Shown one piece after another: positions 1 through 55,265 of a stretch of 55,265 nt of DNA. The translations under genes were made by a program, and so were the position numbers. The stretch's first letter is position 1; the number at the start of each line of letters is the position of its first letter. The DNA comes from a virus: the IMG/VR virus record IMGVR_UViG_3300042523_000511, positions 1 to 55,265 of that record, one strand, 5' to 3'. The notes under the pieces are model-generated. The model was not told where the DNA came from. It made no database searches and saw nothing but the letters and a program-made list of their open reading frames with translations.

Positions 1-756
1 CATTTGAGTTTTGGTGCCCATGGTCAACAAGCGTTGTTGCTTGATGTAACCCATTGTGGCTTCGGCTTGCGCAGTTCTATCCAGGCCCATCAGCTCCAGC
101 TGCACACGCTGTTCTCTGGTCAACGACCCCATGGTATCCTCAAAGGCCTTGCGACCTTTGAGAACTGAACCTCCAAACAATGCTAAATCTTTGGAATTTT
201 CATTTACAAGTTTGAGATACTCACCAAATTTTTCTGTGCCTAACCCAACTTTTTGCAAGCCGTCAAAAACATCCTGCATGCCACCAGCACCAGTGGCACC
301 AATTTTGGCCATGTCTTGATAGGCTTTAAAAACTTGATCAGTATGTCTTGCTACTTCAGCACCAGCTTCTAGTAGTTTACCGGTTAGCAATCCTAGGCCA
401 GCAACTAACGCTTTGACTACTGGTCCACCAGGAACCAGAATTGCCAAAAATGCACCTGCATATTTGGCAGCTTCGGCCATTTTTTCTATACTGGCAGCAG
501 CGGCCTGGTTGGCACTGGCACCTTTGTAAACTTCTTTGTTGTAGGTAACAAATGCATCAACCACTGCGCCGGTCGCGCCGGTCGCAGCGTCCATTTTGGA
601 TTTGAATCGAGAGGCAGCTTCGCTTGCTCCTTTTTCTTCTTGCGCAAGTCTTTTAGTTTCAGCAGACGCAGCAGCAGCGGCCTCAGACTGAAATCTTGTG
701 AAATCAGTAAGTTCACGAGTGGCATCGGCAAGTCGTCTTAATTCTTCTTCGGTCAT
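1..756 (-). CDS. Tail tape-measure-like protein, N-terminal part (cut by window edge)
   Basis: An open frame starts at ATG 756 (minus) and runs off the left edge, giving 252 residues. The start has an AGGT Shine-Dalgarno seven bases upstream and a perfect late promoter behind it. Residues 1-60 are a charged, Ala/Glu-rich helix-forming segment (RRLADATRELTDF). Around residues 100-130 is a hydrophobic, Gly/Ala-rich stretch (FLAILVPGGPVVKALVAGLG) that could be a membrane-interacting segment. Both traits are typical of tape measure proteins, which set tail length and leave the tail first during DNA ejection. The gene lies head to head with a gp26-like tail assembly chaperone, which fits a hub/tape measure locus (T4 gp29 region). 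No specific motif proves the family, and another helical virion protein is possible. Confidence 0.6.
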   Translation of the reverse strand, partial: MTEEELRRLADATRELTDFTRFQSEAAAAASAETKRLAQEEKGASEAASRFKSKMDAATGATGAVVDAFVTYNKEVYKGASANQAAAASIEKMAEAAKYAGAFLAILVPGGPVVKALVAGLGLLTGKLLEAGAEVARHTDQVFKAYQDMAKIGATGAGGMQDVFDGLQKVGLGTEKFGEYLKLVNENSKDLALFGGSVLKGRKAFEDTMGSLTREQRVQLELMGLDRTAQAEATMGYIKQQRLLTMGTKTQM

Positions 757-767
757 GGTTTATTACC

Positions 768-775
768 TATAAGTA
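768..775 (+). promoter_or_regulatory. Possible late promoter (TATAAGTA) for the gp26-like gene
   Basis: TATAAGTA matches the T4-type late box at seven of eight positions and ends 23 bases before the ATG at 799. With the perfect box on the other strand it would form a compact divergent late promoter. One mismatch makes this less certain. Confidence 0.5.
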
Positions 776-781
776 GAAGTA

Positions 782-789
782 TATTTATA
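782..789 (-). promoter_or_regulatory. Late promoter (TATAAATA) for the tape-measure-like gene
   Basis: The minus strand reads TATAAATA, identical to the T4 gp55-dependent late promoter -10 box. It lies 25 bases before the ATG at 756, leaving room for a short leader with an AGGT Shine-Dalgarno. A gp55-like sigma factor is encoded in the same window. Confidence 0.75.
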
Positions 790-798
790 GGTAAAAAA

Positions 799-1641
799 AT
801 GACCCAATCTTTGAATCCGCTACGAGCGTTTTTCCGTCAACCTGCCATTTACGTTCGCTTGCCCAGTGATGGACAATTTTGGCCGCCAGGCAGCATAGAC
901 ATGCCAGTCAATCGAGAACTGCCAATTCTGCCCATGACTGCTATGGACGAAATTACCTATCGCACTCCTGATGCACTGTTCAACGGAGCAGCCATTGTGA
1001 GTGTGGTACAAAGTTGCATACCCAGCATTAAAAATGCCTGGCACATGCCCAACTGCGATCTCAACACTATTCTTACAGCTATTCGTATTGCTAGTTATGG
1101 ACCAATGATGGCAGTTGACACAACTTGTGAAAATTGTTCCACAGAAAATAATTTTGAACTTGATCTAAAAAATCTATTAGATACGTTGGATACACCAGAC
1201 TTTTCAGAATCTGTCAAGCACGGTGATCTTGAAATTTACTTCCAGTCTGTTGCGTACGAAAAGCAAACTGAAATCAACCTGTTGCAATTTGAACAACAAC
1301 GTGTGCTGGCACAGTTGCCAAATTCAGATCTAACTGAAGAACAAAAAACCAAAATGCTAAACGATGCTATTCAACAGATTACCAAGATCACAGTGAAAGC
1401 CATCAGAAGTAGTATTGTTGGTATCAAGACCCCGCAAGCTCTAGTGTCTGAACCAGATTTTATTGAAGATTTTTTAATGAATTGTGACCGTCAACTTTAC
1501 GGTGAGATTAGAGATCATGCAATTAAAATTCGTACCTATGACGAGTTTAAGCCAATAAAAATGACCTGTTCCAATTGCAAACATGAATACGAACAAAACT
1601 TTACTTTGGATACAGCAAATTTTTTCGGCGCCGCCTCCTAA
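799..1641 (+). CDS. 26: Baseplate hub assembly protein, T4 gp26-like (T4_baseplate family)
   Basis: This 280-residue protein resembles the T4 gp26/gp51 baseplate hub assembly family. In T4 these act as hub assembly factors in the host cytoplasm and are not major virion parts. The N-terminus (YVRLPSDGQFWPPGSID) and the segment DEITYRTPDALFNG are the family's characteristic conserved start. Two CxxC pairs, C110/C113 and C257/C260, look like the halves of a zinc-binding knuckle. The middle (about 160-210) is helical and Gln/Glu-rich. The gene is divergent from a tape-measure-like gene. Five codons before its stop is the in-frame slippery heptamer T TTT TTC at 1620-1626, and the -1 frame stays open into the next frame. 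A minor 352-residue frameshift product is therefore likely. Confidence 0.82.
   Translation: MTQSLNPLRAFFRQPAIYVRLPSDGQFWPPGSIDMPVNRELPILPMTAMDEITYRTPDALFNGAAIVSVVQSCIPSIKNAWHMPNCDLNTILTAIRIASYGPMMAVDTTCENCSTENNFELDLKNLLDTLDTPDFSESVKHGDLEIYFQSVAYEKQTEINLLQFEQQRVLAQLPNSDLTEEQKTKMLNDAIQQITKITVKAIRSSIVGIKTPQALVSEPDFIEDFLMNCDRQLYGEIRDHAIKIRTYDEFKPIKMTCSNCKHEYEQNFTLDTANFFGAAS
1620..1626 (+). promoter_or_regulatory. Slippery heptamer for -1 ribosomal frameshifting
   Basis: The sequence T TTT TTC is in the correct register (codons TTT at 1621 and TTC at 1624 of the gp26-like frame) for X XXY YYZ tandem slippage. The zero-frame stop is at 1639-1641. After slippage the frame reads CGG CGC CGC CTC and stays open to the stop at 1854-1856. 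The GC-rich run just downstream (GGCGCCGCC) could slow the ribosome. Frameshifts at this place are known for tail assembly chaperones of many tailed phages; its use here is inferred. Confidence 0.6.
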
Positions 1642-1667
1642 CCGCAAGCGCAGAACAAATCAATGAG

Positions 1668-1856
1668 ATGATTGAGGGCATGGAAAAGGAGGCCAATTCA
1701 ATTCGAGAAGAAGGATTCAAATTGGCCTGGCACATGCGTGGCGGCATCACTTACGAACAAGTATTACAACTCAGCAGCAACGAACGTGCAATGATTGCTG
1801 CATTGGCCAAAGAAAATATTGAAACTACCAAGAAAACAAACTTGCCGTTCTTCTAA
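1668..1856 (+). CDS. Small protein, probably the C-terminal frameshift extension of gp26-like
   Basis: Read from its first ATG this is 62 residues, but that ATG has no Shine-Dalgarno. The frame is open further upstream and is exactly the -1 frame of the gp26-like gene, so the natural product is probably a fusion adding 76 residues from base 1626. The sequence has a helical start (EGMEKEANSIREEG), then the segment HMRGGITYEQVLQLSSNER and a basic end. A segment of the form 'hydrophobic-Tyr-x-x-hydrophobic... Glu-Arg' followed by a helix is common in the downstream partner of tail assembly chaperone pairs, which bind the tape measure protein. The stop overlaps the next start (TAATG). Separate translation by coupling is the alternative. 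Confidence 0.6.
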   Translation: MIEGMEKEANSIREEGFKLAWHMRGGITYEQVLQLSSNERAMIAALAKENIETTKKTNLPFF

Positions 1857-2356
1857 TGGATATTGAAACAGTCACTCAAGATATAGAAAACTGGATTGTG
1901 AACTTTGTAGAAGTTCCGCATCCTGCTCTTGGCGGCTGGGCACCGTGTCCATACGCACGCTCAGCACGCATGAAGAAAAGTTACGATGTGCGAATAGGCG
2001 TAGATCCCTACTTTGATTTGAAGAATCAAGCACGTTGGGGCATGGGCGATCGTGAAGTCATAATCTATGTGTACAATCCTGTGGCTTGGCCATATGAAAT
2101 ATTCAGCGGCAGTTTAAAAAATGCCAATCACGAACATCTCCTAAAAGCAGATATTATTGCACTCGAAGATCATCCTACAGATCAAGAAATAGTTAACGGT
2201 GTGTGCATGAACCAAGGCAAATATGCTCTAGCTCTAGTGCAAAGTCTTAGCGATCTAAACACCAAAGCAACAGTTATGGCTGAAAAAGGATTCTATCACA
2301 ACTGGCCAGAAGAGTATCTTACTGGGTTATTCCAACATCGCAAGGATCCAAGATGA
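1856..2356 (+). CDS. Conserved hypothetical phage protein (PCPYAR motif)
   Basis: This 166-residue soluble protein has no signal peptide or membrane segment. I do not recognise a function. The most striking part is residues 14-35, where WIVNFVEVPHPALGGWAPCP is followed by YARSAR: aromatic, Pro-rich and containing a single Cys. This pattern loosely recalls the start of DUF1415-like proteins (W...LCPFA), but I would not assign the family on that basis. The rest looks like a compact alpha/beta domain with strands such as REVIIYVYNP and helices towards the C-terminus. The gene begins on the stop of the frameshift extension (TAATG) and overlaps the next gene by ATGA, so it belongs to the same late hub transcript. 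Confidence 0.6.
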   Translation: MDIETVTQDIENWIVNFVEVPHPALGGWAPCPYARSARMKKSYDVRIGVDPYFDLKNQARWGMGDREVIIYVYNPVAWPYEIFSGSLKNANHEHLLKADIIALEDHPTDQEIVNGVCMNQGKYALALVQSLSDLNTKATVMAEKGFYHNWPEEYLTGLFQHRKDPR

Positions 2357-2787
2357 GTTATCAGTTTGCCAGAATTGATCTAGCAAAAACAAACTATACA
2401 CCAAGTGTAAAGTGGAAGTACTTGCGTGACCCTGATATCAAACAGTTGAATTCTATCTATAGAGACTACTGCAAATACAAACATTTTGCAAGTGTGATGC
2501 CTATATTTGACAGTCGATACACAGATCCAATGACTGATGTGATTGGATATTATGATCAAGATCGGCTGGTTGCATTTAGTCTAATCCGACGCTACGACGA
2601 TCATAACGCACTGTGCGATCAATTTGCATGGAACTACAACAAGCCCAAGATGAGATTGGGCATTGAAACAATGAAAACAGAGTGTGCTATCTACAAGGAA
2701 CGTGGATTCCAATACTTGTACCTTGAACAAGCACACTTATACAAATCTAGCATGGCGGGATTTGAAATACTAGGACCACTGGAGTAA
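2353..2787 (+). CDS. GNAT-fold acyltransferase-like protein (arginyl/leucyl transferase-like)
   Basis: This 144-residue protein resembles the C-terminal GNAT-fold half of arginyl-tRNA-protein and leucyl-tRNA-protein transferases. A strand carries GYYDQDRLVAFSLIRRYDD, then comes an aromatic segment (CDQFAWNYNKPKMRLGIE), a long helix (TMKTECAIYKERG) and a final strand with YLYLEQAHLYKSSM. In the family such proteins move an acyl or aminoacyl group to an amine. A GNAT acetyltransferase or a catalytically inactive relative is equally possible, and no substrate can be inferred. It overlaps the previous gene by ATGA and is followed two bases later by the next, so all are likely co-transcribed from the late promoter before the gp26-like gene. 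Confidence 0.5.
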   Translation: MSYQFARIDLAKTNYTPSVKWKYLRDPDIKQLNSIYRDYCKYKHFASVMPIFDSRYTDPMTDVIGYYDQDRLVAFSLIRRYDDHNALCDQFAWNYNKPKMRLGIETMKTECAIYKERGFQYLYLEQAHLYKSSMAGFEILGPLE

Positions 2788-2789
2788 AC

Positions 2790-3134
2790 ATGGCAGACTT
2801 ATATACAATTTGGGCAGATAAAGAAGGTGACATCTCGGACCTTGATTGGGTTAACGGAATGAAAAGTTTCTTTGATCATTTGGTTTCAGAAGATCGAATG
2901 ATGGACTACAGAATCACTCGTTGCAAGATGGGATTCCGTTCAATCGCAGACATGCCTGAATGGATGATTATCATGGAGTTTCGAGACATGGCGCAAATGG
3001 ACTCAGCATTCAAACGAGTTGCACCACTCAAAGGCGAACTCGAAGAGAAACACAAGTCATTCAATCAGTTTGTTTCAGGTACAATACAACATGCACTGTT
3101 TAGAGATTGGCCAGATACTAACTTAGATGATTAA
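2790..3134 (+). CDS. Small alpha/beta protein, DUF6614-like
   Basis: This 114-residue protein has a GGAG Shine-Dalgarno seven bases before its ATG. The pattern of a first strand (ADLYTIWADKEG), a helix (DWVNGMKSFFDHLV), a strand with RITRCKMGF, a strand WMIIMEFRDM, a helix and the ending HALFRDWPD fits a ferredoxin-like fold. It recalls small proteins filed as DUF6614, although I cannot confirm this by search. Function is unknown. It is the last gene of the short hub transcript, and a rho-independent terminator begins directly at its stop codon. Confidence 0.55.
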   Translation: MADLYTIWADKEGDISDLDWVNGMKSFFDHLVSEDRMMDYRITRCKMGFRSIADMPEWMIIMEFRDMAQMDSAFKRVAPLKGELEEKHKSFNQFVSGTIQHALFRDWPDTNLDD

Positions 3135-3161
3135 AGACTTGCTACGCAAGTCTGTTGTTTT
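3135..3161 (+). terminator. Rho-independent terminator after the hub operon
   Basis: An 8-bp perfect stem (AGACTTGC, loop TAC, GCAAGTCT) starts on the base after the stop codon and is followed by GTTGTTTT. A second inverted pair, GTTGTT (3154-3159) with AACAAC (3173-3178), follows at once and may act with it. Confidence 0.75.
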
Positions 3162-3528
3162 CGCTATCGCTCAACAACTAACTGTTTCTTGAATTAGTAT
3201 CATCTAGATACTGTGGTCATAATTCACCGTATGCACGGTGAATTGAATGCATCATCTGAGTGACCGCAGTCATCTATTCTAAAGAGATTGTGTTTGCACA
3301 CACGGAGGCGGTTGACCGGTACCCCCTACTCTAGCTTCACATATCAACGGAACCCTAGTAACTCGAAATAGATCCAAGTCCTACGAGCAGGGGTTGCTTT
3401 TTCTCATTGCCCCAACCATTTGCTGCCTTAAGTTAACAGTTGCCTTTGACGCCCAAGTCTGGACCGGGTATTGCACCGTTCCTCAATGGGGCTGAGCCAA
3501 ACACTCAGCACAGAGTCGTAATTTTTGC
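3162..3528. ncRNA. Strongly folded non-coding region, candidate structured RNA
   Basis: About 370 bases between two converging 3' ends hold no credible gene but several inverted repeats. One is a 10-bp perfect stem (AATTCACCGT, loop ATGC, ACGGTGAATT, 3221-3244). It is enclosed by ACTGTGGTCA (3211 region) paired with TGACCGCAGT (3260 region), extended by AGAT/ATCT. Further hairpins are TGTG/CACA near 3290-3303, GCAG plus GGTTG paired with CAACC plus CTGC between about 3388 and 3426, and GCTGAG/CTCAGC at 3491-3509. Nested stems with a G-U wobble suggest RNA structure more than a DNA site. I checked for tRNA, tmRNA, RNase P and hammerhead cores and saw none. The strand is undecided, and a packaging or replication site is the alternative. 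Confidence 0.35.
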
Positions 3529-4539
3529 CTATTGAATGAGATCTAGAATAAAATCTGCGTAAAGTTTGTGTTGGGCTGGCCCTGGATGCTCACCATCATT
3601 GCCGTAATCTTCAAAAATTGTTTTAAAAATGTCGTTGTGATATTTTTGTTGGTATTGGTAGTGATGGTATTCAGGGAGAGTTGCAAGATATCTAATAGTG
3701 TTATCGCTAGGTAGTAGCCCAATTATGAGTAGTGTTGCTTGACATTTGTTGCAAAAGTTGATTACTTGTTTGATTGAGTATATATGCTTGTAAACTGTAT
3801 TTTGAGATAATAATGTTTTTTCAGGAACAATTGAGTTTAAATTTGGTATAATCTTGTAAGATTTAGCAGTGATTCCAGTAAGTAATTTGTTTTCATGCAC
3901 AAATGTTAATCTGTTAGCAGAAGTAATCCCCCACATAACAATATCACCTTTACGTATGTCTGATCGTAAAATTTGATCAGCTGCCCAATCTATAGCAGAT
4001 CCTGGTCTAGTTAAAAAACTGCATGGTATCTCTAATTTTTTAGAAATTAGATCTCCGTACCGTTCAGTTGGTGTTACTCCTATACCATGTGATATACTAC
4101 ACCCTACACACCATAACTGTGGAGTATCAACTATTCGCTGATCTACCAATGGAATAGGATCTGGCAAAAGTTTACTATAATCTAAATTTTGAACTTTTTG
4201 TTTGTCTGGCAAAATCAGCAACAAATGCTCTATTAACCCCTGCATACACGATGTCGGAAACACAGTATCAATGTGTTTGTTGTCAGTCCATTCTGTTGAA
4301 GGACAATAAATCACTTTGTCAGCGACTGTTAACAACTTCCATAAAATACCAATGTCTTTTGGCAAGTCTCCTGGCGATGTATACACAGTTGTGTTTTTTG
4401 ATAAAGCATTATTAAAAAAATCTTGATAGTTGTTGAAATCTAATAGAAAAGCCATCGGATCGTACTGCTGTGCAGAAACAGATACAGAGTCATCAGTATC
4501 TCCTACAAATACAGTTAGAAGATGATTTAATTTTTCCAT
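3529..4539 (-). CDS. SGNH/GDSL hydrolase-like protein
   Basis: ATG 4539 is chosen; a TTG one codon upstream (4542) is in frame. The 336-residue protein has no signal peptide. Residues 1-130 are a divergent N-terminal domain. From about residue 143 comes the SGNH block I (WCVGCSISHG, with Ser148 as probable nucleophile), then GDIVMWGITSANR in the place of the oxyanion-hole blocks. Near the C-terminus DGEHPGPAQH provides the Asp and His of the catalytic pair. SGNH proteins are esterases or acyl/acetyl transferases that often act on sugars. The gene is the last of the minus operon and lies 13 bases after the GIY-YIG gene. Two further SGNH-like proteins lie in the sugar cluster at the other end of the window, so a role in glycan acylation is plausible but inferred. 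Confidence 0.65.
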   Translation of the reverse strand: MEKLNHLLTVFVGDTDDSVSVSAQQYDPMAFLLDFNNYQDFFNNALSKNTTVYTSPGDLPKDIGILWKLLTVADKVIYCPSTEWTDNKHIDTVFPTSCMQGLIEHLLLILPDKQKVQNLDYSKLLPDPIPLVDQRIVDTPQLWCVGCSISHGIGVTPTERYGDLISKKLEIPCSFLTRPGSAIDWAADQILRSDIRKGDIVMWGITSANRLTFVHENKLLTGITAKSYKIIPNLNSIVPEKTLLSQNTVYKHIYSIKQVINFCNKCQATLLIIGLLPSDNTIRYLATLPEYHHYQYQQKYHNDIFKTIFEDYGNDGEHPGPAQHKLYADFILDLIQ

Positions 4540-4552
4540 CAAATAAAATATT

Positions 4553-4981
4553 TTAAATTTTGTTTATAATGTGTGAGCCATGCACACGAACTTGAATATG
4601 GCCGTTATAATAATCTGTTGATTCTAATACTTTTCTTGTGAACTGTTCTCTTGCTTCAATGTACGAACATTCTGATTTTGATTTACAATAGTAAAGTATT
4701 TCTCTGGTAAAGTTTTCGGTGCCTAGTTTGATTACATCTGCGGTTAATTCTGGGCTTGACCCGTAGTACTCTCTCCAGTCTGAGTCGACCTTTGATCGTA
4801 TCTTCTTCCGCTTCTTTGTGCCGTTCTTTTGTTTGACTATCTTGTATGTTGTTTTTGAAAATTTTGCTAATTTTTTGCCTATGTACTTGCGTCCAGATAG
4901 ATTATTTGTGATCAAGTAAACAAATCCAACACATTCTTCGGGCAGTGTCTCAACTGGGGTGTCTTGATAAAGCCATGTCAT
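4553..4981 (-). CDS. GIY-YIG family endonuclease (SegE-like)
   Basis: The GIY-YIG signature is clear: GFVYLITNNLSGRKYIGKK, with Y22-L23 and Y33-I34-G35 counted from the ATG at 4981. It is followed by a basic insert (KKRKKIRSK), the motif WREYYGSS, a downstream Arg (NFTREILYYC), and Glu in IEAREQF where the metal-binding Glu is expected. This order matches phage-encoded homing-type nucleases such as T4 SegE, which cut related phage DNA and spread their own gene. A TTG at 5026 would add 15 residues, but neither start has a good Shine-Dalgarno and the shorter form begins like relatives. There is no intron or split gene next to it, so it would be a free-standing nuclease located beside gp46. Confidence 0.82.
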   Translation of the reverse strand: MTWLYQDTPVETLPEECVGFVYLITNNLSGRKYIGKKLAKFSKTTYKIVKQKNGTKKRKKIRSKVDSDWREYYGSSPELTADVIKLGTENFTREILYYCKSKSECSYIEAREQFTRKVLESTDYYNGHIQVRVHGSHIINKI

Positions 4982-5041
4982 GTGTTTTTTGGGGTTGGTC
5001 CTTGCTGTATAATTATCCTCTATCAATAAATTTGTTAAATT

Positions 5042-7123
5042 TTATGCTATTTCTACATCTGTGTTATAGCTAGTAAAGCCATTTTCTTTGATCACTTTGA
5101 GAATGTTCTCTACCCTACTGGTAAGTTCATCTCTGTGACTCACAAGCCAAATACTTTTGTGACGTTCGCGACTCATCTTCTTTAACAGGCCCAAGGCATT
5201 CTCCACACCTTGTGTGTCCAAGCCGTTGTCAATCATCTCATCAATGAACAACAGATTAATGGGCGAGTACAAACTTTCCCATACATCGCGGAATGCCCAA
5301 CTCATTGAGAGTATCAATCGATTGCGTTCGCCACGACTCAGGTTGTCAAAGTCCAGTTCACGACCCAGTTCTTCAATGCTCACACTTAGATCGTTCATGA
5401 ACTTCACTGTGTGTGGCAAGCCAATTCTATCCAAGTAGTGTGTGAGGCGACTGTTGAGATAACTCAAGTTCTGATCAATGATCTTCTTGCGCACAAACGA
5501 GTCTTTTGAGGTCAGCAGTTTGAGCAAAAAGTCTTGGTGATCTTGCACTCTAGTGAGTTCGTTCAAGTGATCATAACTCACAACCTGCAGGGCCTGTTGT
5601 TGCATTTCAGTAATTTGTTCTGTGTAAGGATCGGTCTCTTGTGCTTTGCTATTGATCTGTGTTAGCAATGTGTTCATGCGACTGCGATGATCAATTGCCT
5701 GTGTTTCGGTATCATAATGTGTGACAGGTTGTGTGCCAACTTCTACAGGGGTGTGTTCCGCCAACTGTTCAGCATAGGGATCTGTTTCTGCACGTTTGGC
5801 ATCAATCTTGTGTTGAATGTTTTCCAACTCACTAGAATGTCGAATAGCTTCTGTTTCTGTTGCATAGTGTGTTGTGGGTTTGATTCCCAACTTGCCTAGT
5901 GCAGTCAACGCATCTGTATTTTCCATCCACTGAGTATTGATAGACAATGCTTGTAGCGCCGCTTCTTGCAAGGCTTTTTCTTTAGCAGCCAATACTGTTT
6001 CGTGATTGGTATCATGGAAGTCTTGCCCGCAAGCATAGCACTTGTGATTTTTTAACTCTTCAATTTCGGCTTTGAGTTTGTCGATGACCTTTTGTTCTTT
6101 GGCCTCGTCTGCCACACAACGAGCAATGTATTTTTCTAAGTCTGCAATGTCTTTGGCTTTTTGGATGTAAGCAGCCAAGTTGGTATGTGCTTGTAGTTCT
6201 GCTGTGATATCAATGTGACTGAGTTTGTTGTAGGTTGATTCTAACTCACCAATGTCTTTGTGTTGTTTTTGTTTCCAAGCAGTTTGTCGACCAACAAGAG
6301 CAGTATACGCATCTTGTTGTTGTTTTCTTGCAGACCACACGGCTAGATCTTTGTGAGCCAACAGTTCTACTTCTATATCAATCTTGGCTAGATCGTCATA
6401 CTGCCCAACTAGATAAGCCAAGTCACTGTCGTACTTCTTTTGCCAAAGCACTTGTCTACGCTTTAAACTTTCGATTTGTTCTTCAATGCGCTTGTTGGCT
6501 TCTTGTACAGCACGAATTCTAAACTCTTCAGACTGGATAGCATCTTTGGTCTGACGGTTGAGTTCTTTGATGCGGTCAGCTCGTTCGCTCAACAAGGTAA
6601 TGCCCAACAACTGCTCAATGATAGTGCGTTGGTCATTGGCCTTCAAACTTAAGAATGGTTCTGTGTAGGTGTTTAGCGCCAGCACATGTTTGAACATGTC
6701 ATGGCTCATGCCAATAATACGCTCTATGGCGTCTTGTGTCTCTCTTGAATCTCCTTGTGCTTCGTCTTCTGCGGCTTTGTGTTCGTTGTTGACATAGAAC
6801 TTGAGCACATTGGGTTTGCGCCCACGCTCAATCTTGTAGTCTGTACCGTTGATGTGAAAGTCTAAACTGACCAACATGCCTTTGGCATTGGTCTTGTTTA
6901 CTAGGTTGTCTTTGCGGATGTTTGATAGTGCTTGACCATACAAGGCATAACTTAAGGCATTGATGATTGTAGTCTTACCTGTGCCGTTTCTCGATCCATC
7001 GCCACCCAAGTCTAAGTTTTCACCTAGCACTAGTGTAAGGTCATTGCGGTCAAAGTCAATAGCCTGTGTGGCTGCGCCTACACTCATGAAGTTTTTAACA
7101 GTGAGATTGCGTATTTGGATCAT
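5042..7123 (-). CDS. 46: Recombination endonuclease subunit gp46 (SbcC/Rad50-like ATPase)
   Basis: This 693-residue SMC-like ATPase carries Walker A GSRNGTGKTT at about residues 43-52. Long heptad-rich coiled coils lie at about 180-350 and 380-560, separated by a zinc-hook CYAC at 362-365. The ABC signature LSRGERNR is near 593-600 and Walker B LLFIDEMIDNG near 622-632. The closing segment IWLVSHRDE holds the H-loop. With gp47 it forms the Mre11/Rad50-type nuclease that resects DNA ends for recombination-dependent phage replication and helps degrade host DNA. Here gp47 is two genes upstream on the same strand instead of directly adjacent. A TATAAT-like box at 7129-7134 lies only seven bases before the ATG and may be chance. 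Confidence 0.93.
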   Translation of the reverse strand: MIQIRNLTVKNFMSVGAATQAIDFDRNDLTLVLGENLDLGGDGSRNGTGKTTIINALSYALYGQALSNIRKDNLVNKTNAKGMLVSLDFHINGTDYKIERGRKPNVLKFYVNNEHKAAEDEAQGDSRETQDAIERIIGMSHDMFKHVLALNTYTEPFLSLKANDQRTIIEQLLGITLLSERADRIKELNRQTKDAIQSEEFRIRAVQEANKRIEEQIESLKRRQVLWQKKYDSDLAYLVGQYDDLAKIDIEVELLAHKDLAVWSARKQQQDAYTALVGRQTAWKQKQHKDIGELESTYNKLSHIDITAELQAHTNLAAYIQKAKDIADLEKYIARCVADEAKEQKVIDKLKAEIEELKNHKCYACGQDFHDTNHETVLAAKEKALQEAALQALSINTQWMENTDALTALGKLGIKPTTHYATETEAIRHSSELENIQHKIDAKRAETDPYAEQLAEHTPVEVGTQPVTHYDTETQAIDHRSRMNTLLTQINSKAQETDPYTEQITEMQQQALQVVSYDHLNELTRVQDHQDFLLKLLTSKDSFVRKKIIDQNLSYLNSRLTHYLDRIGLPHTVKFMNDLSVSIEELGRELDFDNLSRGERNRLILSMSWAFRDVWESLYSPINLLFIDEMIDNGLDTQGVENALGLLKKMSRERHKSIWLVSHRDELTSRVENILKVIKENGFTSYNTDVEIA

Positions 7124-7165
7124 AGTTGATTATAGCACAATACCATTGATTGGTCGACTGGATTG

Positions 7166-8644
7166 TTATTCTTTAATTTTTCTAAAATGTTGCATGAGCT
7201 TTTGTCTATCAACTTTTCGACTGACAATGTATTCTATAACATTGAGCTCTCTGGCAATTTTGTTAACTGTTACATGTTGGTAATTGTCTTTAAGATAGTT
7301 GGAAAATTTTTGCTCTCCGTCTGGATTAGACTTCCAAACACTTAGGTACAGTTGTTGTTCCTCGTTATCAATCACAGCAGTAGCACCATCTTCTGGAAAA
7401 CACTCTGCAACTTTGTTGTCAATGTCGCCAAGATTTATCCATTCATCACAGATACGATACTGTGTGCCTCGACCGTAGAAATGATAGTCGTTGTTTATTA
7501 AATTAAATTTGTCCTGACTGGTCTTCCACTCAGTTTCTCCCAACCCCACAACCTTGACATGTAGATACCCGTCTTCAATTTTAAAATCAAAAAAGTCATC
7601 AAGTTTTGGTCCAATTCTACTGGTTACATACGTACTCGAATCTGTATTTTTATCCACTACTTTGACCAAAAAGCCGTAACCAATTGTGGTATCACCAAAC
7701 ACGTTCCTAATAGATCCAACATTTTTTTCGTGCATTAAATCAATGCATCGATTGTTAACATAGAACAATGTAACAATGTCTAGATTGTGAGTGAGTCTGG
7801 GTGTTTCGGACAAAAAGTTTATTAATTTTTCTGAACTATACAGCAGTATCTTGTTGATTTTACGGTCAACAATATACTTAGATAAAACTTTGTAATAGTT
7901 GTTGTCTCTCGGATCACCGTTGTAGATGTAGTGATTCTTGCTAGTCATAAAACTAGGCAAGAAGTGGTAGCACATACTAGCACCGTGATGTAAATTGTTA
8001 GTGTGCAATGCGTGTTCGCCAGAATTAAAATTTAGATGTTTAGTTAACCGACTTGCTTGTAATGCAATTTCTTTGTGAGTAATCTTAATCTGTTTGGGAT
8101 TGCCAGTTGTTCCTCCTGATGCTGTCCAAACAGCATCAATGTCAGCAGACGCCAAAATTGTTTGCGAGATTTTTTTAAATTTTGTATGATCTTGAATTTG
8201 ATAAGAGTCAAACTCTTTTTCAGTTAGTATGGTATTGCAGTTAAGTTGATTGCGTTTGTGATCCCAGTAAGAATAAAAATCCTGATCGTTAGGATCAGTT
8301 TGCCGACTGTACACAATTGCAAAATCTACCTTACCATGCATGGTCATTCGATAACTAGTCGCATCTTCGTAACTGAAGGCATGCGGCCAATCAACAATCA
8401 TAATCATTCCCAACTCCCACACCGCAAACACCGCGCTGTAATAGTAGGCATTGGTCAAGTTAAACTCTAACATCACTGTTTGGCCAGGCTTTGCCTGATA
8501 CTTTTCTACCAGCAACATTTTCCAATAATCAATCATGCTGACAAATTGTGTTCGATCAATAATTGTTACCTCGTTAGATTGAAAGTTCTCCTGATAGAGA
8601 ACAAAATCTGGCGAAATAAGGTCGCGAGATAAGATGTTACTCAT
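7166..8644 (-). CDS. AMP-forming adenylating enzyme (ANL superfamily, acyl-CoA synthetase-like)
   Basis: This 492-residue protein has the ANL P-loop at 174-184 (TASGGTTGNPK). Further on is the dimetal-like GDTTIGYGF segment in the place of the YGxTE motif, and the hinge block FYGRGTQYRICDEW with GDIDNKVAE matching the GRxDDxIKxxG...EIE motifs. The C-terminal ending SRKVDRQKLMQHF matches the catalytic-lysine A10 block. Enzymes of this family activate a carboxylic acid with ATP and usually pass it to CoA, a carrier protein or an amine. Full length and intact motifs suggest an active enzyme with an unknown acid. It overlaps the Bug binding protein gene by ATGA, so the two are probably translationally coupled. 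Such an enzyme is unusual in a T4-like replication operon. Confidence 0.8.
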   Translation of the reverse strand: MSNILSRDLISPDFVLYQENFQSNEVTIIDRTQFVSMIDYWKMLLVEKYQAKPGQTVMLEFNLTNAYYYSAVFAVWELGMIMIVDWPHAFSYEDATSYRMTMHGKVDFAIVYSRQTDPNDQDFYSYWDHKRNQLNCNTILTEKEFDSYQIQDHTKFKKISQTILASADIDAVWTASGGTTGNPKQIKITHKEIALQASRLTKHLNFNSGEHALHTNNLHHGASMCYHFLPSFMTSKNHYIYNGDPRDNNYYKVLSKYIVDRKINKILLYSSEKLINFLSETPRLTHNLDIVTLFYVNNRCIDLMHEKNVGSIRNVFGDTTIGYGFLVKVVDKNTDSSTYVTSRIGPKLDDFFDFKIEDGYLHVKVVGLGETEWKTSQDKFNLINNDYHFYGRGTQYRICDEWINLGDIDNKVAECFPEDGATAVIDNEEQQLYLSVWKSNPDGEQKFSNYLKDNYQHVTVNKIARELNVIEYIVSRKVDRQKLMQHFRKIKE

Positions 8645-9588
8645 TGTGGTGTAATGTTAAAATTATTAACAATGGTTTGATACTGGTCTTGCTCGTTCTT
8701 GACTTTTCGTTTGAAGTCAGTTAACGTCATTGTGTGAATAGGAATGTAATCAAACTTTGCCATAGTTTCTTGAACTCTTGGATCAGCAACAGCGTCTTTG
8801 AGATCACGTTCTAATTGAATTTTGATTGCTGTGGGAGTGTTAGTAGACACATAAAAACTGCACCAAGAGATGAGTGTTGTAATGTTTTTACCAGTCAATT
8901 CTTTAAGTGTCGGAACTTCGGGATATCGTGAATCTCTTTGCGCAGTTGCAATGCCAATCAATTTTGTTTTCCCGGCCAACACCATATTTTTTGTAGTTCC
9001 TGTGCTGCCAAACGCATATGGGACTTGACGGGTTGACACATCAGCTTGCCACTGGCCAAACTCTTTGTAAGGTATGTGTGTCATAGATTTATTTCCAAGA
9101 CTAGCACCAAACTCTGCGCCAAGCAAGTGTCCAATGGAACCAATGTTCCAAGAACTGTATGTTGGATTTTTGGATATCTCTTGCTTGAGATCATCGTAAT
9201 TGCGTATTTGACTAGATGCAAACAATGCCATGTTTGCATCTAACACTGGTGCAATTGGCTCTAGACGGCCAATTGGTTCATGATTTTTATAAAGCACTGG
9301 ATAGGAAACTACAGTACCGCCATCTAAAAATCCTATAGTGTATCCATCAGATGGCTCACTGTTGATGGCATTCAGCCCAATTACGCCAGCACCTCCCGGG
9401 CGGTTTTCAACTAACACTGGCTGTTTCCATTTTTCGGTTAGTACTTCAGAAATTTTTCTAGCCATAACATCAGGACCTGAACCAACCCCAATTGATAAAA
9501 TAATTTTAACTGGTTTGCTTGGAAAATTTTGTGCTATTGTATTCATAGATACAAATGCTACCAGCAAACTTGCTATAATTTTTTTCAT
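8641..9588 (-). CDS. Tripartite tricarboxylate transporter substrate-binding protein (TctC/Bug family)
   Basis: The 315 residues are the normal full length of this family. The N-terminus is a Sec signal peptide (MKK, hydrophobic core, cleavage near NTIAQ). Residues 23-70 give the family hallmark FPSKPVKIILSIGVGSGPD, then VLVENRPGGAGVIG. Later come the characteristic SDGYTIGFLDGG, HIPYKEFGQW and a YPEVPTLKEL segment. Bug proteins sit in the periplasm and bind small carboxylates such as citrate, aromatic acids or nicotinate, delivering them to a membrane permease or a sensor. No TctA/TctB permease genes are visible here. The start has AAGGA six bases upstream. It is coupled to an adenylating enzyme that could use a carboxylate. 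The gene points to acquisition from a betaproteobacterial host. Confidence 0.93.
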   Translation of the reverse strand: MKKIIASLLVAFVSMNTIAQNFPSKPVKIILSIGVGSGPDVMARKISEVLTEKWKQPVLVENRPGGAGVIGLNAINSEPSDGYTIGFLDGGTVVSYPVLYKNHEPIGRLEPIAPVLDANMALFASSQIRNYDDLKQEISKNPTYSSWNIGSIGHLLGAEFGASLGNKSMTHIPYKEFGQWQADVSTRQVPYAFGSTGTTKNMVLAGKTKLIGIATAQRDSRYPEVPTLKELTGKNITTLISWCSFYVSTNTPTAIKIQLERDLKDAVADPRVQETMAKFDYIPIHTMTLTDFKRKVKNEQDQYQTIVNNFNITPQ

Positions 9589-9597
9589 GTAAAATCC

Positions 9598-10614
9598 TTA
9601 TAAGTTTTGATAAATCTTCAGCAGTAGCTTGTTGTCGTAGAATTCTGACTCGATGTTTGTGAGTTGGTCTGTTACAATTTGATCCACACTTTCAAACTTG
9701 ATCTCGCCAGGCGCCATGTCTGTGTCCACATCTGAGTTCTTGTTTGGTATCAAACTCATCTCACGCAGGTCATAGTCGCGGATGAATGTTTCTTTGATAA
9801 AGTTGGCTTCTTCGTATGAGATCTCAATGTCTAGTCCAACACGCACATGCATTTTGGGTTTAAGAAGAGTCGGAGCGTTGTCAATAAGGTTGGCGAGTCC
9901 GTAGACGCGATAGGTTGGTTGAGCAGGCCAAGCATGAAACTCAGGCGTTCCTCCCCACTCCAGTATAGTGAGGCCTCGTTCGTCGTCACCAGCATCTGCA
10001 TAATTGTGAGGAAACGCATTGCCGATGTAGGTAATATTTTTCTTAGTCTGTCGCTTGTGGAAGTGTCCGGTGAATACATGTTCAAAATTCTCAAAGTCTT
10101 CTCTACGCACCTCTCCGTGGTCTGGCATTTCTACCATGGCATTCATCAAGTAGCCGGGCAGTTCAAAGTGCCCGAACATGTACTTGCCAGTTAGCTTGGG
10201 TATCCTCTTATGATCGTCTCCACATAGCCAAGGGGCAATAACGACATCACCACTGCTAAACCAATCATTGCAGATTTCAACACGAGGGAGGTGCTTTGCC
10301 CACTCCACGCTTTGAATGTCACGTTTATCGCGATAATATAAATCGTGGTTACCAGGAATAAAATACACGCGGTCAAAATTTGCATTTAAGTGCTCCAGTG
10401 ATCGAAGGCTGTAGTTGAGTGTGACAATGTTTAGGCTGGCACGGTTGTTGTGCCAGTCGCCTAGGAACATGGCTGTTTCACACCCTTCCTCTTTTGCTTT
10501 AGCAGTGGCCCATTTTACAAAAGCCAAACAATCTTCATTGTGTAAGGTAGAATTGGATTTGAGTCCAAAGTGTATGTCAGTGAAGATAGCGGCTTTACGG
10601 AATAGATTAGACAT
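9598..10614 (-). CDS. 47: Recombination endonuclease subunit gp47 (SbcD/Mre11-like)
   Basis: The calcineurin-like phosphoesterase motifs appear in order: D13-I-H15 (IFTDIHFG), FLGDWHNN at about residue 50, PGNHD near 91, GHFELPG near 165 and GHFHKRQ near 198. These hold the two-metal nuclease site of the Mre11/SbcD/gp47 family, the partner of gp46. I chose ATG 10614; a TTG at 10635 would add seven residues but lies further inside the upstream gene. From 10614 the overlap with the upstream sulfotransferase-like gene is 8 bases. Its stop is nine bases before the Bug gene start, so the accessory Bug/adenylating pair is placed directly after gp47 and before gp46. Confidence 0.92.
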   Translation of the reverse strand: MSNLFRKAAIFTDIHFGLKSNSTLHNEDCLAFVKWATAKAKEEGCETAMFLGDWHNNRASLNIVTLNYSLRSLEHLNANFDRVYFIPGNHDLYYRDKRDIQSVEWAKHLPRVEICNDWFSSGDVVIAPWLCGDDHKRIPKLTGKYMFGHFELPGYLMNAMVEMPDHGEVRREDFENFEHVFTGHFHKRQTKKNITYIGNAFPHNYADAGDDERGLTILEWGGTPEFHAWPAQPTYRVYGLANLIDNAPTLLKPKMHVRVGLDIEISYEEANFIKETFIRDYDLREMSLIPNKNSDVDTDMAPGEIKFESVDQIVTDQLTNIESEFYDNKLLLKIYQNL

Positions 10615-11581
10615 GTTTATAACAATTGTTACCAAATAGTAGTTGCAGTTTTTTCAAAATATTTTCGTAAATTGGTTGATAAGTTTTCTCGCACAACTCT
10701 GCCACCCAATCGTAGTTAGAACATAAATCAGGTGCATGATAGGGATTTTTTACAACAGCAATTGAATCATAGTGGTCGGACAAATCTTCAAGCAAACTAA
10801 AATTTATAGATTTGTTGTAAAAATAAAATAATGCCAACAATAGATCTACATAATTTACAAAACTATCCAATGCTTGATCACAAGCATCTTTGTCAATGTG
10901 TATGGGTTGCCACATCTGCACTTCTTGTTGGATTTCTTTTAAAGAATCAGCAGTAGTTATTATTAGACGGCGTTGCTTGGCAATTTCTACACTTAGCAAA
11001 TATTTTAAAAAACTTTTTCTGGCCACAGCCCCAATGAACTCGGCAGTAGTCAAACGTCGGAATCTATAATCGGCAATAATGTTTTTGTCATGATGACAAA
11101 AGTGTTTTGTATCAAGCACTTCCTTTAGTACATGAGTTCCTGACCTTCCGGTGGTAAAAATTATAGGAGGAGTAGTCTGCGCACTAGATAATTTTGGTTT
11201 GTGCCAAAAAATTAGTTCATCACTCATTGACAATCTGTACAAAGACGCTTTTAACCATTGCATTTGATTGTACTGATCCAACTCCCACGCTGGATCAAGA
11301 TTAGCAATGTCAAGATTGTGATCAGATATAATCTTGACACAGGTAAAGGTCTCTTTGAGCTGTGCAAGAATTAGTGTGGGTATATTGTCTGCACATGTAA
11401 GATCTGTGCAGACATTTGTCTTAGATTTTGAATACTGAATTCTTGAATCAAAGTCACACAGTGTAGACCCGTCAACTGTCCACGAATCTGCAATGCATGG
11501 CATTATTTTTGAATTTTTTAATTTAGAACTAAACCACGGCTTAACCAGTTGATTTCCGTTGTGTAAAATTAATGAATTCAT
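10607..11581 (-). CDS. Sulfotransferase-like P-loop protein
   Basis: This 324-residue protein is recognised by a PAPS-type P-loop at 140-152, IIFTTGRSGTHVL, which matches the 5'-phosphosulfate loop of sulfotransferases (TGRSGT, preceded by a hydrophobic strand). The second hallmark, a 3'-phosphate site with Arg and Ser, may be in the DSIAVVKNPY region near residue 275, but I cannot place it with confidence. The first 130 residues are unlike the family core. Members move sulfate from PAPS to sugars, lipids or small molecules in the cytoplasm. It lies between gp55 and gp47 in the early-type operon. The phage carries many sugar genes elsewhere, which gives a possible acceptor, but this link is inferred. 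Another nucleotide-binding transferase is possible. Confidence 0.6.
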   Translation of the reverse strand: MNSLILHNGNQLVKPWFSSKLKNSKIMPCIADSWTVDGSTLCDFDSRIQYSKSKTNVCTDLTCADNIPTLILAQLKETFTCVKIISDHNLDIANLDPAWELDQYNQMQWLKASLYRLSMSDELIFWHKPKLSSAQTTPPIIFTTGRSGTHVLKEVLDTKHFCHHDKNIIADYRFRRLTTAEFIGAVARKSFLKYLLSVEIAKQRRLIITTADSLKEIQQEVQMWQPIHIDKDACDQALDSFVNYVDLLLALFYFYNKSINFSLLEDLSDHYDSIAVVKNPYHAPDLCSNYDWVAELCEKTYQPIYENILKKLQLLFGNNCYKHV

Positions 11582-11593
11582 CCTGCTAGTATA

Positions 11594-12490
11594 CTACTCA
11601 TCCAAGCTAGATACAACCGGTCCGGACATGGCAGCCATACCAGCTTTGCCAGAGTTTTGCCTAGTCCATGATGGATTCAAACCGTTCATCTCCAGGATGT
11701 CATCTCTGATATTCTGATTTTTCTTTTCGATGTTAAGAATCCGTGTAAAGCTATTAGTGATAGCAGCGGTATAGTAAGCAAAGGGATTTTGCGATTTTGA
11801 TTCGTCAAATTGAAGACCAATTTGACTAAGTTGAAGTAGAGCTTGTCCACGCATTTCCTCGTTGTAGGTGTAGCCACGCCAGTTAGATCGAGTGGCATAG
11901 CGTTCGCACAGTTTCATAAACATCAGCGCCAGCTTCTTGGTCATTGTGCCGTGATCTTTTGAAAACTCTCCTGTGGTCAAATCGCCCTTCCAGTGGCTAC
12001 GGCCCACAATATAAGGTTTTTTATCTTCGTCCAGTCTATACTGTTCAAACGGAGGAAAGTTCACACGCACATGATTTAGATCCAACACAGGCACATCCAA
12101 TATTTCTGCTAGTGGATCTTCTGCTACATCATCCAGTTCAAAAATGTCTTCTAGTTTTTTGCGTTTGGCTTCGGCCTTGGTAATTTTTTTAGGTGCTTTA
12201 GGAATGTGATCCCAACAGGTGATCCTAAACACTAGGTCAGTGTTGGGAATTTTCTTTTGATCAATCACTTCGCCTGTTTCGCGTTTGATACGGTCAGCAC
12301 GATTTTTTCTTGCTTCAACTACAGTGCGTTGATTAATTTTGTCCAGGCCGGGCAGTATCAAATCAAACTGGTGGTCCTGTACAGGATCTCGATACCAGCA
12401 ATAGGTGTTCTTGCTGAAGTGTATTTCTTTCAAAATATCACGGTTGTTTAGGTAATTGACACGAGGTGCCGCTTTTGGTAATAGAGTCAT
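11594..12490 (-). CDS. 55: RNA polymerase sigma factor for late transcription, gp55-like
   Basis: This 298-residue protein contains the gp55-type sigma-2 core. It includes the HGTMTKKLALMFMKLCERYA stretch, WRGYTYNEEMRGQALLQLSQ, and FDESKSQNPFAYYTAAITNS followed by a basic helix. These correspond to the region 2 helices that bind the beta' coiled coil and the -10 DNA. T4 gp55 directs host RNA polymerase to TATAAATA late promoters with the sliding clamp and gp33. TATAAATA-like sites occur before late genes in this window, which supports the call. About 100 residues in the N-terminal half (KAPKKITKAEAKRKKLEDI and following) are charged and longer than in T4 gp55 (185 residues). It is the first gene behind a strong sigma70 promoter, as expected for an early regulator. 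Confidence 0.85.
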   Translation of the reverse strand: MTLLPKAAPRVNYLNNRDILKEIHFSKNTYCWYRDPVQDHQFDLILPGLDKINQRTVVEARKNRADRIKRETGEVIDQKKIPNTDLVFRITCWDHIPKAPKKITKAEAKRKKLEDIFELDDVAEDPLAEILDVPVLDLNHVRVNFPPFEQYRLDEDKKPYIVGRSHWKGDLTTGEFSKDHGTMTKKLALMFMKLCERYATRSNWRGYTYNEEMRGQALLQLSQIGLQFDESKSQNPFAYYTAAITNSFTRILNIEKKNQNIRDDILEMNGLNPSWTRQNSGKAGMAAMSGPVVSSLDE

Positions 12491-12515
12491 AGTATGACAA
12501 GGTCTCCTTACTAGG

Positions 12516-12543
12516 ATTGTAGCATATTTACAACAATTGTCAA
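12516..12543 (-). promoter_or_regulatory. Sigma70 promoter for the gp55-gp47-gp46 operon
   Basis: On the minus strand a perfect -35 TTGACA (12538-12543), a 16-base spacer ending in TGC (extended -10), and TACAAT (12516-12521) give a near-consensus host promoter. Transcription should start near 12509, 19 bases before the gp55 ATG. AAGGAG at 12504-12509 is a possible Shine-Dalgarno, although far from the ATG (13 bases). Confidence 0.8.
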
Positions 12544-12574
12544 CCTCTTGTTAAACTGAGCCGTTTTTGTCAGC

Positions 12575-12582
12575 GGTAAATA
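12575..12582 (+). promoter_or_regulatory. Possible late promoter before the gp48/54-like gene
   Basis: GGTAAATA keeps the TAAATA core of the late box and lies 17 bases before the ATG at 12600, with an AGGA Shine-Dalgarno between them. It is back to back with the sigma70 promoter of gp55. Two mismatches at the first positions keep this tentative. Confidence 0.45.
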
Positions 12583-12599
12583 AGCTATAGGAAACAGAC

Positions 12600-14726
12600 A
12601 TGGCCACTCAAGGTTACGATCCAAATAAAGCAGCAACATTTAATCAACTTCGTCAACAAGGCTTGAGCGAAGAGGCCGCCGCAGCTCAAGCAGGAATATT
12701 GGTAGGTGATCAGAATTATGAAATCACTAACACATATAATTCTGATGGAACAAAGAATCCAAATCCAGGTGCTATGGGTCCGCAAATTACAGGTGCAAAA
12801 GTTGCTGGTGTAAATTATGATCGACCCACAGCACAAGAACAAGCAGAGTCTGATAGATATTTTACCCAAGTACCTTATCAAGTCAAAGCCAATAGCACAC
12901 CTAGCAAATTAACACCAATTAACTATGTCACAACCAGCACTGAAAATGTGAGTGGCGGCGGATCTACTGCAACTATTGCTGGCCCAAAAACGGCCACAGC
13001 AGAGAGCCAAACATATGCAGCTGAAGCAGCCGCAAAGCAACGTGAAATTAATCAGTTTTATAGAGATAATCCTGGTAACTTTGATCGCAAACGTGCAGGC
13101 CTACCTCCCCTAACGCCAGAAGAAAATGAAGCAAGATTAGCAAAATTAGGCACACTTCAAAATCAGTATAATACAATTACTGATAAACAAGCAGCATCCG
13201 AAACTCCGGGCACGCCGACAATTATAACAACTCCAAACACTACCACTACCACACAAACTGTGACCAGTGGTACAACCGCAGTGAACAATCCGGTAGCAGC
13301 GCCTAGCGGCCCAGACCCAGTAGTAAATCAACAAACTGGAATACAGCTCGGAACAACTTTAAACCCAATACGTGCAACTGCTACCAGTCCGTTGCCGGCC
13401 GATGGCGATGAAGTACTAGCTGCTGAACAAGCCGAACAAGAACTTATTGACTTACGCATAGCTGCAGGATCGTCAACACCAGTTGATATACAAACCGACG
13501 GCTTGTTAGAACAACAACAAGCAATTCTTCAAGCACAAGAAGTTGCTGACTTACGAGTAGCCGCAGAGTCAGCCACTCCTGTTGATTCAGTTACTGAAGG
13601 CCTGCTGTTAGAACAAGAACAACTGAGACAATTCCAAGCAGACGAAGCTCTCAATGCCAGACTGGATCGTGCTGCTGAATTAGATCTAGCCAATTCAGGT
13701 GATGCGGCCCTTGAAGCTGCTGACAGAGCACGAGAAGCCGCTGATTTACAAACAGCCGCACTCACATACTCACCTGCTCCAGTATCAACCGTAACTGCAC
13801 TAGATTCAAATGAATTTGGCACACCAAATGTGGTGCAAAATCAAGATGACGTAAATGCCAACGCCGCAGTTGTCCGTGGATTGACAAATAACACACAAAA
13901 TCAAAGTACACTGCAAACACGCCAAAATACTCCTGCCGCAGCTGACTGGCGTGTACGATTGAGATTAGCACCAAATGCCAATTATCTTTACAAAGACAAA
14001 GCCCCCGGAATACTAGCTCCATTGGCTGCTACTGATGGTGTGATATTTCCTTACACACCTGCTATTGAAACCAGTTATCAGGCCAAATACGCAAACTATG
14101 ATCTAACACATTCCAACTATCGTGGATATTTTTACCAAAATAGTTCAGTAGAAAATATCAGTATCAAAGGCACATTCACTGCACAAGACACTCGCGAAGC
14201 TGCATACCTGTTGGCAGTGATACACTTTTTTAAATCCGTAACAAAAATGTTTTATGGCCAAGACGAACAGGCAGGCACACCGCCACCACTGGTATATCTT
14301 AGTGGATTTGGAAAATATCAGTTTAACGAAAGTCCTTGTGTGGTCACTACTTTTGGATATAGTTTGCCTACTGATGTGGATTACATTCGTGCCAATGGAT
14401 TCAACAACATTGGGCTGAATATGGAAAATCGCAGAAATCAATCATCCGGTCCTGCTATTGGTGGCAGCCTAGGCACAGTTGTGGCTATTATTGATAGATT
14501 AACCAATGCAGGATTAAACAATGGAAGTTTGAGTAATCGTCCTAGTCCCAGTCAAGTAAATCAAAATGTCACCAATCAAACTGCTATCAACAGCACTTAC
14601 GTTCCAACCAAAGTAGAAATTTCAATAACATTATTGCCCATGCAAACACGCAATCAAGTCAGCAAACAATTTAGTTTAAAATCTTTTGCCAATGGTTCGT
14701 TATTGGCAGGTGGAGGGTTCTGGTAA
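12600..14726 (+). CDS. 48: Baseplate tail-tube initiator/cap protein, gp48/gp54-like
   Basis: The conserved part is the last third of this 708-residue protein. From about residue 450 it reads DWRVRLRLAPNANYLYKD, FPYTPAIETSYQAKY, THSNYRGYFYQNSSVENISI and FTAQDTREAAYLLAVIHFFK, then PPPLVYLSGFGKYQFNESP. This is the pattern of the T4-like protein that caps the hub and starts the tail tube. The first 440 residues are an Ala/Gln/Thr-rich linker that is not part of that domain. It contains a degenerate repeat of about 34 residues, in which DLRIAAGSSTPVD near 284 recurs as DLRVAAESATPVD near 318. The gene has AGGA before its ATG and overlaps gp53 by TAATG. I cannot separate gp48 from gp54 by eye. Confidence 0.72.
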   Translation: MATQGYDPNKAATFNQLRQQGLSEEAAAAQAGILVGDQNYEITNTYNSDGTKNPNPGAMGPQITGAKVAGVNYDRPTAQEQAESDRYFTQVPYQVKANSTPSKLTPINYVTTSTENVSGGGSTATIAGPKTATAESQTYAAEAAAKQREINQFYRDNPGNFDRKRAGLPPLTPEENEARLAKLGTLQNQYNTITDKQAASETPGTPTIITTPNTTTTTQTVTSGTTAVNNPVAAPSGPDPVVNQQTGIQLGTTLNPIRATATSPLPADGDEVLAAEQAEQELIDLRIAAGSSTPVDIQTDGLLEQQQAILQAQEVADLRVAAESATPVDSVTEGLLLEQEQLRQFQADEALNARLDRAAELDLANSGDAALEAADRAREAADLQTAALTYSPAPVSTVTALDSNEFGTPNVVQNQDDVNANAAVVRGLTNNTQNQSTLQTRQNTPAAADWRVRLRLAPNANYLYKDKAPGILAPLAATDGVIFPYTPAIETSYQAKYANYDLTHSNYRGYFYQNSSVENISIKGTFTAQDTREAAYLLAVIHFFKSVTKMFYGQDEQAGTPPPLVYLSGFGKYQFNESPCVVTTFGYSLPTDVDYIRANGFNNIGLNMENRRNQSSGPAIGGSLGTVVAIIDRLTNAGLNNGSLSNRPSPSQVNQNVTNQTAINSTYVPTKVEISITLLPMQTRNQVSKQFSLKSFANGSLLAGGGFW

Positions 14727-15028
14727 TGGCTGCAACTTATACAAGCACCAGTCCGTACTTTCAAACTGGTTACAATCAGTTTTATTTGGATGTGATGGTT
14801 AACAGACCCATTCCCAAAGAAAGTGACGACAAGCTGTGGATTATAAATGTCACTTATCAATATCGTCCAGACTTGTTGGCTTATGACCTGTATGGAGATG
14901 CTGGCTTGTGGTGGACGTTTTATCAACGCAATCCCAACACACTCACGGCACCTCCACTAGACTTCAAAGCAGACACTAGAATTTACATTCCAAAGATCAC
15001 CACATTGCGATCAACACTGGGGTTCTAA
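14726..15028 (+). CDS. 53: Baseplate wedge protein gp53-like
   Basis: This 100-residue protein shows the gp53 signature: YQYRPDLLAYDLYGDAGLWW, FYQRNPN, then a Pro-rich turn and the end DTRIYIPKITTL. This resembles a LysM-like domain, which in T4 gp53 helps join neighbouring wedges around the hub. It is much shorter than T4 gp53 (196 residues) and consists of little more than the conserved domain, as in several T4-like phages of aquatic bacteria. Its start overlaps the stop of the gp48/54-like gene, and the hub protein follows three bases after its stop, so all three are one translational unit in the late block. Confidence 0.8.
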   Translation: MAATYTSTSPYFQTGYNQFYLDVMVNRPIPKESDDKLWIINVTYQYRPDLLAYDLYGDAGLWWTFYQRNPNTLTAPPLDFKADTRIYIPKITTLRSTLGF

Positions 15029-15031
15029 CCT

Positions 15032-17941
15032 ATGGCTACCCTTCCAGAAACTACTCCTACTACCAATGCAGGTGACGATGATCGAGGCACCAACGCTGCC
15101 ACACGATCATTTACACAAACACAGTCAACCTCAGATTATGAAACTGGGTTTGAAGGAAGTGTTAGACAAGACCCCAGTGCCAATGATGACACCGGCGGAG
15201 TTGGACAAGTAGCTGTTCCTCCTACCAGTACTGGTGTTGGACAGTACGATGATGCCACTGGCGGAGCAGGCACAAATGTCAATCAAGCACCAAGTGATGA
15301 TGCAGGAGCATCATATGGTGGTGCCAGTCAAACAGAAAATGATGCGTTAAATCAAGCATTACTTCAACAAAGAACACAAACTGGAACCATTTCCACTGAT
15401 GGCAGCAATCAAGTAATAACTCCTCAAGCCAATGTATTGGATCGGTTTTCCAGCTACACCTATAGAGCCAGTTGGTATCTAATGACACCAGCACAATACA
15501 AGCAGTTGGTGTACAGCAAGAAAAAAACAGTGAATGGTTATATGTTGCTGGTGCAAAGCGGTGGAGCTCCACAAAACTCAGGCGGGTTCAAAGGTGCATT
15601 GGGCACACAACAAGGACAAGCATACCCCGACGGGTCAGTTGAGCCTAACAAGATTCCGGGTGCTAAGGATGCTGATGCTGGTCGCAATCCAGCATTTCCG
15701 TTAGACTTTTATATTGACTCTGTTACTATTGAAAATTTTCTCACAGGTGGTGGCACCAGAGCACCACATTCAACCAAAAGCATTAAATTTACCATAGTCG
15801 AAAACAATGGTATTACTTTGCTGGATAGACTGTACGAAGCAGTGCAAGACTTCATGCCTGCTAGCGGTCAAAAAAATGGTATCAACTACGCATCTGTAGT
15901 GTATCTCATGGTAATAAGATTTTACGGATATGACGAGCAAGGCAATTTGGTCACTAACATTAGCGGCAACAAGTCTGATCCCAATTCAGTGATTGAAAAA
16001 TTTATACCATTCAAAATTTCTAAATGTGACTGGACCATTGACAGTAAACTGGTCACCTACAGTTTTGAAGGACTTGCTCCTGGCGAAGGATCTGCTGCTG
16101 GAACTCGTCGTGGAACCATACCTTACAATATTGAATTGACTGCTGCTAACATTGGTGATTTGTTGGGACAAGATGTAAAATACTCTGCTACTCAAGCAGC
16201 CACAGCCACTCCAGGTGCAGCCACCACAAACAGTTCTGTGGGTTATGTAAGTGATGCTGAACAAATTGCTGCTGCCAATTTGGCAAACTCGCCGCCAAAA
16301 GCTGATGCAGCTCCCACAACAAAAAAGACCAGCATCACTCAAGGCCTCATGGGTGCAATGAATCAATTTCAACTAGATTTAAAAAATCAAGGTGTATATG
16401 AACAAGCAGATCAGTATGAGATTGTGTTTGCCAATCCAGGCCCAGGTGGCGGCGGCACTGCAATTAAAAATGCTAGATTGATTCCACCAGGAACAAAAAC
16501 AAATGCAAGGCAAACTGGAATGGTGCCACCTGCTACTACAGATCCAGATTCAGCTGCTATGGAGAGAATTTCTAAAGATATCAAAAGCAGAAATTATTCC
16601 ATCACTGCTGGTATGCAATTGGTTCAGGCTATTGAGCTTGCCATACGAAACAGCACGTTTGTGACTGATCAAAACGTTTTGTATTTTAACGAAGATGATG
16701 CCCTACAAGTCAAAAATGATGCCAACAAAAAAGACATTGTGTGGTTCAATATCACTTTTCAAGCAACACAACTAGAGTATGATAACAAACGCAATGATTA
16801 TGCACAAAAGATAACTTTTATAATCAACACCTACACTCCTATGAACTTTAGTAGCAATTACTATCCTATCAACAAGTTCCGTGGCTTGCACAAACAATAC
16901 AACTACTGGTTTACTGGCAAAAATACTGCGGTGATTGATTACAAAGAAACTATGAACAATCTCTACAATCTTACTATTAGTGGAGATCAGACCAAAGGCA
17001 ATCTTGCGTTTCAGCAACGCAAGGCTTTTACCAGCAGCATGAGAGATCAACCCTTTTACAATTTTCAAACAGCCAGCGCAGAAAACAGTGCCGGTGATAA
17101 TGGCAAACAAAATGAACCACAAGCCAACTTGGCCGAAAGTCTGTATGATCCAGTTGGCCTGGCCAACTGTAATGTTAAAATTGTAGGCGATCCTGCATGG
17201 ATACAACAAGGTAGTTTTGCGGGTGGAGTCAGCGCAAAAGAATTTGATTTCAATGCATTCTTACCCGACGGCACTATAAATTTTGATGCTAGAGAAGTCA
17301 TGTTTGAGATAGCATGGCAACGGCCACAAGACTATGATATCAATACAGGTCTTGCTGATCCGTATGCTGGATCTAGTTCACGACAACCAGTGCAAAGCCG
17401 AGTCTACACTGCCATGCAGTGTACTAGTGAGTTCAGTAAAGGTAGTTTTTATCAAAATCTTCAAGGCAAGTTGTATTTCTTTATGAAACCCAATGCTTCC
17501 AACAAAGCGGCCACAGCACCACCACCTGCAACTCAAGCTGATGTGAGAAGAATAGACAATGCAACAACATCAGACAACCCTAGTGCTGCCAATGCTTCAG
17601 CAGCCGCAGCTGGAGCCAGTGGACGACCCACAACACTGGCTGTGCCAGCGTTAAGTGCTGGTCCTGGCAGTGGCACACCAAATGTGATAAATTCAGCACC
17701 GCCGGGACCAAAAGACACAGTGGTTCCTGCGCCACCACCACAGCCACCAACTAGCAATGGTATTATTGCAGGTATTAAAACTTTCTTCTCTCCACCTAAA
17801 CTTTCAGAAAATGCAGCGTCAGATATAAGAGCAATAGATAATGCAATTATAGCCGGCGACGATAGGGCGGCATTTGGAAGATTTAGACCACCCGGGCAAG
17901 GATGGCGAGGCAATCCACAAGTGATGGCCAAAGATGATTAA
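15032..17941 (+). CDS. Large baseplate hub protein (gp27-position, putative)
   Basis: This 969-residue protein lies between gp53 and the gp5-like spike protein, the position expected for the hub. Residues 1-135 are a Gly/Gln/Thr-rich, disordered-looking leader. The ordered core starts near 138 (RFSSYTYRASWYLMTPAQY) and includes PLDFYIDSVTIENFLTGG, VYLMVIRFYGYDEQGNLV and FKISKCDWTIDSKLVTYSFE, a strand-rich pattern like hub proteins. A second ordered part at 480-810 contains NSTFVTDQNVLYF and FNFQTASAENS, and the last 150 residues are again Ala/Pro/Ser-rich. I infer a hub role (gp27-like) from position and fold impression only. It is more than twice the length of T4 gp27 (391 residues), so it may combine two structural functions. 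Confidence 0.5.
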   Translation: MATLPETTPTTNAGDDDRGTNAATRSFTQTQSTSDYETGFEGSVRQDPSANDDTGGVGQVAVPPTSTGVGQYDDATGGAGTNVNQAPSDDAGASYGGASQTENDALNQALLQQRTQTGTISTDGSNQVITPQANVLDRFSSYTYRASWYLMTPAQYKQLVYSKKKTVNGYMLLVQSGGAPQNSGGFKGALGTQQGQAYPDGSVEPNKIPGAKDADAGRNPAFPLDFYIDSVTIENFLTGGGTRAPHSTKSIKFTIVENNGITLLDRLYEAVQDFMPASGQKNGINYASVVYLMVIRFYGYDEQGNLVTNISGNKSDPNSVIEKFIPFKISKCDWTIDSKLVTYSFEGLAPGEGSAAGTRRGTIPYNIELTAANIGDLLGQDVKYSATQAATATPGAATTNSSVGYVSDAEQIAAANLANSPPKADAAPTTKKTSITQGLMGAMNQFQLDLKNQGVYEQADQYEIVFANPGPGGGGTAIKNARLIPPGTKTNARQTGMVPPATTDPDSAAMERISKDIKSRNYSITAGMQLVQAIELAIRNSTFVTDQNVLYFNEDDALQVKNDANKKDIVWFNITFQATQLEYDNKRNDYAQKITFIINTYTPMNFSSNYYPINKFRGLHKQYNYWFTGKNTAVIDYKETMNNLYNLTISGDQTKGNLAFQQRKAFTSSMRDQPFYNFQTASAENSAGDNGKQNEPQANLAESLYDPVGLANCNVKIVGDPAWIQQGSFAGGVSAKEFDFNAFLPDGTINFDAREVMFEIAWQRPQDYDINTGLADPYAGSSSRQPVQSRVYTAMQCTSEFSKGSFYQNLQGKLYFFMKPNASNKAATAPPPATQADVRRIDNATTSDNPSAANASAAAAGASGRPTTLAVPALSAGPGSGTPNVINSAPPGPKDTVVPAPPPQPPTSNGIIAGIKTFFSPPKLSENAASDIRAIDNAIIAGDDRAAFGRFRPPGQGWRGNPQVMAKDD

Positions 17942-17953
17942 CAAGGAATTGTA

Positions 17954-19468
17954 ATGGCAACAGAAGTACAACGCAGTAGAGGGCGCCCCACAAACTACAA
18001 ATTTGATCGAGGAGGTGTACCTGCGGAGTTTGGTCCATTCTATGGCATAGTAAAAAACACCACAGACTCAATAAGATCCGGACGCATACAAGTTTATATT
18101 GACGCATTTTCCAATGGCGGTGAGAACGAACCTTCAAAATGGATCACAGTAAGCTACATGCCGCAGTTCTTTGGATCAACTCCCTACAACCCTGCGGCAA
18201 CGGGTGTAGGAAAATACATTGACGGTAATTCCAACAGTTACGGCATGTGGTTTACTCCCCCAGATGTGGGTATCACAGTGCTTTGTGTTTTTGTAAATGG
18301 TGACCGCAGTCAAGGCTATTATATTGGCACTGCACCAGATCAAAGCATTGGCCACATGGTTCCTGCTGTTGGATCTGCCCCAGTTAGAACTCAGGTAATT
18401 GCAGAAAATGAAAATCAAGCAGCGTATTTTAAAGGAGCAGAACAATTACCAGTGGTCGAAATCAATACCAATAATCTTGCGTTTGAAGAAAACGCAAGAT
18501 TTTTTGATGCTCCGAAGCCCATTCAAAGTGTAGTGGCAGAAACCATGTTCCGGCAAGGCTTGATTAAAGATCCACAACGTGGTCCTATATCAAGTTCAAG
18601 CCAGAGAGAAAGTCCCAGTGCTGTGTTTGGTGTTAGCACACCTGGACCAGCGGTTTACAAAGGTGGCATGAAACTGGGTGAGATACAACGAAAAGTTGCA
18701 GCCGGACAATTAAAACCTCAAGACCTTAATGTTATTGGGCGTGTGGGTGGTCACAGCATTGTGATGGACGATGGCGACACTGATGGCAATACTAGACTGA
18801 TAAGATTTAGAACCACAGCTGGACATCAAATCACAATGAGTGACAGTGGAGATTTTTTCTACATTACACATGCTAATGGTCTGGCTTGGTTTGAACTTGG
18901 TGCTCAAGGCACACTAGATGTGTATGCCACAAACAGCATAAACTTACGCACACGTGGAGATATTAATTTGCATGCTGATAGAGATATTAACATGTATGCA
19001 GGCGGTAGCATAAAAGCCAAAGCTGTGGAAAATATTACATTGCAAGCTGATGCAGACCTTACAGCTATTGCACAACAAAATTTAAAACTGTACAGCAAAA
19101 ATTACATTGGCGTAAAAGCTGATGGCAGTTTAGCGTTACAAAGTGCCAACGGCAGTTGGGCAGGCGGCAGCGCATTGATATTTGAAGCCGGCGGCATTGA
19201 TCTCAACGGACCTGCTGCCAGCACAGTATCTGCTCCTAATAACTTAACTGTGACCAAATTGGACGACACTACGTTTAGTAGTGCCACTGGGTGGAATGTT
19301 GAAACAGGCGGATTAGAAAGTATTGTAACTCGAGCACCCACACACGAGCCATATCCTTACCACAACAAGGGTGTGGACATTGAAATTCCGTTAGAAGCAG
19401 GGCAACCGCCACCTAACCCAGGTGCTGTACCTGTGCCAGCTGGATTTGAATTGGCAAGAAAAGCATGA
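17954..19468 (+). CDS. 5: Baseplate central spike protein gp5-like (no lysozyme domain)
   Basis: This 504-residue protein has an OB-fold start (PAEFGPFYGIVKNTTDSIRS, then GRIQVYI) and a VGITVLCVFVNGDRSQGYY segment ending in IGTAPDQSIGHMVP, a strong match to gp5 hub proteins. Residues about 255-300 hold GHSIVMDDGDTDGNTRLIRF as in VgrG/gp5. After that come repeated octad-like strands (NSINLRTRGDINLHADRDIN, MYAGGSIKAKAVENITLQA) forming the triple-stranded beta-helix needle. The T4 gp5 lysozyme domain with its catalytic Glu is not present between OB-fold and needle. The phage must therefore cross peptidoglycan with another enzyme, or with none in the spike. AAGGA precedes the start, and the stop overlaps the next gene by ATGA. 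Confidence 0.85.
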   Translation: MATEVQRSRGRPTNYKFDRGGVPAEFGPFYGIVKNTTDSIRSGRIQVYIDAFSNGGENEPSKWITVSYMPQFFGSTPYNPAATGVGKYIDGNSNSYGMWFTPPDVGITVLCVFVNGDRSQGYYIGTAPDQSIGHMVPAVGSAPVRTQVIAENENQAAYFKGAEQLPVVEINTNNLAFEENARFFDAPKPIQSVVAETMFRQGLIKDPQRGPISSSSQRESPSAVFGVSTPGPAVYKGGMKLGEIQRKVAAGQLKPQDLNVIGRVGGHSIVMDDGDTDGNTRLIRFRTTAGHQITMSDSGDFFYITHANGLAWFELGAQGTLDVYATNSINLRTRGDINLHADRDINMYAGGSIKAKAVENITLQADADLTAIAQQNLKLYSKNYIGVKADGSLALQSANGSWAGGSALIFEAGGIDLNGPAASTVSAPNNLTVTKLDDTTFSSATGWNVETGGLESIVTRAPTHEPYPYHNKGVDIEIPLEAGQPPPNPGAVPVPAGFELARKA

Positions 19469-20844
19469 GCATATTTAATTTTGAATTCAATGGTCAAAAG
19501 TTTGAAGTCAAGGCGCCTACTGGTGCTACTTTCGAACAGGCCAAGGCAGTGTTTGATCAACAAACAGCCAGTGGTGGCCTTACAGGATTCAGAGTTGGTG
19601 ATGTATTAAGTCCTGCCACGCAAGCAGCCGGTGGCCTAGCAGCCGCACAAAGCCAACTCACACAAGGTCTAGCATCGTTAACCAGCCGATTGCCTGCTGG
19701 CACAAATCTAAACAGTCTCACAGCCAGCATAGGAACACTTGGCCAAGGTGCTGGTACACAAGTGGCCAGCGCACTACAAGGCGGCGCGGCTGCATTCAAT
19801 TCATTGACTACTGGAGCAGGTGGCGGCACCGCTGCTATCAGTTCAGCATTGTCAGGAGCTGGCACTGGGTTTTCTTTTCCGTCAGCACCGGCTATTACCG
19901 GTGCGTTAACTGGCGCCGCAGCTCGAGCAGGCAGTTTGGCTAGCACCGCAGTTGGTACCATATCTGGATTGATTAAAGGAACTCCTACAAGTGGTATCAA
20001 TGTGGCAGACTTTGCCAAACAAGGACCAGCATTAACTGGACTTGGTAGCATGAGTTTGCCCGATGTAACAAGCACATTGGCTCAAGCGTCAAAGTTGGTA
20101 GGTCAAAGTGCAGACACTATTAGTAACACAGCAGGTGCAGGTAAATTTGGACTTGATGCCAGTCAACTTGAACGGTGGGGTCTTGTTAAACCAGGAACTG
20201 CTGCTACATTTTTAGCACAAGGTGGCAATGATCTTACTAGTGTGTTAAAAAGTCCCACAGTGTGGACTGGCAGAGATGGTGTGAAAAGTCTTGATGGGTT
20301 GCTGGGCAATGAAGGGCTTCAAAACAAAATTCAGCAAGGATTGATGACTTCGGGTGTGGCTGACTTAAAATCACTGGGAATTCCCACAGACAAATTAACA
20401 CCACAAGCACTTAGCGGTCTGGCCACCAATGCTGCAAAGAGTGTGCCTGACACACTAAATTGGGCCAAAAATACTCCTGGGTTACCGGCTGACATCAAAT
20501 CCAAATTTGATGCTGCCGCAGTTAATGGTGCGTTTGCTGTAAATTTGGCGCAAACTAAAATAGACCCGTCCATGCTTCAGGAGTATACACCTATAGCTGC
20601 TATTGATACTGTAAATACAGACACACTTGAAGCAGCCGCTAAACGCATTGTGGGTAATGCCAAAGTGCCTAGTATTTTGCCAGTAGCCATAGAATCTAGT
20701 GCTTATTCCAATACCAAAGATGAAGATTTAATTTACACTGGAAATGACGAGATAGTGTGGGATCGAGTCAATGCTGAAAGACTGCGTCGGGGACTGCCAA
20801 GTTTGACTGCAATAGGGTTTCCAAGGCCCGAAACTACCGCATAA
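19465..20844 (+). CDS. Hub-associated structural protein of unknown function
   Basis: This 459-residue protein is coupled by ATGA to the spike gene. The first 40 residues (FNFEFNGQKFEVKAPTGA, then TFEQAKAVFDQQ) look like a small beta-alpha domain. Residues 40-230 are rich in Ala, Gly, Ser and Leu with periodic leucines (LTSRLPAGTNLNSLTASIG) and form a flexible or helical linker without charge. Residues 230-400 are an ordered domain with DASQLERWGLVKPGTAATFL, repeated KSLGIPTDKLTPQALSG-type turns and DTLNWAKNTPGLP. The end contains EIVWDRVNAERLRRGLPSL. Its place between spike and gp25 suggests a tail-tip or injected protein, possibly delivered through the hub. I do not recognise a catalytic motif. 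Confidence 0.5.
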   Translation: MSIFNFEFNGQKFEVKAPTGATFEQAKAVFDQQTASGGLTGFRVGDVLSPATQAAGGLAAAQSQLTQGLASLTSRLPAGTNLNSLTASIGTLGQGAGTQVASALQGGAAAFNSLTTGAGGGTAAISSALSGAGTGFSFPSAPAITGALTGAAARAGSLASTAVGTISGLIKGTPTSGINVADFAKQGPALTGLGSMSLPDVTSTLAQASKLVGQSADTISNTAGAGKFGLDASQLERWGLVKPGTAATFLAQGGNDLTSVLKSPTVWTGRDGVKSLDGLLGNEGLQNKIQQGLMTSGVADLKSLGIPTDKLTPQALSGLATNAAKSVPDTLNWAKNTPGLPADIKSKFDAAAVNGAFAVNLAQTKIDPSMLQEYTPIAAIDTVNTDTLEAAAKRIVGNAKVPSILPVAIESSAYSNTKDEDLIYTGNDEIVWDRVNAERLRRGLPSLTAIGFPRPETTA

Positions 20845-20852
20845 ATATTGTT

Positions 20853-21227
20853 ATGACTACTTTTGTTGGCTTCAACACTCAAAATCAATACAAAAAATTC
20901 ACACTAGTGGACTTTGAATTGATCAAGCGAGATCTGCTGAATGCATTTAACATTCGCCAAGGACAACTGCCCGGCCGTCCAGGATATGGCACAGTGCTAT
21001 GGAATTATCTATTTGAAAATCAAGTTGATGCTGTTCAGCAAGGCATTATTAACGAAGTTCAAAGAGTTGCTGGCGGTGATCCTAGAATATTCATCAGTAA
21101 CATCAATGTGTATCCTCAAGAGAATGGCATGCTAATCGAATTAGAACTACAAACAGTAGGCGGCGTAGATGCCGAAATATTAAATGTGTTCTTCAATCAA
21201 GTCAGCCGTTCAGCCAGCTACGTATAA
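20853..21227 (+). CDS. 25: Baseplate wedge protein gp25-like
   Basis: This 124-residue protein has the GPW/gp25 fold signature: FTLVDFELIKRDLLNAFNIR, GQLPGRPGYGTVLWNYLFEN, then EVQRVAGGDPRIFI and a closing strand pair. gp25 is a conserved wedge component that clamps gp6 in all contractile injection machines and starts sheath assembly. The length is typical. The gene lies just before gp6, with which it forms the wedge core. A CATAAATA at 20840-20847 is only five bases before the ATG and is too close to serve this gene. Confidence 0.92.
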   Translation: MTTFVGFNTQNQYKKFTLVDFELIKRDLLNAFNIRQGQLPGRPGYGTVLWNYLFENQVDAVQQGIINEVQRVAGGDPRIFISNINVYPQENGMLIELELQTVGGVDAEILNVFFNQVSRSASYV

Positions 21228-21246
21228 CTACGCCGTTTTTTATCTA

Positions 21247-21254
21247 CATAAATA
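21247..21254 (+). promoter_or_regulatory. Possible late promoter before the gp6-like gene
   Basis: CATAAATA matches the late box at seven of eight positions. It lies in a 56-base intergenic gap and ends 29 bases before the ATG at 21284, leaving a leader with an AAGG Shine-Dalgarno. Position and spacing match the perfect box at 40600. Confidence 0.6.
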
Positions 21255-21283
21255 ACAGATAAAGAACACAAGGCCCAGACGCA

Positions 21284-24200
21284 ATGGCAAAAACCACTAG
21301 ACAAACAGCGATATTTGGTGTAGAAGACTGGAAACAGATCTATCAAACCTATCGCGAAGCAGACTTCCAAAGCTATGACTTTGAAACTCTACGCAAGAGT
21401 TTTACTGATTACCTGCGTTTGTACTATCCAGAGACGTTCAATGACTACATTGAATCATCAGAATACATTGCACTATTAGATGTTATTGCGTTTATGGGCC
21501 AAGCCCTGGCTTTCCGTACAGATCTCAACACAAGAGAAAATTATTTAGACACAGCAGAACGCAGAGATTCTGTGACCAGACTGGCTAACTTGGTTAGCTA
21601 TACTGCCAAACGTAACACAGCCGCACAGGGCTTGCTCAAAGCATTTTCAGTGACCACAACAGAAAATGTTGTGGATTACAACGGAGTTAATCTGGCCAAC
21701 GTCACAGTGAACTGGGCAGATCCCACAAACTTTGACTGGTTGGAACAGTGGAATGCTATTGTGAATTCGTCCTTGGTCAGCAGTCAAAAGATTGGTCGTC
21801 CGTCCAGCCGTCAAACTATCTTGGGTGTAGATACCAGTGAATACGGTATAAATCTAGTGCCAGGCTTTCTGCCAGTTATTCCTTATACTGCTACTGTGGA
21901 CGGCGTAAACATGCCGTTTGAAGCTACAACTTCAAGCACAGCCGGCCGAGATTACATCTATGAACCCAGTCCAAAGCCTAACACCACATTTAATGTGTTG
22001 TATCGCAATGATCAATTGGGATATCAAAGTGCCAACAACGGATTCTTCTTTTTCTTCAAGCAAGGCACATTGCAGAATCAAGACTTTAACTTGGCTGAAC
22101 GCATTGCCAATCGTACAGTGAATATCAACATTGATGGTGTTAACAACGAAGACCGTTGGTTATTTCAACTAGACAATGTAGGCAGTGTCAGCCGAGAGTG
22201 GACATACACTGAAAACATTTATTCATCGGCCGCAGAACAAACTGCAACACTAAGACCTATTTTTTCTGTGACCAGCAGAACCAATGACCAGATTACTATG
22301 GTGTTTGGTGATGGTGTATTCTCTGAGATTCCAGTGGGTATCTTCCGTGCGTATGTTCGTGCGTCAAACGGCTTGCAATACATTATTAATCCTGCTGAAA
22401 TGCAGAATGTGGTGCTGCCAATCAGTTACATTGACCGGAATGGTAATCTGCAAACAATTACTTTTACTTGTGGTATCACACAACCTGTAAGCAATGCTCA
22501 AAGTCGTGAAAGCATTGATGCGATCAAACAACGTGCTCCAGCAAGATACTACACACAAAACCGCATGGTCAACGGTGAAGACTATAATCTGTTTCCGTTT
22601 ACTCTTTACAATTCTATTATCAAATCAAAAGCAGTGAACCGTGCTTCAATTGGTACCAGTCGCTATCTTGATCTTGTGGACAACACAGGCAAGTATTCAT
22701 CAACCAATACATTTTCTAGCGACGGCGGCATCTGGGAAAATAATATTCTTCCTACCACATTGTTTGCATGGACCAATCGCAATGAAATTGCTGACCTTAT
22801 TACCAACACAATACAACCAACTATTATTGAAGCTACATTTATACAATTTTACTATGCAAACTTTCCAAGGATAACTGTAAACACTGGTGTCACCGCTCTA
22901 AGCACTTGGCACCAAAGCACAACATTGGCTAATGAAACCACAGGCTATTTTCAAAACGCAGTGGGTACACCAGTCATGGTTGGAACTTCAAGCAGCACTG
23001 CATTCAAATATGTTGCACAAAAAAGTTTGATCAAGTTTGTTCCTCCAGTTATCGATGGACAACCATATTATTTTGACGCTAACAATAGATTGAAACCTGG
23101 ACTGCCAACAAGACCAGAAGACCATTTGGAAATTTGGGCTAGTCCGCTTGCAATAGTAGGAGATGGCAGCAATGATGGCATTGGTAATTTAACCAATGGT
23201 CAAGGTCCTGTAGCACTCAACAATTTTGTGCCTACTGGTGCTGTTGTAGATACTATTATTCCTGTATTTCTCACAGACTTGACTCCCGCTATAAGAGAAC
23301 AAATAACACAACAAATTTTGTTGTATAGAAATTTTGGTCTTGGCTATGACAATGATGGCACTATTACAGGCACACCAGGAACTTGGTATGTTATTACCAG
23401 CACCAATTTGAACGCCGACGCAACATGGAGTCAAACGTATGCGGGCAACACATCGGGGCAAAATTTAGATGCTTCATGGATAATTCAGTTTGTAGCAGTA
23501 GACAACAAATACACAATCACATTCCGTGGGCTTGCATATTACTTTGGCTCGGTGCTACAAACAAGATTTTTCTTTTACGGTAACCAAAAAATCTATGACA
23601 GCCGCACAGGCACCACCATTAGAGACTTTATTAATGTGTTGGCAGTAAACACCAAACCAGACAGCTCGTCACCACTGCCTGGAGATATTTTCACTACTAT
23701 CATTGGCCAACCTGTGGAGTCTGACGGCTATGTTGATGACTTCCAGGTGTTAATCAGCTACAGAGATTCAGACTCAGACGGGGTGCCAGACAATCCAGAC
23801 TTCTTCAATGAGATTGTTGCACCTAATGTTAACCCTAATCTCAAATTGGTGTTCTTGCAACGAACTGTGGACTTTGATAATTTGCAAAGATATTTGTTAG
23901 CTGAACCAGGAGTGGTAAATTCAGACTATCCTACCTACGATAATATTGAATTGGTAAAATTTCAGTATTCTCCAGGGCAAGTTTTCTACGCCTATAGCGA
24001 TGAATTATTTTTTACATTAACAGTTAATACCGCTGGAGTTAGAGTAATAACTCAAGCTGCTGAAGGTGATTGGATTGCCAGAACAGGACGCCAGGCCTTG
24101 TACTTCCAGTACCGTCATAACTCGCCACTGACCAATAGAATTGACCCAGGCACCACTAACATCATTGACTTGTATGTAGTCACACAAGCATACTACACTG

Positions 24201-24730
24201 CCTATCAAAATTGGATCACAGATACCACTGGGACAGTGACAGAACCCAACATGCCCACAATTGATGAACTTGGCACTGAGTATCAAGGACTAAACGAATA
24301 CAAGATGCTGAGTGACAACATTATTTTGAATTCTGTAGTGTTCAAACCTTTGTTTGGTCCAAAAGCAGCCAAGACATTGCAGGCCACAATCAAAGTTATC
24401 CGTGCTCAGAATTCCACAGCCAGCACCAGTGAAATACAAAGTTCTGTGTTGGCTGCAATGAATGAGTACTTTAGCATTGACAAATGGAATTTTGGTGACA
24501 CATTCTATTTTTCAGAACTGGCAGCATATCTGCACAGATATCTTGGAACCATAATCAGTTCAGTGGTGCTAGTACCACTAGACACACAAAAATACTTTGG
24601 CGACATGTACGAAGTAAGAGCAGAACCCAGTGAAATATTTGTCAATGGCGCTACTATTGACAATATTATTGTTATTGATGCATTGACCAGTACCAACTTG
24701 CGTACTGCACCTGGTAGCGGAGTAATTTAA
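21284..24730 (+). CDS. 6: Baseplate wedge protein gp6-like
   Basis: The N-terminal 120 residues are the clearest part of this 1148-residue protein: FDVE-type aromatic blocks, DFETLRKSFTDYLRLYYPET, YIALLDVIAFMGQALAFRTD, and RENYLDTAERRDSVTRLANL with YTAKRN. This is the conserved gp6/gpJ start that dimerises to form the ring around the hub. Middle strands include VFGDGVFSEIPVGIFRAYVR and AVNRASIGTSRYLD. The end contains LLAEPGVVNSDYPTYDN and the conserved wedge C-terminal segment LQATIKVIRAQNSTAS, then FYFSELAAYLHRYLG. It is nearly twice as long as T4 gp6 (660 residues), with inserted strand-rich domains at about 560-870. It ends on the start of the giant gene (TAATG), so wedge protein and giant protein are coupled. 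Confidence 0.88.
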   Translation: MAKTTRQTAIFGVEDWKQIYQTYREADFQSYDFETLRKSFTDYLRLYYPETFNDYIESSEYIALLDVIAFMGQALAFRTDLNTRENYLDTAERRDSVTRLANLVSYTAKRNTAAQGLLKAFSVTTTENVVDYNGVNLANVTVNWADPTNFDWLEQWNAIVNSSLVSSQKIGRPSSRQTILGVDTSEYGINLVPGFLPVIPYTATVDGVNMPFEATTSSTAGRDYIYEPSPKPNTTFNVLYRNDQLGYQSANNGFFFFFKQGTLQNQDFNLAERIANRTVNINIDGVNNEDRWLFQLDNVGSVSREWTYTENIYSSAAEQTATLRPIFSVTSRTNDQITMVFGDGVFSEIPVGIFRAYVRASNGLQYIINPAEMQNVVLPISYIDRNGNLQTITFTCGITQPVSNAQSRESIDAIKQRAPARYYTQNRMVNGEDYNLFPFTLYNSIIKSKAVNRASIGTSRYLDLVDNTGKYSSTNTFSSDGGIWENNILPTTLFAWTNRNEIADLITNTIQPTIIEATFIQFYYANFPRITVNTGVTALSTWHQSTTLANETTGYFQNAVGTPVMVGTSSSTAFKYVAQKSLIKFVPPVIDGQPYYFDANNRLKPGLPTRPEDHLEIWASPLAIVGDGSNDGIGNLTNGQGPVALNNFVPTGAVVDTIIPVFLTDLTPAIREQITQQILLYRNFGLGYDNDGTITGTPGTWYVITSTNLNADATWSQTYAGNTSGQNLDASWIIQFVAVDNKYTITFRGLAYYFGSVLQTRFFFYGNQKIYDSRTGTTIRDFINVLAVNTKPDSSSPLPGDIFTTIIGQPVESDGYVDDFQVLISYRDSDSDGVPDNPDFFNEIVAPNVNPNLKLVFLQRTVDFDNLQRYLLAEPGVVNSDYPTYDNIELVKFQYSPGQVFYAYSDELFFTLTVNTAGVRVITQAAEGDWIARTGRQALYFQYRHNSPLTNRIDPGTTNIIDLYVVTQAYYTAYQNWITDTTGTVTEPNMPTIDELGTEYQGLNEYKMLSDNIILNSVVFKPLFGPKAAKTLQATIKVIRAQNSTASTSEIQSSVLAAMNEYFSIDKWNFGDTFYFSELAAYLHRYLGTIISSVVLVPLDTQKYFGDMYEVRAEPSEIFVNGATIDNIIVIDALTSTNLRTAPGSGVI

Positions 24731-27700
24731 TGGCACGAGTACGCAGCGTAGATTTTCTTCCTGAAATTTTTCAGACCGATGCCAACAAGCAGTTCTTGGC
24801 AGCTACTCTTGATCAGTTGATTCAAGAGCCAAAATTTAAAAAGACTCAAGGCTACATTGGCCGCACAGTAGGTCCTGGTGTAAACCCCAATGACAAATAT
24901 GTGATTGAGCCTGACAAAACTCGCGCTGACTATCAGCTTGAGCCAGGTGTAATCAGTGTAGACCCTACAGATAACAGCAAGATTGTTGATGCTATTACCT
25001 ATCCTGGTATAACTGATTCTTTGGTATATCAAGGCAGTCCGTCAACACAACCCAGCCGATTATACACCAGTGACTATTACAGTCTTGATCCGTTTATCAA
25101 CTTTGATACATTTGTAAACTTTAGCCAATACTATTGGGTTCCAGACGGTCCCGATGTGGTCACTGTGCAATCACCAGGTGTGGCGCTGAGTCAAAATTTC
25201 TCTGTGAATAGAGAAAACGGAGTTTACACTTTTTCAGGTGTGACTGGAAATAATCCCACAATAAATTTAGTACGTGGTGGTAACTACACATTCCAAGTAG
25301 CACAAAACAACAAAGAAACTGTTAACTACAAAGTCACACGTACCAATGTTACCAGTTTCAACATTGACAACGAACCCAACGCACCTATTGTTTTAACTCG
25401 GGGCAACACATACACATTTAACTTGTTTGTGCAAGGTGATTTTCCGTTCTGGATCAAAACTGCTGCCACTACAGGCACAGGCGATGCCTACAACACAGGC
25501 GTGACACGCAATGGATCAACAGTTGGTACTGTGACATTTGTTGTGCCGCAAGATGCACCTGACACACTGTATTATTCTTGTCAAACTCAAAGTCTCATGC
25601 GTGGAACCATCAGCATCATTGATGCTGAACCTGGTGACGGTCCAGGATTTTGGATTCAAACTGCGCCAGGAGTCAACGGATTAGATCCCATAACTCCAAA
25701 CATAACTTCTAGATCCATTTACGGTGTTACTGACAACGGCATTGATCTTGGCACAATCAATTTTAATGTGCCACAAAAAACAGCACAAGATTTTTTCTAC
25801 TATCTTACCAGCATTGGTGCAGTTGATCTTGTTACTGATTTGTTTTTTGAAAATATTGATGGTGCCAGACTAGATCAATTCATAGCCACCTATGGCGGCA
25901 TTGATGGAATCACTGACCTCAACACACGAACTTTGGTATTTGCTAATAGTGCAGGCGATCCTGCTACTAATTATTACAGCGTATGGCGCATTAGTTATGT
26001 TACAGTTGGCGCCTACACCTATCTATCGCTAGGCAGTATTCTAAACATAGACAATTTAGAAAAATGGACCATACGATACGGTACTGAATATTCCAGCACA
26101 CAATGGTATAAAAATCAAGCAGGGTATATTGTTGAAATGCCAGTGCTTACAGCCAAGCTGGACACTTTGTATTACCAAGATGGCACTGATCCAGAAATAT
26201 TTGGGATAATCAGACTGATTGAACAAGACAACAGCGGCACAATTTATATTGAAGATATTTTAGGCAAAACCAATTATACCAGTCCAGATGGAATTACATT
26301 TACTAACGGACTAAAAGTTCAATTTTTAGGCAGTGTATCACCTTCTAGTTATGCTACTGGGTCAAATGCATTTATTTGCACAAACACCGCAGCGGGTATT
26401 AATCTTATTACCACTGAGTCTACACTAGGAATGGCAGTAGGCCAAGAGATTATTTTTTCTAGCACAGCATTTGGTGGAGTTAGCACTGGTGTTACTTACT
26501 ACGTGCAAACAGTGTTTAGTAGCAGCCAGTTCAAAGTGAGTGCAACTAAAAACGGTCCAGCAGTAACATTGACTTCTGCCAATGGCAGTATGGTTGCTAC
26601 TACCAGCCAGAATCCACAATACTATGTGAGTGGAGTGGGCACAGCAATTGAACTATTGCCTGTGACAAATTACATTACTCCTGAAGAGTATGCGGCTGCT
26701 GATGATATTGATTATCTCACAATCAATAGAGATAGCCCAGATCTAAATGCGTGGAGTCGTAGTAATCGTTGGTTCCATATTGATGTGCTTAACGCCACTG
26801 GTGCGTACAACGACACCCCGGTTGTGATAGACAATGACAAAAAAGGCAAGCGGCCAATCATACAGTTCCGCGGCGGTATTAGATTGTACAACATGGGTAC
26901 AGATGCCAAGCAACCAGTGAATGTGATTGACTTTACTGAAACTGATGCTTTTAGTAATATTGAAGGCAGCACTGGATATTCAGTAAACGATTATACATTT
27001 GTCAATGGCAGTCGTGTGATTTTTGCAGCTGACGAAGATCCAAATGTGCGCAGCAAAATTTATGTTGTAAATTTTGTCACTCCAGATACTGTGACACCAC
27101 TAATTGATCAACCAATTATAAATTTAGTAGAAGCAACAGACGGAGAAATATCAGTCGATCAAACTACCACATGTATCAGTGGATCACAGGTTGGTATTAC
27201 CTATTGGTATGATGGTGTGGAGTGGTTAGAGGCGCAACAAAAAACTTCAGTGCAACAAGCACCACTGTTTGATATATTTGATGCCGATGGCATAAGTTTG
27301 GCCAATACAGTTACATATCCTAGTTCAACATTCACAGGCACAAAGTTGTTTAGTTATGCTACTGGATCAGGCATCACAGATCCAATATTACAACTCACAC
27401 TCAAATATCTTTCATTGACCAACGTTGGTGATATTGTGTTTGATAACAATTTGTATTCAGACTCATTTGTGTATGTGCGTGATAATGTCAGCACCACAGC
27501 GCCAATCAGTTCTGGATTTGTCTATGAATATGCATCAAGAACTGTGTATGATAGACTGATTGGCTGGCAAACTGCTGCGGTTCCAACGCTAATGCGCCAG
27601 CAGTTTAAATTTGTCTACAATTTACAACCATTGCAATTGGATGTAGCAGTTCAAACAAACGTTGTGACCACAGTACCTAGTGTAAAAGTGTTTGTGGGAT

Positions 27701-30700
27701 CAATATTTCAGGATCCAGGCACATACACAATAAGCACTACTACCAATACCACAACTATCACATTTAGTACTGTGCATGTGGTAGGAGATGTGATTGAAGT
27801 CGAAGTGCTCAGTGATCAGATCAGTCAGGTGGCTTTTTATCAGGTTCCATTGAATCTCAATAACAATCCATTGAATGCCAACAGCCCGAGTTTTACATTG
27901 GGCACCTTGCGCACTCACTATAACAGTATCTGTCAAAATTTAACCACATTTAGTGGCTCAATCAATGGTGCCAATAACACTAGAGATCTTGGCAATATTA
28001 TACCTTATGGTCAAATAATTTTACAACAAAGCGCACCACTCACACTGGCTGGATATTTTATGAGATCTCAGCAGTACAATATTTTTGGTGCGCTAGAATA
28101 CAACAGCAGAGAATATCAAAAGTACAAAAATCAACTGTTAGAAGCAGTGACCAGACAGACCATACAGTATGAAACTGCGGCGCAAGTGCTTGATACTGTG
28201 ATTGCTGAAATTACGTTGGGTCGCACCTCAAGCAATCCATTCTACTGGAGCGACATGCTGCCAGCCAGCGCAGTGTTTACAACTACAACTTACGCAGTTA
28301 GTTACATCACTACGCAGGTGTTTGACACTGTGCAGTCGTACAATTACACATCTGCCAATTACCTTGGTATGAATGTGTATGTGAATGACGAAATTTTAAC
28401 TAGAGATTTAGAATATACCGTAGCCACAGATGGTCCACGAATTGAGATTTTAATTACTTTAGCCATTGGAGATGTTGTTACTGTTCAAGAATACAGCGCC
28501 ACTTATGGTACCTATGTTCCTAACACTCCTAGCAAAATGGGACTGTATCCTGCCTGGCGTCCAGCCGTTATCCCAGTCAAAACCAGTGCAGGCGAACAAC
28601 TGGTTATACTAGGCCACGACGGTAGTCAAACTCCTATCTTTGGCGACATCCGTGACGAAGTATTGTTGGAATTTGAAACTAGAATTTATAACAACATCAA
28701 ACTAGATGGCAATCCTGTACCTCTTGATGTTGCAGATGTAATACCTGGACAGTTTAGGGATACTGGGTACAGCTATAGTGAAATCAACACCATACTAGAA
28801 ACAAACTTGTTGACCTATGTGGGCTGGAACAAGCTGGATTACACTCTACAAAATTACAATGCTGGTAATCCGTTTACCTACAATTACAGTTCTTCGACCA
28901 ACAAACTCAACGGCGATACATTGTTAGGCGCCTGGCGCGGTATCAATCGTTTTTTCTACGACACTCAGCAGCCTGAATTGACTCCTTGGGAAATGCTTGG
29001 TTTTACTGTTCAACCAGATTGGTGGGAAATCACTTATGGTCCTGCACCGTACACATCTGACAACATGAACTTGTGGGACGACCTGGAACTGGGCCTTGTG
29101 AGAGATCCAGTAGGAGCTTACACCCTACCCGCTTATGCTAGACCCGGATTGACTTCTGTTCTACCAACTGGCACAGCCGGTGAGTTGTTAGCACCATTGG
29201 AGTCAGTGGTAGCTGGCTACAACACACAGTCATTCCAAAAGAGTTGGGCTCCTGGAGATGGCGGCCCTGTTGAAGCATCATGGTGGAACTCAAGTGATTA
29301 TCCATTTGCAGCCATGCGACTGCTGGCACTCACTCGTCCAGCAAAATTCTTTGCACTATTTGCTGATAGAGACTTATACAAATACAGCACAGAATTTGAT
29401 CAATATCTCTACAATGAACGATACAGATTAGATGCCAATGGAGTGCAAGTATATGGCGATGGCACCAGCAAAGCCAGTTACATCAACTGGATTGTGGATT
29501 ACAATCGCATCACAGGCACCGACAGCACTGTGGCATTAGAAAAAGACCTACAAAATTTAGATGTTCGACTGTGTTACAGAATGGCGTCATTCTCAGACAA
29601 ACAGTATTTGAAATTGTACACTGAAAAGTCCAGTCCAAAATCAACCAATGACAGTTTGCAAATTCCTCCAGAAAGTTATCAACTGCTGGTGTATAAAAAT
29701 CAACCATTTGACAGATTGATCTACAGTTCAGTCGTGATTCAAGTTGTAGATGGCGGCTGGGCAGTTTTTGGCTACAGCACTGCAAGACCATTTTTTAACA
29801 CATTGACCAGTATCCCAGTTGGGCAATTCCAAACATACAGTGTGGCCAGTAAAACTATCAAAGCCCCTGCCAATTACACAACCAACATCACTCAAATTCC
29901 TTACGGATTTGTGTTTACAACTGAATCAGCTGTGGCCAATTTCTTGTTGAGTTATGGAAAGTTTTTAGAATCACAAGGATTTGAATTTACCAATCAAATC
30001 AATGGCTATTTGATGACTTGGTCACAAATGGTATACGAATATATGTATTGGAGTCAACAAGGTTGGGGCACCGGCAGTTTGATCAACTTGAATCCATTGG
30101 CCACAGGACTTTCAGTTTTTAAAGAACAAGCAGTGGTAGATACTATTACATCACAAACTGCAGAACATGTTATCTTGGATCAGAATCGTAAAGATTTTCC
30201 TGTGCGCGATCTTAACATTGTGCGAGTTGACAATAACTTTACCATTCAGCCATTGAACAATCAAAGCCTGAGTTTTATTGACATGCGTTACACCAGCTTT
30301 GAAAGCATGATTGTGCTGGATAACGCCAGTTTGTTTGGAGATTTAATTTTTGAACCCGTAACAGGTGCTAGACAAAGCAGACTGTATCTATCTGGCACCA
30401 CTACTACAGAATGGGATGGTAGTGTAAACGCCCAAGGATTTATTCTAAATCAAAATAACATTCCTGCATGGACTGGATTAAAAACTTATGCCAAAGGTGA
30501 AATAGTAACATACAAGGGCGCATACTGGAGTGCAGCCACAATTGTTCAACCCAGCGCCAAGTTCAATTACAATGATTGGAATCAAAGTGATTACACATTT
30601 ATTGAACAGGGATTGTTGGCCAACCTTGCAAACAAAGCTGACCAACTCAGCAACAGCTATGACATCAACTCGGCTAACTTAATTGCTGACAATGACTTGT

Positions 30701-33700
30701 TGAGTTATGGATTGATTGGTTTTAGACCAAGACAATACATGGCAGCACTGAACCTTGATGACGTCAGTCAACTTAACATCTACAGAGAATTCCTTGGAAC
30801 CAAAGGAACTAAAAATAGCACTGACTTGTTTGGTCAAGCCAAATTTAATAAAGAAGTTGCTGATTACAAAGTTTACGAAAACTGGGCAATACAACGCGGA
30901 GTGTACGGTGCCAATGCCAACCGCAGTTTCTTTGACTTACGTTTGAATCGTGCATTGTTATCCAGCAATCCTAGCTTGGTGCAAGTTGTGGTACCAAACG
31001 AAGCAAGCACCGCTGATCAACAAATTTTTCTTAGCGATGTATGGAAAAACAGTTTTCCGTTGACCACTACTGCATTGTTGCCAACCACTACCACATTGCC
31101 AACAGATATAGCTTTGCCTAATGCTGGTTATGTCAACATCGATGACGCTGATATCACAGTGTTTGACTTAGATGATCCTACAAATCTCAATGCCAATATA
31201 GATTCTATCATAGTTGGCACAAGCATTTGGGTGGCTAAAGTAAACAGCTATGATTGGAACATTTATCGTGCTGAATCTGTGCCAGGCACTATTCAGCACG
31301 TTTGCGATAATTTGAACGGAACCAGCAGAGTTATATTCAGTGGACAACATGGATTGAGCACTGGCGATCGACTGATCATAAGATTTTTTGACACCGAAGT
31401 CAATGGTGTTTACACAGTGTTGAGTGTTCCAAATTTAACCACAGTAAACATTGCATTAGATCTTGCAGGTGATCGCACAGTGGTCAACGGCACAGGCATT
31501 GGATTTACACTAAAAACCATGCGTGTGGATCAGGCCAGTGATATATTAGATTTACCTTATGCTCAGCAAATTTTACCTGGGGCAAAAGTTTGGGTAGATG
31601 ATAACGGGCAAGGCTTGTGGGAAGTATTAGAAAAACAAAATCCATTCACTGATCGAACAGTACTGGCTCCTGTATTATTAGATGCCACAGAACAATACGG
31701 AGCATCTGTAGCACAAGCCACAAATCGAGCAGCATTGTTTGTTGGTAGTCCACGTTATGGATTTGGGACAGGTACTGCGACAGGCGGCATCTATCTGTAT
31801 GTTAAAAATTACAGCGATCAGTACGTGCCAATCAGTCCTATTAGCAATCAAGACACTGTGCTCACATTAAACACCACAGGGCTACGTGGATATGGCAATG
31901 CAGTAGATGCTGGCAATCAAACATGGGCCATAGGCGGCGCAAGTGCCAGTTTAGGTCCAGCTCCGGCTGGATCACCAGCCAACAACGGATACGCTGTGGT
32001 GTTGTGGCGCGATCCTGCTGCTGGTATAGTTAACAGCAGTCCTTGGATACAATCACAGTTGTTGACCTTACCAGGCACAACTACTACCACAACACCGGGT
32101 GCTGGAGAATTTGGCTACAGCGTGGCCATGAGTCTTGACGAACGGTGGTTGTATGTGGGTGCTCCTGGGTTAAACACAGTGTATGCATATGGCCAAGTAC
32201 AATGGCAAAATCAATTTTTGCAATACAAAGCCAATGGAACCAGCAATACTGCTGACATCAGCAATAACATACAAATTAACAATGCCAACCAGATTGTTGT
32301 AACCAAAAACAATGCAGTGCTGGTACTCTCAACAGATTACACAGTTGATGCTGGATTTACCACAGTAACATTTACATCAACTCCGGCAGCCGATGACATT
32401 ATCAATATTTCGCGACTGTATTTCAAAGCATTTACCGCCAGTGGTGCCACATATTCGTTGTCGCCATACTTGTTTACGTTAACTGACATTTACTCATTCT
32501 CGGTCACAGTTGATGGGGTGTTACAACGTCCAAATATTGACTACACTTACTCTGCCGGTACTTTGACATTTTATAATATTCCCAGTGGTGGCGCAGCAAT
32601 TGGAGTAACATCTCAATACTATTATGAGCTTGCTGGAACACTTACACCAACTGTGGCAGTTGCTGCTGGTGCAAGATTTGGTGCCAGCGTTCAGTGCAGT
32701 ACTGATGGTCGACAAGTTATAATTGGATGCTCTAGTGCCACAGTTGATGGCTTGCTTGAAGCAGGTTCAGTATATGTGTTTGATAGAAACGTACAAAAAT
32801 TCATTCGCCAAGATGACAGCTCTAACACTTATACTGTGTTAGGAACAGTGTCAGCTCCGGTTAGTGTGTTAGTCAACAATGCATTCTTAACCAATCAAAC
32901 AGACAGTATTGTTGGCGCCGACGACACATTCTCGGTGTCGGGCAATAACATTACCATTAACAAAGATTTGTTTGTGGGAGATGTAATTGAAATTGAAATC
33001 AATCAGTTTGTTCAACAGCAATTGATCACAGAAAATGTTGTGGCTGAATACACAAACTATGGTCAAAGTTTAGACTTATGCCCATACAACTGTAGTTTGT
33101 ATGTGGGTGCTCCACAAGATTCCAGCGTGGTTTGGAAAGGTGGCGTAGTTGAACGCAGTGTAAATCAATCACGAAGTTATGGCACAATTACTTCTACTAT
33201 TGCCAACCCTAGTTTGACTGCTGGCCAAACTTTGCGAGTAAACAACATGGACATTGCTGTACCAGCCAGTCCAAACAACAATATAGCAGGTCTTGCTGCT
33301 GCCATCAATGGTGGCGAAGCAGGTACCAATACAGGTGCTCCTAATGCTACAGCAGTAGTTTCTACAGATGGCTATTTGACTATTTTTGTAACCAACACTG
33401 ATGCTGCGCTTGAAGGTAACAAATTGCAAGTGGCACCTGGGTCTGTTGGTACAGTATTTTCTGCACTTGGGTTTAAAACTTTTGTCTATACACAAACTAT
33501 TGAAAGCCCACGGCCAGTAGAGTTTGGTCAATTTGGTTACTCAGTGGCCATAAACGATACTGCATTAAATCTAGTGGTTGGATCACCCAAAGGCAGTTTG
33601 TATTTGCCAATGGTGTTTGATTACAACACCACAACACAAGAAGCAGGCACCACATTTGATGGCAACTCTACCACATTCTTTAGCCCTGTTGTACAATCTG

Positions 33701-36700
33701 GCGTGGTCTACACATATGACTATTTGCCTAGCAACAGTCTCAGTGTAGCCAACCCAGGCAAGTTTATATTTGGTCAACAAGTGGAAACTGATTCAGTGAC
33801 TTATTTGGACCAATTTGGTTATGCAGTGAGTTATAACTCTGGAGTGCTGGTTGCAACAGCGCCAGGTGAAGATTTTGAAGATAGCACATTCAGCGAATAC
33901 GGTGCTGCCTACTTGTTTGAAAATCCCACAAGACGTCTTGCATGGGAACCAATTGCCATTCAGCAGCCAGTGGTTGATATCAAGTTATTAACCAGTGTGT
34001 ACATGTATGACAGAATCTCTTCTGCCAAGAGTCAATTCTTTGACTTCTTTGACCCACTGCAAGGAAAAGTATTAGGTGCTGCTCAAGAAAATATTGATTT
34101 TATCAGTGCTGTTGATCCTGCATCTTATAATGTTGGTCCAATTAACAACCGCGGCAACACCTGGAATGTCACAAATCTTGGTGAAGTTTGGTGGGATATC
34201 AGTACTGTGAGATTTATTAACCCTAACCAAGACAATCCAACTTACGCCAGTCGTCGATGGGGGCAAGTGTTCCCAGGTAGCAGTGTTGATGTGTATCAAT
34301 GGATTTCTAGTACAGTACCACCTGCAAATTACACTGGAGTTGGTGTTCCATACAGCACTACCAGCTATGTGGTAAGCACTCGGTTGAATCAATCTGGAAC
34401 ATTTGTAACTGAATATTACTTTTGGGTACGTGGCATAACTGAAACTGCATCACAGTCGGGTAAAACTCTTAGTGTGGCCACAGTGGCATCTTACATTCAA
34501 GAGCCCAAAGCCAGTGGTATTAGTTATATTGCACCAATCAATTCTAGTACCATTGCAATATACAATGGCCTTGATTACATTGTAGCGTTTGACACTATTC
34601 TCAGTATTGAGTTTGATCAAACATTAACTGATGCAAATGTGCATACCGAGTATGAGTTGATTGCGCAAGGTGAAGAAGATGCATTCTTAACTGATAACTT
34701 GTATCGCAAACTACAAGACAGTTTTTGTGGAGTAGACACAGCTGGTAACAAAGTACCTGATCCAAATTTAAATTATGCTCAACAATATGGTGTGCAATTC
34801 CGTCCGCGTCAAAGTATGTTTGTGGATCGCTTCTTGGCACTAAAAAATTATATCCAACGTGCAAACGATGTGTTTTCTTTGTATCCTATAACAGAAAGCA
34901 GAAGTTTTGTTTTGCTTAATAGTGCAGAGCCAGAACCCACTTTGGCCAGTGGTGAGTGGGATTTGCGTGTGGCTAACTTGGAAATTTTGGGATTTCAAAA
35001 TATCTATGCTGTACCATTAGGTTACAAATACCTTGTGGTCACTAACAGTTTGAATCGTGGCTTATGGACGATCAATGAAGTGCAAGCCACTATTACTGAT
35101 CCGTCAGTAAGAGAGTTGGTGTTGAGTCGAGTGCAAAATTATGACACACGTCAATACTGGAGTTATGTAAACTGGTATAAACCAGGATACAATTCTAGTT
35201 CAACTGTTGTGGCAGAAGTTCCAAACTATGCCACACTAGCTACTCTTAGTGTGCCTATTGGATCTAGCGTTAAAGTAACTGCTAATGCACAAGGTAAATT
35301 TGAAATTTACCTGCGCACTGACACTGGGTGGGATCGCGTAGCACTTGAGGATGGTACTATTGAAATTTCTGCTGAAATTTATAACTATGCCTTGGGCAGA
35401 TTTGGATTTGATGTTGAAGTGTTTGATGCACAGTACTACGATCAAGAACCAATAATTGAAACTCGTAAAATTATTCAAGCCATTAATGAAGAATTGTTTG
35501 TTGACGAGCTAAAAATTGAACGTAATAAATCTCTTACGTTGATGTTTAACTTTATTCTGAGTGAACTGCTGGCACCGGAATGGTTGATCAAAACCAGTTT
35601 GATTGATGTACAGCACAAAGTTAGAGATCTAGTACCATATCAAAATTACATTCGCGACAACCAAGACTTTGTGAGTGAGTACCTTCAAGAAGTCAAGCCG
35701 TATCATGTGCAAGTTCGAGCATTCAACTTGACTTATGATGGCGCTGATGACTATATGGGTAGTTTGACTGACTTTGATGTTCCAGCCTATTACAACACAG
35801 ATTTAACCATACCACAATATGTAAGTCCAATTCTATTGCCTTACCAACATGCTACAGCTCAGGCGTTTAACACGCTTAGTGATACTGCACCTAACAGCAC
35901 ACTCTGGGCAGATTGGCCATACAGTCAATGGTTTGGCAATTATTTGCTACAAGTAGCATCAATTACTGTAACTGATCAAGGTACAGGATACACTATTGCA
36001 CCGACCGTGGCAATTGTGCCTGCTGATGGAGACACTGGATCGGGTGCAGAGGCTGTTGCAGTGCTTAATTCTTTAGGCAATGTAGTATCTATAACAGTAA
36101 CTAATCCAGGTTCAGGATATCGATCAACTCCAACTGTGGTATTCAGTGGTGGCAATGGCACAAGCGCCACTGCTTATCCTGTGATGTCTGGCTTGGGAAA
36201 TGCCACCAATCAGGCAACCGGCAACTCAGAATTTTACAATTTAGTTCGTAATTTTAAAACAGTTATCAAATATGACCGGTATCAATATCAAACATCTATA
36301 TTGACTTGGAGTTCTGACGGCACATATGAAAACGGCACATTGGTTAGATATGATAACCGAGTATGGCAAGCTGACAGCACTGATGGCAGTACCGCAGTGG
36401 TCGGTCCAGAATTCAATCTTGAAGATTGGATTCTAGTAGATGCAGCCACTCTCAGTGGTGTAAATCGTACCATGGGCTTTTATGTTCCAGGTGTAAACGA
36501 ACTTGGCTTAGATTTGCAGTTATTGGTTGATGGCACCAGCTATCCCGGAGTACAAGTGTGGGGCGATTATTTCTTGGGCAGTGCGCCGGCAAGTCCTACT
36601 TTGGTATGTACCGCTACTGATGCAACAACTAACGAAATTACATGTGTTCAAACAGTGCGATTGTCACTCAATGATCCAATTAGATTTTACGGTACAGTGT

Positions 36701-39700
36701 TTGGAGGAATTGTAGCAGGCACAGTTTACTATGTCAACAGTATTGTTGATTCCACACATTTTACAGTTGCTCTGTCTCCAGATGGATTAACAGTTAGTTT
36801 GACCACTGCTACTGGTACTATGGTTGCAGATGTGCCAGAACCCTTAGATGCTACCTATGCCAGCAGTTTCACTGATCAATATCTTGGCCTGCGCCCAACA
36901 GATATCAATGTTGACGGCGGCGAGTTTATTGGTTCTTACGAAGGACATGCTCCAGAAGAGTTGGTTAACGGATCTGAGTATGACACACTAGATTTCCGTG
37001 TGTATACTCGTCCAGGTGCAGACTGGCTTAATCGCGGACATGGATTTTCAATTGGATCTTACAATTATGTCTATCAAGATTCTGCATTGAGATGGGATGA
37101 CCTGGTGCAAAATCCTGTAAACATAGAAGTATCCAATGTTACTACAGATAGTGATCTCTCACCAGATGTAGACTATGTTGTGGACTGGGAAAATCAAACT
37201 ATCTCAGCTATCACAGGTGGTGGCATTGCTACAGGTGATGTGATCAATATTGCTGCTTACGAAATGGGTGGCGGCAATCAATTGTTCCGTGGCAACTATA
37301 GCGGGTCAAATGTTAATGATTCTGTTGTGATTCCTGTAAAGGCAGACGAAATTTACGAACTGGTATTGTTTGTAAATGGCGAAAATGTGTCAGGGGCTAC
37401 TTGGACTCCATACGCTAATAGCACACCATGGACTTACGAAAATTCGTATGCAGCACAAACTGTTGTTGAAGACAATAACTTGTACTACCGAGCGTTACAA
37501 GTAGTTCCGCCAGGAATTTTGATAGATGATCCACTGTACTGGGTAGCATTTGTTCCAGCAACAAAATCTATAGTAACATTTCCATACCCAATAGCCAGTG
37601 TAAAATATGCAACCACAGAAGCTTTGCCTGCTCCGTATGGCTATGTGTACAACAATGGAGTAAACGGAGTTGGCGCAACCTTAACAAACGCCAACATTTA
37701 CGATTACTATTCTGTATTGACTATTGACGGTGTTACTCCATCAGTAGGAGATCGTATACTTGTTAAAAATGAAGTTGGCGCATATACCAATGATACTACT
37801 CAGAGTGCAACATTTAATGGAATATACACTGTTACTAGAGTTGGCAATAGTTTTGTTTCTTGGATATTGACTAGAGCAACAGATTTTGTAAACCCTCAGG
37901 ACATTCCTAGTGCAGTCACTTTGGTTACATCAGGATCAACCAATGCCGATACAAGATGGGTGTGTGCATCAAATCCATCTATTTCTGTTGGAACTACAGA
38001 GATCAATTGGATTCCTTTTATAGGTAGTGCATCGCCATATGGTGCAGGAGATGGTATTTCTATTACTGCAATGGGCATTGAAGATCCGCAATACAGTTGG
38101 AGCACAGCAACCACACAATATCGCACAGTTACACTGTCTGACACGTTGACCAACAGCATCAATCTTGAAAATAGCATGCAAGGTACCAATGTAGCCAATC
38201 TTGTGGTCACGTTGAATGGCAAACGTTTGCAACCGCCCGAAGGTATTGAATGGACTGGCGATGGCACCAGTAGCAGTTTTGGACTGCCACAACGCGGCGG
38301 CGGCTATCCACAATCTGAAATTAATGCATACACTGACATTCAAGTATGGTTAGATAATGTATTACAGGTGCAAAACTATGGTTCAGTTGTTGGAGACTAT
38401 TACGTGACCAACTACGATGGTAGCAATACTCCAGGTCGCCAGGTCATATTTTTTACACCACCTGCAGATGGGGCACAAATTTTAATATCAGTCAGCACCA
38501 TTGCACAATATTCAGTGGCCACCGGAACAACAAACAGATTGTTAATTACGCCATTGATGAATCAAGGTGATCATCTTGCTATTACCAGTTGGAATGATAC
38601 ATCACAACAAGACATATTGACTTTGGTGTTTGTTGGCCCAGTCACTACAGGACTAACACTGGTTGAACCATACGATAGCACTGGATATAGTTTTCCTGAT
38701 GCATCCCCTGTGAATGATACTCCAGGAAGTTATGATTTCAGCCTTGGTGTAGCCATTCCAGACAACGACTTTAATCTTGGCCGAGAAGGGTTACTTGCTG
38801 ATAGACTGTGGGTCACACTTGATGGCAACAGACTGTATGCTGGTGTAGATTATGCTGTTCAAGGACAATATTTAATCTTAGGCTCAGGAGTTATTGGATC
38901 TGCACAGGTATTGGCAGTAACAGAATTTACTCAAAGTATTGTGCCAGATGCCATGGCATTTAGATTGTTCCAAGACATGCGTGGAGTTCAAACTACATTC
39001 CGCATTACGGCTTCAACAACTACCACTGTGACGCAAACAGTTTCTGCCACTGCTGACACAATCTACGTCACTGATGCTGCGGCACTTAGCGAACCCAATT
39101 TGAGTGCTGGTATTTTTGGTGTGGCCACAATTAATGGTGAACGTATCTTGTATCGTGAACGAAATCTTGCTGCAAATTCAATCAGTGGATTACAACGTGG
39201 TACTGCTGGTACTGCCGCAGCCACACACGCTGTGGGTGCTGAAGTGTATGACATGGGCATTGGTAATAGACAACCACAAGAAGATCAAAACTACATTGTG
39301 AGTGATACCAGTACAGGTGACGGGTCTACCACAATATTCTATGCGCCAACTATTGAATTTGATTTAGGCGACAGCTCTTTTGAGATTGATAGTATTGAAG
39401 TGTACGTTGGTGGTAATCGTGCTAGAAATGGCTACTATGCTGGACAGTTTGTGATTGGGCAAACGTATACAATTGCCAGCATTGGAAACACCAACTGGTA
39501 TGCTATTGGGTTACCAAGCGATGTTTTCCCAGCGCCCGGTGTAGTGTTTACAGCCACAGGTGCCGGCACAGGCACAGGTGTAGCAGGCAATAGTTTGGCA
39601 AGTAATTATTACAAAGAAAGTGACTATGATCCACTAGCGATACAGTTCCTTACAGCCAGTGATTTGCCAGCGCCGGGTGCAGGTGTTGATGTGGTTATTT

Positions 39701-39810
39701 TGCAGCGCAGAGGTGTAACTTGGTATGCTCCAGGAACTAGCACTCCTAGCAACGGTCAGCCATTGCAACTCACTGACACAAATGCCGCAAGGTTCTTACG
39801 TGGATTATAA
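24730..39810 (+). CDS. Giant 5026-residue baseplate/fibre protein (gp7 position) with FG-GAP propeller
   Basis: One uninterrupted frame follows gp6 at the T4 gp7 position. The start (VRSVDFLPEIFQTDANKQFL) is a wedge-type N-terminus. Residues about 186-340 hold cupredoxin-like beta sandwiches, one ending LYYSCQTQSLMRG with Gln287 where copper proteins have His. Residues 570-623 and 3980-4033 are two copies of one 54-residue module. Residues about 1040-1800 form a Trp/Tyr-rich core (TPWEMLGFTVQPDWWEITYG). Near 1920 and 3866 are segments like chitin-binding CBM5/12 (YAKGEIVTYKGAYWSA). Residues 2321-3074 hold seven FG-GAP repeats, an integrin-alpha-like propeller. GxGY repeats lie at about 3745-3800. 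Fibre-type beta modules (VTVDGVLQRPNIDYT) recur many times, and the end has the receptor-binding type module DTIYVTDAAALSEP. I infer gp7 fused to host-recognition domains. No break is seen. Confidence 0.72.
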   Translation: MARVRSVDFLPEIFQTDANKQFLAATLDQLIQEPKFKKTQGYIGRTVGPGVNPNDKYVIEPDKTRADYQLEPGVISVDPTDNSKIVDAITYPGITDSLVYQGSPSTQPSRLYTSDYYSLDPFINFDTFVNFSQYYWVPDGPDVVTVQSPGVALSQNFSVNRENGVYTFSGVTGNNPTINLVRGGNYTFQVAQNNKETVNYKVTRTNVTSFNIDNEPNAPIVLTRGNTYTFNLFVQGDFPFWIKTAATTGTGDAYNTGVTRNGSTVGTVTFVVPQDAPDTLYYSCQTQSLMRGTISIIDAEPGDGPGFWIQTAPGVNGLDPITPNITSRSIYGVTDNGIDLGTINFNVPQKTAQDFFYYLTSIGAVDLVTDLFFENIDGARLDQFIATYGGIDGITDLNTRTLVFANSAGDPATNYYSVWRISYVTVGAYTYLSLGSILNIDNLEKWTIRYGTEYSSTQWYKNQAGYIVEMPVLTAKLDTLYYQDGTDPEIFGIIRLIEQDNSGTIYIEDILGKTNYTSPDGITFTNGLKVQFLGSVSPSSYATGSNAFICTNTAAGINLITTESTLGMAVGQEIIFSSTAFGGVSTGVTYYVQTVFSSSQFKVSATKNGPAVTLTSANGSMVATTSQNPQYYVSGVGTAIELLPVTNYITPEEYAAADDIDYLTINRDSPDLNAWSRSNRWFHIDVLNATGAYNDTPVVIDNDKKGKRPIIQFRGGIRLYNMGTDAKQPVNVIDFTETDAFSNIEGSTGYSVNDYTFVNGSRVIFAADEDPNVRSKIYVVNFVTPDTVTPLIDQPIINLVEATDGEISVDQTTTCISGSQVGITYWYDGVEWLEAQQKTSVQQAPLFDIFDADGISLANTVTYPSSTFTGTKLFSYATGSGITDPILQLTLKYLSLTNVGDIVFDNNLYSDSFVYVRDNVSTTAPISSGFVYEYASRTVYDRLIGWQTAAVPTLMRQQFKFVYNLQPLQLDVAVQTNVVTTVPSVKVFVGSIFQDPGTYTISTTTNTTTITFSTVHVVGDVIEVEVLSDQISQVAFYQVPLNLNNNPLNANSPSFTLGTLRTHYNSICQNLTTFSGSINGANNTRDLGNIIPYGQIILQQSAPLTLAGYFMRSQQYNIFGALEYNSREYQKYKNQLLEAVTRQTIQYETAAQVLDTVIAEITLGRTSSNPFYWSDMLPASAVFTTTTYAVSYITTQVFDTVQSYNYTSANYLGMNVYVNDEILTRDLEYTVATDGPRIEILITLAIGDVVTVQEYSATYGTYVPNTPSKMGLYPAWRPAVIPVKTSAGEQLVILGHDGSQTPIFGDIRDEVLLEFETRIYNNIKLDGNPVPLDVADVIPGQFRDTGYSYSEINTILETNLLTYVGWNKLDYTLQNYNAGNPFTYNYSSSTNKLNGDTLLGAWRGINRFFYDTQQPELTPWEMLGFTVQPDWWEITYGPAPYTSDNMNLWDDLELGLVRDPVGAYTLPAYARPGLTSVLPTGTAGELLAPLESVVAGYNTQSFQKSWAPGDGGPVEASWWNSSDYPFAAMRLLALTRPAKFFALFADRDLYKYSTEFDQYLYNERYRLDANGVQVYGDGTSKASYINWIVDYNRITGTDSTVALEKDLQNLDVRLCYRMASFSDKQYLKLYTEKSSPKSTNDSLQIPPESYQLLVYKNQPFDRLIYSSVVIQVVDGGWAVFGYSTARPFFNTLTSIPVGQFQTYSVASKTIKAPANYTTNITQIPYGFVFTTESAVANFLLSYGKFLESQGFEFTNQINGYLMTWSQMVYEYMYWSQQGWGTGSLINLNPLATGLSVFKEQAVVDTITSQTAEHVILDQNRKDFPVRDLNIVRVDNNFTIQPLNNQSLSFIDMRYTSFESMIVLDNASLFGDLIFEPVTGARQSRLYLSGTTTTEWDGSVNAQGFILNQNNIPAWTGLKTYAKGEIVTYKGAYWSAATIVQPSAKFNYNDWNQSDYTFIEQGLLANLANKADQLSNSYDINSANLIADNDLLSYGLIGFRPRQYMAALNLDDVSQLNIYREFLGTKGTKNSTDLFGQAKFNKEVADYKVYENWAIQRGVYGANANRSFFDLRLNRALLSSNPSLVQVVVPNEASTADQQIFLSDVWKNSFPLTTTALLPTTTTLPTDIALPNAGYVNIDDADITVFDLDDPTNLNANIDSIIVGTSIWVAKVNSYDWNIYRAESVPGTIQHVCDNLNGTSRVIFSGQHGLSTGDRLIIRFFDTEVNGVYTVLSVPNLTTVNIALDLAGDRTVVNGTGIGFTLKTMRVDQASDILDLPYAQQILPGAKVWVDDNGQGLWEVLEKQNPFTDRTVLAPVLLDATEQYGASVAQATNRAALFVGSPRYGFGTGTATGGIYLYVKNYSDQYVPISPISNQDTVLTLNTTGLRGYGNAVDAGNQTWAIGGASASLGPAPAGSPANNGYAVVLWRDPAAGIVNSSPWIQSQLLTLPGTTTTTTPGAGEFGYSVAMSLDERWLYVGAPGLNTVYAYGQVQWQNQFLQYKANGTSNTADISNNIQINNANQIVVTKNNAVLVLSTDYTVDAGFTTVTFTSTPAADDIINISRLYFKAFTASGATYSLSPYLFTLTDIYSFSVTVDGVLQRPNIDYTYSAGTLTFYNIPSGGAAIGVTSQYYYELAGTLTPTVAVAAGARFGASVQCSTDGRQVIIGCSSATVDGLLEAGSVYVFDRNVQKFIRQDDSSNTYTVLGTVSAPVSVLVNNAFLTNQTDSIVGADDTFSVSGNNITINKDLFVGDVIEIEINQFVQQQLITENVVAEYTNYGQSLDLCPYNCSLYVGAPQDSSVVWKGGVVERSVNQSRSYGTITSTIANPSLTAGQTLRVNNMDIAVPASPNNNIAGLAAAINGGEAGTNTGAPNATAVVSTDGYLTIFVTNTDAALEGNKLQVAPGSVGTVFSALGFKTFVYTQTIESPRPVEFGQFGYSVAINDTALNLVVGSPKGSLYLPMVFDYNTTTQEAGTTFDGNSTTFFSPVVQSGVVYTYDYLPSNSLSVANPGKFIFGQQVETDSVTYLDQFGYAVSYNSGVLVATAPGEDFEDSTFSEYGAAYLFENPTRRLAWEPIAIQQPVVDIKLLTSVYMYDRISSAKSQFFDFFDPLQGKVLGAAQENIDFISAVDPASYNVGPINNRGNTWNVTNLGEVWWDISTVRFINPNQDNPTYASRRWGQVFPGSSVDVYQWISSTVPPANYTGVGVPYSTTSYVVSTRLNQSGTFVTEYYFWVRGITETASQSGKTLSVATVASYIQEPKASGISYIAPINSSTIAIYNGLDYIVAFDTILSIEFDQTLTDANVHTEYELIAQGEEDAFLTDNLYRKLQDSFCGVDTAGNKVPDPNLNYAQQYGVQFRPRQSMFVDRFLALKNYIQRANDVFSLYPITESRSFVLLNSAEPEPTLASGEWDLRVANLEILGFQNIYAVPLGYKYLVVTNSLNRGLWTINEVQATITDPSVRELVLSRVQNYDTRQYWSYVNWYKPGYNSSSTVVAEVPNYATLATLSVPIGSSVKVTANAQGKFEIYLRTDTGWDRVALEDGTIEISAEIYNYALGRFGFDVEVFDAQYYDQEPIIETRKIIQAINEELFVDELKIERNKSLTLMFNFILSELLAPEWLIKTSLIDVQHKVRDLVPYQNYIRDNQDFVSEYLQEVKPYHVQVRAFNLTYDGADDYMGSLTDFDVPAYYNTDLTIPQYVSPILLPYQHATAQAFNTLSDTAPNSTLWADWPYSQWFGNYLLQVASITVTDQGTGYTIAPTVAIVPADGDTGSGAEAVAVLNSLGNVVSITVTNPGSGYRSTPTVVFSGGNGTSATAYPVMSGLGNATNQATGNSEFYNLVRNFKTVIKYDRYQYQTSILTWSSDGTYENGTLVRYDNRVWQADSTDGSTAVVGPEFNLEDWILVDAATLSGVNRTMGFYVPGVNELGLDLQLLVDGTSYPGVQVWGDYFLGSAPASPTLVCTATDATTNEITCVQTVRLSLNDPIRFYGTVFGGIVAGTVYYVNSIVDSTHFTVALSPDGLTVSLTTATGTMVADVPEPLDATYASSFTDQYLGLRPTDINVDGGEFIGSYEGHAPEELVNGSEYDTLDFRVYTRPGADWLNRGHGFSIGSYNYVYQDSALRWDDLVQNPVNIEVSNVTTDSDLSPDVDYVVDWENQTISAITGGGIATGDVINIAAYEMGGGNQLFRGNYSGSNVNDSVVIPVKADEIYELVLFVNGENVSGATWTPYANSTPWTYENSYAAQTVVEDNNLYYRALQVVPPGILIDDPLYWVAFVPATKSIVTFPYPIASVKYATTEALPAPYGYVYNNGVNGVGATLTNANIYDYYSVLTIDGVTPSVGDRILVKNEVGAYTNDTTQSATFNGIYTVTRVGNSFVSWILTRATDFVNPQDIPSAVTLVTSGSTNADTRWVCASNPSISVGTTEINWIPFIGSASPYGAGDGISITAMGIEDPQYSWSTATTQYRTVTLSDTLTNSINLENSMQGTNVANLVVTLNGKRLQPPEGIEWTGDGTSSSFGLPQRGGGYPQSEINAYTDIQVWLDNVLQVQNYGSVVGDYYVTNYDGSNTPGRQVIFFTPPADGAQILISVSTIAQYSVATGTTNRLLITPLMNQGDHLAITSWNDTSQQDILTLVFVGPVTTGLTLVEPYDSTGYSFPDASPVNDTPGSYDFSLGVAIPDNDFNLGREGLLADRLWVTLDGNRLYAGVDYAVQGQYLILGSGVIGSAQVLAVTEFTQSIVPDAMAFRLFQDMRGVQTTFRITASTTTTVTQTVSATADTIYVTDAAALSEPNLSAGIFGVATINGERILYRERNLAANSISGLQRGTAGTAAATHAVGAEVYDMGIGNRQPQEDQNYIVSDTSTGDGSTTIFYAPTIEFDLGDSSFEIDSIEVYVGGNRARNGYYAGQFVIGQTYTIASIGNTNWYAIGLPSDVFPAPGVVFTATGAGTGTGVAGNSLASNYYKESDYDPLAIQFLTASDLPAPGAGVDVVILQRRGVTWYAPGTSTPSNGQPLQLTDTNAARFLRGL
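26437..26598 (+). repeat. First copy of a 54-residue module duplicated in the giant protein
   Basis: This stretch codes residues 570-623 and aligns without gaps to residues 3980-4033 with 22 of 54 positions identical by my count. Shared positions include FGG, YYV and the end MVA. DNA similarity is low, so the duplication or domain transfer is old. Confidence 0.7.
31690..33950 (+). other. Seven FG-GAP repeats (predicted beta-propeller) inside the giant protein
   Basis: Seven blade starts of the type Y/FG-x-S/A-V followed by a strand ending V/IG-x-P or similar occur at about residues 2321 (QYGASVA, LFVGSPR), 2387 (GYGNAVD, WAIGGAS), 2459 (EFGYSVA, LYVGAPG), 2648 (RFGASVQ, VIIGCSS), 2775 (NYGQSLD, LYVGAPQ), 2933 (QFGYSVA, LVVGSPK) and 3027 (QFGYAVS, LVATAPG). 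Seven is the blade number of integrin-alpha propellers. Fibre-type sandwich modules are inserted between blades 3 and 5. The usual DxDxDG calcium loops are missing. Confidence 0.65.
36667..36828 (+). repeat. Second copy of the 54-residue module in the giant protein
   Basis: This stretch codes residues 3980-4033, the partner of residues 570-623 more than 3,300 residues earlier. The ungapped alignment and the same end (MVA) indicate homology inside one protein. Confidence 0.7.
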
Positions 39811-39828
39811 CAAGGTAAATAAAAGATC

Positions 39829-39981
39829 ATGTCAACTACTATGCCAAAACAGCCAGTAACTGCAAATTCTGAGCAAACTCAGCCCAAGCGTCCCAACGAG
39901 CAAGGATCGTTTTCCGTAGAAGCTCACGTGCGTATTTTTGACCCAAAAACACGCGAAGTTTATGTGGAGAAACGAGCATGA
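39829..39981 (+). CDS. 50-residue protein similar to the start of the next gene
   Basis: A short frame follows the giant gene with AAGG as Shine-Dalgarno and overlaps the next gene by ATGA. The first 27 residues are polar and Pro/Gln-rich. The last part, VRIFDPKTREVYVEKRA, closely parallels the start of the following protein, LKVYDPNNGEVFVDKKNA. It ends just where the homologous sequence would continue into NAIHYEN. This looks like a duplicated or broken-off N-terminal module and not a random frame. It could be a small virion or assembly peptide, or a remnant whose termination feeds ribosomes into the next gene. Confidence 0.6.
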   Translation: MSTTMPKQPVTANSEQTQPKRPNEQGSFSVEAHVRIFDPKTREVYVEKRA

Positions 39982-40604
39982 TGATTACCCCAGGTTTAGC
40001 CCAAATTCAGGGATTTTTAAAAGTTTACGATCCCAACAATGGTGAAGTATTTGTAGACAAGAAAAACGCAATTCACTACGAAAACATATCAATTGCTATG
40101 GCTCAAGCTCTAAGCAATAGATTGGACGCAAATGGGGCAAGGTTGGGAGTTATCTATTCTATGGCATTTGGTAATGGTGGCAGCTCGGTAGACCCTACTG
40201 GTGTGATTACATATTTGCCCCCAAACACTGTGGGGCAAAATGCAGGGTTATACAATGAAACGTATGCAAAAGTTGTGGATGATAATTCAGCAGCTGACAC
40301 TGATCCTGAAACCAATTACATGACAGTGCTACATACATCTGGCACTGTGTACACAGATATTTTAGTAACCTGCTTGTTGGACTACGGCGAGCCGCCAACT
40401 CAGCAAGCATTTGATAATTCGACTAATTTTAACGGTGAATATGTGTTTGACGAACTGGGATTAAAATCTTGGAACGGTAGTTCAACTGACTTACGATTGA
40501 TCACTCATGTGATTTTCCATCCAGTACAAAAAAGTTTGAATCGTCAAATTCAAATTGATTATACTATACGTATACAGACACTGAGCAACATAAATGCCGT
40601 ATAA
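39978..40604 (+). CDS. Virion structural protein, baseplate/fibre-associated
   Basis: This 208-residue protein starts with a strand module (IQGFLKVYDPNNGEVFVD, then KKNAIHYENISIAMAQALSN) common in T4-like phages of aquatic bacteria downstream of the large wedge protein. The rest is strand-rich, with YSMAFGNGG, a Pro/Asn loop, and an end VIFHPVQKSLNRQIQIDYTI that resembles a closing beta sheet of a virion protein. No enzyme motif is visible. It begins on the stop of the 50-residue gene (ATGA). The perfect late box at 40600 overlaps its last codons, so the following fibre gene can be transcribed separately. Role inferred from position only. Confidence 0.5.
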   Translation: MMITPGLAQIQGFLKVYDPNNGEVFVDKKNAIHYENISIAMAQALSNRLDANGARLGVIYSMAFGNGGSSVDPTGVITYLPPNTVGQNAGLYNETYAKVVDDNSAADTDPETNYMTVLHTSGTVYTDILVTCLLDYGEPPTQQAFDNSTNFNGEYVFDELGLKSWNGSSTDLRLITHVIFHPVQKSLNRQIQIDYTIRIQTLSNINAV

Positions 40605-40607
40605 ATA
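40600..40607 (+). promoter_or_regulatory. Late promoter (TATAAATA) before the fibre gene
   Basis: A perfect TATAAATA overlaps the stop of the preceding gene and ends 30 bases before the ATG at 40638. The spacing is as for the box before gp6. Confidence 0.75.
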
Positions 40608-40637
40608 TAGAAAAATATAGGAACAAGGCGATAACCC

Positions 40638-42416
40638 ATGGCATATACAATTAATCTAACAAACGGCACCACGTTTGCTACCATAACAGATGGTACTGTA
40701 AATCAGGCCAGTTCGATGACTTTGGTTGGCAAAAACTACGCTGGATACGGCCAGTTTTTAGATGACAACTTTATCCACCTGTTGGAAAACAGTGCTAATT
40801 CTACAGCACCTACTGCACCACTCACTGGGCAATTATGGTGGGATAGCACTAATACTTTGTTAAAAGTATATACAGGTGTGACTTGGACTGTAGTTGGTGG
40901 CGCTACAGCGTCAGCATCGGCACCTTCCCCAGTTGTGCAAGGCGATTTGTGGTATGACAATGTTAATCAACAGCTCAAAGTTTGCTCAGTAGCAGGTGCG
41001 CCAGGAACATTTATTGTGGTTGGCCCTGCTTACTCTAGTGCTCAAGGTACCTCAGGCGCTGTGCCAATTACCATCAGCGATGGATCTACAGGCTATATTG
41101 TAACAGGACTATATGCTAACAACAACTTGGTTGGCATTATTAGCGGTGCGTCTGACTTTGTGCCAGCTGGCAACAGTTCTAGTTATATCACAGCATTTCC
41201 TAAAATTTACAAAGGCTTTACAGTTTGGAACACTGGCAACAACAGCGGCAACATTAGTAATCCAGGTAACATTACTATGGCTGTGGCTGGCAGTGTGATT
41301 GAAACAGTAGCCAGCACAGGCGTTTTTGTTACTGGATTGATCAGCGCCACCGGCAACGTTACTGCTGCCAACTTTGTTGGCAATGTGATTCCACCAGCTG
41401 GCGGATCAGTCAGTACTACAGGTAATATCACAGGCGGAAATCTGTTGACCAGTGGAATAATGTCTGCTACTGGTAACGCTACTGGTGGCAATTTAATTAC
41501 TAGCGGTCTAGCCACAGTTACCGGCAATATCACAGGTGGCAATGTTAATGCAGGTATTGTTTCAGCATCTGGCAACGTACAAGGTGGTAATTTACGCACT
41601 GCTGGATTGATCTCTGCCACAGGCAATATCACCGGCGGCAATGTGTTGTTTGGTTCAGGTATTGTGAGCGGTACTGGAAACGTAATTGGCGGCAATGTGT
41701 TGTTTGGTTCAGGTATTGTGAGCGGCGTAGGAAACATTGCTGGTGGATACATTTTTGGCAATGGCAGTCAACTTACTGGTGTTAGCGCCGCAGTTTCTGT
41801 GTCTAAAATTGAAAACGGTTTATCTGTGGCAAACATTGGGACAAGTGGAGGCAACTTGGCTATTACCATTGGTAGCACTTCCAACGTAATGGTTGTGGCC
41901 ACTACTGGTATTATTGTTACCGGACTGAGCACCCCAAGCATTGAGAAAACCGGGTCAAACGCTGTGGGAAATATTGGTTCAGCCAGCAGTTATTTTAACA
42001 GATTGTTTGCTACCGCTACCACAGCCTTGTACGCTGACGTTGCAGAACGTTTTGCAGCTGACGAAGAACTAGCCCCAGGCACAGTGGTTGAACTAGGCGG
42101 CTCTGCGGAAATTACCAGATCCAAACAAGATTTAAGTGAAAATGTGTTCGGCGTTATAAGTACTAATGCAGCTTACCTAATGAATGGTGGCGCTGGAGAA
42201 GACAACACGCATCCACCAGTTGCAATGACTGGCCGTGTTCCAGTGCAAGTAGTTGGCGTAGTGCGCAAAGGTGACAGATTGGTATCAGCAGGCAACGGTG
42301 TTGCTAGAGCTGCTCAACCTGGTGAAGCCACAGCATTTAATGTAATTGGACGAGCACTGGTTGACAAACTCACCCCTGGTCCAGGTACAATAGAAGCAAT
42401 TGTAACTATAAAGTAA
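40638..42416 (+). CDS. Tail fibre protein with beta-roll repeats
   Basis: The 592-residue protein starts with a small domain (INLTNGTTFATITDGTVNQA, then SMTLVGKNYAGYGQFLDDNF) and two GxLWWD/GDLWYD segments typical of T4-like phage fibres. Residues about 215-385 are a run of short repeats of the type TGNITGGN..LISATGN, which fold as a stacked beta shaft. Two copies are almost identical in DNA. The C-terminus from about 465 (YADVAERFAADEELAPGTVV, then PVAMTGRVPVQVVG and KGDRLV) is a widespread fibre-end domain that may act as a trimerisation or capping unit. The protein likely forms a trimeric fibre that contacts the host surface. A perfect late promoter precedes it. No chaperone gene is visible next to it. 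Confidence 0.75.
   Translation: MAYTINLTNGTTFATITDGTVNQASSMTLVGKNYAGYGQFLDDNFIHLLENSANSTAPTAPLTGQLWWDSTNTLLKVYTGVTWTVVGGATASASAPSPVVQGDLWYDNVNQQLKVCSVAGAPGTFIVVGPAYSSAQGTSGAVPITISDGSTGYIVTGLYANNNLVGIISGASDFVPAGNSSSYITAFPKIYKGFTVWNTGNNSGNISNPGNITMAVAGSVIETVASTGVFVTGLISATGNVTAANFVGNVIPPAGGSVSTTGNITGGNLLTSGIMSATGNATGGNLITSGLATVTGNITGGNVNAGIVSASGNVQGGNLRTAGLISATGNITGGNVLFGSGIVSGTGNVIGGNVLFGSGIVSGVGNIAGGYIFGNGSQLTGVSAAVSVSKIENGLSVANIGTSGGNLAITIGSTSNVMVVATTGIIVTGLSTPSIEKTGSNAVGNIGSASSYFNRLFATATTALYADVAERFAADEELAPGTVVELGGSAEITRSKQDLSENVFGVISTNAAYLMNGGAGEDNTHPPVAMTGRVPVQVVGVVRKGDRLVSAGNGVARAAQPGEATAFNVIGRALVDKLTPGPGTIEAIVTIK
41634..41725 (+). repeat. Perfect 38-bp direct repeat in the fibre shaft
   Basis: Bases 41634-41671 and 41688-41725 are identical over 38 bases, with a period of 54 bases (18 codons). 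The repeat codes GGNVLFGSGIVSG. Identity at DNA level points to recent duplication or gene conversion, a way to lengthen the shaft. Confidence 0.85.
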
Positions 42417-42428
42417 TCGGAACTAACA

Positions 42429-43421
42429 ATGACATATTCAAGTGGCGGATTAATTCAAGCAACAGACTTTAACGGGTTTGTGAGCACTGGATCTCCAAAT
42501 ATTAATAATATTTGGAGCACAGGATCAACCGACAGCGGCTGGGGGCAAACTGCCCTAAGTACAGTAAGTATTGGCGGCACTGTGACTGCTACAAACTGGG
42601 CCAGTTTGGTCAATACACTTGCTAGTATGGGCAGCCAAACAGGCACAACTATTACTTCTCGATCTGCTCCTACCGCAGGACAAACTATTAGTGTGTTGGC
42701 GGCTGTGGCCACCGACATTTCAAGTTGCAATACCAATCGCGCCAATGCCGCTGCTGTTGGCTCAACCAGTACCACTTGGACTGGCGCAGCCGCCAAAACT
42801 ACTACGACTGGCACAGGCACTGCCGCCTGGACTATCACTTGGACTCAGACAATAACTTTCCCATCGGCCGATCAAGCTAGATATTTTTACAATGCAGGCG
42901 GCAGAGTTTATTTGACCATGAACAAATCATCTACTGGTCTAGATAGCGACGCAGACTGGAACACATTCATTGGCAAAGTAGGCACAATAAGTGTTACTGG
43001 TATTGCTGGATCCAAAACCCTAGCTGGCGTTGCGTATACAGGAACCACAAGAACAGGTGGCACAGGTGGTACTCAAACTACACTATCCACAGCCACAGGT
43101 TGGTATGCGTTGACTGCTGGTGCTGCTGCAACTACCATATTCCAGTTGAATGATGACTTATCGGTCTATACTGGTGACACAGTCATTGTAACTGCTGCAA
43201 AAAATGCCGGCGCAACCACACTGACTTTAACTACAACATGGAACAGTACTGCTAGAGCAGGCGCAGGCCAAAACACTCAAATTTCAGGTGGTACCGATAC
43301 TACTTCACCGTTCTCGTCATACGGAACAGCACCCACAGTGCTTTGCCGATTTGTTCCACCATCAACAACTTATCTAACCAATAGCTGGGGCACACCCACT
43401 GTGGCAAGCTCAGTAGCTTAA
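42429..43421 (+). CDS. Fibre-type virion protein, Thr/Gly/Ala-rich
   Basis: This 330-residue protein starts TYSSGGLIQATDFNGFVS, a pattern shared by virion proteins in T4-like phages of aquatic bacteria. Residues 40-100 contain ATNWASLVNTLASMGSQTGT. The middle and end are Thr/Gly-rich strands (FYNAGGRVYLTMNKSSTG, then DADWNTFIGKVG). Composition is nearly free of Lys and Glu, with long T/G/A stretches, as in extracellular beta fibres. The gene follows the fibre gene by 12 bases with GGAA before its ATG and ends at a strong terminator, so it closes the structural block. The receptor it touches is unknown. Confidence 0.55.
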   Translation: MTYSSGGLIQATDFNGFVSTGSPNINNIWSTGSTDSGWGQTALSTVSIGGTVTATNWASLVNTLASMGSQTGTTITSRSAPTAGQTISVLAAVATDISSCNTNRANAAAVGSTSTTWTGAAAKTTTTGTGTAAWTITWTQTITFPSADQARYFYNAGGRVYLTMNKSSTGLDSDADWNTFIGKVGTISVTGIAGSKTLAGVAYTGTTRTGGTGGTQTTLSTATGWYALTAGAAATTIFQLNDDLSVYTGDTVIVTAAKNAGATTLTLTTTWNSTARAGAGQNTQISGGTDTTSPFSSYGTAPTVLCRFVPPSTTYLTNSWGTPTVASSVA

Positions 43422-43424
43422 CCT

Positions 43425-43451
43425 AAAGGGGCTGCTGCCCCTTTACTTTTT
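43425..43451 (+). terminator. Strong rho-independent terminator closing the structural block
   Basis: An 8-bp stem AAAGGGGC, loop TGCT, GCCCCTTT is followed by ACTTTTTC. It starts three bases after the stop codon at 43421. Confidence 0.9.
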
Positions 43452-43470
43452 CTTGTATATCCTGTACAAT
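43442..43470 (+). promoter_or_regulatory. Weak sigma70-like promoter before the 14-gene block
   Basis: TTTACT (43442-43447) and TACAAT (43465-43470) are 17 bases apart and could form a host promoter that overlaps the terminator. The start would fall close to the ATG at 43477, giving a nearly leaderless mRNA. Read-through of the terminator is the alternative, since no late box is seen here. Confidence 0.35.
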
Positions 43471-43476
43471 CGTAAC

Positions 43477-43782
43477 ATGAACACTGACGATTTAATTTCG
43501 CACAGCCGTGCTCGCTTTGATCACGTGGCTGCCAAACGCATACTCCGAGAGAAGTACGAAGCCCGAATGATATTTGCACATGCAGGAGGTATGTGGCGTG
43601 CCGGACCTGAACTCATAATTATCCTGGCCACTGTGCCTCCAGGTGATGCAGTGCTATTGGATTTGTATGAAACTCCTGTACAAGTACGGTCAGAAGAACT
43701 GCGCGGCTTGGCCATAACTCGCTGGCAAGAGCAAATGAATGCTTGGTTGATAGAACACAACGAACTCAGCACCAAACGATGA
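43477..43782 (+). CDS. Conserved hypothetical T4-like phage protein
   Basis: ATG 43477 is used; a TTG eight codons earlier lies inside the terminator region. The protein has 101 residues. It starts with a helix (DDLISHSRARFDHVAAKRIL), then MIFAHAGGMWRAGPELIIIL, a short strand, LLDLYETPVQVRSEEL, and a final helix RWQEQMNAWLIEH. The fold appears helical with a central hydrophobic hairpin. It recalls small unknown proteins next to tail genes in cyanophage-like genomes. Function is not known. It is the first gene of an unbroken chain of 14 genes and overlaps the next by ATGA, so it may belong functionally either to the virion or to the sugar cluster. Confidence 0.5.
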   Translation: MNTDDLISHSRARFDHVAAKRILREKYEARMIFAHAGGMWRAGPELIIILATVPPGDAVLLDLYETPVQVRSEELRGLAITRWQEQMNAWLIEHNELSTKR

Positions 43783-44624
43783 CTACCGGCGCACTAATCT
43801 TTGCTTTTGATACCAAACACACACGCTATCTTGACATGGCAGCCTTCTGTGCTGAACGTGTTAAACAGTTTCTCGACATTCCGGTAGCAGTGGTCACAAA
43901 CAATCCTGCTGCCAGCGATGAATCTGTGTTTAATCAAGTGATATATGCTGATCCACTAGGTGAAAACTCACGCTGGTTTGGTGATATACAAGATCATGTA
44001 CCTTGGCACAACAGCAATCGAGTAGATGCATACAATTTGTCGCCCTGGGATCAAACTCTAGTGTTAGACGCTGACTTTGTGGTCAATAGTGAAGATTTAA
44101 AAGCGGTTCTCGACAGCTCACAAGAGTTTATGTGCTTTCGATCGGCATTCAATCTTGCTAGACCAGAGGAAGAATTTTTGAACACTTTTGGCACATACCG
44201 GTTTCCCATGTACTGGGCCACTGTGATGATGTTTCGCCGATCAAATACAGCACAGTACATATTTGATGCCATGCAGATGATTCGTGAGAACTGGACACAC
44301 TACAGAGATCTCTATCACATTGCACAGCCCACATACAGAAATGACTATGCACTCAGTATAGCACTGGGTATTGTGAGTGGGCAAACACTAAAAGTAGATG
44401 CAATACCTTGGGGCATGCCCAGTGTGGTACCCGAAAACAAACTAACGTTTGATAATGAAACGTTCTGGAATATTGAGTATCAAGATGCACAAGGCAAATG
44501 TAAAACAGTCTCAATTGTTGGACTGGACTTTCATGCCATGGGCAAAAGAGATTTAGGAGTAATAGTTGAAACCCATAGAAGAACAAGGCTATGTGATACT
44601 AGCCTTGAACACGCCCCAAGTTGA
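43779..44624 (+). CDS. GT-A-like glycosyltransferase (DAD motif), GT8-like
   Basis: ATG 43779 overlaps the previous stop. This 281-residue protein starts with a Rossmann-like strand (GALIFAFDTKHTRYLDMAAF), a helix, then PVAVVTNNP. The metal-binding DxD-type motif is TLVLDADFVV near residue 95. Later, a strand-helix pair FPMYWATVMMFRRSNTAQYI and a final HAMGKRD with His resemble the acceptor part of GT8-type enzymes. Such enzymes move a sugar from a nucleotide sugar in a metal-dependent way in the cytoplasm. Donor and acceptor cannot be inferred. Its 3' end overlaps the next gene by 59 bases, an unusually long overlap. Confidence 0.55.
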   Translation: MTTGALIFAFDTKHTRYLDMAAFCAERVKQFLDIPVAVVTNNPAASDESVFNQVIYADPLGENSRWFGDIQDHVPWHNSNRVDAYNLSPWDQTLVLDADFVVNSEDLKAVLDSSQEFMCFRSAFNLARPEEEFLNTFGTYRFPMYWATVMMFRRSNTAQYIFDAMQMIRENWTHYRDLYHIAQPTYRNDYALSIALGIVSGQTLKVDAIPWGMPSVVPENKLTFDNETFWNIEYQDAQGKCKTVSIVGLDFHAMGKRDLGVIVETHRRTRLCDTSLEHAPS

Positions 44625-45342
44625 CTACTTGGATTGTGCTAGAACACTGACAAAAACAATTAAACAGTGGAATCCTCACGCCAGTGTTTGTTTGATCACG
44701 GACAAGACTCATGCCAACGACCCACTGTACAATCACTATCGTGTGATTGACAATGTTGACCGCGATAACTTGTATGCAAACGACTGGCAAGTGTTTTTTA
44801 ATTCGCCATATCGTGAAACCATCAAGCTAGAAGCAGACATGATGATTGCCAGTTCAATTGATCACTGGTGGACTATGTTTAGACACAGAAACGTTGTGAT
44901 TAGCACAGGCTGTAGAAACTGGCGCGATGAAGTTAGTACAGCAAGACACTATCGCAAGGTGTTTGATGCTAACCACTTATCAGATGTGTACAACGCTATT
45001 ACCTATTGGCGGCTGAGTGAAACAGCACGTGACTTTTTTGTGTTAGTGCGTGACATATTTGCCAACTGGACAGAGTTTAAAAAGTTGATTAAATTTCCCG
45101 AAGATGTGCCCAGCACTGATCTTGTGTATGCAATGGCAGCAGACATAATTGGTAGAGAACTAGTGACCATGCCATTTGCAACATACCCACGGATTGTGCA
45201 TATGAAACAAGCACATGCTGGTACAAAGACACAGCAATGGACCAACGAACTGGTGTGGGAAATGGATCCCATGCGTATACAGACTCAAGCACAATGGGGT
45301 GCGTTCCACTATCATGCAAAGGACTGGCGTCATGACACCTGA
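44566..45342 (+). CDS. GT-A-like glycosyltransferase-family protein (EAD motif), TTG start
   Basis: The start is TTG with AGGAG six bases upstream, which fixes the start inside the previous gene. This 258-residue protein has the same plan as its neighbour: GYVILALNTPQVDYLDCART, HASVCLITDK, and a metal motif TIKLEADMMI at about residue 90. It then has AITYWRLSETARDFFVLVRD and TDLVYAMAADIIGRE. The shared order VxxALxT/AFDT...YLDxA...L..D/EADxx suggests that the two genes are paralogues from an old duplication. A glycosyltransferase role is inferred from the motif. It overlaps the next gene by 11 bases. Confidence 0.5.
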   Translation: MKPIEEQGYVILALNTPQVDYLDCARTLTKTIKQWNPHASVCLITDKTHANDPLYNHYRVIDNVDRDNLYANDWQVFFNSPYRETIKLEADMMIASSIDHWWTMFRHRNVVISTGCRNWRDEVSTARHYRKVFDANHLSDVYNAITYWRLSETARDFFVLVRDIFANWTEFKKLIKFPEDVPSTDLVYAMAADIIGRELVTMPFATYPRIVHMKQAHAGTKTQQWTNELVWEMDPMRIQTQAQWGAFHYHAKDWRHDT

Positions 45343-45667
45343 AGAGTTTTGGAATATTTTACATTCTGCGCCCGAGCCGTTACCAGTATTCTATCGCTTG
45401 TATTACAATGATGCAGGCGAACCTGTTTGTTACAGCATGGAACACCTGCTAGGTAATTACATTGACATTGACGCTGAAACATTTGGCCTAGCACCTGCCA
45501 ACGTGCGTGTGGTAGACCGCAAGCTCAAATACATTACTGTACGCACATCAGACAAACTTGTGCCCGGCAACACAGGTACACCATGCCACCCGCAAAATGT
45601 TGCGGTCGTAGTCACTCAACACGGAACACATTGGAGCAAACAAACACATGGCCTTGAATCAAATTGA
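45332..45667 (+). CDS. Hypothetical small protein in the sugar cluster
   Basis: From ATG 45332 (after an upstream GGACTGG) the protein has 111 residues; longer forms upstream would lie inside the previous gene. It starts with a helix (TPEEFWNILHSAP), then strands VFYRLYYNDAG and VCYSMEHLLGNYIDID, and ends in a basic, Gly-rich tail with two Cys and several His (PCHPQNVAVVVTQHGTH). I do not recognise it. Similar short proteins with a YxLYYD-type strand occur in T4-like phages. It overlaps the genes on both sides by 11 and 20 bases. It has no Cys pattern or leader that would mark a peptide substrate for the radical SAM enzymes. Confidence 0.5.
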   Translation: MTPEEFWNILHSAPEPLPVFYRLYYNDAGEPVCYSMEHLLGNYIDIDAETFGLAPANVRVVDRKLKYITVRTSDKLVPGNTGTPCHPQNVAVVVTQHGTHWSKQTHGLESN

Positions 45668-46580
45668 CATAGCAGACCTAGACTGCATATACTTGACGTA
45701 TGATGAACCACAACGAGAAGAATTTTGGATCAAGATTAGGAATATGGTGCCTTGGGCACGAAGGGTGGACGGTGTTCTGGGGAGCGATGCGGCTCACAAA
45801 GCGGCAGCCCAAGCGAGTGGTACGGATAGATTCATTCTCATCGATGGCGACAATCTCCCCGATCCGGCGTTCTTTAATCAAACACTTGTTTTTCCTAGCA
45901 AAGAATATGAGAGTGCTGTGTTCCGGTGGCGGGCACGTAACCATATCAATGGACTGATGTATGGCAATGGTGGCCTGAGTTCATGGACCAAGGAACATGT
46001 GCAGAACATGCGTACACACGAAGCCACAGACGGCACAGCAGAAACACAAGTGGAATTTTGTTTTGATCCCTTATACTGGCCCATGTATGACTGCTATTCA
46101 ACCACATACCCTAATCAATCCCCATTCCATGCGTGGCGTGCAGGCTTTCGTGAAGGCGTTAAAATGTGCTTGGATCGTGGACGCAAGCCTACTACAGCAG
46201 AGTTCCAGGACCGAGTGCATCAACGCAACTTGGATCATCTAACCATTTGGCACAATGTGGGTGCTGATGTGGAACACGGCTATTGGGCCATGGCTGGCGC
46301 ACGCCAAGGCACGTATATGACCATGCTTACTGCCTGGGATCATACTCTAGTGCAGAACTTTGAAGCCTTGGCTGAACTGTGGCGAACAGTTGAAACTTCG
46401 GAGCCTAGACTGCTTGCTGGACGACTGGCAGAAGAATTACACACACAATTGGGCTTGCCCATGATTGTGATGGAAGCAGAACAAAGTGAATTCTTCAAGA
46501 AGCACTACAGATCTAATTGGCACAATTGTGGCATTATGACACGTGAAATTGATGTTATTAGGCAGCAAGAAGGTTGGTAA
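45648..46580 (+). CDS. GT-A-like glycosyltransferase-family protein (DGD motif)
   Basis: This 310-residue protein shows a GT-A-type arrangement: strand CIYLTYDEPQREEFW, helix with VPWARRVDGV, then DRFILIDGDNLPDPAFF with the acidic DGD at about residue 67. Next come FRWRARNHINGLMYGNGG, a Cys/Trp/Tyr-rich middle (FCFDPLYWPMYDCYST), and helices to the end. The order 'strand, sugar-nucleotide pocket, DGD, R-W-R-A-R-N' resembles enzymes that build glycans on phage or host surfaces. The DxD is the only strong mark, so the class is uncertain. GGAG precedes the start. The stop overlaps the next ATG by one base. Confidence 0.5.
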   Translation: MALNQIDIADLDCIYLTYDEPQREEFWIKIRNMVPWARRVDGVLGSDAAHKAAAQASGTDRFILIDGDNLPDPAFFNQTLVFPSKEYESAVFRWRARNHINGLMYGNGGLSSWTKEHVQNMRTHEATDGTAETQVEFCFDPLYWPMYDCYSTTYPNQSPFHAWRAGFREGVKMCLDRGRKPTTAEFQDRVHQRNLDHLTIWHNVGADVEHGYWAMAGARQGTYMTMLTAWDHTLVQNFEALAELWRTVETSEPRLLAGRLAEELHTQLGLPMIVMEAEQSEFFKKHYRSNWHNCGIMTREIDVIRQQEGW

Positions 46581-47149
46581 TGGAAAAGAAACTGTTGTTA
46601 GATGGATGCAGTTTTACATATGGCCTTGGCTTGAAAAAAGAAGAAACCTTAGAACAGCACTTCATTGAAAATGGTTATCAAGTGTTGAATTTATCTCGAC
46701 CGGGCAAAAGCAATCATGCCATTGCGTTAGATGTTTATAATCACATTGATGAAGTTGATGTTGTTGTAGTGGGCTGGACATACAGCTCACGCTGGCATTT
46801 AAAATATCACGGCGACAACATTGATTTGTTAGCCACACGACTGCAAATAGAATTACCTTACACCATTGATAGTGGTGCAATTGAGCAAAGCTATCAAGAC
46901 CTGCATCGATCGTTGTATAGTTTGTTTGATTCAACACATTGGGATCAGACCAGCGACATGCTAGTAGATACCACACATGCATTGGCACAGCAAAAATCAA
47001 CTGTTTTTTTCAGTTGGGAGCCAAGAGATACACAATGTTCTTTATATTATCCCCATATACCAGTATCGCTTCGTTTGCCTTGCGGGCATCTCAATGCTGA
47101 TGGAACCACATACTTGTTTGACAACTTAACTGCAAAATTAACCCAATGA
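46580..47149 (+). CDS. SGNH hydrolase-like protein
   Basis: ATG 46580 (TAATG) is preferred over an in-frame TTG at 46574. This 189-residue protein starts MEKKLLLDGCSFTYGLGL, the SGNH block I with Ser11 in GCS. Then comes LNLSRPGKSNHAIALDVYNH with Gly and Asn in the places expected for the oxyanion hole, VVVVGWTYSSRW, and near the end CGHLNADGTTYLF with the catalytic His (Asp or Asn upstream). This fits a small esterase or acetyltransferase-type enzyme; acetylation or deacetylation of a sugar is a reasonable guess. It is unrelated in length to the 336-residue SGNH protein at 3529, but similar in size to the one at 54317. Confidence 0.65.
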   Translation: MEKKLLLDGCSFTYGLGLKKEETLEQHFIENGYQVLNLSRPGKSNHAIALDVYNHIDEVDVVVVGWTYSSRWHLKYHGDNIDLLATRLQIELPYTIDSGAIEQSYQDLHRSLYSLFDSTHWDQTSDMLVDTTHALAQQKSTVFFSWEPRDTQCSLYYPHIPVSLRLPCGHLNADGTTYLFDNLTAKLTQ

Positions 47150-48528
47150 CCAAAGGCGATCAAAGCAAATTTATGAGCTCTGCAGAGCAGATGAAACAGG
47201 ATCTAGGACCTGCACTATGCCTTGCCAAATGGAAACAGGTCAGTTTGCACTTGCCCACAGGACTCAATAACTCCTGTTACCATCCGCCACTGCACAAGAT
47301 ACCTGTAGAAAATCTTGCCACAGACCCAGGATCCTTGCACAACACGCCGCACAAGAAAGCGCAACGTGTACTGATGTTACGGAACGAAAAGCCCTCTGAG
47401 TGTCAGTATTGTTGGAATATGGAAGCGGAAAACAAACTGAGTGACAGACACTATCGTTCAGGCGAGCCGTGGGCGGCTGTGGACTTTGAACGCATAAAGA
47501 ATTCAACAGGAGAAGAAAATGACGTTATCCCTAGCTACGTTGAGGTTAATTTTAATAATGTGTGTAATCTCATGTGCAGTTATTGTAGTCCGCAATTCTC
47601 TAGCAGCTGGCAACAAGAAGTGGATCGATCAGGCGGCTACCCTACTGCTCGTGTTCACAATGATCCTGGGCATTTTGTTGGAGATCGCAGGGTACTTCCG
47701 GCTAGAGAGCATAACCCTTATGTAGATGCATTCTGGGCGTGGTGGCCCACACTGTATCCAGAACTCATACACTTCCGCATGACTGGCGGCGAGCCTTTAC
47801 TGGACAAGAATACCTACAGAGTGTTTGATCATGTATTAGCTAACCCCAGCCCCAAACTGCATTTAAATGTTACATCAAACTTTTCAGTAGATGAAAAGTC
47901 ATGGCAGAAGTATCTCGGCTATGTAAAACAACTGTGTGACGGCCGCATAGAACACTTCATGCAGTATGTGAGTCTAGACGGCTGGGGCTCTCAAGCAGAA
48001 TACATGCGTCACGGCATGGACTTTGATTTGTTATGGGATAGAGTAAATCAATTCCTAACTGAAGTGCCTAGTTACAATAGCTTAACATTTATTGTTACTA
48101 TGAACAACTTGAGTGTGACCAGCTTGGAAAACTTGTTTGCTGGCATCTTGGGCCTGCGTAACACATACTCTAAGACCTATCAGCGTGTGTGGTTTGATAC
48201 ACCTGTGTTACGCGAACCTGCTTGGCAGAGCTTGCAGATTCTGCCCGAAGCCTATGCTGATCGGCTGGACCACTTGTGGGCTTGGATGATACGCCAAAGC
48301 GAAACACCCGACGATCCATTTCACGGATTTAAAGACTACGAAATAGCACGTTTAGATAGAGACATTGCGTGGATGCGAGCAGGCCAAAGTCAAGATCATT
48401 CCCAAGCAAAGGCAGACTTTTATAGATTCTTTCAAGAACACGACCGCCGCAGAGGCACTGACTTTCTAAAGACCTTTCCTGAAATGAAATCTTGGTGGGC
48501 AGAATGTGAATATTGGAGTCACCGTTAA
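47146..48528 (+). CDS. Radical SAM protein with N-terminal cysteine cluster (type A)
   Basis: The radical SAM cluster motif CNLMCSYC is at residues 140-147, and the SAM-binding TGGEP at 213-217. Both are canonical. Before the core come C25, C44 in CYHPP, and C86/C89 in CQYCW, which likely bind a second iron-sulfur cluster in a twitch- or SPASM-like unit. That unit lies N-terminal to the core, whereas classical SPASM units are C-terminal. The C-terminal half has YVSLDGWGSQAEYMRHG, a partial-barrel strand. Known twitch/SPASM enzymes oxidise alcohols in sugars (BtrN) or modify peptides and proteins. The setting between an SGNH protein and a glycosyltransferase suggests a sugar substrate. 460 residues; ATGA and TAATG junctions. 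Confidence 0.85.
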   Translation: MTKGDQSKFMSSAEQMKQDLGPALCLAKWKQVSLHLPTGLNNSCYHPPLHKIPVENLATDPGSLHNTPHKKAQRVLMLRNEKPSECQYCWNMEAENKLSDRHYRSGEPWAAVDFERIKNSTGEENDVIPSYVEVNFNNVCNLMCSYCSPQFSSSWQQEVDRSGGYPTARVHNDPGHFVGDRRVLPAREHNPYVDAFWAWWPTLYPELIHFRMTGGEPLLDKNTYRVFDHVLANPSPKLHLNVTSNFSVDEKSWQKYLGYVKQLCDGRIEHFMQYVSLDGWGSQAEYMRHGMDFDLLWDRVNQFLTEVPSYNSLTFIVTMNNLSVTSLENLFAGILGLRNTYSKTYQRVWFDTPVLREPAWQSLQILPEAYADRLDHLWAWMIRQSETPDDPFHGFKDYEIARLDRDIAWMRAGQSQDHSQAKADFYRFFQEHDRRRGTDFLKTFPEMKSWWAECEYWSHR

Positions 48529-49571
48529 TGTTTTATCTTGACGCTTGCACTGAGCTCACTGAGTTCTTGCACCCTTATGCTGATGAACTGTATTATGAAT
48601 TTGAAAAACTTCCAGTGGTGCCCGGAGCCACTTATTTGATAGGCCGCGAGCAACTGCGGCTCAATGGGCATCGCGTGAGAAGCATGTGCGAGCAATGCCA
48701 AATTATATTTGCCAATCCTGCAGAAGGTTCAGAAACTTTGTTATGGCATTTAAGAAAATATGGCATTGAAGATCTAGTGCTGGATGGCCGAGTTCAACTG
48801 ATAGGTGGTGGCCGCATGCCTCCCGAATACAATTGCATGCTGTTTGAACATTTTCTAACTCAACCGTTTAGATATGAAGAAAATAAAGAAGCCTGTAAAC
48901 GCACACCTGAAATCTTTTCTAAAACTGCTAAACCCTATTCTTTTTTGTGCCTAAATGGTCGCGGTCGCCCACATAGATGTGCTATACTAAACCAGCTGGA
49001 GCAATTGGGCCTACTTGATGGTGCTCTTTGGACCAACCTTGATGATTATCTAAGGCCAATTCGACTGTTACCTTCCTATTATGAAGTTGATAGATATCAC
49101 GGCACTACTGTAGAAACAGGTTATGTAAAAGCACAATTATTCAATAACGAATGGGGAGAAATTTACATTAAACCTGAACCATATATTGACACTTATTTTT
49201 CAGTAGTTACAGAAACTGTTTATAACTATCCTTGGAGTTTGTTTTCAGAAAAAATGTGCAAACCACTTGCTATTGGACACCCGTTTATTGCAGTGGCCAA
49301 TTACGGATTCTATCGTGATCTTCGTGACCTTGGATTTCAAACGTTTCACAGTTTGATTGATGAAACATTTGATCAGTTAGATAACAACCAGGATCGTATG
49401 GATCGTGTGATAAACTCTATTAAAGACTTGTGCAGTCAAGATCTTGGGGCTTTTATCCAGGCCGCAGAACCCATTTGTAAATACAATCAACAGCATCTTC
49501 AAGAGTTTGCTCAACAGCACATGGACGAGTTGCCTGCAAGATTCTTTCAATTTATCAACTCATCCACATGA
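48528..49571 (+). CDS. Glycosyltransferase-like protein with SEKxxKPL motif
   Basis: ATG 48528 sits on the previous stop (TAATG). This 347-residue protein has an N-terminal domain without clear motifs, then FLCLNGRGRPHRCAILNQLE at about residue 140. A conserved C-terminal block reads PWSLFSEKMCKPLAIGHPFI, with AVANYGFYRDLRDLGFQTF and a DETFD segment. That block is typical of fucosyltransferase-like (GT10) and related GT-B glycosyltransferases of large phages and viruses, where SEK and KPL contact the nucleotide sugar. The gene at 53346 has the same block (VSEKIFKPLAFYHPFV), so the two are paralogues in one cluster. The sugar is unknown. It overlaps the next gene by ATGA. Confidence 0.6.
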   Translation: MFYLDACTELTEFLHPYADELYYEFEKLPVVPGATYLIGREQLRLNGHRVRSMCEQCQIIFANPAEGSETLLWHLRKYGIEDLVLDGRVQLIGGGRMPPEYNCMLFEHFLTQPFRYEENKEACKRTPEIFSKTAKPYSFLCLNGRGRPHRCAILNQLEQLGLLDGALWTNLDDYLRPIRLLPSYYEVDRYHGTTVETGYVKAQLFNNEWGEIYIKPEPYIDTYFSVVTETVYNYPWSLFSEKMCKPLAIGHPFIAVANYGFYRDLRDLGFQTFHSLIDETFDQLDNNQDRMDRVINSIKDLCSQDLGAFIQAAEPICKYNQQHLQEFAQQHMDELPARFFQFINSST

Positions 49572-50899
49572 ACGATTTAGATTTTAAACACACAGTACTA
49601 GACAATCTCTCAGCCAGTTTTTGTGCAGCAAAATGGTATAACGCAACCATCTGGTTAGGAAGTGGACAGACCACAAGCTGTCATCACCCGCCAGCCCATT
49701 TGATCGACAGTGATAAAGTCAGCATCAACCCTCGGCTATTGCACAATACTGATCAAAAGAAAGAAGATCGTCGCAAGATGATCAACGGGGAGCGTCCCCC
49801 TGGCTGCGAGTATTGTTGGAAAATTGAAGACATGGGCCGCGATGCCATTTCAGACCGTGTGTATAAATCACGGATATATCCTATAGAGGCATTAGATGAA
49901 GCTAGAAATACACCATATACCAAAGACGTCAACCTCCGTACACTTGAGATCGCTTTTGATCGTACTTGTCAGTTTGCTTGTAGTTATTGCAATCCCGCTT
50001 TTAGCAGTACTTGGGTACGCGATATCAAACGGAATGGACCATATACCCAATTGGTATCCGATGGTAGGAACCATTTTACTCACGCCCATGATAGCGCACA
50101 ATTATATGAGTATGGAGAAAGCAATCCATACATTGATGCATTTTTTAAGTGGTGGGAATCGGATCTACATCGAACCCTGCAAGAGCTCAGAATCACCGGT
50201 GGTGAGCCCCTCATGTCAGGACATACTTGGAAGCTCATTGACTGGTTTAAAACAAATTCGGGTAAGAGTTCAACACGCCTGGCTATCAATAGCAACTTAG
50301 GCACAGACGTCGACATTGACCGCTTGCTGTCCAGCACAAAAGGCATGGCAATTGACATATACACTTCAAACGAAGCTGTAGGCACTCAAGCAGAATACAT
50401 ACGCGATGGCTTGGTCTGGGCGGACTGGATGCACAATGTAGAACGCTTGTTAAGTTCCAAGCAGTTCCGCGGCATACATGTGATGTGTACCATTAATGCA
50501 CTGTGCTTGGATAGCCTAGATCAATTGCTAGACCGCATAGTGAAATGGAAGCTGGAGTATGGACGTGATGCTATATCATTTACATTAAACATATTGCGCT
50601 TTCCATCATTTCAATCGCCATTGGTGCTGCCTGATAATATACGCACTCGCTATAGAGATCGATTGGCTAACTTCATGGTGCGACACAAAGGTTATTCTTA
50701 CTTGCACGAACACGAAATCAATCATCTACAAAGATTAATTGATTATTTAGACGTAGTGAAAACTCCGCACTCAGACGCATTTGATCGGCCCAAGCTGTTG
50801 AATGATTTTAAACAGTTCTTCTCACAGTACGACCAGCGCCGTGACAAAGTCTTTGTCACAGCATTTCCCGAATTAAAAGAATGGTACGATGAGCTATAA
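49568..50899 (+). CDS. Radical SAM protein with N-terminal cysteine cluster (type A)
   Basis: This 443-residue protein has the same plan as the one at 47146: CHHPP with C38, CEYCW with C80/C83, radical SAM CQFACSYC at 134-141 and TGGEP at 210-214. All inter-cysteine distances equal those of the first protein, so the two are paralogues. The spacing conserved at 54 residues between CxYCW and the cluster motif argues for a fixed auxiliary cluster domain. The core continues with NSNLGTDVDIDRLL and ends near LNILRFPSFQSPLVLPD. A substrate cannot be read. Coupled to the glycosyltransferase before it and to a type B radical SAM protein after it (11-base overlap). Confidence 0.85.
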   Translation: MNDLDFKHTVLDNLSASFCAAKWYNATIWLGSGQTTSCHHPPAHLIDSDKVSINPRLLHNTDQKKEDRRKMINGERPPGCEYCWKIEDMGRDAISDRVYKSRIYPIEALDEARNTPYTKDVNLRTLEIAFDRTCQFACSYCNPAFSSTWVRDIKRNGPYTQLVSDGRNHFTHAHDSAQLYEYGESNPYIDAFFKWWESDLHRTLQELRITGGEPLMSGHTWKLIDWFKTNSGKSSTRLAINSNLGTDVDIDRLLSSTKGMAIDIYTSNEAVGTQAEYIRDGLVWADWMHNVERLLSSKQFRGIHVMCTINALCLDSLDQLLDRIVKWKLEYGRDAISFTLNILRFPSFQSPLVLPDNIRTRYRDRLANFMVRHKGYSYLHEHEINHLQRLIDYLDVVKTPHSDAFDRPKLLNDFKQFFSQYDQRRDKVFVTAFPELKEWYDEL

Positions 50900-52148
50900 T
50901 TACAACTCAACTGATCTAGTAAGACCCACAGAATTAACAGAACGTGAAGAATTCTTATTAAAAGAGTCTAAGACATTTTGCATTTATCCGTGGATACACT
51001 TGCATGCTTATCCCACAGGCGAAGCATATCCCTGCTGTCACGCTGAAATGAAGCCCGGAGTGGTGGGTAATTGCCGCACAAATACCTTAGAAGAAATATG
51101 GACAGGCAAGCCCATGCAGCGACTACGTGCAGATATGTTGAACGAAACCCCACATGCTGCTTGCACACGCTGTTATGAGCAAGAAGAATCAGGATTCTTT
51201 TCCGGACGTAAATCAGCTAACAAGCATCACGGGCATCACATAAAGAAGCTGGATCAAAATCCTTTTGAAATGACCTACTGGGACATTCGTTTCTCAAACC
51301 TATGCAACTTAAAATGCCGTAGCTGTGGGCATATCTTTAGTTCACAATGGTATCAAGATCAAGCCAAGTTGGCAGGCGGTGACTGGAAAGCTCACAACTC
51401 AGTGCTAAACTACGCAGGGCGCACAGAAACAGACATGTGGGAACAGCTAGAGCCTCATTTGGACTATGTAGAACAAATCTACTTTGCAGGCGGCGAACCC
51501 TTGTTGATGGAAGAACACTACCGTATTCTGGAAGAACTAGTAAAGCGCGAGCGCTTTGATGTCAGACTGATATACAACACAAACTTTACACATACTGATT
51601 TAAAGGGCCGTTCAGTATTTGAATATTGGAAACAGTTTGCGAGTGTAGCAGTGGGCGCCAGTTTAGATGATCAACATGATCGTGCGGCCTATATACGAAA
51701 AGGAACTGATTGGCATCAAGTTATAGCCAATCGCGCCAAAATGATTCACGTGTGTCCCAATGTAGACTTTTATATTTCGCCCACACTTAGTATTATGAAT
51801 GCAATGACATTGCCTGATTTTCATCAGCAATGGACAGAAGTGGGATTGATTCGAGCACAAGATCTAAATGTGAACATCTTGCAAGATCCTGCACACTATA
51901 GAATAGACATTGCTCCTGCGGCGTACAAACAACAGTTAACAGCAAAGTATCGCAAGCACATTGAATGGTTGCGCGATCAAGACCCCTTAGGTCGTGCCAC
52001 ACAAGGCTTTGAATCAGCCATTACATTTATGATGGCCACAGACAACACACACTTGATTGATACATTCTGGCGCAAAACACATGAGCTTGATGTGATAAGA
52101 AATGAAAACATATTGGACACAATCCCAGAATTACAGGCACTAAAATGA
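50889..52148 (+). CDS. Radical SAM protein with N-terminal SPASM-like cluster (type B)
   Basis: The radical SAM motif CNLKCRSC is at 139-146 and GGEP at 201-204 (AGGEPL). The N-terminal cysteines have a different pattern from the type A proteins: C31 in FCIYPWIHL, C49-C50 in PCCHAEM, and C92/C95 in CTRC. FCxxPW followed by Cys-Cys and CxxC is the pattern of SPASM domains, which normally follow the core, for instance in PqqE-type enzymes. Here it comes first. The segment GNCRTNTLEEIWTGKPMQ is also SPASM-like. Such domains ligate extra Fe4S4 clusters for electron transfer or substrate binding. 419 residues, overlapping the genes on both sides. Confidence 0.87.
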   Translation: MSYNYNSTDLVRPTELTEREEFLLKESKTFCIYPWIHLHAYPTGEAYPCCHAEMKPGVVGNCRTNTLEEIWTGKPMQRLRADMLNETPHAACTRCYEQEESGFFSGRKSANKHHGHHIKKLDQNPFEMTYWDIRFSNLCNLKCRSCGHIFSSQWYQDQAKLAGGDWKAHNSVLNYAGRTETDMWEQLEPHLDYVEQIYFAGGEPLLMEEHYRILEELVKRERFDVRLIYNTNFTHTDLKGRSVFEYWKQFASVAVGASLDDQHDRAAYIRKGTDWHQVIANRAKMIHVCPNVDFYISPTLSIMNAMTLPDFHQQWTEVGLIRAQDLNVNILQDPAHYRIDIAPAAYKQQLTAKYRKHIEWLRDQDPLGRATQGFESAITFMMATDNTHLIDTFWRKTHELDVIRNENILDTIPELQALK

Positions 52149-53365
52149 ATATACCACACGATCAATTTTGCGTATTGCCTTGGGTTTCGTTAGAAGCTTC
52201 TCCCATTGGCACAGTACGACCATGTTGTTTAGCAGATGATGAGTTATTGGATGATGAGGGCAACAAGTTCTCATTGCTAACAGCTGACTTTGCGAGCATA
52301 CAAAACTCACAAGCAATGATTCAACTGCGTGAAGAATTTTTAGCTGGAAAAAAACCACAAACATGCCGCAAGTGCTGGATGGAAGAACGAGCAGGACGCA
52401 CAAGCAAACGCATGCATACCTTGGACAGAATGAAGCACATGGGCATATCAGGTGAGTGGACTGCTGATGCCAAGCCCTTGATGTTCCTGGATTTGAAGCT
52501 GGGCAACATCTGCAACTTGAAATGTCGTATATGCGGATCATGGTCATCAAGTCAATTTGCCACAGAAGAGCTTGCTGACATGGGAGTGGAGCAGGATCGA
52601 AAGAAATCATTTCCCTATCAAATGCTACGTGCTGGCGCTTGGCCCAGAGAAAATCTATCATTTTGGCACGAAATAGATGCCTGTTTAAATGACATACGCT
52701 ACATTGAATTCACAGGTGGCGAGCCATTTATGATTGATCAACATTTTGACATGTTGCAGGGCATTGTGGATCGCGGAATTGCACATCAAGTTGAAATACA
52801 TTACAACACCAACGGCACACAATGGCCTGCACGTGGTCCGGACATTTGGCGACATTTTAAAACAGTAGAAGTGGCGTTCTCTATAGATGATTTGGGTGCC
52901 CGTTTTGAATATCAACGTACCAATGCAGACTGGGCAGTGGTGCTGGACACAATCACAAGTTTTCAATACCTTCGAGATCAGTTACCAAACTTGCGTTTAC
53001 AGTGCTGTTCAACCGTGAATGTGTTCAATGTGCGGTATATTGATCAACTGGCGCATTGGATAGCACTGCAACGTTTTGACTTTGTGTACTGGAATATCAT
53101 GCATGACGCCTGGTACTTTTCAATTGCCACGCTGCCAGATTCTGTCAAGGCTGCTATTACACAACATTTGCGCACAGCCGATGTGCCTGCGCGGTATCGT
53201 GTGGAATTTGATAGAATCACGGATTTTATGAATAACGGTGCATCAACAGATGGGTTCATGACCAACATGAAGATCCGTGATTTGGATCGCAAACGCCAGC
53301 AAAATCTACGCACAGTAGCACCAGAATTGGCTGACATTTTAAACTATGACTACGACCAAACTTAA
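52145..53365 (+). CDS. Radical SAM protein with N-terminal SPASM-like cluster (type B)
   Basis: This is the paralogue of the preceding protein: FCVLPW with C9, PCC with C27-C28, CRKC at 74-77, radical SAM CNLKCRIC at 123-130 and TGGEP at 190-194. The N-terminal part is shorter by about 20 residues, so the SPASM-like cysteines start almost at the first residue. The core continues with EIHYNTNGTQWPARGPDIWR and EVAFSIDDLGARFEYQR, matching barrel strands. It is the fourth radical SAM gene within 6.2 kb. Overlap with the next gene is 20 bases. As for the others, substrate and product are not known. Confidence 0.87.
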   Translation: MNIPHDQFCVLPWVSLEASPIGTVRPCCLADDELLDDEGNKFSLLTADFASIQNSQAMIQLREEFLAGKKPQTCRKCWMEERAGRTSKRMHTLDRMKHMGISGEWTADAKPLMFLDLKLGNICNLKCRICGSWSSSQFATEELADMGVEQDRKKSFPYQMLRAGAWPRENLSFWHEIDACLNDIRYIEFTGGEPFMIDQHFDMLQGIVDRGIAHQVEIHYNTNGTQWPARGPDIWRHFKTVEVAFSIDDLGARFEYQRTNADWAVVLDTITSFQYLRDQLPNLRLQCCSTVNVFNVRYIDQLAHWIALQRFDFVYWNIMHDAWYFSIATLPDSVKAAITQHLRTADVPARYRVEFDRITDFMNNGASTDGFMTNMKIRDLDRKRQQNLRTVAPELADILNYDYDQT

Positions 53366-54320
53366 ACTGTTGCATCACCCAGATGACTATGTGAATTTTG
53401 CACAAGGTGCTATTGCTCACCTGGTGCTGCCGCATTTTGATCTAGTGGAATACACGCCCGATACCAATTATAATAGTGCAGACACAGTGATCTTAACAAC
53501 TTTTTGGCGAGCCAAGACACCAGACACAGCGTGGTGGCGGTCTTTTCAACAGCAGGGATTTCGCATAGTAGTAGATCATTTGTACGACAGTGATGTAGAT
53601 ACTGTGAGCAGACGGATCAATCCACTCCAGCTGGAATTGCGCTGTGGCAATTGGTTGTGGTATAACAGTGCCTTGGCCAGTGAGCAATTTGGATACAATC
53701 AATATCAGCCGCAGCGTGATGTCAAATATTCATTTATCATGTTAATGAACAAAATACGCGAGCACAAAGATCGCGTGGCTGCTGAACTGGCGACGTTATT
53801 GCCGGCTGCCAGATGGAGTTATGTTGAACGCGGTCAACACATTGGTGATCCTGAAGAAAACAATCCCAGTGTAATTTGGCATCTGTACATGAATCCCAAC
53901 TGGTATGACACTGCTGCATTTTCAGTGGTGGTAGAAAGCTGGATGCGCACTGATCGATGGGTGCATGATTCCAACAATTACAGAACAGAAGTAAGCGAAA
54001 AGATTTTTAAACCCCTGGCATTTTATCATCCATTTGTGTGCTATGGCAGCGAAGGCACCTGCAGATATCTACAGCGCGAAGGGTTTGAAACATTCTCAAA
54101 TCTCTGGTCAGAAGAATATGACACAATATTAAATGACAATCAACGCTTCGAAGCAGTGACGCCAGTGGTGTTTGACGCAGTAAAGAATTACAGTTCAGGC
54201 CGGTATGATGCGCTAACTGAACAGAAACTCCGGCACAACAAACATCATTACTTCAACACAGCCTTAATTCATCAGCGTTTCCAAACAGAAATCATTGATG
54301 TGATACAGGAGTTTGTGTGA
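53346..54320 (+). CDS. Glycosyltransferase-like protein with SEKxxKPL motif
   Basis: This 324-residue protein starts inside the previous gene at an ATG. Its N-terminal half carries LVLPHFDLVEYTPDTNYNS and RIVVDHLYDSDVDT. The C-terminal block VSEKIFKPLAFYHPFVCYGS, followed by GTCRYLQREGFETFSNL and a SEEYD end, is shared with the gene at 48528. It resembles GT10-type fucosyltransferases or related GT-B transferases in large phages. Two copies in one cluster suggest two different linkages or acceptors. The last 70 residues are helical with KNYSSGRYDALTEQKLRHNK. The stop overlaps the next GTG start by GTGA. Confidence 0.6.
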   Translation: MTTTKLKLLHHPDDYVNFAQGAIAHLVLPHFDLVEYTPDTNYNSADTVILTTFWRAKTPDTAWWRSFQQQGFRIVVDHLYDSDVDTVSRRINPLQLELRCGNWLWYNSALASEQFGYNQYQPQRDVKYSFIMLMNKIREHKDRVAAELATLLPAARWSYVERGQHIGDPEENNPSVIWHLYMNPNWYDTAAFSVVVESWMRTDRWVHDSNNYRTEVSEKIFKPLAFYHPFVCYGSEGTCRYLQREGFETFSNLWSEEYDTILNDNQRFEAVTPVVFDAVKNYSSGRYDALTEQKLRHNKHHYFNTALIHQRFQTEIIDVIQEFV

Positions 54321-54916
54321 TAGCTGTGTGCGGTGACAGTTTTTGTGTGCCCGACCCAGACTACGGACCAATGTGGGTGGATCTGTTGGGTCAGCAGTGT
54401 GATCTACACAACTACAGTGAGCGCACCGCCACTAACCTGCTGATAGCACGCCAAGTGGATCAAGCTGTCAGAGACAACGCTGAGTTTATAATAGTGCATT
54501 TCACCAGCTGCACACGCGGAGAAAAGCCACATGCTGGCCGTTATGTGCCGTTCAGCTATCACACTGCCAGCGAAATTACCACGCCATTTGACTCAAATGC
54601 TTTGAGAATTCTAAAAGAATACTACACAGAGTTCTTTGATTTAGATCTTGCTATATATCAAAACGCCATCACAATAGAACACACCCTGAACCGATTGGTG
54701 CAGAGTGGCCGGCCATTTAGATTTGATCAGGGCGGGTTTGAACACTCAAGCTATGGCGGCACAGGGCAGTATTTTGCACAGTACACGCAATATCGCAGTC
54801 GATACAACTTGTGGGATCATGTGACCACACGCAAGTTCCGTCCGTACTATCACATAACAAATGATCAGACACATACACAAGTGGCTGAATACTATGCACA
54901 GGAAATAGCAAAATGA
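54317..54916 (+). CDS. SGNH hydrolase-like protein, GTG start
   Basis: GTG 54317 with CAGGAG five bases upstream is the start. This 199-residue protein has the SGNH block I CGDSFCVPDPDYG (Ser8) right at the N-terminus. A later segment FIIVHFTSCTRGEKPHAGRY stands in the oxyanion region, and the end RPYYHITNDQTHTQVAEYY has the Asp and His of the catalytic pair (DQTH). The Asn and Gly of blocks II and III are not obvious, so activity is uncertain. It is the third SGNH-like protein of the window and lies directly before a nucleotide-sugar epimerase, which fits a role on sugar acyl groups. Confidence 0.6.
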   Translation: MIAVCGDSFCVPDPDYGPMWVDLLGQQCDLHNYSERTATNLLIARQVDQAVRDNAEFIIVHFTSCTRGEKPHAGRYVPFSYHTASEITTPFDSNALRILKEYYTEFFDLDLAIYQNAITIEHTLNRLVQSGRPFRFDQGGFEHSSYGGTGQYFAQYTQYRSRYNLWDHVTTRKFRPYYHITNDQTHTQVAEYYAQEIAK

Positions 54917-55265
54917 AAAAGATACTGGTATGCGGTGCAGGCGGATTTATTGGCACACATCTTGTGCGCAGCCTGCGAGCACAGGGCCATTATGTAATTG
55001 GCGCTGATTTAAAGTTTCCGGAGTTCTCAATCACTGAGTGTAATGAATTCCATCAAGTGGATCTTCGCAATCAACGCAGTGTCACACGCTTGATCAAACG
55101 TGACATTGATGAAATATATCAGCTGGCAGCAGACATGGGCGGTGCAGGCTATATCTTTATTGGGGATAATGATGCGGACATCATGCACAATTCAGCTATA
55201 ATTAATTTGAATATTCTGCATGAAATGACTTTTAAGAAAATACCCAAAATCTTTTACTCAAGTTC
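54913..55265 (+). CDS. NAD-dependent epimerase, GDP-mannose 3,5-epimerase-like (cut by window edge)
   Basis: The first 117 residues are visible. KKILVCGAGGFIGTHLVRSL is the Rossmann NAD-binding GxxGxxG of extended short-chain dehydrogenases, ending with GADL. Then comes QVDLRNQRSVTRLIK, and at about residue 72 YQLAADMGGAGYIFIGDNDA with DIMHNSAIINLNIL. AADMGG followed by a GYI segment is the hallmark of GDP-mannose 3,5-epimerase, which makes GDP-L-galactose and GDP-L-gulose. The catalytic YxxxK and the Cys/Lys pair would lie beyond the edge. It would supply a rare sugar nucleotide to the glycosyltransferases before it. Other GDP- or UDP-sugar epimerases remain possible until the rest is seen. 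Confidence 0.8.
   Translation, partial: MKKILVCGAGGFIGTHLVRSLRAQGHYVIGADLKFPEFSITECNEFHQVDLRNQRSVTRLIKRDIDEIYQLAADMGGAGYIFIGDNDADIMHNSAIINLNILHEMTFKKIPKIFYSS

Follow-up and report, generated by a model that had tools for sequence, protein, structure and literature searches.

A conserved phage module of N-terminal-twitch radical SAM genes and a carbamoyltransferase, with a possible role in sugar tailoring

Five groups of radical SAM genes and a carbamoyltransferase gene occur in a fixed order over many phages, and this module is the larger finding of our analysis of a 55,265-nucleotide stretch of viral DNA (IMG/VR record IMGVR_UViG_3300042523_000511; the whole stretch is referred to as the window). 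Four of the five groups (A1, A2, B1 and B2; Table 1) are represented in the window. On balance we favor the view that these four genes make up the greater part of the conserved core in an operon for sugar tailoring carried by the phage, sugar being the substrate that we infer. More tentatively, and at somewhat less than even strength, we propose that phages carry, and pass on as a unit, a five-step radical SAM pathway plus carbamoyltransferase that builds a new carbamoylated glycan and has exchangeable slots into which epimerase, aminotransferase and dehydratase genes fit. The window comes from a T4-like virus of bacteria; other phage genes in it include T4_baseplate, SbcC/gp46-like and baseplate hub genes.

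Table 1. Radical SAM genes and partner genes in the window
Feature	Coordinates	Strand	Description
GTa	43743..44624	+	Possible GT-A-type glycosyltransferase, putative; DADFV motif; no Pfam match
GTb	44566..45342	+	Possible GT-A-type glycosyltransferase, putative; EADMM motif; no meaningful Pfam match
x45215	45215..45667	+	Small, conserved; lies between GTb and GTc
GTc	45648..46580	+	Conserved, DGDN motif; putative glycosyltransferase; upstream of A1
SGNH1	46574..47149	+	SGNH-like by eye; directly upstream of A1, 4-base overlap; no match above curated cut-off
A1	47146..48528	+	460 aa; N-terminal twitch radical SAM protein, NF033640 313.5 bits
EXO1	48513..49571	+	Conserved partner directly after A1; no Pfam, PHROG or PDB match
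A2	49568..50899	+	443 aa; N-terminal twitch radical SAM protein, NF033640 301 bits
B1	50889..52148	+	419 aa; N-terminal twitch/SPASM radical SAM protein, NF033640 391.4 bits
B2	52145..53365	+	406 aa; N-terminal twitch/SPASM radical SAM protein, NF033640 319.9 bits
EXO2	53346..54320	+	Accessory gene in B2-B3 slot; distant EXO1 relative, 21% identity; no family match
SGNH2	54317..54916	+	Small, GDSL/SGNH-like by eye; window copy has no library match
GDP-mannose 3,5-epimerase	54913..55265	+	Truncated at window end; Pfam Epimerase match; complete copy at L085:10025-10984

Four proteins of one radical SAM subfamily

A1, A2, B1 and B2 are complete open reading frames, neighboring frames overlapping, and all four belong to a single curated NCBI subfamily, NF033640 (NCBIfam N_Twi_rSAM, 'twitch domain-containing radical SAM protein'), so that the N-terminal-twitch architecture is not new. 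Their scores of 301-391 bits (curated whole-protein cut-off 170 bits), over about positions 1-398 of the 398 in the model, are far beyond chance and bear out the first-pass annotation, which had described four complete CxxxCxxC radical SAM proteins in tandem in a phage. The annotation had also asked whether all four belong to one characterized family with a known reaction: they do belong to one family, yet its description names no reaction. At the family level NF033640 does not differ from the window proteins; the ordered five-member module lies outside the model. Scores against the general Pfam radical SAM model, PF04055, fall below its gathering cut-off of 29.5 bits (A1 20.3, A2 19.6, B1 26.3 and B2 25.1 bits), and it is the motif, NF033640 and the fold that place the proteins in the superfamily despite these values. 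The Pfam SPASM model (PF13186, cut-off 21.5) matches the N-terminal part of B1 (47.9 bits, residues 31-96) and of B2 (24.8 bits), and the same search gave no SPASM match for A1 or A2.

The core CxxxCxxC motif lies at C140/144/147 in A1, C134/138/141 in A2, C139/143/146 in B1 and C123/127/130 in B2. The auxiliary cysteines precede it in every case (residues 9-95 for the auxiliary set and 123-147 for the core, across all four proteins), as the annotation had pointed out; they are C25, C44, C86 and C89 in A1; C19, C38, C80 and C83 in A2; C31, C49 (or its neighbor C50, likewise invariant), C92 and C95 in B1; and C9, C27 (or its neighbor C28, likewise invariant), C74 and C77 in B2. The spacings previously given for type A (44/86/89/140 for A1 and 38/80/83/134 for A2) are exact. 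The proteins do not fit the classical SPASM/twitch layout of BtrN, MoaA, PqqE and SuiB, in which the auxiliary domain is C-terminal to the barrel; a C-terminal auxiliary extension is the norm stated in passages of PMC9012708.

Alignment, proposed earlier as a check, found the auxiliary and core cysteines invariant in every row (66/66 for A1, 54/54 for A2, 53/53 for B1 and 50/50 for B2). Each set of rows comprises the window protein, which may duplicate its own identical copy in locus L001, and distinct proteins from the loci, kept at 93% length or more (65 of 80 for A1, 53 of 68 for A2, 52 of 66 for B1 and 49 of 63 for B2), all drawn from the closest relatives (the best 80 of 272 loci). In type A the first auxiliary cysteine (C25 in A1, C19 in A2) aligns with the FC of the type B FCxxPW motif, and we therefore read all four proteins as sharing one four-cysteine auxiliary ligand set, types A and B alike, with predicted cluster binding; the annotation, which overlooked C25 and C19, had assigned the two types different clusters. 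For the second type B ligand, one alignment pairs the first cysteine of the CC with type A and another alignment the second. Further cysteines are invariant in the same rows (C264 and C454 in A1, C313 in A2, C289 in B1 and C288 in B2); such cysteines may donate hydrogen, as happens in radical epimerases. We rejected the reading of reactions from them.

Of the annotation's two paralogous pairs, only A1 with A2 is supported. In a tree built by a quick method (SH-aLRT support only, long branches flagged; hits below 180 bits and locus L208 omitted, proteins longer than 560 aa trimmed to the radical SAM part), A1 and A2 with their relatives form one clade (SH-aLRT 100), and B1 and B2 are not grouped as sisters.

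Composition and order of the module

In a near-identical contig the window phage continues with B3, U385, an SGNH protein and the beginning of a gene for a NodU-like carbamoyltransferase. B3 is a fifth radical SAM member (NF033640 273.4 bits, cut-off 170); U385 is a conserved protein that matches neither a Pfam or PHROG family nor any phage record. The first 103 codons of the window phage carbamoyltransferase are visible and match PF02543 at 20.6 bits (E 3.3e-4), below the cut-off of 24, and the orthologous gene in locus L050 is above the cut-offs for both PF02543 (128.4 bits) and PF16861 (165.1 bits, 1.4e-48); against the NodU equivalog model NF041651 the carbamoyltransferase scores 126 bits and does not reach the cut-off of 1000.

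Gene order was compared among closest relatives in two sets of loci, with gene labels assigned by profiles built on the same loci: a first set (the best 80 of 272, giving 61 non-redundant loci after collapsing A1 identity above 97%) and a second set (the best 80 of 230, not de-duplicated, its contigs partly in common with the first). Within the 61 non-redundant loci from the best 80 of 272, the order A1, A2, B1, B2 holds in all 48 loci that contain all four genes, which answers the annotation's call for a search for the same order in other phages; B3 comes after B2 in 39/39, U385 directly after B3 in 27/27, and GTc upstream of A1 in 59/59 loci holding GTc. EXO1 directly follows A1 in 45 of the 48 four-gene loci and was not seen in L050 or the marine-MAG loci L165-L167; the epimerase is an accessory present in 7/61. 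Of the 13 visible cases in this set, 9 have the carbamoyltransferase immediately after U385; the gap between U385 and the carbamoyltransferase is open (63-230 bases) in 13/13. In the second set (best 80 of 230), B1 precedes B2 in 80/80 and U385 follows B3 in 67/67; among the 56 loci in which the gene after U385 is visible, the carbamoyltransferase comes directly after it in 42 and one gene on in 12, two being locus ends.

Reading frames mostly overlap through the module core, and the GTc-A1 and B2-B3 slots hold variable cargo: in the window EXO2, an SGNH-like protein and the epimerase, with a DegT aminotransferase (1.9e-16), a GDP-Man dehydratase (1e-49), a UDP-glucose dehydrogenase and a hexapeptide transferase among accessory-gene representatives. 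By clear best similarity (8sg0 E 4e-94 and 2c59 E 1.8e-93; next kind 7e-27), the complete epimerase copy is assigned as a GDP-mannose 3,5-epimerase, and this is the only gene of the window cluster that is provably a sugar enzyme. A further SGNH-like protein from this phage (L219:1222-1875) scores above the cut-off for PF19547 and below that for PF13472. EXO1 and EXO2, the two genes that the annotation called glycosyltransferase-like, could not be recognized as such in our searches and match no glycosyltransferase model. Pfam, PHROG and PDB searches matched no glycosyltransferase family for these two or for GTa, GTb and GTc, giving no support to any of the five as a known glycosyltransferase; a GTa/GTb profile matches NleB weakly (E 0.1).

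Relatives of all five groups recur together in IMG/VR phages, in phage contigs from marine MAGs and in a chromosomal contig of a Bacteriovoracaceae bacterium, which has chromosomal neighbors, eight N-twitch radical SAM genes and a carbamoyltransferase about 12 kb away. A carbamoyltransferase lies near relatives in 8/51 genome-contig loci, and in the Bacteroidetes loci L176 and L182 its gene overlaps the radical SAM gene. In the deposited genome of Vibrio phage K566, N-twitch radical SAM genes (six matches, two above cut-off) are interleaved with two GT8 genes; identity is 20-25%, the gene order is different, and no carbamoyltransferase match was found.

Fold comparisons and the proposed function

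AlphaFold2 models of A1 (pLDDT 93.8, pTM 0.91) and B1 (pLDDT 91.4, pTM 0.88) align to radical SAM cores with Z up to 13.9 and 12.5, respectively. The sugar enzymes BlsE (A1: Z 13.9, rmsd 2.9, 216 aligned; B1: Z 12.5, rmsd 3.5, 218 aligned) and DesII (B1: Z 12.3, rmsd 3.8, 231 aligned) are among the neighbors, with a likeness that is limited to the core, has 12-15% identity and is tied with that of many other radical SAM enzymes, including SuiB (A1: Z 13.9, rmsd 4.3, 213 aligned), anSME (B1: Z 12.4, rmsd 3.7, 220 aligned), SkfB and viperin. A predicted viral relative of B1 reaches TM 0.93 by query length. A single-sequence search with A1 for solved relatives gave no match at E up to 1, and profile searches against solved structures found mainly cores (best 8vpo, E 2.6e-13, core only). 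The fold does not reveal the class of substrate, because no solved structure with the whole architecture was found in the profile searches or fold lists (which do not exclude one).

BtrN resembles the window proteins in having one four-cysteine auxiliary cluster and a CxxxCxxC core (passages of PMC9012708), and its C-terminal residues 185-257 align weakly with positions 5-79 of the profile from the B alignment (E 0.013). Its twitch follows the barrel, whereas the cysteines of the window proteins precede it, and whole-protein similarity is not significant; by analogy, its type of reaction is plausible for the window enzymes.

Sugar modification was a sensible guess of the annotation, and we favor sugar tailoring because a GDP-mannose 3,5-epimerase, a carbamoyltransferase and other sugar genes accompany the module. 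The core [4Fe-4S] cluster would cleave SAM to give a 5'-deoxyadenosyl radical, which would abstract a hydrogen from the sugar, and the auxiliary cluster may either hold the substrate, as MoaA does, or take up the electron, as proposed for BtrN. Each paralogue would make one regiospecific change (oxidation, epimerization or dehydration), after which the modified sugar would receive an O-carbamoyl group and be passed by the upstream GT-like proteins, perhaps with EXO1, to a host envelope glycan or the virion; an altered envelope glycan could change phage receptors or exclude rivals. Against this stand the patchy occurrence of the epimerase, of EXO1 and (in the first set, the genome-contig loci and Vibrio phage K566) of the carbamoyltransferase, the GT-like genes without a family match, the fold results, and some cellular relatives outside sugar contexts, such as those in L191, L194 and L200 beside an adenosine-deaminase-like gene (by eye) and that in L189 with a WelO5-type halogenase.

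Alternatives and significance

Unlikely, in our judgment, is a protein target, with the radical SAM enzymes modifying a virion or host protein (for example, side chains of the tail fiber) and the GT-like proteins glycosylating the same target. Many of the closest solved cores (SuiB, SkfB and anSME) act on peptides or proteins, PqqE is likewise a SPASM enzyme, and the window cluster sits shortly downstream of structural genes. Those four enzymes differ in having C-terminal auxiliary clusters and other operon partners, and the RiPP reading is disfavored because there is little room here for precursor peptides: among the core junctions (A1-EXO1, EXO1-A2, A2-B1, B1-B2, B2-B3 and B3-U385) of the best 80 of 272 loci, 0/318 leave at least 60 bases with ATG/GTG/TTG starts and 22/318 with ATG starts only, although these counts are compatible with a precursor encoded at another site or with a large protein as the target. 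A protein target also leaves the carbamoyltransferase and sugar-nucleotide genes unexplained, and these enzyme groups are also found among chromosomal genes on a bacterial contig.

Production of a diffusible natural product, or of a viperin-like antiviral or antibacterial nucleotide, is improbable. Weak relatives include viperin structures and the prokaryotic viperin model; cellular relatives lie beside a WelO5-type halogenase (Fluviicola locus L189), PhyH oxygenases (L182 and L193) and, in a Bacillota cluster, a carrier-protein-like gene (L203, by eye); and aminoglycoside pathways pair twitch radical SAM enzymes with carbamoylation (BtrN, TobZ). Against it, the window proteins score 15-26 bits on the prokaryotic viperin model (cut-off 180), viperin is not known to have an auxiliary cluster, and the sugar-nucleotide genes and the position near tail genes favor a surface product. 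Phages also carry glycosyltransferase-rich DNA-tailoring islands, and tailoring of hydroxymethyl bases of phage DNA would fit such a pattern; it is very improbable and disfavored because no thymidylate-synthase-family gene was found (PF00303, thymidylate synthase/dCMP hydroxymethylase, in 0/11 large records, which are linear and may be fragments; 9/14 controls positive), tail genes are close to the cluster and the enzymes also occur on bacterial contigs. A search for TET/JBP (PF12851) gave matches in 0/11 records but likewise in 0/14 controls, and so proves little. Hardly credible is an accumulation of unrelated auxiliary genes in a hypervariable host-recognition island with no joint pathway, which the variable slot cargo and the 8-15 N-twitch matches per large phage record, some far from the module, might suggest, but which the constant gene order, the overlapping frames and the joint recurrence of the five groups in phages and the Bacteriovoracaceae contig all oppose.

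The phage pathway that the annotation called undescribed has partial precedent. Sections of PMC7029224 describe pelagimyophages whose host-recognition cluster bears glycosyltransferases together with radical SAM cassettes; O-chain modification was proposed there for the glycosyltransferases, and freshwater Fonsibacter phages are described as being without such genes. For Tasman Sea phages, sections of PMC7150976 count radical SAM and glycosyltransferase genes among the principal auxiliary genes. Shared with the pelagimyophage cassettes are the T4-like phage and a variable region in which radical SAM genes accompany glycosyltransferase and tail fiber genes; those sections of PMC7029224 mention neither the twitch architecture nor the five groups, and neither a fixed order nor a carbamoyltransferase. 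The annotation's word 'undescribed' must therefore yield for phage radical SAM cassettes as such, and stands for the full module, since no description of a fixed five-enzyme and carbamoyltransferase module was found in the open-license PMC literature.

In the sections concerned, PMC7029224 and PMC7150976 list phage radical SAM genes as auxiliary and assign them no reaction; with a fixed module and bacterial relatives, the NF033640 reaction becomes testable. If true, our proposal would describe how viruses make a new carbamoylated glycan with a front-twitch enzyme family to which the family model assigns no reaction. The module suggests radical chemistry in several steps on the part of phages, probably altering envelope or virion glycans, and such alteration bears on receptor change and superinfection exclusion.

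Subfamily, fold and cysteine ligands

Four large open reading frames (A1, A2, B1 and B2) overlap one another, or the partner gene EXO1 that follows A1, by 4-16 bases. All four exceed the 170-bit cut-off of NCBIfam NF033640, 'twitch domain-containing radical SAM protein' (A1 313.5, A2 301, B1 391.4 and B2 319.9 bits); the Pfam Radical_SAM model gives sub-threshold scores only, and Pfam SPASM matches the N-termini of B1 and B2. Because all four pass NF033640, the first-pass annotation was right to describe radical SAM proteins with auxiliary cysteines ahead of the CxxxCxxC core (hereafter N-twitch), but this reversed layout already has a name. Each window enzyme is thus a further member of a named subfamily.

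Aligning all four places one common ligand set before the core: putative auxiliary cysteines are C25-C44-C86-C89 in A1, C19-C38-C80-C83 in A2, C31-C49-C92-C95 in B1 and C9-C27-C74-C77 in B2. The annotation had listed the type A cysteines correctly except for the first, which it overlooked, and its separate clusters for types A and B give way to this single set. For the second type B ligand both cysteines of the CC pair are candidates, because another alignment puts the other one in this position. Auxiliary and core cysteines, whose conservation had been proposed as a check, are invariant in every row (66/66 for A1, 54/54 for A2, 53/53 for B1 and 50/50 for B2), as are A1 C264 and C454, A2 C313, B1 C50 and C289, and B2 C28 and C288.

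The AlphaFold2 models are confident (pLDDT 93.8 for A1, 91.4 for B1). Solved structures align mainly to the core, with BlsE, SuiB, SkfB, DesII, anSME and viperin (a list drawn also from Foldseek) tied within about 1 Z unit. A weak alignment (E 0.013) links the C-terminal stretch of BtrN to the N-terminal region of the B profile, the pattern that a permuted domain would give. Among predicted viral structures, some relatives match B1 over nearly its full length (TM 0.93 by query length), and a Vibrio phage KVP40 protein matches at lower similarity.

Gene order of the module in phages

Searches with A1 and B1 returned 272 and 230 viral contig stretches, respectively, and the best 80 of each were examined. 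The gene order is shared with other phages: in the 61 non-redundant loci among the best 80 of 272, A1, A2, B1 and B2 stand in that order wherever all four occur (48/48), with EXO1 immediately 3' of A1 in 45 of the 48. In the same 61 loci the glycosyltransferase-like gene GTc lies upstream of A1 (59/59), B2 is followed by a fifth radical SAM gene, B3 (39/39), B3 is adjoined by U385 (27/27 visible cases), and a carbamoyltransferase is immediately 3' of U385 in 9 of 13 visible cases. Among the best 80 of 230, U385 directly follows B3 in 67/67; in 56 of these loci the carbamoyltransferase comes next after U385 (42) or one gene further on (12), or the sequence ends after U385 (2). U385, a protein of about 350-385 residues for which a search for known families found none, is a core part of the module. 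Over both sets (best 80 of 272 plus best 80 of 230) a carbamoyltransferase is present in 67/160 loci, many of them incomplete. The window ends within the operon. In a near-identical contig the operon goes on through an epimerase, B3, U385 and an SGNH protein to a carbamoyltransferase, of which the first 103 codons are present. N-twitch matches (E up to 0.001, not all above the cut-off) number 8-15 in each of 12 large viral records of 220-364 kb, and all 12 have a carbamoyltransferase match.

The window is a 55,265-base record of a T4-like phage, with T4_baseplate, SbcC/gp46-like, baseplate hub and structural proteins recognisable. Its AMP-binding and TctC/Bug genes are flanked by a gp46-like and a metallophosphoesterase (gp47-like) gene. 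Clusters of these two types also lie downstream of GTc at 11 and 9 other loci, respectively; one representative of each was confirmed, both in the variable GTc-A1 slot. Burkholderiales commonly carry TctC proteins, which hints at the host.

Coordinates of window features and of selected genes at related loci
Feature	Location	Strand	Match or context
SegE-type GIY-YIG endonuclease	window 4553-5026	-	PF19835, 9.1e-33; adjoins gp46-like gene
AMP-binding (acyl-adenylate) enzyme	window 7166-9588, with TctC/Bug gene	-	PF00501, 3.8e-10
TctC/Bug-type periplasmic binding protein, signal-like N-terminus	window 7166-9588, with AMP-binding gene	-	PF03401, 2.8e-37
Single 5026-codon ORF	window 24730-39810	+	structural region
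A1, A2, B1, B2	window 47146-53365	+	NF033640
Slot gene between GTc and A1	L041:5687-6730		PF02274 (arginine deiminase type), weak and below cut-off
U385 example	L050:14434-15588		
U385 example	L219:84-1127		
WelO5-type carrier-independent halogenase, Fluviicola MAG	L189:13153-14076		PF22814, 1.7e-66

Relatives in phages and cellular contigs

In the deposited phage collection, queries with A1, B1 and a marine relative of B1 gave distant matches only (Vibrio phages K566, K567 and CZ01, and a marine single-virus record); in K566 two GT8 genes, and a GT4 match below threshold, are interleaved with the radical SAM genes. A scan of genome contigs gave 51 loci, of which 42 encode, by profile, one or more proteins that span the N-terminal part (91 in all). 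In a tree of 106 proteins A1, A2 and their relatives form a single clade (support 100), and B1, B2 and B3 are placed separately, B1 among proteins of Bacteroidetes, Elusimicrobia and Bdellovibrionota; of the two paralogous pairs proposed earlier, A1 with A2 survives and B1 with B2 does not.

Three contigs binned in marine MAGs (L165-L167) share the order GTa-GTb-GTc-A1-A2-B1-B3-B2, without EXO1; L165, with its structural genes, is evidently phage. A Bacteriovoracaceae MAG (L169, G010 contig 41) has eight N-twitch genes in 12 kb, seven of which received group labels by profile that cover all five groups; in the tree, labels A1, A2 and B3 are well backed and B1 weakly (85), and B2 takes no clear position. 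The eight genes adjoin obg- and rsfS-like genes, with a carbamoyltransferase about 12 kb away, and the genes of this contig look chromosomal (gene names by eye). In Elusimicrobia (L178, L181), tandem N-twitch domains lie within long TPR-like repeat proteins (by eye). In the Fluviicola MAG the halogenase and several PhyH-like genes (by eye) adjoin three N-twitch genes.

Functional readings of the module

Radical SAM genes accompany glycosyltransferases in marine phages in two papers (PMC7029224, PMC7150976), which are precedents; no description of a fixed module of five enzymes and a carbamoyltransferase with cargo slots was found in the open-licence PMC literature. Maturation of a peptide leaves scant room for a precursor: of the 318 core junctions counted in loci from the best 80 of 272, none reaches 60 bases when three start codons are allowed, and 22 are at least 60 bases with ATG alone. 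Modification of DNA through hydroxymethyl bases would usually involve a synthase family that had no match in 11/11 large records searched.

Tailoring of a sugar or glycan, which we hold to be somewhat more likely than not, is weakened by the rarity of the epimerase (7 of 61 non-redundant loci of the best 80 of 272), by the failure of the glycosyltransferase-like genes, two of them cited earlier as partners, to match any family searched, and by a halogenase, oxygenases or an adenosine-deaminase-like gene beside some cellular relatives. It is favoured because the module includes a GDP-mannose 3,5-epimerase match (E 4e-94), a carbamoyltransferase and accessory sugar genes (in representatives only: DegT aminotransferase, GDP-mannose dehydratase, UDP-glucose dehydrogenase and hexapeptide transferase). 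According to a review (PMC9012708), the auxiliary cluster of BtrN is a likely electron acceptor and that of MoaA binds GTP; by analogy, the auxiliary cluster of the window proteins may serve in one of these ways.
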